From assembly GCA_017479885.1 (NCBI GenBank), contig JAFVBR010000024.1:1-43967 (forward strand): 43,967 bases of DNA, read 5' to 3'. This stretch comes from Paludibacteraceae bacterium (GTDB taxonomy: Bacteria > Bacteroidota > Bacteroidia > Bacteroidales > Paludibacteraceae). The translations under genes and the position numbers were made by a program. Positions 1 to 43,967 of the stretch are shown here, piece after piece (the first letter of the stretch is position 1; each line of letters opens with the position of its first letter). The notes beneath the pieces are model-generated. The model searched no databases. It worked only from the letters and a program-made list of their open reading frames with translations, and was not told where the DNA came from.

Positions 1-3000
1 AGTTCCGCCATTCTTACAGACGATCAGCAGGACAATGAGAAGTACATGACCAATGTAATAAAGAGGGAAAATAACCTGAAGCAGACACAATATTCTGTAA
101 GCGGACTGGAGTGGGGTACTCCATATTACATATATGTACGTTCGGTATGTGACCGTGAGGCTGATGATGGCGTGAGTCTGTGGTCGAGTCCTACTGAATT
201 CACCACGAAAGTTCCAAATCCGATGCCTCTGCCTTATAAGGAGGAATTCGATAGATGGGGAAGCTCGTCGACTAACGGCTACAAACTTCCTGCCCAAGGT
301 TTGGAAAACGGCTGGCAGAAAGTGTCGGCAGGCAACTATCCTTATCTGACGACAACCAACTACAGTTCGCCCGCATCGCTATATCTTTACAATTTCCAGG
401 GTGCTACGACCGCCTTGTCCAGCCGTTGCGGTTATGCTATTGCTCCACTGCTTGCCACCCAGGATCTGACAGATGTCAAGGTGTCGTTTTTCGGAAGGGC
501 AGTAACAGCGGCAACTACGGCTGAACAGGCAGCTTCATGCTATGTTGATACATTGTATATTGGTGCAATGACAGACCCGAAAGATTCCACCACCTTCACT
601 TTGTTGAAAGAAGTGTCGGTACCGACAACGACTTTCAAGGAGTACAATGTGGTATTAGACAACTGGGCTCCGTCGTACGGAAATTATATAGCTTTTACGA
701 CCGCCCATGCATGGTCGCCGCGTGCAACCAATCCGACAACAGGTGCTACAGGTACTATATACAATTCGTTGTATATTGATGACGTCATTTTCTCGATATA
801 TACCGACAGCAAGCCCCTGTCGCTTGAAACGACGGACGTACAGGGCGACAACGTGAGTGTGAGCTGGTCGGGCCGGGCATCTGACGGCTGGACCATTGTG
901 GTGGCAACAAAGGAAATCAATCCTGACACTGTGTCTGCAACGACAAGTGGAGTAGTGCTTAAAGATACTGCGATAGCAAGTACAGTCTTTGACTACAAGA
1001 TAGAGAACCTGACGCCGCAAACATGGTATTACATCTACTTGAAGCCGACGAAAGGCAAAGAGTGGAGCAGTATAAGTGCGATGACACTCTGTCTGCCCCT
1101 TACTCCGACCAAGAGTTTCATGATGGACTTCGAGTATCTCGGAGACTCCGCTGCAACAGCCCAAACAAAATATGTGCCTGATTGCTGGACTGCATACAAC
1201 GAAAGCAACACAACAACGGCATCATATATACCGGGCATATACCGTTATAGTACGACAGCCTCCATTACGGCAACAAGTTACTGCCGTCCCGGTGGCAGAA
1301 AATCGATGCACGTATATACCTACATACCTGCTACGGCTACTGCGACCTCAGCAGGTCCGGCAGTGTTCGCAACACCCGAAATCAAGGTGAATGACATGGC
1401 ATCGCTGTATGTGTCGTTCTGGTATAAGGCACAAAGTAATACATACACGTTCGGTTTGGGCGTGATGAAGGACCCGGATGATTTCAGCACATATACCGAG
1501 TTGGCTGTCATCTATCCCGGTAATACCAACTGGAACCAGTATGAATACGTGCTCGGTGACCTCGGTTACAAGCCGGAGATGGGCAAGTATGTGGCATGGG
1601 TGGCAGATTTGCATCTTGACAAATCAACAGCCCGCTATGCAGGCGGCTACATAGACGACATACAGATGTACGAGCAGACATGTAAGGCACCTCAGGTGAA
1701 TATCAGTCAGATAAGCGATACTTCGGCAATAGTGATGACCGGTCTGCCATCGAGTTCGGTAATTACATATACATTGTTCAAGGATACGGTAGTTGATGCT
1801 CTTGTGCTCAATGATCCTGATTCAGGCAGTGTTTATATGCAGAAGATGGTAGCTGCCGGCAAGGTGGCTCAAGCTGACACACTTGCCAACGGAGCCGGTC
1901 AGATACTCCATGACTTGGAAGAGTCAACCGACTACACGATAGCACTTCAGATGCTTTGCGACGAGGGTGCGACATCTGTGTATGTACTCAATACGTTTAC
2001 GACGCAGTGCGCCGCCAAACCATTGTCATACTTCGAGAAGATAGACTTCGAGCGTATAACTATTGACGGAAAAGAAGTGAATATCTACAACGATACCACT
2101 TATAACTCCACAACTGCGACATGGGCAGGCGGTGCTCGTCCGATAGAGTGCTGGATGTTGGGTAACAAGGCAATGGATCCGAGCAACAAGACAGCCGGAT
2201 TTGTGCCGTATGTTGTCCGCCGAACCGCTACTCAGACGAATACAACCATTGTTCCGTCCGACTGGAATGCGCTGCGCTTATATTCGACCACAACGTATAA
2301 CGGTGCGTACGCTATAATGCCTACGCTTGATGTTGACGACATACGCAACTATCAGGTTAGTTTCAAAGGACGTGCAAACGGCGGAACAGCACTGACCAAG
2401 TCGGCACTGACAACATATGCCGGTGGTATAATAGTCGGAATAGTATCAGACGCGAGTGACCTTTCCACATTCATGGCTCTTGACACATTGTATGTACAGG
2501 ACACTGCTGTTCACAAGATGGTAGTCCGTTTTGACAAGTACAAAGGTGATGCCGACGGCAATATGGGCAGACAGATAGCCTTCATGTCGGAATTTGCGAA
2601 GACCAACGTGTTTGTAATAGATGATATTACAGTGAGCGAGGCAAGTAGCGGTTGTCAGATACCTCTTCACTTGCGTGCCAACCCGAACGTTTATGACGCA
2701 GAACTCAGTTGGGAGTCGTCAGCCGACAGTTTCTATGTATATATAGCAAACGAGGTTGTAGCCTACGACAAGTGGGATACGTATGCCAAGTGGCTGGCTG
2801 TCAAAAAGACCGACAAGGAGTCAGTGTTCGTAGATGGTCTGCAAGGCTCGAAGCCTTATTATGCATACATCAAGGCAGTATGCCAAGACACGGCACAGTG
2901 GGCTCTGGATCCGTTGTATTTCAAGACCGAGTGTCCCGAGTCGCTGATGTTGCCTTATGAAGAGAACTTCGACAGTTACGCTACCGGCGGCACGAGTCAC

Positions 3001-6000
3001 CCTGATTGCTGGGATGTATATTACAACAACTACAATCTGATAGACAATCCTACCTCAACAATTTATCCATACGTTTATTCTACAGCTCATTACGGTACAA
3101 GCGGAAACGGCATGTATTTCTACTATTACGGAACATACAACACGCCTGAGAGGCGTGCAACTGCTGCAACACCCAGAATAGGCGGTAAGATAAACCAGAC
3201 GATGGTGTCGTTCGTATATAGGAATTCAAGCACGACAGCTATATCGTCATCGAGCGATTATACGGGATACTTGATAGTAGGTTTTGCAAGCGAGACATCA
3301 ACTCTGGACACTCTGCTGAAGACGTTTGTGCCGATAGATACGATAGCTGTTAAGCCTTACAATGGTGCTGATGCAGTATGGCACGAGTATGTGCGTGAGT
3401 TGTCGGATGTAAGCGGCGAGAACATGCACTTAGTGCTCGCAACTTATAATCCATGGGGTACGAGCACGACATATCACGCCGGTCAGGGCGGAAGCATATA
3501 TCTGGACAACCTGAAAGTAGAGAAGATTCCTACCTGCTTCACTCCATCTGTTGAAAGCGTTTCCAACGTGACATTCGAGACATGTGATGTGAGCGTCAGT
3601 CCAGCCAAAGAGAAAGATACGAAGTGGGATTTGATGATAGTAAGTGGTGACGAGAAAGACACTGTTATGGTGACAGACACACTGACAGTGATACCTGTGA
3701 AAGGTTTGAAGAACGGCACAACTTACACCGTGTATGCTCGTACCAATTGCGGCGATGGTGATGTAAGTGCCTGGTCTGCAGGGCTTGACTTTAATACTCA
3801 GAAACTGATTACAGACAGTGCGTTCTATGGTTTTGAGAATACCGAACGTACAACGTTGATTCCTACTTCCACTTCTGATTCGTATGTAATTCATCCTGAT
3901 TTGTCGGTTCAGAATATATCGAAGGCAGGCACTTACGCCACGAGCTATTCATATATTCCTTACAACTACAGCAATTCTGCAACCATTACGTATTCGCGTA
4001 CAGGTGAAGCGGCTTTGAGGATGTACAATTGTTTCAGTACGACAGCGACCTCTTGCTGGACGAATGCCTACGTTAAACTACCTCAGATTGAGAATGCCCA
4101 GAACAAGCAGTTGAGTTTCGACATGAGGGCCGGTTATGCCGGTGGAGACACCATACTGGAGACGAACCAGTACTATAGGATGGCTGAACTGGAGATAGGA
4201 ATGATAGATGCAGATGCAACAGATGTCAGCAGTTATGAGACATTGGCATCGTTCAAGATGTCTCCTCTGTACCTGCATGAGAAGGCAATAAATGCAAATA
4301 ACCGTCTGTTTGACCACATTGTGTTCCCGTTGCCCGAAAAACTGACAGTAAACAAGAAACTCGTGTTGCGTAATATAGGAACGGAAGCAACAAGTTATAT
4401 TTACCTTGACAACTTGACGATAGAGCCCAAGAAGCAGAATGTGGCAACACCGAAGTTCAAGTCGTCGGCAGTAAGTGCGACAACTCTGACATTAAACTGG
4501 GACAAGAACGGTGCGGAGAAGTGGAATGTATATGTAGTTGATGCAGATGCAGCCATCAATTTCCCGCTTGATTCCGTAGCCGCTTCAGATATAGTAGCCG
4601 ACAAGAAGGATGTGACGGATACTACAGTCACCTTCAGCGGTCTCACCCCCGGCAAGAAGTATTATGCTTACCTTCAGTTGGCAGGCGAGAGCGGCATAGG
4701 TGCGACGTCGATCCGTCGTCCGGAGATAATGCCATTGAGTGAGAAAATAGCCGTTACTGACACCATAGACTTCGAGAGCGGTTTGGTATCTCTGTTCGGC
4801 CCGACAGCTGCGGCAGCAGACTCTGCATATCTGACATTGCCGGGTTGGTATATGGGTAACAAGCGCTATAACGGCAGGGCTTATCAAGGAGATGTCCACA
4901 CGTATGGAACATACTACTCGGGTAATACTCGTTCAACGACGTACCAGTACATGCGTTATAGCCATAACAAGAATACGAGTGCCGACAAGGACAAGAATGC
5001 GTTGCGCTTGTATAATGGAACAACCACCGGTTACAACGGTGCTTATGCCGTAATGCCGATGATTGATTGTGACCAGCTTGACACATTGCAGCTCAACTTC
5101 TGGGCGCGTCCGTTCTGGGGAACCAGTGTGGAAACTGCCCCGAAGGTAGGTGCTGCTACAAGTACAGCGCCGCAGCGTCCGCTGATAGTGGGAACAGTGA
5201 CTGACCCGAACGACATCTCCACATTTGAGGAGATACAGCGGTTCACCTATAGTGACTTATCTCTTACGACAAGTACCAACCTGTTTGAAAATGAGGACTT
5301 GTGGTATGATGAGTTTGCGATTTCACTTGCCGGCACGGAAGGAAAGTATATAGCATTCCTTAATGATACAATAGGTTACTGGTTTATTGATGATATATCA
5401 TTCGGACCAGCCACATGCTTTACTCCTGCCGGATTGAAGTCTTCGGACGTAACCAACAAGTCGGCAGTGCTGAGCTGGAAAACCTTCGTTGACTCAAAGA
5501 GCAGGATACAGGTAGCAACAAGCGGTACCTACGCTTCGAATGCAATAGCCATCGACACATTGGTAGCCGAGGGTGTAAATTCGATTACTGTCAGCGGCTT
5601 GGAAGGCAGTACGAGGTATGTATGGCATGTAAGGTCGGAATGCGGCGGAGAACTTGGCAACAGCAAGTGGACCAGTGACGGTGAGTTTGACACCGGCTGT
5701 CCTGCAGTAGGAAGCGGAACCAAATACAGTTTCGAAGCAGCCGAAGGTCTTGTAATCCGCAAAGGAGCAACCAGTGCGACATACAGTATTCCTAACTGCT
5801 GGCGTGCAGACGGTACATATACAACCAAGAGCAGTACGTATATTCCATACGTAGTGTCATCTTCGGGAACCACATGGTATTCACACGCATCGGATGCGCT
5901 AAGTGGAACAGAGACCAACCTGAACGGAATGTATTTCTATAACTCGCAGAGTTATTTAGGAACGTCAACATATTACCGCAGTTGGGCCGTTACGCCTGAG

Positions 6001-8853
6001 ATAAGCGGTGATATTCAGGATATGCAGGTTTCGTTCTATATGTTGCCAAACTCATATAATCCGCAGACGCAACTATTGGCAGGTGCGGCAACAACAGCCA
6101 ACTATACTTCGGTTGTTGTGGTTGGTTTGCTGAGTGATCCTGATGACATGTCAACATTTATTCCGGTAGATACGCTTGTGTATGACCGTGTAAATCCCAC
6201 GCAGTCAACTCCTGCAACTCCTGAGAACGACTACATGTGGCAGAAGATGACTGTGAACTTTGAGAATGTGAAAGAAACGGATGCACACTTCATTTGCTTT
6301 GTAGGTGATGCCAATATAGCTATGGAGGTATGTGCCGAGAAACTGGCATCGTATTTGGAGACAACATCTTCATGGTACGTATATAACAGATTCTACATTG
6401 ATGACATATCAATAGAAACCAAGTCGGAGTGTATAATTCCTTCCAATGTGAAAGCAAGCAACATTTTGAAAGATGCAGCTATGATAACATGGGAGAGTGA
6501 AGGCAAGGCTGATATTGTTGCGGTATATACGAGTGCGCAACTTACAGAGTCAACACTTGTAGTCCGCGATACGGTTGCCAACGATACACTGGAGATTTTC
6601 GATTTGGAACCATTCACAAATTATTATGTGACTGTGCAGGCAATATGTGCGGAGGATATGGAGTCAGATCCGAGCCAAACTTATGAGTTCCACACGCTTC
6701 GTGTACCGAAGGTGGCAGAGACATTCATGACCAACATCAGGATTCCTGCTGACTGGGAGAGCGGAACCGGTCGTGCAGAAGACGTGTTTGCCGGTACTGC
6801 TGATATTGTCCCGGCGACTACATACGCATGGTATCACGGAACTGCTCTGGACGGACTGGTTTATCCTCACCAGTACATGTACATGTATTCAACCACCACA
6901 TTGCCTACCGATGCTACTCTCGACTCGGCATATCTGGGCAGTACGTACCAGAAGTTCGGTTGGATGATTACTCCGTCAGTAGTACTTGACGATGAGCATG
7001 ACGCATGGCTGACATTTACGGGCTTCATGTCCGGTTACGGCAGTGTAGATGGTAGTCCGAGCAGTTCGACGACAATTTACAGGAAGGCGGACTTGAACGG
7101 CAAGGATGATCAGTTCATGGTTATCGTATCCGACGATAACGGTGAGACATGGAAACGCGAGAACGCCATTATATGGAACAATGAAACAGGTGAAGACAAC
7201 GGCATCCGTGTTGACGGCAAGGATCGTAACCACTGGTACGGCAAGGGCGATTATTCGCTTTCAGACCTTGCAGTTACGAAGGATGAGGCCGTAGCCAATC
7301 CGATACGTGTGGATTTGTCGAAGTACAAAGGCAAAACCATCAAAGTTGCATTCTATGTGGAGAATACGCTTCACAATGCAAGAAACTACATGCGCATCTC
7401 CCACCTTAATCTGAACTACTACGTAGTGGAACAAGGTACTCTGACGAACTGCCAGTATGAGGAGTTTGACGAGTCTCAGACATTGGGCTTTGCCATAGAT
7501 GAAGACAGGATAGCTTCCGGAGCCCAGCATTTCGAGCGTATTGTATATGCTCCTGCTTTGGATGCCGACCTGAGCGAATATACAGGCTCGTTCCTCGACT
7601 CGCTCTATGTGCTTGATGCCGAAGTGCTCTCAGCTCCGACTTACGTGATAAACGCTACCATCTGCGAGGGTGAAGAGTATTCAGACAACAACTTCATTCC
7701 GCGCATGGAATCAGGAACGTACAAGCAGAAAGGAGTATGCACTGAGACAGGTTGCGACAGTATAACGGTTTTGAATCTGACAGTGATACCTCGTCAGTAC
7801 ACCGTGGTGGAAGACACTATCTGCGAGGGTCAGGCATATCAATTCAACGGCAAGGAATACCTGACACGTACTATAACAAGCGACACGCTGACATCTGTAG
7901 TTACGGGTTGTGACAGTATAGTGACATTGTTCCTTGAGGTTGTACCTGCTTTGAAGGACGAACGTACGGTTCAGATATGCTCGAGCAACACGTATTACAT
8001 GAGTGAGAAATATCCGGCTTTGGACCAGTCAGGCCACTACGTTGACACCATTAAGAATGTTGACGGTTGCAACGTGGTAATCGACTTGAATCTGACAGTA
8101 TATGACACATTGTATTCATCATACGAGGTGACCACCTGTGCCGGTACTCCTGTAATTTATGAAGGCCAGACCTTCACAGAGGCGGGCGTATATCCGGTAT
8201 ATCTGAAGTCGGCAGCCGGTTGTGATTCATTGGTAACTCTTACGGTTAATGTTACTCCGGTTTATCTGGATACACTCAATATCCAGATATGCAACGGGGA
8301 GACATATCCGTTCAACGGTTTGGACATCAGTGTCGCCGGAGAGTATAAGGAGACGGTTTCAAGTATAAACGGATGCGACTCCACCACCGTATTGGTTCTT
8401 GATGTACTTGAGAAACAAGAGCATTACGTGGATACGGTTATCAACGAAAGTGATTTGCCCTACTTCTATGGTGATGTAACCTATCCGATCGGAACCGAAC
8501 CCGGTGTATATGAAGATACCATTACGGATGCCGGCGTATGCGGCGGAGTGTTGTATCATAAACTTACTATCATATCAGAGACAGGCATTGACAACCTGAA
8601 GGCAAAGGATTTGAGACTTACGCCAAGTGTGATAAACCGCGATGAAACGGTTGCAGTATCAAGCAAGTTCACAAGTTCCGAGCTCAAGGGCATGCGTATA
8701 GACGTATATGATATGACCGGCAAGCAGGTAATGACAACTACCGAAGTCGGCAATCCTATAGAAATAGACTGCTTCCACGTGAGCGGACTGTACAATGTCC
8801 GTATCACAACGGGTACTCAGCAGGTATATATAGGCCGTGTAGTGGTAAGATAA
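1..8853 (+). CDS. Giant modular T9SS-exported adhesin-like surface protein (5' partial)
   Basis: The reading frame is open from the first base, so the true start lies upstream; at least 2950 residues are visible. The protein is built from alternating modules: a partial fibronectin III-like piece, then jelly-roll domains of the cleaved-adhesin/choice-of-anchor-J type at roughly 220-820, 1110-1680, 2020-2640, 2950-3525, 3820-4420, 4755-5405, 5715-6420 and 6710-7430. Most end in YIDDI or YLDNL and are followed by a fibronectin III-like domain. Five cysteine-pair repeats follow (about 7650-8415), each ending near GCDS. The last 80 or so residues form a T9SS type A sorting domain (VYDMTGKQV, then SGLYNVRI). 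Such proteins are carried across the outer membrane by T9SS and usually act in adhesion or carbohydrate binding. The ligand is unknown. A terminator lies 18 bases after the stop, so the gene is transcribed separately from the next operon. Confidence 0.85.
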   Translation, partial: SSAILTDDQQDNEKYMTNVIKRENNLKQTQYSVSGLEWGTPYYIYVRSVCDREADDGVSLWSSPTEFTTKVPNPMPLPYKEEFDRWGSSSTNGYKLPAQGLENGWQKVSAGNYPYLTTTNYSSPASLYLYNFQGATTALSSRCGYAIAPLLATQDLTDVKVSFFGRAVTAATTAEQAASCYVDTLYIGAMTDPKDSTTFTLLKEVSVPTTTFKEYNVVLDNWAPSYGNYIAFTTAHAWSPRATNPTTGATGTIYNSLYIDDVIFSIYTDSKPLSLETTDVQGDNVSVSWSGRASDGWTIVVATKEINPDTVSATTSGVVLKDTAIASTVFDYKIENLTPQTWYYIYLKPTKGKEWSSISAMTLCLPLTPTKSFMMDFEYLGDSAATAQTKYVPDCWTAYNESNTTTASYIPGIYRYSTTASITATSYCRPGGRKSMHVYTYIPATATATSAGPAVFATPEIKVNDMASLYVSFWYKAQSNTYTFGLGVMKDPDDFSTYTELAVIYPGNTNWNQYEYVLGDLGYKPEMGKYVAWVADLHLDKSTARYAGGYIDDIQMYEQTCKAPQVNISQISDTSAIVMTGLPSSSVITYTLFKDTVVDALVLNDPDSGSVYMQKMVAAGKVAQADTLANGAGQILHDLEESTDYTIALQMLCDEGATSVYVLNTFTTQCAAKPLSYFEKIDFERITIDGKEVNIYNDTTYNSTTATWAGGARPIECWMLGNKAMDPSNKTAGFVPYVVRRTATQTNTTIVPSDWNALRLYSTTTYNGAYAIMPTLDVDDIRNYQVSFKGRANGGTALTKSALTTYAGGIIVGIVSDASDLSTFMALDTLYVQDTAVHKMVVRFDKYKGDADGNMGRQIAFMSEFAKTNVFVIDDITVSEASSGCQIPLHLRANPNVYDAELSWESSADSFYVYIANEVVAYDKWDTYAKWLAVKKTDKESVFVDGLQGSKPYYAYIKAVCQDTAQWALDPLYFKTECPESLMLPYEENFDSYATGGTSHPDCWDVYYNNYNLIDNPTSTIYPYVYSTAHYGTSGNGMYFYYYGTYNTPERRATAATPRIGGKINQTMVSFVYRNSSTTAISSSSDYTGYLIVGFASETSTLDTLLKTFVPIDTIAVKPYNGADAVWHEYVRELSDVSGENMHLVLATYNPWGTSTTYHAGQGGSIYLDNLKVEKIPTCFTPSVESVSNVTFETCDVSVSPAKEKDTKWDLMIVSGDEKDTVMVTDTLTVIPVKGLKNGTTYTVYARTNCGDGDVSAWSAGLDFNTQKLITDSAFYGFENTERTTLIPTSTSDSYVIHPDLSVQNISKAGTYATSYSYIPYNYSNSATITYSRTGEAALRMYNCFSTTATSCWTNAYVKLPQIENAQNKQLSFDMRAGYAGGDTILETNQYYRMAELEIGMIDADATDVSSYETLASFKMSPLYLHEKAINANNRLFDHIVFPLPEKLTVNKKLVLRNIGTEATSYIYLDNLTIEPKKQNVATPKFKSSAVSATTLTLNWDKNGAEKWNVYVVDADAAINFPLDSVAASDIVADKKDVTDTTVTFSGLTPGKKYYAYLQLAGESGIGATSIRRPEIMPLSEKIAVTDTIDFESGLVSLFGPTAAAADSAYLTLPGWYMGNKRYNGRAYQGDVHTYGTYYSGNTRSTTYQYMRYSHNKNTSADKDKNALRLYNGTTTGYNGAYAVMPMIDCDQLDTLQLNFWARPFWGTSVETAPKVGAATSTAPQRPLIVGTVTDPNDISTFEEIQRFTYSDLSLTTSTNLFENEDLWYDEFAISLAGTEGKYIAFLNDTIGYWFIDDISFGPATCFTPAGLKSSDVTNKSAVLSWKTFVDSKSRIQVATSGTYASNAIAIDTLVAEGVNSITVSGLEGSTRYVWHVRSECGGELGNSKWTSDGEFDTGCPAVGSGTKYSFEAAEGLVIRKGATSATYSIPNCWRADGTYTTKSSTYIPYVVSSSGTTWYSHASDALSGTETNLNGMYFYNSQSYLGTSTYYRSWAVTPEISGDIQDMQVSFYMLPNSYNPQTQLLAGAATTANYTSVVVVGLLSDPDDMSTFIPVDTLVYDRVNPTQSTPATPENDYMWQKMTVNFENVKETDAHFICFVGDANIAMEVCAEKLASYLETTSSWYVYNRFYIDDISIETKSECIIPSNVKASNILKDAAMITWESEGKADIVAVYTSAQLTESTLVVRDTVANDTLEIFDLEPFTNYYVTVQAICAEDMESDPSQTYEFHTLRVPKVAETFMTNIRIPADWESGTGRAEDVFAGTADIVPATTYAWYHGTALDGLVYPHQYMYMYSTTTLPTDATLDSAYLGSTYQKFGWMITPSVVLDDEHDAWLTFTGFMSGYGSVDGSPSSSTTIYRKADLNGKDDQFMVIVSDDNGETWKRENAIIWNNETGEDNGIRVDGKDRNHWYGKGDYSLSDLAVTKDEAVANPIRVDLSKYKGKTIKVAFYVENTLHNARNYMRISHLNLNYYVVEQGTLTNCQYEEFDESQTLGFAIDEDRIASGAQHFERIVYAPALDADLSEYTGSFLDSLYVLDAEVLSAPTYVINATICEGEEYSDNNFIPRMESGTYKQKGVCTETGCDSITVLNLTVIPRQYTVVEDTICEGQAYQFNGKEYLTRTITSDTLTSVVTGCDSIVTLFLEVVPALKDERTVQICSSNTYYMSEKYPALDQSGHYVDTIKNVDGCNVVIDLNLTVYDTLYSSYEVTTCAGTPVIYEGQTFTEAGVYPVYLKSAAGCDSLVTLTVNVTPVYLDTLNIQICNGETYPFNGLDISVAGEYKETVSSINGCDSTTVLVLDVLEKQEHYVDTVINESDLPYFYGDVTYPIGTEPGVYEDTITDAGVCGGVLYHKLTIISETGIDNLKAKDLRLTPSVINRDETVAVSSKFTSSELKGMRIDVYDMTGKQVMTTTEVGNPIEIDCFHVSGLYNVRITTGTQQVYIGRVVVR

Positions 8854-8871
8854 AACCACTGATACATGAGA

Positions 8872-8905
8872 AGAAAAGTCCGGCACTGTCGGACTTTTCT
8901 TTTTG
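8872..8905 (+). terminator. Rho-independent terminator of the giant adhesin gene
   Basis: A perfect 11-bp stem, AGAAAAGTCCG pairing with CGGACTTTTCT around a 7-nt loop, is followed directly by a run of T. It lies 18 bases after the stop codon at 8853. Confidence 0.9.
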
Positions 8906-8955
8906 TCGGAAAATACGATTATTAAGTAATAAAAAATGAAATTATACTTCAAAGT

Positions 8956-8987
8956 ATTGCACAATTAAAAAAAAAAGCGTAATTTTG
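8956..8987 (+). promoter_or_regulatory. Bacteroidota promoter of the barrel/adhesin/protease operon
   Basis: A TAATTTTG element at 8980-8987 fits the -7 consensus TAnnTTTG. An ATTG at 8956-8959 lies 20 bases before it, the expected position of the -33 TTTG box. Transcription should start near 8993, about 25 bases before the ATG at 9019. Confidence 0.75.
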
Positions 8988-9018
8988 CGAGCAATTTGTA
9001 AAATGGGTTGGTTTAGGC

Positions 9019-9987
9019 ATGAAGATGCAAAAACTTATATTGTCAGTATTCTGTTCTGTCTTGATTGAAGGTGCATGCGCGCAGGTGCAAAATTTTGCAT
9101 TTGCGGGTGCGGATGTCGGTTATGCAGCGCTATTGGACAATAAGAAGGCTGCACAACCTGCCTTTGGAGCAGGAGCCTCGATAAATATAGGTTATGAGTT
9201 GCAGTATCGCAAGTTGTTGTTTGATGTAGGGCTGACCGGTCGGTTCGCCCGGTCGGTAAATACTATTTCGGATGATTATCTGTATCTCCGCATGCTCGAT
9301 ACCGAAGGAGATGAATTCAATTATAACTGCCACTTTTTCAATACTGTAAACAAGCTGAATAGCGCATATATCTCTGTGCCGGTGATGATAGGTTTTCAAA
9401 CAGGCAAAATGTATATGCTTGCCGGAGCGAAGATGTTGTTGAGCATTGCCGGAGTATCGGAAGTATCGACTTATTTGACGACAACTGCCAGTTATGACCG
9501 CTACATCGGCGAATTGCAAAACATGCCTGACCATTTTGTATTTGAAGACAGGTACATGGAGGGCAATGCGAACTCTCTTTTGTTTGCGCCCCAACTAAAT
9601 GTATGTGCCGAGATAGGCTGGCGTCTGGAACATTCGATTGTCGGTGTTACGGGATATGATGTTCCTAAGAAGAAGATTCAGTACAGGATAGGTCTGTTTG
9701 CAGAGTACGGCGTACTTGACCAGCATAAGCACAATGCTACCCAATCGAGGCTTTCGTATTATGACAACGGCGAGGGTTTGCAATACGACATAAACCACAT
9801 ATACGGTTCGGTTGAAGCGAACGATCTGAAATTGGCAAACCTGTTTGTAGGTATCCGTTTCACCGTGCTTTTCAAGATACCCGAGACCAAAGATTGTGTG
9901 CTCTGTAAAGATAACGCCGGTTTCAAGTCCGTCAAGGGCGGAGGAAAGATAAATGCGGAGTTGCATCCTCATTTGAGCAAGAAATAA
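9019..9987 (+). CDS. Outer-membrane beta-barrel protein, 322 aa
   Basis: The N-terminus is a signal peptide (MKMQKLILSVFCSVLIEGACA, cleaved before QVQN). The rest alternates short amphipathic strands rich in Gly and aromatic residues, as in small outer-membrane barrels of the porin-like/PorT type. The order of segments matches the barrel part of the next gene: ISVPVMIGF and YMLAGAK here against IQIP-like and YFLAGPK there, and YRIGLFAEYG against YRLGVYADYG. The two are therefore likely paralogs. It is the first gene after the promoter at 8980. The C-terminal 40 residues carry a Cys pair (CVLC) and a basic tail not typical of barrels. The role may be to seat or anchor the exported adhesins of the same operon, which is inference. 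ATG 9025 is an alternative start. Confidence 0.75.
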   Translation: MKMQKLILSVFCSVLIEGACAQVQNFAFAGADVGYAALLDNKKAAQPAFGAGASINIGYELQYRKLLFDVGLTGRFARSVNTISDDYLYLRMLDTEGDEFNYNCHFFNTVNKLNSAYISVPVMIGFQTGKMYMLAGAKMLLSIAGVSEVSTYLTTTASYDRYIGELQNMPDHFVFEDRYMEGNANSLLFAPQLNVCAEIGWRLEHSIVGVTGYDVPKKKIQYRIGLFAEYGVLDQHKHNATQSRLSYYDNGEGLQYDINHIYGSVEANDLKLANLFVGIRFTVLFKIPETKDCVLCKDNAGFKSVKGGGKINAELHPHLSKK

Positions 9988-10023
9988 ATTGTCAATAATA
10001 GAACAATAGAATATAGATAACGT

Positions 10024-12249
10024 ATGAACAATACAAGTAAGATACTGACTATATGTTTGGCATTGATGTTTTCAATGCTGGTATGCCCGGTAATGACTAT
10101 TCCTGCCTCTGCTGCAGTCTCGCAAACTCAAGCTCAGAAGCAGAATGCCCAGCGCCAGAAGGAGGCGGAGAAGAAACGCAAGGCTCAGGAAAAGCAGAAA
10201 CAGCAACGGCTGAAGGAGCAGGCAAAACGCCAGAAAGAGCGCGAGAAGGCAGAGGCACAACGCCAGGACAACAAGGCCCGTCAAACGGCAGAGAATGCTA
10301 AAACCAAGCCGTCTGCCGGCAACAATGCCAAGTCGGATGCACGTTCGCAATCAATTATAGGCGCAACTGATGCTTACGAACGCAGAGTGGCGGAAATAGA
10401 AGCTCAGAACAGAAAGATAATAGCCCGTTCAAGACGCGATCTGACTCATGCGATAGGAGTATGGGGTATGATGGGATATTCGGCAATGTTCCAGAATATC
10501 AAAGAAGCCGATGACGGTACGGGCTTCTCAGCAAAGACTTTAGGCGGATTCGGAGGCGGTGCCGGACTCGGGTACCAGTTGCGATACAACAATTTCCTGT
10601 TTAATACGGGAGTGGAGTTTGAGATGTATAACTCGGATACCAAATTGTACTCGCCTTCAGTATCTGACGACTTGCTGGCACGCACATATTCTGTTGCTGA
10701 GTATCCTACGATGAGTTATGACTACCGATTCAGAATGAATGACAAATGGAGCGGTGGTTTTGTGCAGATTCCGGTGCTTTTTGGCGGCGAGTGGGGCAGA
10801 TGGTATTTTCTTGCCGGTCCGAAAGTGGGTATAGGAGTGCTCGGAAAATCGGAGGTGTCGTCGGTTCTGTCAACCGATTTGTACGATGTGGAGTTGCCTG
10901 ACAAGATTTTTGACATAGGTTCGCATAGTGTAGTCACCGACAGAGATATGGGTGTCAATGCAGGAACACTGAAATATAATGTGAACTTGGGTTTGGCTGC
11001 GGAAGCAGGCATATATCTTGACGAGTGGCTTCAGCCCAAGCCGAAGAAAGCCAAAGGGCGTGGCAGACAAAAGCAAGAGGATAATTTCTTATCGCACTTG
11101 CGCTACCGTCTCGGTGTCTATGCGGACTATGGTCTTCTTAGCGTACAGAGCGGAAAGAATCTGGCTGACGGTGCAATAGATATACCGCCGGTATTGCCCG
11201 GTAATCCGGACCCGCTTGTTTACCCTGTTAACTCCGCTCTTTCAACCACTTATGCTGCCGGTGCGCGCGTAAATCCGTTTCTTGTAGGAGTGAAACTGGC
11301 AATATTCTACCAGTTCCCCAAGAAACAGGAGAAACTGATTCCCATACCGGCTCAGCCGATGCCTTTGTTCAGAGCGAAGGTGGTTGATGCTGAGACAGGG
11401 AAACCTGTTCAAGGTGTGATGCTCTCCATGTATAACACTGTGAAAGACAAGCAGAGCAGCAAAACGTCCAATAAAGACGGTGTAGTGATTCAACGCATGC
11501 CCAAAGCAGAATATCAGTTGTGGGCACTTCGGGCGGGATACGAACCGAGTGATACGCTCAGCTTGATGCTTTCCAAAGATATGGCAGATACTCTGCTTAT
11601 CAGTATAAAGGCTGAAGAAGTGCCGACAATATATTATCTTACAGCATACGTAAGAGACGCAGAAACCAATAATCCGTTAGCTGTGCAGGTAGCAATAGCG
11701 GACGGCACAACCCAGGTGTATTCAGGCGAGACAACTGAAGACGGATTGCTTGCAACCGACCTTCTGCCGGGTACGTATTACGCTCATCTGTCAACAGCAG
11801 GCTTCATGCCTTTGGATGATACGTTACGATTTGAGCAAGACACACTCAGCATCTATATGCAACGCATAAAAGAAGGCAAGAAAGTGGTACTGCACAATCT
11901 GTTCTTCGCTACCAACAAAACTCAGATACTGCCCGAGTCGGAAGAGGCTTTGGAAGAACTGGCTCAGTTCCTGACAGACAATCCGACAGTGGAGATACTT
12001 ATCACAGGTCATACCGATGCCGTAGGTTCGGATGCTGCCAACCAGCGTTTGTCGGAAGGTCGTGCCAAGGCTGTGTGCGACGATTTGATTATGCGCGGTG
12101 TAAGTGCCGAGCGTATAGCATCGGAAGGCAAGGGCGAGAGTGAACCGATAGCAACCAACGATACAGAAGAGGGACGTGCTCTCAACCGTCGTGTAGAATT
12201 TACGATAACAGCTACAGGAGGTGAAGATATACGCCAGATATCAGAATGA
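10024..12249 (+). CDS. Outer-membrane barrel fused to carboxypeptidase-regulatory-like and OmpA domains, 741 aa
   Basis: The order is: signal peptide (about 1-31, ending ASA); a Lys/Glu/Gln/Arg-rich coiled-coil-like stretch (about 35-96); a barrel-like region (about 137-435) resembling the previous gene product; two CarboxypepD_reg-like beta-sandwiches (about 447-525 and 537-615, each with DAETGKP- or DAETNNP-type turns); and an OmpA peptidoglycan-binding domain (about 622-735). The OmpA domain shows GHTDAVGSDAANQRLSEGRA and a final NRRVEF, the usual peptidoglycan contact segments. It should link the outer membrane to the cell wall. The gene follows the small barrel gene by 36 bases, and its stop overlaps the next start by four bases (ATGA), so it is probably translationally coupled to the adhesin downstream. 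The coiled-coil region could span periplasm or interact with partners. Confidence 0.85.
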   Translation: MNNTSKILTICLALMFSMLVCPVMTIPASAAVSQTQAQKQNAQRQKEAEKKRKAQEKQKQQRLKEQAKRQKEREKAEAQRQDNKARQTAENAKTKPSAGNNAKSDARSQSIIGATDAYERRVAEIEAQNRKIIARSRRDLTHAIGVWGMMGYSAMFQNIKEADDGTGFSAKTLGGFGGGAGLGYQLRYNNFLFNTGVEFEMYNSDTKLYSPSVSDDLLARTYSVAEYPTMSYDYRFRMNDKWSGGFVQIPVLFGGEWGRWYFLAGPKVGIGVLGKSEVSSVLSTDLYDVELPDKIFDIGSHSVVTDRDMGVNAGTLKYNVNLGLAAEAGIYLDEWLQPKPKKAKGRGRQKQEDNFLSHLRYRLGVYADYGLLSVQSGKNLADGAIDIPPVLPGNPDPLVYPVNSALSTTYAAGARVNPFLVGVKLAIFYQFPKKQEKLIPIPAQPMPLFRAKVVDAETGKPVQGVMLSMYNTVKDKQSSKTSNKDGVVIQRMPKAEYQLWALRAGYEPSDTLSLMLSKDMADTLLISIKAEEVPTIYYLTAYVRDAETNNPLAVQVAIADGTTQVYSGETTEDGLLATDLLPGTYYAHLSTAGFMPLDDTLRFEQDTLSIYMQRIKEGKKVVLHNLFFATNKTQILPESEEALEELAQFLTDNPTVEILITGHTDAVGSDAANQRLSEGRAKAVCDDLIMRGVSAERIASEGKGESEPIATNDTEEGRALNRRVEFTITATGGEDIRQISE

Positions 12250-15200
12250 AGAAAAGGCTTATCTACATATTGATAGCATTATTGCCGTTGATGCTTTGCA
12301 ATGCCCAGTTGGCTGACCGCATATCAATTCCTTATGAGTGCGATTTCGAAGACCAGTCGGAAACGGACAAATGGGTACTGAACTACAATACGCCCAATGC
12401 GACCGACCAATGGGTGATAGGCAGTGCAGCCCGCAACGGAGGAAAACACGGCCTGTATATTTCCGCATATTCGAAGTTGGATGATACCATTCCCGGTTAC
12501 AATTCGGCATTGTTCGGTGCGCGTCCGAACAAGGTTATGGCGTACAGAAAGTTCCGTGTTCCTCATGGTGCGGCTTCGTATGATGTATCATTTGACTGGC
12601 GCATGGTAGGTAACCCGATTAGTCAGCAGCAGGCTGCGTTTTATGTATATTGTGGTCCTGCAATACAGCTTACTTCGGGCAATTATCCGTATTTGAATTA
12701 CGTGAGTGAAACATCGGGTACGGGCTTGCCGGCTCGAATGCAATTTTCGGCTTTTGAGGTTGACGGAGTTTCCCGAACTTATTGGAATTACAGCAATGGT
12801 TCGAAAACATGGAAATATGCTCATCAAGCCAAGCAAGCTCCTTTGAGAGTTACCGAGTCTGCGTCTGATGAGGAATTTGTGATATTGTTTATTTGGGTTA
12901 ACAATACGATGTCAATAGGTCAGACCAATGTGGGCATTTGTATTGACAATGTGCAGATAACTTCGGCAAATGTTTCCCGTCCTGACAATTTCAGGATATC
13001 AACGGATTGTTCAGAGGAGGCGTTTCATCTTGAGTGGGAGAGTACGGCAGATTATCTTGAGCTGCAATACAGAAATGTGAATGAAGATGACTGGGCTGCG
13101 TCAATCAGTCCTATTTCACCGCAGGGGGCTTATTACCTTCACATGCGTAACGAAGGCTCCTACAATTTGCGTATAAGGGGTATAAAAGAACATGACGAGT
13201 TGAAATCTGATACAAGTGCGTGGGCAATGCAGAATGACGTGGTGTACTGGTGTCCGGATGCACATTGCATCAATTATGTTGATTTGGAAAGTGATGATGT
13301 TGTGTGCAGATACGGGTATTATCAAACAGAGAGTAGTTTTGGCATTCCGCCCTCAGACAATACTTTGACGATTGGCTATATCCCTGATGGCAGAGAGCAT
13401 GTAGGTCAGGAAGACAACTGGGATCTGTATGCGCGTCATCGCGTAATTTGGGAGCAGTTGACTGACCCCAGGACTGAAGGTTCGGTAGATGCCAACGGTA
13501 ATCCTGTTGACCCATTGCAGTGTCTTCCTGACGGGACGATGGCTACGGTAAGGTTGGGTAATCCTGAGCCGCTTTATGGTCATGAGGATATAACATATAA
13601 ATTCACGGTTGACCCCGACTATGGTTTGCTTGTGATGAGTTATGCTCCTGTGTGGAGTCCTTCTACACATGCTGACATGGAAGGTTTTGAGGTGCAGGTA
13701 ATGGACCAGAATATGCATATAATCAGCCAGAACACCATTTGCGGTAATCCGCAGTTCTCGTATGATGAGTCACTTGCCGATGTATGGAACACTTCCGGTG
13801 ACGGAAGATACAGATGGCGTGACTGGTCGGCATTCGGTTTTGACCTTACAGCCTACAAGGGCAGAGTAGTGTACATCCGTATTCACAATTGGGATTGTGC
13901 TGCGGGTGGTCACTCGGGTTATCTTTACTATTATATGACATGCGTCAGTGCGGAGCTGAAGACGGATAATTGCGGTGAGGAGAGTAAGATAAATGTGGAT
14001 GCCCCTGCAGGATTCTCCTACGAGTGGTTTGATGAGACAGGCAAGCTGCTCGGCCAAGAACGTCAGTTGAAAGATGTAGAGTCGGGGCATCACAACTACA
14101 CCTGTAAGATGTGTATGACAGACCCAATGACAGGTGACCCGTTGAATTGTTGTATAGAACTCCGCACTTCGCTTGAGCCGCGTTATCCGGTTCCTCTATA
14201 TAATGCACAGATGGTTCCTGAGCAATGCACCAATATAGTGAATTTTACGGATTTAAGTCATGTGATTACCCGCTATCAGGATACAGACGGTACAATAATT
14301 GAGAATGATGCTCCGGGAGAGCATATCGACCAGTCGGAGATATGGGTTTATCGTGCAAGCGACGGCAAGCAGGTGATGCATACGGTAGAGCCTTCATTTC
14401 AATACGAGGCACCTGAGGAAGGTGAGATTCTCAACATACGCCATCGCGCCTTGTTCGGAGGCGGAATGTGTGACAGTATAATGGAAACGACGCTTGAGAT
14501 ACCATCGATTCTTACGCCCCCCGAGGTGGTTGATACAACTATTTGTTCATCGCAAACGCCATTCCGGTTTGACAACAAGGGCTTTTCTGAATCGGTTGAA
14601 TATGTGTCGGAAAAGGTGAATGTAGCCGGATGCGACAGTATGACAACACTTCGTCTGACAGTCATTCCTACATCGTATGAGACATATTATGATACTATAT
14701 GCTCGTCCGACCTGCCTTATCATCTGAACGGATTCTCTTACCTTTATACAGGAGTATCAACACAGAGTCTTACCAGTGCTTCTGATTGCGACAGCGTGCT
14801 GACTCTCTCGCTAAAAGTAATTGAACGCATGGAACTTAGCGTGGATGAACTGCCGAGAGTGATGTGTTCGGACGACGGCATTTTGTTGATAGACTGGGAA
14901 AATCTGCCCAATAAAAGGGACAGCATCGGCAGATTTGACAGCGTTGTGGTGCATTTCAGCGACAATGCGTTGAGTACAGGCTATTTCAAAGACCTTGTAA
15001 TATATGACAATGACATAGATGAAGTAGAGATAGAGTATTCCAACGCTCTCCCTGCCGGCGATTATTTTGTAACACTGATGTTCTATCAGCCTCATGTATG
15101 TGAGCCGCAGACCTTTATCCTTCCTGTTGAAATGCGCTATGGCGGCATAATAGAGCAGAAATGGAACAATGTGCTGATGTTGCTGAACGAGCATTACAAC

Positions 15201-15614
15201 CATGGTTTCACATTTACTGAGTATCAATGGTATAAAGACGGCGTGGAAATAGAAGGTGCGACATTGCCATATCTGTATCAGGATTTGGATTTCGACTCGG
15301 AATATACGGTAAGATTAACCAGATCTGACGGTGTAGTGGCATTCGCCTGCCCGCTTCAGCCTACCGACAGAACTGACAAGCAGATTACCACATTCCCCAC
15401 ATACGTATCTGAAAATTCGTCAGTCAGTGTGCGTGCTATGAAAACTTCAACCCTTTCAATTTATACTCTTACAGGAAACGTGTACAGCATCCAGTCGCTT
15501 AGCGCAGGTGAAAATATCGTCCGTATGCCATCTGCCAGCGGCATGTATGTATTAAGGATATCTTCTGACGACGGTTCAGACACAATGTCGCAACCGCTGA
15601 TGGTGGACAAATAA
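12246..15614 (+). CDS. T9SS-exported multidomain adhesin-like protein, 1122 aa
   Basis: A signal peptide (MKKRLIYILIALLPLMLCNA) precedes a jelly-roll domain (about 22-245) and a fibronectin III-like domain (about 250-330). A second beta-domain follows, with the motif DCAAGGHSGYLYYY at about 550-563. A degenerate PKD-like domain (about 655-755), two cysteine-pair repeats (about 762-858, ending GCDS and DCDS), an Ig-like segment with YQWYKDG (about 1020), and a T9SS type A sorting tail (about 1045-1122, with LSIYTLTGN and SGMYVLRI) complete it. The same architecture recurs in the next gene, so the two are paralogs by duplication. The start ATG overlaps the OmpA-fusion stop. It is predicted to be surface-displayed; the ligand is unknown. 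Confidence 0.85.
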   Translation: MKKRLIYILIALLPLMLCNAQLADRISIPYECDFEDQSETDKWVLNYNTPNATDQWVIGSAARNGGKHGLYISAYSKLDDTIPGYNSALFGARPNKVMAYRKFRVPHGAASYDVSFDWRMVGNPISQQQAAFYVYCGPAIQLTSGNYPYLNYVSETSGTGLPARMQFSAFEVDGVSRTYWNYSNGSKTWKYAHQAKQAPLRVTESASDEEFVILFIWVNNTMSIGQTNVGICIDNVQITSANVSRPDNFRISTDCSEEAFHLEWESTADYLELQYRNVNEDDWAASISPISPQGAYYLHMRNEGSYNLRIRGIKEHDELKSDTSAWAMQNDVVYWCPDAHCINYVDLESDDVVCRYGYYQTESSFGIPPSDNTLTIGYIPDGREHVGQEDNWDLYARHRVIWEQLTDPRTEGSVDANGNPVDPLQCLPDGTMATVRLGNPEPLYGHEDITYKFTVDPDYGLLVMSYAPVWSPSTHADMEGFEVQVMDQNMHIISQNTICGNPQFSYDESLADVWNTSGDGRYRWRDWSAFGFDLTAYKGRVVYIRIHNWDCAAGGHSGYLYYYMTCVSAELKTDNCGEESKINVDAPAGFSYEWFDETGKLLGQERQLKDVESGHHNYTCKMCMTDPMTGDPLNCCIELRTSLEPRYPVPLYNAQMVPEQCTNIVNFTDLSHVITRYQDTDGTIIENDAPGEHIDQSEIWVYRASDGKQVMHTVEPSFQYEAPEEGEILNIRHRALFGGGMCDSIMETTLEIPSILTPPEVVDTTICSSQTPFRFDNKGFSESVEYVSEKVNVAGCDSMTTLRLTVIPTSYETYYDTICSSDLPYHLNGFSYLYTGVSTQSLTSASDCDSVLTLSLKVIERMELSVDELPRVMCSDDGILLIDWENLPNKRDSIGRFDSVVVHFSDNALSTGYFKDLVIYDNDIDEVEIEYSNALPAGDYFVTLMFYQPHVCEPQTFILPVEMRYGGIIEQKWNNVLMLLNEHYNHGFTFTEYQWYKDGVEIEGATLPYLYQDLDFDSEYTVRLTRSDGVVAFACPLQPTDRTDKQITTFPTYVSENSSVSVRAMKTSTLSIYTLTGNVYSIQSLSAGENIVRMPSASGMYVLRISSDDGSDTMSQPLMVDK

Positions 15615-15647
15615 TATTATAGTCAATACAGAAACCCCATTTAGGAT

Positions 15648-18600
15648 ATGAAAACAAAGCAAAATATTCTGTTAATTGCTCTCCTTGCAGCTGCTTGTAC
15701 GCTGTCAGCTCAAGTGACTTACTATTCGTGCGATTTTGAGACGGAAAGTCAAAATCAGGAATGGACTCTTTCGGCCGGTCAGCTTGCTGCCGATATTCCG
15801 CACAAATGGACTATAGATACAGCAGAGAACAATACATACGGCGGCAGCAAAGCGATGTACGTTTCGCTTGACAACGGCTCGACAGCTTCTTATAGAAATG
15901 TTTCTTCGTATGTTATAGCATATACAACAATCTATCTTGAGGCAGGCGACTACGATTTCTCGTTTGATTGGAAGGCATTGGGTTATACACTGACTGATGT
16001 GGAAGGACTATATGTAGGTTGGGCTCCTGAAACAGATTTTCTGGGCAGGACAATCAATCTTAATTCCAATACGAGTACTACCATAGGTACTACTATCAAC
16101 AACTATATTCTGAATCTTGACAATCCTGATGATAACTCAACAAAGACGCAGTTCAGAGGAAGGTCTGAGTGGCAGACCAAACTCTCGACTCTAAGCTCTG
16201 ACGGTGAGCCTCGCAGGTTGTTTTTCCTTTGGTTGAGCAGCCAGTCGGCAGCAATAAATCCCGGCGCATGTATCGACAACATAGAGATAGTGCGTAAAGG
16301 AGCGTGTCCTGCTCCTACCGAGGTGTATATTAATACAGACGAGGAGATGAATATTGTCACTCTGACATGGAGCGGTGATGCCCCTATGTATGAAGTGAGG
16401 GTGTTCAACCATACGACCGGGCGTTGGACTACCCGTACAGTGTCTGATACGACAACTATATTCAATAGCCTAAGCGAAGGCAAGTGTGATTTTTATTTAC
16501 GCAGTTTATGTGACGGCAATCTGCGAAGCGTCCCATATTCCAATTCGCCCTTTATTTATTATCCTGCGAACCATTGTATAGATTATCTGACTTTGACTGA
16601 TGAAAATTGTTCTTTTACCTCAGGTTTCCAGCAAACAACTGATACTGAGCGTCCCACATGGGAATGGTCGGCGGGAAAGATAGATTTGGGTGCTGACAAT
16701 GTGCAGTCGCAGCATGTCAGGATTGACTCACATGACGAACGAGACCCCTACACAGGCGGCATGTTGTTGAAAGTACCTGCCAATGAACTCGCATCTGTCA
16801 AATTAGGAAAGGAAGGTACAGCCGGTTCTCACCATACCGCTTCACGTGTAAAATACAAGTATCACGTTGATGCTGAAAAATCACCTGTTCTTTTGATGCG
16901 ATATGCCGTAGTACTTCAGGAACCCGGTCATGACATCGGCAAGTCAAACAGCCATCAGGACCCTCGGTTTACACTAAAAGTGTTGGATTCCAGCGGACGT
17001 TCGATTGGCTCGTGCGCAGAAGCTGACTTTACGTCATCAGGAGTTGATGAGGCTAACGGTTGGTATATGTTCCAACCTGAAACCGGCTCCAGTTTGCAAA
17101 CAACAAAAATAGTATGGAAAGACTGGACGACAGTAGGTGTTAACCTTTCCGAATATGACGGACAGGACTTGACCGTGCAACTGACTTCATACGATTGTGC
17201 TCAGGGCGGTCACTTCGGTTATGCATATTTTACTCTCGGTTGCTCTAACGGTAGTCTGTCAGGTATGTCGTGTGGTCAGGAGAACACCGAGTTCGTTGCT
17301 CCTGACGGATTTAGATACCGTTGGTTCAAGGCTTCTGCTGAGAATCAGGTTCATAACCCGCTTTTATACAGGGAATCGTATATAGAAAGCCGCGAGAGAG
17401 TATTCTCTGTTGATGTCAACGATACTCTAAGATATGGTGTTGACCTTATGTTTGAAGGTGATACAACTTGTTATTTTACTCTTTATGCGTCGTCTTTACC
17501 CTATTTCCCGGTTGCTTCAATGGAATATGAGTATAAACCGTCTGGCTGCAAGAATATATACCAATTCACTAATACCAGTCACATAAAAGAATACAACAAA
17601 ATATCAAAGACAGAGGTACATACCAACAATAAGGTTGACTATGTGGAATGGGATTTTGGTGACGGTACGACATCACTTATGGCAAACCCCGAGCATGAGT
17701 ATCCTCAAGAGGGCGGTTTGTTCACAGTCACTCTTCGTGCTTATTTGGGCGAGTGTGAACCTGATGAACAGCAATTCTATGTGTTGGTACCCAAAGTAGG
17801 GACACAGATAGATACGCTTCATGTCAATGCTTGCCGTGCAGACGGTTATGCCTATAGAGATACCACATTCACGGAATCAACTGTTTATACGGATTCGCTG
17901 GTATCTGTAATCGGTTGCGACAGTATAACAGTGCTCGATGTAAACATACTTGATACTCTTTTTACAGTAGTAGATACAATGATCATGAATACAGAGACAT
18001 TTATGTTCAATGGTAATGAGTTGTCGAAACAAGGTACATATACGGCACAGCTGAAGAGTGAATATGGTTGTGATTCAATCGTAACTTTGCATCTTTTTGT
18101 TCACGATGTTCTCAAAGTTGATATAGATTCAGTATTTACTATTTGTGCCGATGACGGAGTGCTGGATATGCCATATAGCTTTATCTCAGGTTATTCATCA
18201 ACATATTCGCTTAAGTTCAGTAGTCCTGAGATACCTGATATATTGAACGAGAGAACCGAATTAGGAGTGCTGTCAAGTGATCTTCCCACTTATATTACTC
18301 CCAATGAATACGGCTTTATTCTTGAATTCTACGACAGCATTTCAGGCGACTTGTATTTGCCGCTGAAACTCATTGTTGAATATCCTTCGTCGGTTATCAC
18401 TCAGCGATGGAATGATTTGCTTGCAGTAAGAAACAGCGATTATAATGGCGGATATGAATTCTGCAATTATCAGTGGTATAAAAACGGTGTACCTATTGAT
18501 GGCGAACAAGATTTTTATCTGTATGTTCCGGAAGGATTGGATTTGGATGCAGAGTATTCAGCAATGGTAACCCGTGCAACAGACAGTGTATCGTTGTTCA

Positions 18601-18851
18601 TCTGCCCGATAGAACTTGAAGATTATTCCGTTGTCAGAACAATTCCTACGCTGGTAGAGAAGCGTCAACCGATAACAATGAGAAACATCAGCGGAAGGGC
18701 AGCGTGGATATCTTTCAGGGGGGTAACTATTGATACTGTTTATTTTGCAGACAATGATGTGATATTAGCTCCAGGAAACGAGGGGTGGTACATATTGAAT
18801 GTGATTGAAGATGGAGGTACGAGTCGTTCGTACAAGGTTAAAGTGGAATAA
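15648..18851 (+). CDS. T9SS-exported PKD-containing adhesin-like protein, 1067 aa
   Basis: A signal peptide (MKTKQNILLIALLAAACTLSA) is followed by a jelly-roll (about 20-215), a fibronectin III-like domain (about 220-300), and a second beta-domain with DCAQGGHFGYAYF at about 517. A canonical PKD domain (about 638-718, WDFGDGTT), two cysteine-pair repeats (about 722-822), an Ig-like segment with YQWYKNG, and a C-terminal sorting-like domain (about 990-1067, with EGWYILNV) follow. The second repeat has lost its first cysteine (DTMIMNTE where ICxGE is usual). It is paralogous to the preceding gene and lies 33 bases after it. It is probably displayed on the surface through T9SS. The sorting tail is less typical than its neighbour's. 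Confidence 0.83.
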   Translation: MKTKQNILLIALLAAACTLSAQVTYYSCDFETESQNQEWTLSAGQLAADIPHKWTIDTAENNTYGGSKAMYVSLDNGSTASYRNVSSYVIAYTTIYLEAGDYDFSFDWKALGYTLTDVEGLYVGWAPETDFLGRTINLNSNTSTTIGTTINNYILNLDNPDDNSTKTQFRGRSEWQTKLSTLSSDGEPRRLFFLWLSSQSAAINPGACIDNIEIVRKGACPAPTEVYINTDEEMNIVTLTWSGDAPMYEVRVFNHTTGRWTTRTVSDTTTIFNSLSEGKCDFYLRSLCDGNLRSVPYSNSPFIYYPANHCIDYLTLTDENCSFTSGFQQTTDTERPTWEWSAGKIDLGADNVQSQHVRIDSHDERDPYTGGMLLKVPANELASVKLGKEGTAGSHHTASRVKYKYHVDAEKSPVLLMRYAVVLQEPGHDIGKSNSHQDPRFTLKVLDSSGRSIGSCAEADFTSSGVDEANGWYMFQPETGSSLQTTKIVWKDWTTVGVNLSEYDGQDLTVQLTSYDCAQGGHFGYAYFTLGCSNGSLSGMSCGQENTEFVAPDGFRYRWFKASAENQVHNPLLYRESYIESRERVFSVDVNDTLRYGVDLMFEGDTTCYFTLYASSLPYFPVASMEYEYKPSGCKNIYQFTNTSHIKEYNKISKTEVHTNNKVDYVEWDFGDGTTSLMANPEHEYPQEGGLFTVTLRAYLGECEPDEQQFYVLVPKVGTQIDTLHVNACRADGYAYRDTTFTESTVYTDSLVSVIGCDSITVLDVNILDTLFTVVDTMIMNTETFMFNGNELSKQGTYTAQLKSEYGCDSIVTLHLFVHDVLKVDIDSVFTICADDGVLDMPYSFISGYSSTYSLKFSSPEIPDILNERTELGVLSSDLPTYITPNEYGFILEFYDSISGDLYLPLKLIVEYPSSVITQRWNDLLAVRNSDYNGGYEFCNYQWYKNGVPIDGEQDFYLYVPEGLDLDAEYSAMVTRATDSVSLFICPIELEDYSVVRTIPTLVEKRQPITMRNISGRAAWISFRGVTIDTVYFADNDVILAPGNEGWYILNVIEDGGTSRSYKVKVE

Positions 18852-18862
18852 TTTGGATATAT

Positions 18863-20761
18863 ATGAATTATTCTATAGCAAATCGTATCTTGATAGTTTT
18901 TTTGCTGCTGCCGATATCGCTATCGGCAGCAATGCGTACTAATAGTGATGCAATAAAGATAGCTTCCTTGCATACTAAAAGTATCACTTCCATGCATCGC
19001 ATGCTTCCTGCAGAGACCAATGTCAGGGTGGCGGCACGGTCTGATTCGTGGATTGCCGTGAATACAGGTAATGGTTTCGTTATTGTAGGGGCAGATGACA
19101 GACTGCCCGAAGTGCTCGGGTGGAGTGATAACGGTGAGTTAGTGCCTGATTCTATCAACGACAATCTGCGGTATTGGCTCAGTTGTTATGATGAGGAGTG
19201 GCATCGGTTTTCATACGGTGAGACAGAAGCATCGGCAGATGGTGCAACGGACCGGGTTGAAATGTCTGCTTTGAGGCTGCCCGAAGAGGTATTGCCGCTT
19301 TGTCAAACGCAGTGGAACCAAGGCAACCCGTTCAACCAAAAATGTCCGGAATACAAATCGGGAACACGTTCTGCAACGGGTTGTGTCGCGACTGCCATGG
19401 CGCAAGTGATGGCACGCTACAAATACCCGTCAATCGGCGTTGGCTCCAACTCCTACAACTGGGCGCGTGCTGCAAATGACACAATCCCTTTGTATGCACG
19501 TTTTGACTCCGTACCCTACAATTGGGAACTAATACTCGGTAAGTTGACATCTGCCAACTATGATTCCGTTTGTGACATGTTGTCTATGCTGATGTATCAT
19601 TGCGGCGTGTCGGTCAATATGAAATACGGCTCAAGCAGCAGTGCCAACACAACGACTGCAGCCCGCTCGTTAGTTACATACTTCGGTTATGACCGCAGCA
19701 TACAGAACATTCAGTGCAATGTATTGCCGGAGGATAGTATAGGCAACATTCTTCATGCCGAACTGGCAGCAGGCCGACCGGTGATAATAGCCGGTACCTC
19801 GGAGCAGAATACCCGCCATGCTTTTATTGCCGATGGCTACAACTCGTCAGGCTATTACCATATCAACTGGGGCTGGGGAGGCAACTCGGACGGTTATTAT
19901 TTGATGTCAGCGCTAACCCCGTCAGGTCAGCAAGGTGTGGGCGGAGGAGGAAAGACATACGGAAAGAACATTACTTTCATTGTCGGCATACAGCCCTCAG
20001 CTGACAATCTCCTGCCTGCGTCTCACCTCGGTATAGACAGTATAAAAGTTGACGAATATGCATATAGTAATGGAAAAGCATATTTGTGGGGATATCTTGA
20101 TTTCTCTCCCCAGATATCTGTCAACATGATTCGTGTGCAGAATTTCGGGCTTTATAATTTTGCAGGTGAATATGGTTTGGCATTGATGAGTCATCATGCC
20201 GACACCCTGCTTGACATACTGGACAGCAGGAGTCTGACTCTTAAAAGCGGGTATTTCCGGACCGGCACAAACAATAACTTGCGTGAGGTGTTTTCCTTCA
20301 AGGCAAGTGCCGTAGATACGGGTATTTACCGCCTTGCTCATGTTTACCGTGACACCAGCATGACAGATTGGCATATTTCCTATGCGCGTTATTCGCCCTC
20401 GTTTATATATATGTCGGTTCGCTCAGATTCAGTATTGTTGTCCTATAATGATCCTTCCCCTGCTCCCAATCCACATGATACTTCAATAGTTGTTACTCCG
20501 ACGACACTTGAAAAACAAAGACTGAGTTCTGCCGTTCTATATCCTGCCTGCATCAGTCAGGGCGGAACAATTACTATAGATATAGTCGGAACTACAGAGG
20601 CGGCAGACATCGAAATATTCAATATCGAGGGATTGTTATGCAGAAAATATAGCAGGGTGTATATGCCTTTTGAGTTTTCTGCTCCGGAAGAATCAGGTAT
20701 GTATGTCGTCCGTTTGTTTTGTCGGAATCAGGCGGCTGAAGGCAAGTTTATCGTGCAGTAA
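18863..20761 (+). CDS. C10-family cysteine protease (streptopain/interpain type) with T9SS tail, 632 aa
   Basis: A signal peptide (about 1-22) precedes an inhibitory propeptide of the streptopain type (about 23-125, with VIVGADDRLPEVLGWS). The peptidase C10 domain spans about 140-390. The catalytic Cys is Cys174 in ATGCVATAMAQ, and the catalytic His is His319 in RHAFIADGY, followed by YYHINWGWGG. The Cys-His spacing of 145 is close to that of SpeB. A linker and a T9SS type A tail (about 555-632, IEIFNIEGLLC, SGMYVVRL) follow. The enzyme should be secreted as a zymogen and cleave proteins at or beyond the cell surface. It starts 11 bases after the adhesin gene, as the last gene of the operon, so it may process the adhesins or host proteins; which is not known. 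Confidence 0.92.
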   Translation: MNYSIANRILIVFLLLPISLSAAMRTNSDAIKIASLHTKSITSMHRMLPAETNVRVAARSDSWIAVNTGNGFVIVGADDRLPEVLGWSDNGELVPDSINDNLRYWLSCYDEEWHRFSYGETEASADGATDRVEMSALRLPEEVLPLCQTQWNQGNPFNQKCPEYKSGTRSATGCVATAMAQVMARYKYPSIGVGSNSYNWARAANDTIPLYARFDSVPYNWELILGKLTSANYDSVCDMLSMLMYHCGVSVNMKYGSSSSANTTTAARSLVTYFGYDRSIQNIQCNVLPEDSIGNILHAELAAGRPVIIAGTSEQNTRHAFIADGYNSSGYYHINWGWGGNSDGYYLMSALTPSGQQGVGGGGKTYGKNITFIVGIQPSADNLLPASHLGIDSIKVDEYAYSNGKAYLWGYLDFSPQISVNMIRVQNFGLYNFAGEYGLALMSHHADTLLDILDSRSLTLKSGYFRTGTNNNLREVFSFKASAVDTGIYRLAHVYRDTSMTDWHISYARYSPSFIYMSVRSDSVLLSYNDPSPAPNPHDTSIVVTPTTLEKQRLSSAVLYPACISQGGTITIDIVGTTEAADIEIFNIEGLLCRKYSRVYMPFEFSAPEESGMYVVRLFCRNQAAEGKFIVQ

Positions 20762-20794
20762 ATATATCATAAAAGTTATGCACGGGGTACGGAA

Positions 20795-20826
20795 TTTGCG
20801 TAATTGCAATATGTTTTGTAACTTTG
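20795..20826 (+). promoter_or_regulatory. Consensus Bacteroidota promoter of the polysaccharide export pair
   Basis: TTTG at 20795-20798 and TAACTTTG at 20819-20826 are separated by exactly 20 bases, an ideal -33/-7 arrangement. Transcription should begin near 20832, which excludes the in-frame TTG at 20824 as the start and points to ATG 20845. Confidence 0.88.
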
Positions 20827-20844
20827 CGGACTAATCTGAAGAAT

Positions 20845-21663
20845 ATGAAGAACCAATATATATTATTTGTTATAGCCGTAATATTGTTGATGTCATCGTG
20901 TATTGCACAGCGAAAGATGACGTATTTCAATAAATTGGATAGTGCAGCCGCCGATTCTGTCAATCAGAAATATACCCCGGCAGCGGAACCTGTTATCAAG
21001 GTTGCCGACAAACTGATTATTACAGTCAATGCCATTGATCCTGAGGCAGTGCTTCCATTCAGCCTTCTGGCAATAAGCAGTGTCCGCCCTGCTTCCGATG
21101 AGGCATCCCTTACTGCCAAATATCAGTACTATACTGTTGATACAGACGGAAATATTGATTATCCGCTTTTGGGGAAAATTCATCTTGCAGGGCTTACCCG
21201 CAAAGAGGCAATTGCTTTGCTTGAAGAGAAAATAAGTGCCTCAGTCAATAATCCGCAGGTTACACTCAATTTTATCAATTATTCGGTTTCTGTTCTCGGC
21301 GAGGTCAATCATCCGGGACGGTTTGAAGTTCCTGCCGAACGTACTTCCGTGCTTGATGCTCTTGCTCTGGCAGGTGATATGACTGTATATGGGAAGCGTA
21401 ACAGCGTACTCCTGACCCGCGAAAACAACGGCAAACTGGAGTTCGTAAGGCTGAACCTGAACTCTCCGGACGTATTTACATCACCGTATTTCTATCTCCA
21501 GCAGAACGATGTGCTGTATGTTGAACCTAACAATGCACGTGCCGTTTCATCGCAAAACCTGCCTCTCTATCTGAGCATGGTGACAACACTGGCTTCAATG
21601 GCGACAGTTATAGTGTCGGTAGTGAATACGACTAAGGGTGGTGGCTCATCTTCTAAAGAGTAA
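20845..21663 (+). CDS. Wza-like polysaccharide export lipoprotein, 272 aa
   Basis: The start chosen is ATG 20845, because the longer in-frame start lies inside the promoter. A lipoprotein signal peptide ends in LLMSSC, so Cys19 should be lipidated. A Poly_export (SLBB-neighbouring) domain follows (about 45-130: KLIITVNAIDPE, then VDTDGNIDYPLLGKIHLAGL), and then an SLBB domain (about 135-215: YSVSVLGEVNHPGRFEV). A hydrophobic stretch near the C-terminus (YLSMVTTLASMATVIVSVV) may form the outer-membrane helix. This family forms the outer-membrane channel for capsule or exopolysaccharide. It is followed after five bases by its usual partner, the Wzc-like kinase. Confidence 0.9.
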   Translation: MKNQYILFVIAVILLMSSCIAQRKMTYFNKLDSAAADSVNQKYTPAAEPVIKVADKLIITVNAIDPEAVLPFSLLAISSVRPASDEASLTAKYQYYTVDTDGNIDYPLLGKIHLAGLTRKEAIALLEEKISASVNNPQVTLNFINYSVSVLGEVNHPGRFEVPAERTSVLDALALAGDMTVYGKRNSVLLTRENNGKLEFVRLNLNSPDVFTSPYFYLQQNDVLYVEPNNARAVSSQNLPLYLSMVTTLASMATVIVSVVNTTKGGGSSSKE

Positions 21664-21668
21664 ATATT

Positions 21669-23987
21669 ATGAATAATCTGAATACTGATCACCAACAAGA
21701 TACAATCAACCTGCGCGAACTGATATTGCATCATCTGAAATATTGGTACTGGTTCGTTGTCTCCGTTGTATTATGTTTAGGAGCAGGAGTATTGTTTTAT
21801 TCGAGCAAGACTCCGGTATATAATGTTTCTTCTACGCTGCTTATCCGTTCAACCGATGAAAACGGCATGGGGCAGATGCCTCAGGTGGATATGCTGTCGA
21901 TGATGGGTCTGGGCGCAACGAAGCAAGTGACAGACGAACTTGCCATCATCAACTCCCGTTACGTTATGGAGCAGTCTATCCGTGACCTCGGACTTCAGAC
22001 GGAGTATCGCAAAAAGGACAAACTTCGCTGGGTAGGACAATATCCGATACAGGATGTGCAGGTCGTTTATCCCGAATGCTTCACCGATACAATGCGCAAG
22101 ACAGTAAAAATCAAGTTGTCTTGTGTGCGTGACGGTTATAAGATCAATGTTAAATATGGCAGATTCCAGAAGAGCAAGCATAAGGTAAATACACTTGCTG
22201 AGCCTTTGTCAACCTGCATCGGCACTATTTGTTTCCAAGTCAATCGGCCGCTTGAGAAGGGTGATAAGTTCCGCATTGTTACCCTGCCATTGCCTGTTCT
22301 TACCGATTCCTACCGGCAGGGAGTAGGGGGGAGGCAAATCAAGAAGGAGTCGAATGTGGTGAGCATCAGTACCGATACCGATATGCCGCAGAGGGCTATA
22401 GATCTCATCAATAAGATGATAGACCTCTACAACTATGATGCTGTGATTGACAAGAATATAATGGCAACCAACACCAAGAATTTTATAGATGAGCGGTTGA
22501 AAATTATTACTGATGAACTGGAGTCGGTGGAGAGCGATGTAGAAACCTACAAAAAAGAGAAGGGTATAACCAGTTTGAGCCACGAAGCGGCTATCTATCT
22601 GCAGGGCTCCAACGAATATCAGAAGCGGCAGGTGGAGATTGAGACACAGCAGAATATACTTGATTTTCTCCGTCAGTTCATAGCTGATGAGAAGAACAAG
22701 TACAATTTTATTCCCGCCAATATAGGTATCAACAGCGAAGTGCTTCTTCAGGTTATCGGCGAATACAACGAGTTGCTGCTAACCCGCATGAAGACTATGC
22801 GTTCCGCCACTGCCGACAACCCTGTTCTTGCTTCTATGGATTTGCAACTCGAGGCTATGCGCAGCAATATTGAGACCAGCATCAGAAGTGTAGAAGACGG
22901 GCTTGAGATAATGCGGCGTGACCTGAAAAAGCAGGAAAACAGGTATGCGGGCAGAATAGGCGATGTTCCTACCCAGGAGCGTGAATATCTGCAAATCAAG
23001 CGTCAGCAGGAGATAAAGCAGAATATCTATCTTTTCCTGTATCAGAAAAGGGAAGAGAATGCGCTTACATTGGCTTCGACTATTATGCCTGCCAAGACTA
23101 TTGACAGGCCGCAGATGATGACCGACCCTGTAGCTCCAAGGCTGAAACTCATACTGCTTGCGGCTCTTGTTCTCGGGCTGCTCATCCCGTTCGGAGTGAT
23201 ATTCATATACGATATTTTCGACAACAAGATAAAAGACGTTAAGCAGTTGGAAAAACTGGTGAATGCGCCTGTGCTCGGACAGCTCATACAAAGCCGGAAA
23301 CATTCCACTGTAGTTATTTCCAAAGAAGAAAATACTGCGTCTGCCGAGTTGTTCCGCCTCTTGCGTACCAATTTGCGTTTTATGCTGCCTGCTGAACGTA
23401 AGTCGAATGTGGTGCTGGTGACATCAAGTATCAATGGCGAAGGAAAATCGTTTGTTGCTATCAATACCGCATTATCTATGGCATTGTTGGGCAAGCGTGT
23501 TGTTCTTGTGGGCTTGGATATACGCAAACCGACCCTTGCCGATTATCTTTCACTGCCCTCCGCCGGTTTGCTTACGGCATATTTGTCAAACTCAGAATAT
23601 GCTCTTGAGGATATTGTTCTGCCCTCCGGACTTGACGGGAATTTTGATGTTATACCTGCCGGAGTGGTGCCTCCCAATCCTAACGAGTTGCTTCAGGGCG
23701 ACAGGCTTGACGAGTTGTTCGGTATGCTCCGTGAAAGATATGATTTCATATTTGTCGATTCCGCCCCTGTGGCTATGGTCAGCGACACTTTCCTTCTCAA
23801 CAGGCTGGTAGATATGACCATCTATGTTTCCCGCGCCGACTATACGGAAACCGATATGGCTGATTTTATCAATCAGGTATATCAACAACAGCGTTTGAAT
23901 AATATTGCCTGTGTACTCAACGGTGTGAAAGCCTCGAATGCCGGCTATGGCTATAGCTATGGCTACGGATATGGCAAGAGTGAATAA
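21669..23987 (+). CDS. Wzc-like exopolysaccharide co-polymerase and bacterial tyrosine kinase, 772 aa
   Basis: A first transmembrane helix (about 17-40) and a second (about 492-515) flank a long periplasmic Wzz-type domain with a coiled-coil segment (about 270-450). The cytoplasmic BY-kinase domain follows: Walker A INGEGKS with Lys593, Walker A' VVLVGLDIRKP (about 611-621), and Walker B FIFVDSAP (about 692-699). In Walker A' the usual VDxD is VGLD, so the first acidic residue is replaced. The C-terminus GYGYSYGYGYGK is a tyrosine cluster, the usual autophosphorylation site. The protein would set chain length and control export of a surface polysaccharide together with the Wza-like lipoprotein. 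No sugar-nucleotide or glycosyltransferase genes lie nearby. Confidence 0.9.
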   Translation: MNNLNTDHQQDTINLRELILHHLKYWYWFVVSVVLCLGAGVLFYSSKTPVYNVSSTLLIRSTDENGMGQMPQVDMLSMMGLGATKQVTDELAIINSRYVMEQSIRDLGLQTEYRKKDKLRWVGQYPIQDVQVVYPECFTDTMRKTVKIKLSCVRDGYKINVKYGRFQKSKHKVNTLAEPLSTCIGTICFQVNRPLEKGDKFRIVTLPLPVLTDSYRQGVGGRQIKKESNVVSISTDTDMPQRAIDLINKMIDLYNYDAVIDKNIMATNTKNFIDERLKIITDELESVESDVETYKKEKGITSLSHEAAIYLQGSNEYQKRQVEIETQQNILDFLRQFIADEKNKYNFIPANIGINSEVLLQVIGEYNELLLTRMKTMRSATADNPVLASMDLQLEAMRSNIETSIRSVEDGLEIMRRDLKKQENRYAGRIGDVPTQEREYLQIKRQQEIKQNIYLFLYQKREENALTLASTIMPAKTIDRPQMMTDPVAPRLKLILLAALVLGLLIPFGVIFIYDIFDNKIKDVKQLEKLVNAPVLGQLIQSRKHSTVVISKEENTASAELFRLLRTNLRFMLPAERKSNVVLVTSSINGEGKSFVAINTALSMALLGKRVVLVGLDIRKPTLADYLSLPSAGLLTAYLSNSEYALEDIVLPSGLDGNFDVIPAGVVPPNPNELLQGDRLDELFGMLRERYDFIFVDSAPVAMVSDTFLLNRLVDMTIYVSRADYTETDMADFINQVYQQQRLNNIACVLNGVKASNAGYGYSYGYGYGKSE

Positions 23988-24020
23988 AGTGCAATCGTAA
24001 CTGCTCTATGCAAAGGGCAA

Positions 24021-26090
24021 TCAGAATTGCTCTCTGTAGTTGCAACCTTCTCTCCAGCGTGAGCAGCCGTACATCGTATTGCCGCGAATGACTGTTCCCC
24101 TTTTGCATACAGGACAAACCATTCCCGCTTTGTCTTGTTTTACGTCAAGCACCACTTCGGAGGTCATCTGCTTCAGTTCTTCAATGAATTGCGGTGCGGT
24201 ATAATCCCCGCTTTCTATCTGGCGCAGTTTCTTCTCCCAACGTCCTGTCAGTTCGGCGCTCTTGAGCAGAGGTGAATGAACGGTGTGAATCAGTTCCACT
24301 CCGATAGGGGTTGCATGCAGAGTATTACGTTTTTTCTCGATGTATTTGCGTTGGTAGAGTTTCTCAATTATGGCAGCACGTGTGGACGGTCTTCCTATGC
24401 CGTTTTCCTTCATGGCATCGCGCAGTTCATCATCGTCCACGGTTCTGCCTGCTGTTTCCATAGCCCGCAAGAGAGTGGCTTCCGAGTATGGGCGGGGCGG
24501 GGTGGTCTGTTTCTCTATCAGACTGGGATTATGCGGACCGGACTCTCCCTTCCTGAAGTCGGGCAGCGTTTTTGCACCGGTTCCGGTCTCGTCTTCTTTG
24601 TCGTCAGGAACGTCCTGTTTGTCAATGGTGTCTTGTGAGGCAAAAACCGTCCTCCATCCCTGATCGAGTATCTGCCTGCCGGTAGCGCGTACGAGTATGG
24701 TTGGTGGCAGGTGATAGTTGACGGCAGGCAGTTGACAATTGTCAGTTGCTATTTCGCCGAGAACGGTAGTTGTGCTGGTCTGGCATTCAGGCCAGAAGGC
24801 TGCAATAAAGCGCAGTGCAACCATGTTGAACACTTTCCTTTCCTGTTCTGTCAGGTTGTTGGGCTGCTGGCCGGTGGGGATGATGGCATGGTGGTCGGTT
24901 ACTTTTGAGTTGTCGAACACCTTTTTCGACTTGGGCAGGGGTTTGCCGTGCAATGGTTCTATCTGCTGTTTGAAATAGCTCTCTATCCCTCTGAGTATGC
25001 CCTGACATTTGGGATATACGTCATCAGGAAGAAAAGTGGTATCCACGCGGGGATAGGTGGTGACATGCTTTTCGTACAGGCTCTGTATGAGTTTCAGAGT
25101 CTCGTCTGCCGAGAAACCGAACTTTTTATTACATTCCACTTGCAGTGATGTAAGGTCGAACAAGCGCGGCGCAGCCTCTGTACCTTTTTTCTTCTCGACG
25201 GAAATGATATGCAGCGGCTTTTCTTTTATGGAGTCGCAAAGTGCATTGCCGGCCTCGAAAGAAGGAATGGCATCTATGCCGGGGTTGTTTTGTTGCAGTT
25301 CTTCAAGTGTAGGCAGCGGTTTGGGGTTCTTTGCTTTCGAGTTTTTCTCTCTCAGTTTCTCTATCTCTTCAAGCAGTTCCTCTTCTGATTTTCTCACAAG
25401 AGCTGTGAAAGTGGCGTCCCTGTATTCGGTTTTCAGTTCCCAGTATGTGCGCGGGACGAAGCGTTCTATTTCCTGCTGGCGCTGTACGATAAGTGCCAGT
25501 GTAGGGGTCTGCACCCGTCCTATTGAGAGCACTTGCCCTTGTTGCTTCCTGTACCTAAGTGTGTAGGCGCGCGTGGCATTCATGCCGAGCAGCCAGTCGC
25601 CTATTGCGCGGCAAAGTCCGGCTTCGTACAGACGCTGGTACTCCGACTGGTCTTTCAGCTGGCGGAAACCTTCCCTTATCGCTTCTTCGGTCAGCGAACT
25701 TATCCACAGGCGGCGTACCGGCACTTTGCAACCGGCTTTCTGATACACCCAGCGCTGTATCAGTTCGCCTTCCTGACCGGCATCGCCGCAGTTTATCACT
25801 TCGTCGGCCTGGCTTATCAGAGTCTTCAGTATGTTGAATTGTTTCTGCACTCCCGGCTCCTCGGTCACCTTTATACCGAAACGCTCGGGTACCATAGGAA
25901 GCGACGACATGTTCCAACGCTTCCATTCGTCCCTGTATTCGTTAGGGTCGAGCAGAGCACACAAATGCCCGAAGGTCCAACTGACTTGATAGCCGTTGCC
26001 CTCCATGTATCCGTCGCGGCTGGTGGTGGCACCCAGCACACGGGCAATGTCTCTTCCCACCGATGGTTTTTCTGCAATACACAAAATCAT
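24021..26090 (-). CDS. topB: DNA topoisomerase III (type IA), 689 aa
   Basis: The start is ATG 26090, giving MILCIAEKPSVGRDIA, the family's N-terminus; the open frame extends further upstream but without family sequence. The TOPRIM domain shows Glu7-Lys8 and DAGQEGE (103-109). The active-site tyrosine is Tyr346 in TTYPRVDTTFLPDD. A charged insertion with EEELLEEIEKLREKNSKAK (about 236-255) lies between conserved parts, and the last 35 residues form a four-cysteine zinc finger (CPVC and GCSRWREGC). It relaxes and decatenates DNA, acting on single strands. It is convergent with the Wzc-like gene (33 bases apart, no terminator seen) and divergent from susC. It appears unrelated in function to its neighbours and is probably a chromosomal housekeeping copy, although topB copies also occur on conjugative elements. 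Confidence 0.95.
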   Translation of the reverse strand: MILCIAEKPSVGRDIARVLGATTSRDGYMEGNGYQVSWTFGHLCALLDPNEYRDEWKRWNMSSLPMVPERFGIKVTEEPGVQKQFNILKTLISQADEVINCGDAGQEGELIQRWVYQKAGCKVPVRRLWISSLTEEAIREGFRQLKDQSEYQRLYEAGLCRAIGDWLLGMNATRAYTLRYRKQQGQVLSIGRVQTPTLALIVQRQQEIERFVPRTYWELKTEYRDATFTALVRKSEEELLEEIEKLREKNSKAKNPKPLPTLEELQQNNPGIDAIPSFEAGNALCDSIKEKPLHIISVEKKKGTEAAPRLFDLTSLQVECNKKFGFSADETLKLIQSLYEKHVTTYPRVDTTFLPDDVYPKCQGILRGIESYFKQQIEPLHGKPLPKSKKVFDNSKVTDHHAIIPTGQQPNNLTEQERKVFNMVALRFIAAFWPECQTSTTTVLGEIATDNCQLPAVNYHLPPTILVRATGRQILDQGWRTVFASQDTIDKQDVPDDKEDETGTGAKTLPDFRKGESGPHNPSLIEKQTTPPRPYSEATLLRAMETAGRTVDDDELRDAMKENGIGRPSTRAAIIEKLYQRKYIEKKRNTLHATPIGVELIHTVHSPLLKSAELTGRWEKKLRQIESGDYTAPQFIEELKQMTSEVVLDVKQDKAGMVCPVCKRGTVIRGNTMYGCSRWREGCNYREQF

Positions 26091-26094
26091 GCTG

Positions 26095-26102
26095 CAAAGG
26101 TA
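26095..26102 (-). promoter_or_regulatory. -7 element of topB, only four bases from the start codon
   Basis: On the minus strand TACCTTTG (consensus TAnnTTTG) ends four bases before the ATG at 26090. No good -33 TTTG was found; the matching position is a T-run. Initiation would fall on or next to the start codon. Confidence 0.5.
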
Positions 26103-26176
26103 ATGCTTTTTATGGAAAGTGAGAAAAAAAATACACCAAGTGTCATTTTTTATACATTGATTCCGTGTTTTTGTGC

Positions 26177-26216
26177 TACTTTTGCACATTGAAAGTTGTG
26201 TCTATACACAATCTTT
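26177..26216 (+). promoter_or_regulatory. susC promoter and 5' leader hairpin
   Basis: TACTTTTG at 26177-26184 matches the -7 consensus. An ATTG at 26156-26159 is 17 bases upstream, slightly close for a -33 box. The expected transcript start, near 26190, coincides with a hairpin at 26192-26216: AAAG-TTGTGT, loop CTAT, ACACAA-T-CTTT. The leader to the ATG is about 58 bases. A short ACACcaaGTGT palindrome lies between the divergent promoters at 26133-26143. Confidence 0.6.
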
Positions 26217-26248
26217 GCCTGACCAAACAAAAAATATTAAAAATACAC

Positions 26249-29200
26249 ATGATGAACAGATTGAAAATCTTTACTCTGGCAGCTCTGCTGTTTCTTGCAG
26301 GTGCTGCCCAAGCAAAAGTGATTCGTGGTGTTGTGACTGACCAGACGGGCGAGACCATAATCTCGGCTTCTGTGGTTGTGAAGGGTACTACTATCGGTAC
26401 TGTCACCGACTTTGACGGCAACTACGAACTCGATGTGCCCGAAAGTGCAACCACTCTTGTGTTCTCCTACATCGGTCTGGAGACTCAGGAGGTGGAGATA
26501 ACGGGGCAGGTGATAAATGTGGTACTTAAGGAAAACAGCGAGGTGCTGGAAGAAGTGGTTGTCACCGGTTACGGTACGACCAAGAAGCGCGACCTTGTTA
26601 CCTCCGTGGCATCTGTCAGTGCCGACCAGTTGAAGGATATCCCTGTGACAACAGCCGCAGAGGCGTTGCAGGGAAAACTGGCAGGTGTGCAGGTTACTAC
26701 AACCGAAGGTGCACCAGATGCCGATGTGAAGATCCGAGTGCGTGGCGGTACCTCACTTACCCAGTCGAACGACCCGTTATACATAGTGGACGGTTTCCCT
26801 GTAGCGAGCATTGCTGACATACCTCCTTCGGACATAGCTTCCATGGACGTATTGAAAGACGCGGCTGCCACTGCCATCTACGGTGCCCAGGGTGCCAACG
26901 GCGTTATCATCATAACTACTAAAGAGCCTTCTTCCACCGATGGTGACAAGATGACTCTGCATTTTGACTACACGGGTTATATGGGTTGGAAGAAGGTGGC
27001 GTCAAAATATAACATGATGCACTCCTCCGATTTCATCTTGATGCAGAAAGAATGGGCTCATCTGAACAAGAGTTCGCAGATAGACTCATATTTCTCCCGC
27101 TATTTTGAACCTGACTTTGACAAGACAGGCGGCGGCTTCTACACCATTTCGCAGATTCTCGACTATTGGGCTGACAAGGAGATTGACTGGCAGGACCGCA
27201 CTTTCGGCCTAACAGGTCTCAACAGCAATCATTCCTTCACTGTCAGCGGAGGCAACAAACTTGCCACTTTCTATCTCAACTACAGCCGCATCGACGATGA
27301 GGGTATTCTCTACGGCTCCGACTACGACCGCAACAACCTCTCCTTCAAAGGCAAGTTTGTGCCAGTGAAGGGTCTGACATTAGGTATCACCGCACGCTAC
27401 ACCAACACACGCGTGCTCGGCTCAGGCATGAACACGGCTGAGGATGCAGGCTCCAAGAGCGAGAGCCGCGTGAGAAACGCCATATCATATTCGCCTATAC
27501 CTCTCAACAGCATGGGCGATGCAGCCGATGGCGAAAGCGGGCTGGCTGATGACGAAGAGACCATCGGTTCGCTTTATGACCCCATCACTTCTATCAATGA
27601 TAATTACAAGATAAAGACAGACAACAAGTGGTCGCTCAACGGTTATGTACAGTATCGTTTCCTCAAGGCTTTCACCATCAAAGCCGACTTGAGTTATGAA
27701 AGTCGTGATGTGGAACAGAACCGCTATTACGGTCCCACAACCTACTACAGCCGCTCATCCGTATCGGCATATACCACTGCAGGTCACGGCAATACCATAT
27801 CAACAGACGACAAGACTACACGACTCAAACATACAGGTTCATTCGACTGGAAACAGACGTTCGACAAGAAGCATAATGTTGAACTGTTTGCCGCAGAAGA
27901 GGTGATAATAAGAAAGGCTGAACTGCTCACTTCACGCGCCTACGGCTTCGACAAGCAGCTGACTGGCAAGACAGTGTTTGACCATCTGGGTTCTGCCGAG
28001 GCATACGTCACAACCAACTATGTGAGTCCGAATGACAACATGCTGTCGTTCATAGCACGTGCCGACTATAATTACATGAGCCGCTACTATGCCACTCTTA
28101 CTTTCCGTGCTGATGCCTCCACCAAGTTCAGCCGTGGAAACCAGTGGGGCTATTTCCCGTCTGCCGCTTTTGCATGGAACATTGCGGAAGAGGAGTTTAT
28201 GGGCAATGCACAACGTTTTCTATCGCAACTCAAACTGCGTGCGACATACGGTCTGGTGGGTAACAACAACATTGATCTCGGCTACATCCACCCCGAATAT
28301 CTGGCATACGCAGCCTCGTCAAGCGGTCTGTATTCCACGCAGTACTATATGGGCGGTGCCAACATCATAGCACCCAACGAGAACCTGAAGTGGGAAACCA
28401 CTACCAGCCGCAACCTCGGTATAGACTTCGGCTTCTTCAACCAGCGTCTGAGCGGGTCGTTGGATGTTTACGGCAACTCCACACGTGATTTGTTGCTGCT
28501 GTATCGTCTGCCCGATGGAGGATACAACTACCAGTACCGTAACATAGGCTCCACCCGCAACATAGGTGTGGAACTGTCGCTGACAGGTGTCATACTTGAC
28601 CATCGCGCAAAAGACCTCAGTTACGGACTGACTGTTACTGCCAACCTGGCGCACAACAACACGGTAGTTACCAGCCTCGGCGGTATGAATGAGTATAACG
28701 TGAGTGCCGGTTGCTTCAGCTCCGGCTATGACAATATCGACTATGAATACAAACTTATCCCCGGAGAGAGGGTAGGCAATGTATATGGATACAAGACGAA
28801 CGGCTTCTACACAGCCGACGATTTCGACGGATACACTGTCAAATCCGGTTCCGTAACAGGAGGCGACTTCACAATCAACGGCAAGGCGGTTAGCACTCCT
28901 ATGGGTACGGCACGTCCCGGTATGCCGCGTATTGAGGATACCAATAATGATGGAAATATCGATGCCGATGACCGTACAGTAATAGGTAACACCCAGCCGG
29001 TGCTGAGCGGCGGTTTCAACATCACAGGATTTGTAGGTGGCGACAAGTGGGGCAGGGTTGACTGGAGCGTGAACTTCACATATACTTGCGGAAACAGCGT
29101 TCTCAACCTCTCCGCTCTGGACTACTCCTCTGTAACCGAGAAGACCCGTCTGCGCAATACGAGTGCCGAACTGACAGAGAGATACAGCTATCTTAATGCC

Positions 29201-29581
29201 GACCATAATTATATAGCCTACACGGGTGATTTCGCTGCATACCAGCAGGCTCTGAACGAAGCCAACGTAAATGCAAAGGTGGCTAACCCTGTGGTTACTA
29301 CATTCGCATTGACCGACAAGTTCGTAGAGAACGCAGGTTTCCTGCGTTTGAGCAGTCTCAGTCTTGGTTATTCTCTGCCGCAGAACCTTATTGCCAAGGC
29401 ATATATGACCAACCTCCGCATCTTCTTCACTGCCAACAACCTCTTCTGTGTAACCAAATACTCGGGTGCGGATCCGGAGGTGGACGCACGCAGCAAGAGC
29501 AACCCGCTTGCAACAGGAGTTGATTTTTCGGCTTTTCCCAAGAACCGTTCGTTTAACTTCGGTTTGTCGGTAGGATTCTAA
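26249..29581 (+). CDS. SusC-like TonB-dependent outer-membrane transporter, 1110 aa
   Basis: Start ATG 26249 (or 26252) is chosen because the promoter lies downstream of the longer in-frame start at 26165. A signal peptide (MMNRLKIFTLAALLFLAGAAQA) is followed by a CarboxypepD_reg-like domain (GVVTDQTGETIISASVVVKG), the TonB-box/plug boundary EEVVVTGYGT, and a plug with VRGGTSLTQSNDPLYIVDG, the SusC signature. A 22-strand-type barrel runs to the end, which is FGLSVGF. SusC transporters take up oligosaccharides handed over by a SusD lid. The genes that follow (SusD and a pectate lyase) point to oligogalacturonides or related pectin fragments as substrate. susD starts 41 bases downstream. No ECF sigma or hybrid two-component regulator gene is next to it. 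Confidence 0.95.
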   Translation: MMNRLKIFTLAALLFLAGAAQAKVIRGVVTDQTGETIISASVVVKGTTIGTVTDFDGNYELDVPESATTLVFSYIGLETQEVEITGQVINVVLKENSEVLEEVVVTGYGTTKKRDLVTSVASVSADQLKDIPVTTAAEALQGKLAGVQVTTTEGAPDADVKIRVRGGTSLTQSNDPLYIVDGFPVASIADIPPSDIASMDVLKDAAATAIYGAQGANGVIIITTKEPSSTDGDKMTLHFDYTGYMGWKKVASKYNMMHSSDFILMQKEWAHLNKSSQIDSYFSRYFEPDFDKTGGGFYTISQILDYWADKEIDWQDRTFGLTGLNSNHSFTVSGGNKLATFYLNYSRIDDEGILYGSDYDRNNLSFKGKFVPVKGLTLGITARYTNTRVLGSGMNTAEDAGSKSESRVRNAISYSPIPLNSMGDAADGESGLADDEETIGSLYDPITSINDNYKIKTDNKWSLNGYVQYRFLKAFTIKADLSYESRDVEQNRYYGPTTYYSRSSVSAYTTAGHGNTISTDDKTTRLKHTGSFDWKQTFDKKHNVELFAAEEVIIRKAELLTSRAYGFDKQLTGKTVFDHLGSAEAYVTTNYVSPNDNMLSFIARADYNYMSRYYATLTFRADASTKFSRGNQWGYFPSAAFAWNIAEEEFMGNAQRFLSQLKLRATYGLVGNNNIDLGYIHPEYLAYAASSSGLYSTQYYMGGANIIAPNENLKWETTTSRNLGIDFGFFNQRLSGSLDVYGNSTRDLLLLYRLPDGGYNYQYRNIGSTRNIGVELSLTGVILDHRAKDLSYGLTVTANLAHNNTVVTSLGGMNEYNVSAGCFSSGYDNIDYEYKLIPGERVGNVYGYKTNGFYTADDFDGYTVKSGSVTGGDFTINGKAVSTPMGTARPGMPRIEDTNNDGNIDADDRTVIGNTQPVLSGGFNITGFVGGDKWGRVDWSVNFTYTCGNSVLNLSALDYSSVTEKTRLRNTSAELTERYSYLNADHNYIAYTGDFAAYQQALNEANVNAKVANPVVTTFALTDKFVENAGFLRLSSLSLGYSLPQNLIAKAYMTNLRIFFTANNLFCVTKYSGADPEVDARSKSNPLATGVDFSAFPKNRSFNFGLSVGF

Positions 29582-29622
29582 AAACAGCAGGATACAGAAC
29601 ATACAAAAAAACAGTAACTAAT

Positions 29623-31596
29623 ATGAAAACATCAAGAATAAGTAGATACATAGCATTGGCAGCAACAGTGTTTGCCCTTGTCGGCTGCAATGGTTTCTTC
29701 GACAACAATGCACCTTCATCGGTCACTCCCGAGGATGTGTTCTCCAATCCTACTCTTACCGAACAGTCGCTGGCGGCAGTGTATGAGGTTTTTGGTGAGG
29801 ACCGCGGCTATCGCAACCGTCTGACTTGCGGCTATGCAGGACTCAATACCGACATCGAATACAACCGCAAGAGCAGTAAGGAGTATGCCACCTATCAAAT
29901 CAAGCCTACCAACACCGACCTGTCGAATGCCAAAGGCACCGACCCGTGGGGGCATCTTAATGTCATCATCGAGCGTTGCAACAACATAGTGGACGGAATC
30001 GACAAATACGGCTATGCTGAAGCCGATTCAGCCACAGCCGCCAAGTACGATTATATGAAAGGCGAGGCGCTCTTCCTCCGCTCCTTCGCTCTGCTGGAGA
30101 TGGTTAAGTATTGGGGCGATGTGCCGGTCAATGTCAAGTCATACGACGGAACATCTATTGACGAGGCAACGCAGGGCAAGGTGGACCGTAATGTAGCCTT
30201 TGAGCAGATTCGCACTGACCTCAAACTGGCTGCCGGACTGATGGAGTGGTCGGGCAATGCACAACTGGCTTCCGCCCGCAATGATGTACGCCGTGCAAGC
30301 AAGTCTGCTGCTTTGGCACTGCTCGCCCGTGCTGACCTTATGTATGCCGGCAAGGCTGTGCGTCCGACACAACTGGTGGCAGGAAACAAGGATTATGTGA
30401 TAACCTTTAATGTAGATGATGCAGACAAACGTTATGAACTGTACCAGGAGGTAATGTGGGCATGCGACAGCATTATCCGCAATGAGGACAGCAAACTGCT
30501 TGCTGACTATGCGCAGATATTCAAGAATATATGTCAGGACAAGACCAACTATGCAGAGATGGAGCATATCTGGGTGCTGCCTCTGGCAGACGGGGCGCGC
30601 GGACAGGTGATGAACTACAACTGTGCCAAGTTCAACAGCAACAGTTCCACCAGTGCCGGTGATATAACGATGGGAGTACTCCTGCATAACATAAAATACA
30701 GCGAGTCGGTAAGTTCGAATTTCGCTATGGCAATGGTTCCGACTCTGTTGTTCGACTACGAAGACGGTGACCTGCGCCGTGAAGTTACAGTACTGCCCTA
30801 CAAGTGGAACATAACCACCTCGGGTAGTATAGATGCTTCGCTCCAACGTGCAGAGAAAAGCAAGATGTGCCTCTACCCGCGTATTCAGCAGGATGCTTCG
30901 CAATGGGCTTGCGGCAAGTACCGCATCGAATGGATGGCTCGCGACAACAATAATGCTGATGACGGTATCGACTTCCCCGTAATCCGCTATTCAGATGTGC
31001 TGCTTATGTTTGCCGAAGCAAGTATAGGCAGTTTGGACAACAAAACCGTCACTCCTCTTTCTCCCACGCTTTATACCGGTCAGCAGTGTTTCGACAAGGT
31101 GCGCGAACGTGCTGACGTAAGTGCCAAGACGCTTACTCTGGAGGCAATACAGGAGGAGCGCAAGCTGGAGTTCGCAGGCGAGTATATTCGCAAGTGGGAC
31201 CTGATGCGCTGGGGAATACTCAAGGAGGCTCTCATGAATGCCCGTGAGCGTCTGGACGATCTCAGGGAAAACCATGAGGCACATGTGCTCTACTTCAAGT
31301 ACAAAGAGGACAACTCCTATCTGCAACCGGGTGCAAAAGACTTCAACGGAAAAGATGTGGTGCGTGCCTATGTGATTGAAGAAGTGTATGGCATGCGACT
31401 TGATGAGACCGACGACCAGTCGGGAGAGAGATGGCTCAGTGGCAAGTGCAAGTTCGCCGAGAAACTGGTTGACACCGACTATGTGCTCTACGACTATTCC
31501 GACCCTGAGACCATCAATTCGCATCAGTACTGGCCAATCTTCTCCTCTATTATAGGTGCAAGCAACGGTATTTTGTTCAACAACTATGGATATTAA
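29623..31596 (+). CDS. SusD/RagB-like glycan-binding lipoprotein, 657 aa
   Basis: A lipoprotein signal peptide ends in ALVGC (Cys22). The next residues, NGFFDNNAPSSVTPEDVFSN, are the usual SusD N-terminus. Helical TPR-like segments follow (GEALFLRSFALLEMVKYWGDVPV near 150), and the C-terminal part has the family pattern IEERKLEFAGEYIRKWDLMRWG (written here in part as QEERKLEFAGEYIRKWDLMR). SusD proteins cap the SusC transporter and bind the oligosaccharide at the cell surface. The gene's stop overlaps the start of the pectate lyase gene by 11 bases, so the two should be co-expressed. At 657 residues it is somewhat longer than many SusD proteins. Confidence 0.93.
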   Translation: MKTSRISRYIALAATVFALVGCNGFFDNNAPSSVTPEDVFSNPTLTEQSLAAVYEVFGEDRGYRNRLTCGYAGLNTDIEYNRKSSKEYATYQIKPTNTDLSNAKGTDPWGHLNVIIERCNNIVDGIDKYGYAEADSATAAKYDYMKGEALFLRSFALLEMVKYWGDVPVNVKSYDGTSIDEATQGKVDRNVAFEQIRTDLKLAAGLMEWSGNAQLASARNDVRRASKSAALALLARADLMYAGKAVRPTQLVAGNKDYVITFNVDDADKRYELYQEVMWACDSIIRNEDSKLLADYAQIFKNICQDKTNYAEMEHIWVLPLADGARGQVMNYNCAKFNSNSSTSAGDITMGVLLHNIKYSESVSSNFAMAMVPTLLFDYEDGDLRREVTVLPYKWNITTSGSIDASLQRAEKSKMCLYPRIQQDASQWACGKYRIEWMARDNNNADDGIDFPVIRYSDVLLMFAEASIGSLDNKTVTPLSPTLYTGQQCFDKVRERADVSAKTLTLEAIQEERKLEFAGEYIRKWDLMRWGILKEALMNARERLDDLRENHEAHVLYFKYKEDNSYLQPGAKDFNGKDVVRAYVIEEVYGMRLDETDDQSGERWLSGKCKFAEKLVDTDYVLYDYSDPETINSHQYWPIFSSIIGASNGILFNNYGY

Positions 31597-33040
31597 AAAC
31601 CGTTTCATATTGCTTTCTCTCTCTGTCATGTGGTGTATGCTTTCCGCATGCGGTCCGGGCAATGGCGAGCCTGTGACTGACGATAAGGACAAACAGAGCC
31701 TCGACAAGTTCACCGAACTTGTAGCCGCCTGCTCCGACTGGAAACAGGGTTGCGGCAGCGTGGCTACCGGAGGTGAAGGCTCGGCTACAGTGTACCGCAT
31801 AAGCAGTCTGGAAGACAAAGACCCTTACAAACCCGAGATGGGTACTCTGCGTTATGCTGTGGAACAGACGGGGCCGAGAGTGATAGTGTTCGATGTGGCG
31901 GGTACTATACATCTGAAAGCACCGCTGACTATTTTGAACAGCAACCTGAGTATTCTCGGACAATCTGCCCCCGGACAGGGAATATGTGTGGCAGACTATC
32001 CGATAATAATCAAAAAGGCGAACAATGTCATCCTTCGTTTTATCCGTTGCAGGCTCGGGACTGCCTCGCTTGCCAAAGACCCTGAGACAGACTATGATGC
32101 GCTTTCTGTGAACGACTGCCGCAATATCCTGATAGACCACTGCTCGTTCTCATGGTCGGTTGACGAATGTGTCAGTTGCTACGGCAACGAGAACTTCACA
32201 TTGCAGTACTGTTTCATCACTGAATCGTTGCGCAATGCAGGGCATCAGAGCGGTGCACACGGATATGGGGGCATCTGGGGAGGCAAAAACGCGACTTTCC
32301 ATCATAACCTGCTTGCACATCACGACAGCCGCAATCCGCGGTTCGATCACGACTATGTGGAGAACACATGTCGCGGACCCGTGGACTTTGTGAACAACGT
32401 GGTCTATAACTGGGGCGGCAACTCGGCATACGGCGGAGAGTCTGTAGGTGCACGGCGCAGCATCAATTTCGTGGGTAACTACTATAAGCCGGGTCCTTCA
32501 ACCAAGAACAGCGTGAGTGCGCGTCTGATTGACCCGTGGACCAAGTGCGGCAACTGCTCTGACAAGTATTCGGGCGAGATAATGCCGCCGATGGTCTGGC
32601 TAAGTGGCAACTTGATGTACAACTCCGAGGAAGTGACTACCGACAACTGGAAAGGTGCCACCACCACTGCTGCAAAGTCCGACAAGCGTTTTGCGATGGC
32701 AACTGAATTGCAGATACAGACCGCTCAAGAGGCGTACGCTACCGTACTCAAGACTGCCGGCTGTTCGCTCTCGCGTGACGCTATAGATGCACGTATTGTT
32801 TCCGATGTGGAAAACGGCTCCGGCACACTTATTGATTCTCCCGATGATGCAGGAGGCTGGTGTGCTCTTGATGGCACAAGCGCAATAACAGACGCTGACA
32901 GAGACGGGATAGACGACGGCTGGGAGACAAAGTATGGTCTTGACCCGCAGAATCAGAAAGATGCTCGGCAGGTGACTCTGGTGACGGGATTCACCAATCT
33001 GGAAGTCTATCTATGTGACAAAGTGAAAAACTTATATTAA
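31586..33040 (+). CDS. Pectate lyase-like lipoprotein (polysaccharide lyase family 1 type), 484 aa
   Basis: Start ATG 31586 gives a lipoprotein signal (MDIKNRFILL..., lipobox LSAC, Cys22); a longer in-frame start exists 30 bases upstream but adds no signal. A right-handed beta-helix follows. Family landmarks are GTLRYAV at 86-92, VIVFDVAGTI (99-108), the segment IDHCSFSWSVDE (183-194), and HHNLLAHHDSRNPR (239-252), whose Arg252 fits the catalytic base position. The C-terminus (about 435-470) has DADRDGIDDGWE, a calcium-binding thrombospondin-3-like motif common in these enzymes. It would cleave polygalacturonan by beta-elimination at the cell surface, producing fragments for the SusC/SusD pair. 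Overlap with susD suggests translational coupling. PL1 and related PL9-type folds cannot be separated with full certainty by eye. Confidence 0.88.
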   Translation: MDIKNRFILLSLSVMWCMLSACGPGNGEPVTDDKDKQSLDKFTELVAACSDWKQGCGSVATGGEGSATVYRISSLEDKDPYKPEMGTLRYAVEQTGPRVIVFDVAGTIHLKAPLTILNSNLSILGQSAPGQGICVADYPIIIKKANNVILRFIRCRLGTASLAKDPETDYDALSVNDCRNILIDHCSFSWSVDECVSCYGNENFTLQYCFITESLRNAGHQSGAHGYGGIWGGKNATFHHNLLAHHDSRNPRFDHDYVENTCRGPVDFVNNVVYNWGGNSAYGGESVGARRSINFVGNYYKPGPSTKNSVSARLIDPWTKCGNCSDKYSGEIMPPMVWLSGNLMYNSEEVTTDNWKGATTTAAKSDKRFAMATELQIQTAQEAYATVLKTAGCSLSRDAIDARIVSDVENGSGTLIDSPDDAGGWCALDGTSAITDADRDGIDDGWETKYGLDPQNQKDARQVTLVTGFTNLEVYLCDKVKNLY

Positions 33041-33074
33041 CTCAATATTATTAACAATTAAAAACTCAACAACA

Positions 33075-34583
33075 ATGAAAAAAACATTTCTTTTTCTGGC
33101 AACTGCACTTGTAGTTGCAGTTAGCGTAAATGCAGAAACAATCTTCAGTTGGACAGGTAAGGTTGGTAACATTACTGCCACTGGAACCACCGACATGAAC
33201 AGTTCTGTGAAAATCGACAAAAACATGACCTCTACTCCGTCCATTCAATTCAAGAACGGTTATTCAATCAACGATGAGACCAATGAGCATAGCAACTATG
33301 TGGAACTGACTCTCAAAGAAGGCGGCTTCAAAACAGGTGATGTCATCAAAATTGAATTCTGCTTTAATAACAGCGATGGAACAAAGAAAGCAGTAGTGGG
33401 AGTATATAATACGAAGGGTGAAGAGTTGGTCGCTTCAGGTTTAGGCTTGAATGCCCGTACAGAAGAGGGCTTGACAGCATTCAATTACGAGCTCAAAAAC
33501 GATATGGATACAATTCGTATTGCCCGTGCCAAAGCTGGTAATACAGGTACTCATGTAATCACACTTGATGTTGTTCGTGGAGAAGATGTTGAAAAGAAGG
33601 CGTTGAATCCTTCGTTTTCGGCTGCAGGCGGAACATATTTTGACCCATTTAAACTTGAATTAAGTTCCGCTGACGAGGGTGCCAAGATATTCTATAGAAT
33701 GAATGAAACAGGTGCTTTTGCCGAATATACAGACAGCATTCTGATTGATCAGTATGATGTAACAACAACAGTTGAGGCATACGCTACTCTCGAAGGTGCC
33801 GCTAATTCTGACACTGTTAAAAACGAATATTTCCTCAAAGTGTTTGTTGCACGTCCTGTGTTCAACTATCGTGACAGCCTGATTCTTGCAGGTGTTACTG
33901 CAGAAGATATTCAGATTCAGTCAGGTGATAATGCTACTATCGGAACTTACAATATGGACGGAAAGACAGTTCCTGCTGTGAACTACATCAATAAGAAGAA
34001 TATTGAGGGTAATGACAGTGTAATGATTATTACATTGGCAAAGGCTCCGGGACTGACCTTACAATATAAGAATCAGGATAATAAGGCAAGTGTACTCAAG
34101 TGTGCCGCTGATTTCCTGCAACTCGACTCCAAGAACTTCGAAGTGATAATCGACAATGTAAATCCCGGTGACACCATTGTTCTGGTGGCAACAAGCAAGG
34201 GTACTTCGGCTCCCACCCGTTTTGACCACACATATTCTGCTTCATCATATCTTGACCCCTATCAGCCGGAAGACGACAGCGACCTCTGCTTCACAGACGG
34301 TGATGTCTATACTGAGTCAGGTGCCAAGATTGAAGACAACTACAGCGGCTGGACCGACCTCGTTTACACAGTGCAGGAAGGTCGTCACAAAGTGAAAATC
34401 AAAGAAGTCAACGGTGGCGCACGTATTGCCAAGATTCTTATTGGCGCATATCGCGGAGAACTGACTGCTGTGGAGAATGTGGAGGCTGAGCAGATAAAAG
34501 CCCGCAAGGTGGTTCTTGACGGTCAGATTTATATCCTCAAGAACGGACATAAATTCAATATCCTTGGTGCGGAAGTGAAGTAA
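33075..34583 (+). CDS. Secreted multidomain protein with chitobiase-C-like domain, function unknown, 502 aa
   Basis: A signal peptide (MKKTFLFLATALVVAVSVNA) precedes a beta-rich domain (about 20-170; ETIFSWTGKVG, KTGDVIKIEFCF) that could bind carbohydrate. A region like the chitobiase/hexosaminidase C-terminal fold follows (about 180-255: NPSFSAAGGTYFDPFKLEL and KIFYRMNE). The middle and a second beta-domain (about 400-460) are not recognised. The last 25 residues (KVVLDGQIYILKNGHKFNIL) resemble the end of the 1773-residue protein at 36507-41828. The gene lies 34 bases after the pectate lyase gene and is the last + gene of the pectin operon, so it may be a surface pectin-binding protein. An A-rich stretch precedes its ATG, and it appears more AT-rich than its neighbours. 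Confidence 0.75.
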   Translation: MKKTFLFLATALVVAVSVNAETIFSWTGKVGNITATGTTDMNSSVKIDKNMTSTPSIQFKNGYSINDETNEHSNYVELTLKEGGFKTGDVIKIEFCFNNSDGTKKAVVGVYNTKGEELVASGLGLNARTEEGLTAFNYELKNDMDTIRIARAKAGNTGTHVITLDVVRGEDVEKKALNPSFSAAGGTYFDPFKLELSSADEGAKIFYRMNETGAFAEYTDSILIDQYDVTTTVEAYATLEGAANSDTVKNEYFLKVFVARPVFNYRDSLILAGVTAEDIQIQSGDNATIGTYNMDGKTVPAVNYINKKNIEGNDSVMIITLAKAPGLTLQYKNQDNKASVLKCAADFLQLDSKNFEVIIDNVNPGDTIVLVATSKGTSAPTRFDHTYSASSYLDPYQPEDDSDLCFTDGDVYTESGAKIEDNYSGWTDLVYTVQEGRHKVKIKEVNGGARIAKILIGAYRGELTAVENVEAEQIKARKVVLDGQIYILKNGHKFNILGAEVK

Positions 34584-34617
34584 CAAAACTTCTGCAAACC
34601 CGGTAAGAACCGTATAA

Positions 34618-34651
34618 GAAGAGCGGGCTCTCGAAATGAGACCCGCTCTTC
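34618..34651. terminator. Probable terminator between convergent pectin genes
   Basis: A strong stem, GAAGAGCGGG pairing with CCCGCTCTTC and continued inside by TCTC/GAGA with one bulged base, lies between the + strand gene ending at 34583 and the - strand gene ending at 34701. There is no clear T-run on either side, so it may act from both directions or only as an RNA end stabiliser. Confidence 0.6.
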
Positions 34652-34700
34652 AGTATTCATGCCCGCTTTCCTTGATTATGAAGGTCTGTTGTGGAATTGC

Positions 34701-36197
34701 CTACAACTCCTCTCCGTTCCACATAATGCCGCTCGAGTGTTTTATAGTGTTCTCTTTTGCGGGGGTGATGGTGCAGTTCTTGAATGTCAGGTTCTCGGCA
34801 TAATCGATGCTCATGCCTGTTTTCACTCCGTAGAAACTTACGTTCTCGAAACTCAGGTCATGCACGGGTTTGCCCTTTATGCCTGTGATGTCCACCGCCT
34901 GCTGCGGATTGACGCAAGTGATGTCTTTGAATGTGACATTGCTCCAGTCGGGATAGAAGGCTGTCTTGTCATCGCTGTCGGTGGCTCCTCTGCCTCCTGC
35001 CGAGCGGTCGGCATAGCCTGACTCGAAGAAGATGGCACTCTCGCGTATGTTCTTCATCACTATGTTGTAGCAGTATATGTGCTCGCACCAACCGCCTCTG
35101 CCTGGAGCCGACTTGAAGCGGCAGCCAATGTCAGTGCCGTCGAACATGCAGTCTTTCACTATTATGCGCTGCATGCCGCCCGAAAACTCCGAACCAATGA
35201 CGAAGCCACCGTGTGCGCGGTACACCGTATCGTTGGTGATGAGGAAGTCGCGTTGCGGACCTGCCTGAACACCTTTCTCACCTACGCCGCCCTTCATGCA
35301 GATGCCGTCGTCACCGGCACTCACGTGGCAGCCGGCAATGAGTGCCACCTGCACGTTGCCAGGGTCCATGGCATCGCCGTTCTGTGCCCACCACGGGCAG
35401 TCTATAGTCACGTTCTCGATTATCAGGTTCTGTATTCTGGTAGGCACGAGGTGGAACTTGGGACTGTTGCGCAGCGTCACACCTTCCACTACCACGTTTC
35501 TGGAGTCTGTTATATTGATAAGGTGCGGGCGCATCTTCTCCTGAATCTCTGCAGTGGCGGCAATGTTGGGTATGCCGAGTTCTGGTTTGAGGTTGAACGG
35601 ATACCACAGACGGTAGGTCTTGTCGTCCTGGCGTAGTGTGCCGCCCAGTTCCATCGCTGCGTCCCACACTTCCTGCAGACCGCCGTCACGCACCACTTTC
35701 TTCTCTTTTATCGGGCGCCAGATAAAACCTTGTCCGTCAATCACTCCCTGACCGGTGATGCCTATGTTCTCGCACTTGGAGGCGCGAATGAGTGCGTTGC
35801 ATTTCTTCGAACCGTCACGCGGGTCATTTTTCTGGACGTACAGTTCTTTGTTCTCGGAGAATACCAGCACGGCGCCTTTGCGCAGATTGAGGTCGATGTT
35901 GCTTTTGAGCACTATCGGACCCGTTTTCCATGTGCCGCGGGGAATAATCACGTGTCCGCCGCCCATCTTGCTCAGACTGTCGATAGCGGCTTCTATGGCT
36001 TTGGTGCACAGTGTCTCGCCGTCTGCCACAGCTCCGAACTGGGCAATGTTGAGTGCGTTTTTGGGGAACTCTACCGGTTTAACCTGCTCTATCTCAATCG
36101 GCAGATTACGGTAGTAGTGGCTGTACTTGCTCTCTTGGGCAGAACCGGTTGCTGCAAGCATCGCAGCCAATGCGGTGATGATAAGTTTGTTTCTCAT
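34701..36197 (-). CDS. Polygalacturonase-like glycoside hydrolase family 28 enzyme, 498 aa
   Basis: Start ATG 36197 gives a signal peptide (MRNKLIITALAAMLAATGSA, cleaved before QES). The longer open frame upstream overlaps the promoter. The protein is a parallel beta-helix with GH28 landmarks: NGDAMD (273-278, catalytic aspartate region), AGDDGIC (294-300, paired aspartates 296-297), AHGGFVIGSE (328-337, in place of GHGxSIGS), and CRFKSAPGRGG (359-369, in place of RIK). N-terminal IAQFGAVADG is also typical. It should hydrolyse galacturonic acid linkages of pectin, probably in the periplasm, on fragments imported by the SusC/SusD system. It faces the pectate lyase operon and has its own promoter. 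Exo- or endo-action and rhamnogalacturonan specificity cannot be told. Confidence 0.93.
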   Translation of the reverse strand: MRNKLIITALAAMLAATGSAQESKYSHYYRNLPIEIEQVKPVEFPKNALNIAQFGAVADGETLCTKAIEAAIDSLSKMGGGHVIIPRGTWKTGPIVLKSNIDLNLRKGAVLVFSENKELYVQKNDPRDGSKKCNALIRASKCENIGITGQGVIDGQGFIWRPIKEKKVVRDGGLQEVWDAAMELGGTLRQDDKTYRLWYPFNLKPELGIPNIAATAEIQEKMRPHLINITDSRNVVVEGVTLRNSPKFHLVPTRIQNLIIENVTIDCPWWAQNGDAMDPGNVQVALIAGCHVSAGDDGICMKGGVGEKGVQAGPQRDFLITNDTVYRAHGGFVIGSEFSGGMQRIIVKDCMFDGTDIGCRFKSAPGRGGWCEHIYCYNIVMKNIRESAIFFESGYADRSAGGRGATDSDDKTAFYPDWSNVTFKDITCVNPQQAVDITGIKGKPVHDLSFENVSFYGVKTGMSIDYAENLTFKNCTITPAKENTIKHSSGIMWNGEEL

Positions 36198-36272
36198 TGT
36201 ATATCTGGGTTTTAGTTTTTGTTCTTGTGTTGTAGGGCACAAAATGTGCGCGTATGCCGCTCTATTGAAGTG

Positions 36273-36280
36273 CAAATATA
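36273..36280 (-). promoter_or_regulatory. -7 element of the GH28 gene
   Basis: On the minus strand TATATTTG (consensus TAnnTTTG) lies 75 bases upstream of the ATG at 36197. A TTTG at 36305-36308 is 24 bases further upstream, slightly too far for an ideal -33 box. Confidence 0.6.
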
Positions 36281-36421
36281 CTGATTATTTTGCCAATATC
36301 GTGCCAAACATGCCTCAATATTGCTTTTTTTACACATTTTATGGCAAATTGTGGTTACCGGTGCTCAGGTATGATAATATGTCGAGTGCATGAAACAGCC
36401 GGAGTAACAATAATCTTAACA

Positions 36422-36455
36422 AAAAGATTGCAAGGTATGGTCTTTGCAATCTTTT
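36422..36455 (-). terminator. Terminator of the 1773-aa gene
   Basis: AAAAGATTGCAA and TTGCAATCTTTT form a perfect 12-bp stem around a 10-nt loop. On the minus strand the stem is followed by further T residues. It lies about 50 bases after the stop at 36507 and separates this gene from GH28. Confidence 0.88.
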
Positions 36456-36506
36456 GTTTGACAATGTGTCTGTGTATGAATGTCTGTAATGTTACGTCGT
36501 CTGTTC

Positions 36507-39500
36507 CTAACGTCCTGCTTTCTGACCGGTTATGGTGTATGTCTCTCCTTCGCGTATGATATATATGTTTCCGTTACGGAGCACTTTCTGTGCACCTTCT
36601 TTTGCACCGGTGATGTTCAGGTTGTCTGTGGTTGTGTCACCATTGCCAGTATCGTCGTTGTCGGAGTATATTATCTGCCCCGAGCGGCGGACTGCGGCAG
36701 CGCGTCTTCCTGCAGGTAGCAGCATTACGCTTTCAATCGGACTCAGTTCAACACTGCCGGAGGCTTTTTCATACATGTCGCTTTCCGGATTGAACCGATA
36801 TACATTGCTTGCATCTATCATGCCGAGCGAAGAGTTGCCTGTCATCACTGCTTTGCTCGGATCTGCTGTTTGTAGTCCTGCATTGTCAGTGCCGTTGATT
36901 GTCTGACCTCCCGTGCCCTCAAACAGTATGAACTTGCCCGTCCAGTAGTCATATCTGTTGTTATGATAATCGTCGTCGCATGTCGGGCAGTACATGAAGC
37001 TCATGCTGTAGGTGTGACCCTGCTGCATTATGGTCTCGCTGCCGTCCGACTTGGCTTTCACGTAGTCCCAGCTCGACTGCACGTTGTCTCCGTCTATCTC
37101 CCAGAGCGCAGGCTCTGAACCCGTCTGCGGAACCTGGTAAAGATAATAGTTCGATGAGTTGTAGTTCGTGCCGTCGTAGTGTACAAGCGGGAAGATTATG
37201 TCATCAGTTTTCGTTACATGTTCAGCCCTGTATTTGCTTATCAGTGCCCGCAAAGGGAGTAGGGTGGCTGTTCTCCCCTCTTCCGTTGGTGCAATGTACG
37301 GTTGCAGGTATTCGTACAAACCTTCGGCAGCAGCCTTCTGACGGGCAATCAGCGTGGCGCGGTCGCTCTTGTATTTCAGCCCGCTCTCGTCTGCCGGTTC
37401 CAGAACATACACCCGTTTCACGTTGAACGGAGCCACTATGGTGCGCCAGCGGTCGGCGCGGTCAAGCTGTATTAGCATCGACAATGTGCCGTCAACAGTA
37501 TAATTTTCTGTGCTTGTCACAGGGCTGAACATCTTACTGCCATCTACATCGCACAACCCGTTTGCAACCTCCATGTACAGAAGATTGCTGTTCTGTGCAG
37601 CGGCTGTGCCTTCTTTGTCTGGCAGGGCTGCAACCCACGGATTGGTCAGGTCTTCTCTCGTCTCTCTGGGCAGCAGCGGATACAACTTGGCATTTTCGTC
37701 GGCTATCACCGATTCATGGCCGTAACCTTCTGGCAGTTCGCTTGCAAGCATACCGGCTGACACTCGGTTCACCTTTTTCCCCTCGGCATCAACAGGTCTG
37801 CCGGTTGTGCCGCCCAGTGTCTGATAGCAGTCTATGTCTTTCAGATATGTTCCGCCTGTCACCACTGTGTTCCACGGCATGCGAATGTTCTCTTCACCCA
37901 GCATGGTCCCGTCATTCAGATATACGTGGGCATCGGTTTGGTCTCTGCCCGAACCGTAAAGTATTGCTACTCTGCCGTTTTCGTCTTCCAATAACGTTCT
38001 CTGATACGACACTGCCAACGGACTCTCCGGTTTGTTGCCGTTTATCATGTTTATTATGCCTCCGTTCACTGTCAGCGTGCTCTTCTCGTTGCCGATGTCT
38101 ATCACGCCCGTCTTCTCCGAAGATACCAGTGTCAACGACGATTCTACAGTGTGCACGCCGTCATACACGTCATTGATGCTGATGTTGACGCACGAGTCGG
38201 TGGAGGACGTGTTCACGCTTATCGGTGCCGATGACTGGTGCATCTGCAGTGCCTGACTGCCGAACTTTACGTTCACATTCGTGCCTCTTGTGGAGCGAAG
38301 CACGTTCGTCCCCCAGATGTGGAAATTCACGTTGTATGGCTTGCCGTTGTTAGTGGTCTTTCTGAATGCAAACAGCGACCCGTTGCCTGCCACACCGTTG
38401 TCTCCTTCGTGCAGCTCAGTCTGATGTTCATTCTTATATCCTGCCTCAGCAGTAGTGCCGTCTGCAGTATGCGGACGGGCACCTATCTCTGTGCCGAACA
38501 ATGTAATCTCTGTGGAGTGCGTACCGTCGCCGGTGAAATATATGAAGCCGTCCTGCGTCTCGTCTTTGCCTGTATATGCGTAAGGACAATAACCTATGAA
38601 CGCTAACTTCTTGTCGTTGGCATGCATGTTCTGCAACCCTGTAGCCGACACGTTCTTCACTGTGCGTGCCCATGTGTATTTGCCCGAGGCCTTCTGATAT
38701 ACAAACAGCGGTGTGTGCGCGTTGCAAGCCACTGTCTCTGTCGGCACGTTCACCTTTGGCAGCCAGTAGCCTTTGTAGGTGTCGAAGTAGTCGAACTTGT
38801 TGCGTACCGCCTCTGTATTGCCCGTTACTCCGAAGATGTAGAGTGAGTCGAAGAGAGGTGTACCGTCTTGTGCAAAACAGAGTGTGAGGTCGTGCTCCAT
38901 AAGTCCTCTGTACGGGTCTGTTTCAGAACGCTGATACTGCTCCGTACCCGTGTAGAAGAGGTGATGTTTGGTCGGGAAAATGTCAGGTTTGGCTGCGCTT
39001 ACATTTATATCAAGTGCATCGCCGTTGCTCCCTGCCAGTCTTATCACACCCGATACATTGATTCCCGTGTTTCTGATAGTCAGTACATCTTCTCCCCACT
39101 GGTCAAAGTCCACGTTGTGACGTATCTGGTCGTGCTCTGCTTCATTAACATCAGCATAGAAATAGTCGTTGCCCGATGCAGTGCTTATATTGATTACACT
39201 GTTTTCCTCCTGACAATCGCCGATGCTGAAGTATCTGATAGGCAGTTGTTGCGGCAGTTGGAGTGGTCGAGGAGAAGTTCCGTCATCCACACCGAACTGA
39301 GGTAATGTTGTTGATGTAGCCGGCACCCAGTTGCCGCTGTTGTCCTTCACTTCGTAGCCGTGCCGTCTGGTGATTTTGAAGTCATCTGCGAGTATGTATC
39401 CTGCGAAGTTGCCATAATACGTGATTTTCACATATCTGGTATCGGGATCAAGCTGATACTCCTGACTACTGCTGATTTGCGTTCCGTTAGCAGTTTTATT

Positions 39501-41828
39501 CTGCAGCCATTCCCAGTTGGTGCCGTCCTTGCTTTGCTGTATGCTCCATTGGTTATTTGTGACATTATTGGTAATAAAACCTATGTTGTCGGCTTCAGCA
39601 GCCTCTGCCTTGGTGGAGAAAGACAATTTGTCAGGTACTCCTGTGAAACTGAGCACAACACTTCGTCCGTCTCCGGGTATTATACTAAAACCGTCTTTCC
39701 ATGTACCGATACTTATTCCTTTCCACGTATTGTAGGTTACGCCGACACCGAGATATTTATCTCTGTGACTGCCTGTGCTACTGCTCCATCCTGTTCCGTC
39801 TCCTTCTATTCTCATTTTCGAATATGTTTCCATATCCAATCCAATAACGGGCAGACACACGTCACTCTTTCTTCTTGCAGGGTTAACAAACTCCACGCAG
39901 CATGCCTCGAAGTGCTCTGTTTCGGGTTGGCAGACACGCACTTTGTAGTTGCCGGAATAGTCCCACAAGACATTACCTTCGTCATCTTCCTTATATACAT
40001 ACCCCACAACAATACTTTGTGTTGCCGGGTCCCATGTAAGCATAGCCGGATCGTCCAAAGCACTTCCGTCTTCCTTTGTGAAGGTCACGGATGAGAATCC
40101 TGCCTCATGGTTAGTAGTTCTAAACGGATTGCTATAGACACTGCGCCCGCGCCACAAACGTGCTGATATATAAGTTATGTCAGGTGTAAGTTTGCCTACT
40201 GTCACATTGACCTGTGTTGTCACGCTTGCGTAAGCGGCGTTGTCAGGAGTGAACATCACCTGCTGTTGTGCCGTTCCGACCTCTGGTTGCAGGTCAGGAT
40301 AGACCCAGTGCCAAGTTCCGGATATTGTCGTGCTGCCGTATTTCACCACTCCTCCCGACAATGTGGAACTGTTCAGTGTCTGTCCGAAACTGATAGAGGT
40401 AGCCGTGGGAGGAGTCTGAACGGTTGGTATGCTCTGACTCATGCTGAAAGTCTTGCTTACCGGCTCTGCCTCGTTGTAGTTGCAGTCTCCATCTGCATGC
40501 GCAGTTATAACCACCTCACCCGCCTTCAGCCAGTGTATAGTGCTGCCTTGCATTACAGCTACCGTTTCGTCTGACGATGAATACCATACTGTCACACCTT
40601 CACCGGCTGTCGCCGTAAACGTATGGTCTCCGGTCAATGTACCCGCTGCATCAGTCCAAGTGATAGCCTGGGATGCTTTGGTAAACTTGTTCAAATCAAG
40701 AGTGAATTGACAAGTTATAGGGTTCCCGTTATTGGTAGTATTGTATAAGGTCGTATTTGTTGGGGTAAAAGTAAGTGTATATGCAGTTGTACAACCGGTG
40801 GGTTTGTCCTCATTGGCGGTGAATTTTCCGGCAACTGATTGACCTTGGTCGCCTATTGCACTGCCGCTTGTTAGTATGTCTTCGAACAAGTCTCCGTAAG
40901 TAACATTCGCAACACTCAATACGGGGCATTCGTCAATTACTGGAGTTTGTTTCAATCCTGTACCGGATACATGTACATATGCTTTGCTTGTGCCGTTGCT
41001 GATAGTGATTGTTGCTTCATACTTTTTTGGTTCTGCTGGACAAAAATATACATTAAAATTGTATGGGAGCACAGAAATAGGAGCATTTGTCGCACCTGTG
41101 CCTTCTTTTGTCGCACAAACATTCTTTCCTGCATTGTATGTAAGACCGCTTGTATTGTTGGCTGTTCCTATGCGGAATATCTCAGGTTGGTCACATGAAA
41201 TAACCATATTGCCGTCTGTCGTTGAAGTAAGGAATGAACGGAATCTTATTTCTGTTGGTGCCGACTTGCTGCCCCAAACGGTATTAGGAAGAGTAGTAGT
41301 GTAATCCGCTGTGCCGAAATAAGTATTATTGTAGTCCAGACGAATGTGTTGCGCTAAAGGAAGTTGTACATTCTTGTAGTATCGTTCAAGAGAACCACTT
41401 TGGTCGAAATTAATTTTATTGATATCAATACTAATGGTAGCACTACCATTGGTGTAAGAGTCTTGTTTTTTATTGGCACCGCTATTTACAACATTCTGTG
41501 AATTGCTGAAAGTTGAGCCATTATTATTAGATTCTGAAATACTCAAACTAAATATAGGATAACCAATTAACCAACCTGTCTTTTTCCACTGGAAAGTGAG
41601 ATTTCTGTTTGTTGGAGCATAAACGTCATAAGTATGGTCTTCATTATGATACTCTGTAGTATTGTACAATGAATACCATGTACTCCCGTTCTTCACAGGT
41701 TGCTGACCCTGCATCTGCATTGCGGGCATCATCAGCATTGCTGCTATCAGCAGTCTGCAGCAGTGAAGGCTGGTTTGTATGTGTAGTATGTTTTTCTGTG
41801 TTCTCATTCCTGTCATGTTGTTTGTCAT
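36507..41828 (-). CDS. Very large secreted repeat protein, function unknown, 1773 aa
   Basis: A signal peptide with an extended N-terminus (MTNNMTGMRTQKN, cleavage after about residue 42, QMQG) precedes a beta-rich domain (about 55-290, closing with HVSGTGLK). Ig/MBG-like segments follow (about 300-560, with TPTATSISFGQTL-like and VTVGKLTPDI patterns). A ligand-binding-like domain sits at about 690-850 (QSKDGTNWEWLQ, TRYVKITYYG, ILADDFKI). Long unrecognised stretches rich in Thr, Asn and Tyr follow. The last 30 residues (KVLRNGNIYIIREGETYTIT) match the end of the unknown protein of the pectin operon and may be a short export tail. Starts at residues 5 or 8 are also possible. It is preceded on the same strand by the 338-residue secreted protein and ends at a terminator. 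Likely surface-exposed; a link to pectin use is possible but unproven. Confidence 0.75.
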   Translation of the reverse strand: MTNNMTGMRTQKNILHIQTSLHCCRLLIAAMLMMPAMQMQGQQPVKNGSTWYSLYNTTEYHNEDHTYDVYAPTNRNLTFQWKKTGWLIGYPIFSLSISESNNNGSTFSNSQNVVNSGANKKQDSYTNGSATISIDINKINFDQSGSLERYYKNVQLPLAQHIRLDYNNTYFGTADYTTTLPNTVWGSKSAPTEIRFRSFLTSTTDGNMVISCDQPEIFRIGTANNTSGLTYNAGKNVCATKEGTGATNAPISVLPYNFNVYFCPAEPKKYEATITISNGTSKAYVHVSGTGLKQTPVIDECPVLSVANVTYGDLFEDILTSGSAIGDQGQSVAGKFTANEDKPTGCTTAYTLTFTPTNTTLYNTTNNGNPITCQFTLDLNKFTKASQAITWTDAAGTLTGDHTFTATAGEGVTVWYSSSDETVAVMQGSTIHWLKAGEVVITAHADGDCNYNEAEPVSKTFSMSQSIPTVQTPPTATSISFGQTLNSSTLSGGVVKYGSTTISGTWHWVYPDLQPEVGTAQQQVMFTPDNAAYASVTTQVNVTVGKLTPDITYISARLWRGRSVYSNPFRTTNHEAGFSSVTFTKEDGSALDDPAMLTWDPATQSIVVGYVYKEDDEGNVLWDYSGNYKVRVCQPETEHFEACCVEFVNPARRKSDVCLPVIGLDMETYSKMRIEGDGTGWSSSTGSHRDKYLGVGVTYNTWKGISIGTWKDGFSIIPGDGRSVVLSFTGVPDKLSFSTKAEAAEADNIGFITNNVTNNQWSIQQSKDGTNWEWLQNKTANGTQISSSQEYQLDPDTRYVKITYYGNFAGYILADDFKITRRHGYEVKDNSGNWVPATSTTLPQFGVDDGTSPRPLQLPQQLPIRYFSIGDCQEENSVINISTASGNDYFYADVNEAEHDQIRHNVDFDQWGEDVLTIRNTGINVSGVIRLAGSNGDALDINVSAAKPDIFPTKHHLFYTGTEQYQRSETDPYRGLMEHDLTLCFAQDGTPLFDSLYIFGVTGNTEAVRNKFDYFDTYKGYWLPKVNVPTETVACNAHTPLFVYQKASGKYTWARTVKNVSATGLQNMHANDKKLAFIGYCPYAYTGKDETQDGFIYFTGDGTHSTEITLFGTEIGARPHTADGTTAEAGYKNEHQTELHEGDNGVAGNGSLFAFRKTTNNGKPYNVNFHIWGTNVLRSTRGTNVNVKFGSQALQMHQSSAPISVNTSSTDSCVNISINDVYDGVHTVESSLTLVSSEKTGVIDIGNEKSTLTVNGGIINMINGNKPESPLAVSYQRTLLEDENGRVAILYGSGRDQTDAHVYLNDGTMLGEENIRMPWNTVVTGGTYLKDIDCYQTLGGTTGRPVDAEGKKVNRVSAGMLASELPEGYGHESVIADENAKLYPLLPRETREDLTNPWVAALPDKEGTAAAQNSNLLYMEVANGLCDVDGSKMFSPVTSTENYTVDGTLSMLIQLDRADRWRTIVAPFNVKRVYVLEPADESGLKYKSDRATLIARQKAAAEGLYEYLQPYIAPTEEGRTATLLPLRALISKYRAEHVTKTDDIIFPLVHYDGTNYNSSNYYLYQVPQTGSEPALWEIDGDNVQSSWDYVKAKSDGSETIMQQGHTYSMSFMYCPTCDDDYHNNRYDYWTGKFILFEGTGGQTINGTDNAGLQTADPSKAVMTGNSSLGMIDASNVYRFNPESDMYEKASGSVELSPIESVMLLPAGRRAAAVRRSGQIIYSDNDDTGNGDTTTDNLNITGAKEGAQKVLRNGNIYIIREGETYTITGQKAGR

Positions 41829-42052
41829 TTATGGTTTGGGTTGTATATTTAGTTTAATCTATTTCGCATATTTCGTCAGTTTTGCACATTTTCGCACTTG
41901 CTGAAATCAAATCTGTGTCAATCTGGCAGATTCTGTTACCGTCTGTGGAAAACCAAAATCCCTATGCCCCTCGTCGGGAACTCCCGCTCAAATATTCACT
42001 TTTTATGCATCATTTCTGCATAATCTTAAAAAATTGCATATTTCGTCATGCT

Positions 42053-42075
42053 CAAAGGTATATAGGACCTATATA
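42053..42075 (-). promoter_or_regulatory. Candidate promoter with adjoining palindrome, upstream of the 1773-aa gene
   Basis: On the minus strand TACCTTTG (42053-42060) fits the -7 consensus. Immediately upstream, sharing two bases, is the 17-base palindrome TATATAGGACCTATATA (42059-42075) with 8-bp arms, positioned like an operator in the promoter spacer. No -33 TTTG was seen. The leader to ATG 41828 would be about 220 bases. Confidence 0.45.
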
Positions 42076-42104
42076 AGTGTTAGCTATCTCCTCCCTCTGC
42101 ATAA

Positions 42105-43121
42105 TTATTCACCAATCTTAAAATTCCGCACTTTTTTTATTCTTGACAGCAGATATGCGAGCACCATTGCTATCATTGCCCACAGACCGTCACCTACAGG
42201 CAGCATACTGTATCCCGTGCCGTTTGCAGTGTTCTGGCGCAGATATGCTATCAACTCGTCCCACGTGTAACCCAGATTGGCTTCTCCCGGCATCTGACCC
42301 GGATGAGCGGCAATATACTCTAACCACAACTCGTACAACTTTTGCTCGCTGTAGTAGTTTAATCCGTCCTCGCCTTCTCCTGATAGCCATGCGTCACGGA
42401 AAGTGTTCCACAAATCTCTGTCGTAGCCTCCCCACGGCTCATCTTCATCACCGCCTTCTCCTCCGCCGGTCGGCGGCGCAAACAGCTTGCCTATGCCTGC
42501 TGTGTTGTCGCTCTCTGTTGAGGCATACTGTGTGTCGTCGCTTTCCTTACTATAGGTTGCACCGGCAGTGCTGTTTCTTTTCTGTGCTGGCATCGTGAAC
42601 ACCTGTATGCCCGCCGCGCCTGCTGTCGTGCTCACTGATGACGTGTTTCTGCCGCCGGTGCTGTAGCTGCCTGCTCCGCCTTGTGACGAACCGCCGTATG
42701 AGTGCAGTGTCTGCCGTGAGGCACCTGTGTAAACGGGGTAGGTGGTCGATGCCGAACTGTATTGGCTGCTTGTCTGCCGTTGCATCGCTGTCTTGCGAGC
42801 CTTGGCATGATACGAACTTATGGTTGGTGATTTCACTACCCCCGGTCTTGCTACAGGCTCGGTTGCCATAGTGCTGCCTGTTGCCGGTCTGGCTGACAGA
42901 CTGCCTGCTGACGGCAGAGATGTTCTCACCGCCTGAGCCGGAGCACCAGCACCTATGCCGTAGATATTGGCCTTGTATGAAGAGTTGTTGTATGCACCTG
43001 TCTCTGCGGCGCATAGCAACATTATCAGAATCGTGTATGTGTGTAATCTTTTCAAAACGTTTTTTGCCTTAAAATCTTCTTTGTTTGTCCTGTCCGTTTC
43101 AGCCTTTGCTGCCTCCGGCAT
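42105..43121 (-). CDS. Secreted Ser/Gly-rich protein with C-terminal sorting-signal-like tail, 338 aa
   Basis: The family is not recognised. From ATG 43121 there is a 22-residue charged leader, then a signal peptide (LKRLHTYTILIMLLCAAETGA); a TTG at codon 23 would remove the leader. Residues about 60-225 are rich in Ser, Thr, Gly and Ala with few hydrophobic residues, as in a flexible stalk. An acidic Gly-rich stretch (GGGEGGDEDEPWGG, near 230) is followed by a helical region with Trp and Tyr (about 245-300). The end is LPVGDGLWAM, a hydrophobic helix, then SRIKKVRNFK: a Pro-Gly motif, membrane segment and basic tail. This layout resembles C-terminal sorting signals of the PEP-CTERM/PID-CTERM kind. 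It precedes the 1773-residue gene on the same strand. Function unknown. Confidence 0.65.
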   Translation of the reverse strand: MPEAAKAETDRTNKEDFKAKNVLKRLHTYTILIMLLCAAETGAYNNSSYKANIYGIGAGAPAQAVRTSLPSAGSLSARPATGSTMATEPVARPGVVKSPTISSYHAKARKTAMQRQTSSQYSSASTTYPVYTGASRQTLHSYGGSSQGGAGSYSTGGRNTSSVSTTAGAAGIQVFTMPAQKRNSTAGATYSKESDDTQYASTESDNTAGIGKLFAPPTGGGEGGDEDEPWGGYDRDLWNTFRDAWLSGEGEDGLNYYSEQKLYELWLEYIAAHPGQMPGEANLGYTWDELIAYLRQNTANGTGYSMLPVGDGLWAMIAMVLAYLLSRIKKVRNFKIGE

Positions 43122-43248
43122 ACTCTTTGCCGCTCCGGATTCTTATGCTTGTCATTCCTTATTTTTGCCGTATATGCTTATCTGCTTGTGCTTTAATACT
43201 TTTTGTGACATATCTGCTTGCGGCAAAACCCTCTTCTTTTCAGTTTGC

Positions 43249-43267
43249 AAAATTACTGCAAATATAT
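43249..43267 (-). promoter_or_regulatory. Promoter of the 338-aa gene with two -7 elements
   Basis: On the minus strand two near-adjacent -7-type elements occur: TATATTTG (43260-43267) and TAATTTTG (43249-43256). A TTTC at 43276-43279 lies 19 bases from the second, a near match to the -33 box. The leader to ATG 43121 would be about 120 bases. Confidence 0.5.
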
Positions 43268-43421
43268 CAAAATTGAAACCCCGAACCTCCGGTTTGGGTG
43301 CTTTTAGTAATATGGTATAATTGTTTCTTAAAATTCGGCATGTTTCGTTGCGTGAGAGACTAATTTCCTTATGTTTAATCTTAAAAATTGTCACATTTTG
43401 GTTGGTTGCTCATTGCTATGG

Positions 43422-43642
43422 CGGTATCATCCGTTATACCGTGTTTAGCACGATATGCTGTCATTTAACCCAAATCGGTCTAATGACCTATTTTGGGTTA
43501 AAATGCGGCATGGCAGGGGCTTGGGCAGAATAAGGTACCGGAGATACGGTGCCCGGCGTCTGGTGTAAGTAAAAGAGTAGGGAAGGAGTGAAATATTGTA
43601 GTGCTCAGAGGGCACTCCGTCCCCGGAGTGAGACCTTTGGTC
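43422..43642 (-). ncRNA. Candidate structured RNA region of unknown class
   Basis: At least five hairpins follow one another: CGGTAT/ATACCG (43422-43441); TTTAACCCAAA/TTTGGGTTAAA enclosing GGTC/GACC (43464-43502); GGTACCG/CGGTGCC (43534-43553, one G-U pair); CACTCCG/CGGAGTG (43613-43630); and GACC/GGTC (43632-43642). On the minus strand the loop of the fourth hairpin reads GGGA, a GNRA tetraloop, which favours that strand. No known class is recognised and no promoter was found, so this could instead be a repeat-element remnant. Confidence 0.35.
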
Positions 43643-43654
43643 CCTGACATGAAA

Positions 43655-43689
43655 ATACAGAAGAAAATCAAGTTGATTTTCTTCTGTAT
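43655..43689 (-). terminator. Terminator of the right-edge gene
   Basis: ATACAGAAGAAAATCAA and its exact reverse complement are separated by a single base, giving a 17-bp inverted repeat (16 pairs with a 3-nt loop). On the minus strand a short T-run follows. It lies about 85 bases beyond the stop of the partial gene at 43775. Confidence 0.78.
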
Positions 43690-43774
43690 GTGGTGCAAGA
43701 TTAGCGTGTTATGATGAAGCAATCAAAGAATTGTGATTCCTTCAATTGTGCAGCCTGACTAATCCTTTCTTTCT

Positions 43775-43967
43775 TTAGAAGGCCTTGCCTGTCTCCTGTT
43801 CGCCTCGAATGATATACATGCCTTTGGGCAGCAGCATCGGCTCTCCGGCATTCATCATGCGTTCAGCTACCTGTATGCCCTGCAGGGTATATACCTGCAC
43901 CATCTGTCTGACAGACGAGCGTATCTCTGTGCCGTCTGCCGTGCGGTGCCATGTCAGTGTCGGTCCG
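43775..43967 (-). CDS. C-terminal end of a T9SS-type secreted protein (5' partial)
   Basis: The minus-strand frame from the window edge is open for 63 codons to a TAA at 43775-43777. The encoded tail has VQVYTLQGIQVAER followed by LPKGMYIIRGEQETGKAF, the usual pattern of a T9SS type A sorting domain (a VYxxxG strand, then a (K/S)GxYIIR strand). The protein is thus the end of a larger exported protein whose body lies beyond the window. A strong hairpin terminator follows the gene. Nothing can be said about its catalytic or binding domains. Confidence 0.8.
   Translation of the reverse strand, partial: GPTLTWHRTADGTEIRSSVRQMVQVYTLQGIQVAERMMNAGEPMLLPKGMYIIRGEQETGKAF

Follow-up and report, generated by a model that had tools for sequence, protein, structure and literature searches.

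Positions 9019-20761 of the window (the whole stretch of DNA analysed, a 43,967-nucleotide contig of a Paludibacteraceae bacterium) hold an operon that, at slightly better than even odds (about 0.55), encodes two T9SS adhesin carriers from a second family distinct from PorP/SprF, along with the adhesins belonging to them, the carriers ending in exchangeable anchors for a track or for the cell wall. The best clue to the mechanism is the cysteine-pair tail of the smaller of the two barrels. The genome (2.8 Mb, 50 contigs) belongs to a Paludibacteraceae-like gut lineage.

Layout of the operon and its neighbourhood

The giant gene, the operon and the elements at their borders are as follows.

1..8853, + strand: giant T9SS adhesin with fn3 and GCDS repeats; type A CTD (31.8 bits); 5' end missing
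8866..8906, + strand: predicted terminator hairpin 3' of the giant gene (19-bp stem and T run, -23.5 kcal/mol)
8957..8987, + strand: promoter-like TTG-N20-TAATTTTG, a pattern match ahead of the small barrel gene
9019..9987, + strand: small barrel, 322 aa, homologous to the large barrel; candidate adhesin carrier
9895..9906, + strand: cysteine pair C293-V-L-C296 in the C-tail of the small barrel
10024..12249, + strand: large barrel with carboxypeptidase-regulatory-like and OmpA domains, 741 aa, candidate wall-anchored carrier
11902..12189, + strand: OmpA peptidoglycan-binding-type domain, residues 627-722 of the large barrel (E=1.8e-22)
12246..15614, + strand: adhesin 1, 1122 aa, type A CTD (NCBIfam, 29.7 bits, over the cut-off)
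15648..18851, + strand: adhesin 2, 1067 aa, with a PKD domain; CTD-like end without an NCBIfam score
18863..20761, + strand: peptidase C10 with Spi-type prodomain, 632 aa (C10 E=5e-59)
20796..20826, + strand: promoter-like site of the next (wza/wzc-like) unit, a pattern match that closes the operon

The five ORFs of the operon are all on the + strand and are separated by gaps of 36, -4, 33 and 11 bp, the negative gap being an ATGA in which the stop of the large barrel gene overlaps the start of adhesin 1. The pattern TTG-N18..24-TAnnTTTG, which we take to be the Bacteroidota-type promoter, matches the + strand of the whole window only at 8957-8987 and 20796-20826, i.e. at the two borders of the operon; in the 12-kb region 0.67 matches are expected by chance and one was seen inside (at 8957), the second lying at the region's end. 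A first-pass annotation of this DNA had described a five-gene operon with one promoter, tight spacing and a four-base overlap, and the ORFs, gaps and border patterns point to the same predicted unit. Its placing of the operon directly after a giant adhesin gene also holds: that gene ends at 8853 (it is 5'-incomplete because the window is one whole contig) and is kept upstream among relatives. The hairpin at 8866-8906, which was not reported by a stock terminator scan, is a predicted terminator that would set the operon apart from the giant gene as a transcription unit of its own.

Right after the operon, wza-like and wzc-like polysaccharide export genes (20824-23987) follow under their own predicted promoter. 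Further downstream a SusC/SusD-like pair and then a weak pectate-lyase-like protein (26165-33040) form a probable pectin or glycan uptake locus, and two ORFs on the - strand, of 1773 aa (36507-41828) and 338 aa (42105-43121), gave no Pfam match at E<=0.01.

Thirteen distinct loci contain the small barrel, the large barrel and the adhesin ORFs in this order, with a large same-strand ORF upstream. Similarity to the giant protein was found in all 11 relatives with enough upstream sequence (69 to 1465 bits; the weak matches may rest on repeats). The conserved set consists of the giant protein, the small barrel, the large barrel and two successive adhesins, and the protease is therefore accessory. 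It had been proposed that the adhesins are processed as well as displayed, with the C10 protease trimming them. The mere 11 bp that separate adhesin 2 from the C10 gene, with no promoter in them, and the same gene order at locus L305 are in line with such a role, but a C10 gene lies 3' of the second adhesin in just two of 12 genomes (that of the window and G833, with L305), and in three of the 12 (G425, G838 and G840) a C10 match is absent while the rest of the set is there. Trimming by the protease is on these counts highly improbable, and the processing part of the earlier proposal is not supported.

Two barrels of one family beside adhesins mostly of type A

The small barrel and the barrel of the 741-aa protein share, by sequence comparison, one domain and belong to one family (hhalign probability 100%, E=4e-66; blastp 26% over 296 columns). 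The small barrel has a sub-threshold match to OMP_b-brl_2 (E=0.037), and a PDB profile search gave no match at E<=1. Membership of PorP_SprF was weighed first and dropped: neither the window barrels nor eight relatives match PF11751 or TIGR03519, and PF11751 has one match per genome, located elsewhere. Nor do the window barrels and their relatives match DUF6089 or NF052316, the PorG models; a separate PorG is encoded (117.8 bits, under the cut-off of 130). The hhalign probabilities were 5.5% to PorP and 4% to PorG, each from a 2-row profile, so that a distant kinship to either may still exist. The first-pass annotation had already set the barrels apart from PorP/SprF, and on this point the domain searches and the hhalign value agree with it.

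The large barrel combines a carboxypeptidase-regulatory-like domain (CarboxypepD_reg, 37 bits) with an OmpA domain (80 bits), the combination that marks a PorE-type wall anchor, and would thus be predicted to bind the wall; the PorE model NF052230 itself is matched in part only (90.9 of 600 bits). Residues D665 and R680 of the OmpA domain are invariant in all 24 rows of alignment A3. In ten of 36 large barrels the carboxypeptidase-regulatory-like domain carries a conserved lone cysteine (residue 541 in L083), which the window copy does not have. In PorE-PorP-PG1035 and in PorE-like static adhesin operons (PMC9143113, PMC12618676), too, a carboxypeptidase-regulatory-like and OmpA part is tied to an adhesin barrel, suggesting a wall-anchored complex; unlike in those operons, barrel and OmpA are here joined in one polypeptide and the barrel comes from another family.

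The family was sampled from 80 stretches, mostly top-ranked profile matches and a few hand-picked for pairs of small and large barrels, plus 77 named loci. Collapsing at 90% identity reduced 192 barrels to 156, and complete ones only were counted (112 small, 36 OmpA-fused); as profiles A1 and A2 included the tail columns, a slight bias toward cysteine tails is possible in this set. The family was detected in 96 of 150 genomes of the window's own taxonomic family with a 7-row profile, and the small barrel in nine of 295 genomes of the order with a single-sequence search. Titled records with related loci are mostly of Paludibacteraceae or Bacteroidales bacteria from rumen and other gut samples, with a few Prevotellaceae.

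These little-studied barrels usually have an adhesin gene for a neighbour. A same-strand CTD or GCDS-repeat protein directly adjoins 30 of the 36 OmpA-fused barrels and 55 of the 112 small ones, as compared with 14 of 549 control ORFs. Outside the metG locus, 64 of 82 small barrels have a T9SS adhesin neighbour when a sister barrel is allowed between (18 do not), and the small barrels of the syntenic metG-disA locus have none (0/30). In the window genome a barrel lies right downstream, within 1.5 kb, at five of the 30 CTD loci examined. One of its barrels, L184 (G000:C18:41792-42706), ends in CRC and comes right after a CTD protein with a 795-aa frame. The question put by the first-pass annotation, whether the barrels usually occur without adhesins, is thereby answered in the negative, and with the giant gene inside the conserved neighbourhood the counts argue for its proposal of a separate adhesin display set built on non-PorP/SprF barrels.

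The pairing extends beyond the window's family, where a search of the phylum, scoring no more than 5 candidates in each genome, found homologous barrels in at least 16 of 395 genomes, 13 of those 16 in one Flavobacterium-like genus (probably Flavobacterium itself, judging from GldK cysteines at 285 and 343). Sixteen of 18 such barrels follow a CTD ORF, 16 of 17 of these ORFs are of type A, and three of the barrels carry OmpA. Distances between barrels and distances between their CTDs are correlated (0.646 over 55 pairs; within-genome swaps gave a mean of 0.434, and none of 1000 reached 0.646); with near-identical orthologues kept in, and given that linkage alone would also produce a correlation, this is evidence of inheritance as a unit only.

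Adhesins 1 and 2 are paralogues (24.9% over 1128 columns, E=8e-76). Among the products of the region, the giant protein and adhesin 1 exceed the cut-off for a TIGR04183-type signal and the C10 protease stays under it (19.0 bits); since NCBIfam did not report adhesin 2, its T9SS signal rests on resemblance. An in-house CTD profile was built on seven seed C-termini, including those of adhesin 2, the giant protein, adhesin 1, the C10 protease and L031, and is consequently circular for them; the independent check is a scan with the type A model. This model matched 44 of 50 barrel-adjacent adhesin C-termini at E<=0.1, and type B (TIGR04131) was absent among the 16 families listed for those 50.

According to the accessible sections of PMC12618676, CTDs of type A are exported via PorV. 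As PorV is encoded as well (in four of four genomes), the adhesins may not need the barrels for export. The type A/PorV route and the system described here thus have TIGR04183-type signals and PorV in common, and differ in that the route as described has no dedicated barrel. It is conceivable, then, that PorV exports the adhesins and that the barrels hold them afterwards, the cysteine pair contacting a partner other than PorK or forming an intramolecular disulfide. The prevalence of type A signals beside the barrels suits this explanation, as does the OmpA fusion, which is an anchor and not a part of translocation. On the other hand, one-to-one pairing and a barrel start that overlaps the adhesin stop (a 4-base overlap common in the pairs) are the pattern of dedicated carriers, and the pair occupies the same place, in the same spacing class, as in the tail that PorG has in this genus. 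We consider docking after export somewhat unlikely.

The cysteine-pair tail and the putative track components

The first-pass annotation, whose idea of display finds support in these comparisons, had missed both the type A signals and the tail of the small barrel. Of the 112 small barrels, 100 have C-x(1,2)-C within their final 45 residues, directly behind the last strand, compared with 20 of 824 other ORFs and seven of 316 ORFs with an exported-like N terminus; in the fused barrels it was found nowhere after residue 25 (0/36). Within the last 80 residues 102 small barrels have the pair, as CxxC in 61 and CxC in 41. In 71 barrels cysteine makes up 0.47% of the residues before the last strand (90/19,234) and 8.7% of those after it (137/1,572); the script that placed the strand ends misplaced a few of them and scored the pair in 66 of the 71, with three more recognized by eye.

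Among the 13 operon orthologues the pair is kept in four (the window, L226, L236 and L246), so that the tail is not essential in the operon's clade. In the other nine (L242, L083, L030, L248, L239, L245, L233, L234 and L250) a KSYIYD-like tail replaces it; the tail's RGG(N/T)Q stretch is still conserved there. The lone cysteine of the large barrel was rejected as a substitute for the lost pair, as L236 and L246 have both. On the tree, tail type requires six changes (minimum in shuffled sets, 35), with a support of 0.009 for the node that unites the small barrels of the operon. None of the 18 homologous barrels beyond the family has tail cysteines; the association of barrel with adhesin therefore predates the cysteine tail, in keeping with an anchor that was added to it.

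The pair recalls SprF and PorG, whose C-tail cysteines were reported in 2025, in the accessible portion of PMC12635249, to form disulfide bonds with GldK Cys343 that tie these outer-membrane proteins to the moving track; the PorG cysteines are described there as varying in number and spacing. PorG, PorP, PorK, PorV and a GldJ-like protein are all encoded here. Cys328 of PorK in the window genome aligns with GldK Cys343, and all ten PorK/GldK sequences aligned have the cysteine. In the window's genus PorG ends in FEFAKQKAVCRRCQ and FEFGRQKKGCIRCDYAK (CRRC in the window genome, CIRC in G245), close to the FELPEPRQCVICRD-type tails of the barrels. PorG (DUF6089, NF052316) is thus similar to the small barrel in being an outer-membrane barrel with a short periplasmic tail and a cysteine pair, which is CxxC in both PorG proteins here; it differs as a single-copy T9SS component located beside uppS/bamA without an adhesin partner, and in profile similarity, as given above.

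The GldJ-like protein scores 337 bits with GldJ and 237 with GldK, under the GldJ cut-off of 458. At E<=1e-40, 147 of the family's 150 genomes have a match to it, the weakest of these matches perhaps being indistinguishable from PorK. Being nearly universal, GldJ gives no contrast by which its presence could be compared with that of cysteine-tailed barrels. All 33 metG-disA barrels have the cysteine pair, and the GldJ-like gene lies three to four genes away in 28 of them versus one of 79 other small barrels. At L027:6276-7874 (G000:C43) and in its relatives, the gene of the GldJ-like lipoprotein, folP, disA, the cysteine-tailed barrel and metG follow in conserved order, in a gut lineage that is not annotated as gliding.

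Could the tail cysteines instead be structural or bind a metal in a knuckle-like CxxC, with no link to a track, and the barrels be porin-like proteins that are merely co-regulated with the adhesins? CxxC is common in metal sites. The varying spacing of the pair would also fit, together with its loss in most operon orthologues and its absence beyond the family. However, each tail has a single pair and is mostly bare and short, without a second pair of ligands, and the OmpA-fused sisters have none; co-regulation, moreover, does not explain an adjacency found in both Paludibacteraceae-like and Flavobacterium-like genomes. We judge this explanation to be quite improbable.

In the open-access library searched, which does not extend to most subscription journals, we found no description of cysteine-tailed barrels other than SprF and PorG.

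A possible carrier mechanism and its meaning

Returning to the reading of the barrels as adhesin carriers, each barrel would bind the C-terminal signal of the neighbouring adhesin, exit the translocon with it and hold it at the surface. By general rule the C-terminus of such barrels is periplasmic; with the OmpA domain at the same place, both forms thus carry a periplasmic anchor, which, as the end after the last strand, would be exchangeable. In the small barrel the C-x-x-C tail would be attacked by PorK Cys328 (GldK Cys343), and the resulting disulfide would tie the adhesin to the moving PorK/GldJ track, whereas the OmpA domain of the large barrel would hold the partner adhesin to the peptidoglycan. 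With a track tail on the small barrel and OmpA on the large one, the operon would therefore combine a carrier that moves with one that stays in place. Gene order, domains, adjacency, the conserved tail and the presence of PorG, PorP, PorV, PorK and a GldJ-like protein are observed; the carrier role, the assignment of barrels to adhesins, the disulfide and the movement are what we infer.

A close parallel is SprB-SprF of Flavobacterium johnsoniae gliding. As far as the accessible parts of PMC12635249 and PMC12618676 go, the two systems share an adhesin gene that adjoins the gene of a dedicated-looking barrel, a cysteine pair in the barrel's C-tail, the GldK/PorK cysteine and a GldJ-like protein. 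They differ in that the barrel here is not PorP/SprF, the signals are of type A and not of type B, the tails are CxxC as well as CxC, and gliding is not known for this lineage. SprF-like carriers, in the accessible text of PMC12618676, decide whether an adhesin moves or stays static, and PorE-like OmpA partners mark the static ones. By analogy, the small and large barrels look like the moving and static solutions of such carriers in another barrel family.

A bolder version, which we put forward as doubtful but possible, is that uncultured gut Paludibacteraceae own a moving track: GldJ-like protein and PorK would form it, several non-SprF barrels per genome would carry type A adhesins on it by their tail disulfides, and the OmpA-fused sisters would hold other adhesins still. 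If so, this family would have gained its track-hook separately from SprF, and dedicated carriers would exist for type A substrates, contrary to the rule that T9SS signals of this type have none. The OmpA-fused sisters would be the built-in static counterpart. Should a third barrel family, to all appearance unrelated to the other two, indeed have the same tail, in many copies per genome beside giant adhesins, the hook would be a general anchoring module. It would also raise the question whether gut Bacteroidales glide or move adhesins. Taken for the operon itself, the evidence suggests that a second means of attaching adhesins, to a moving track or to the cell wall, has evolved separately.
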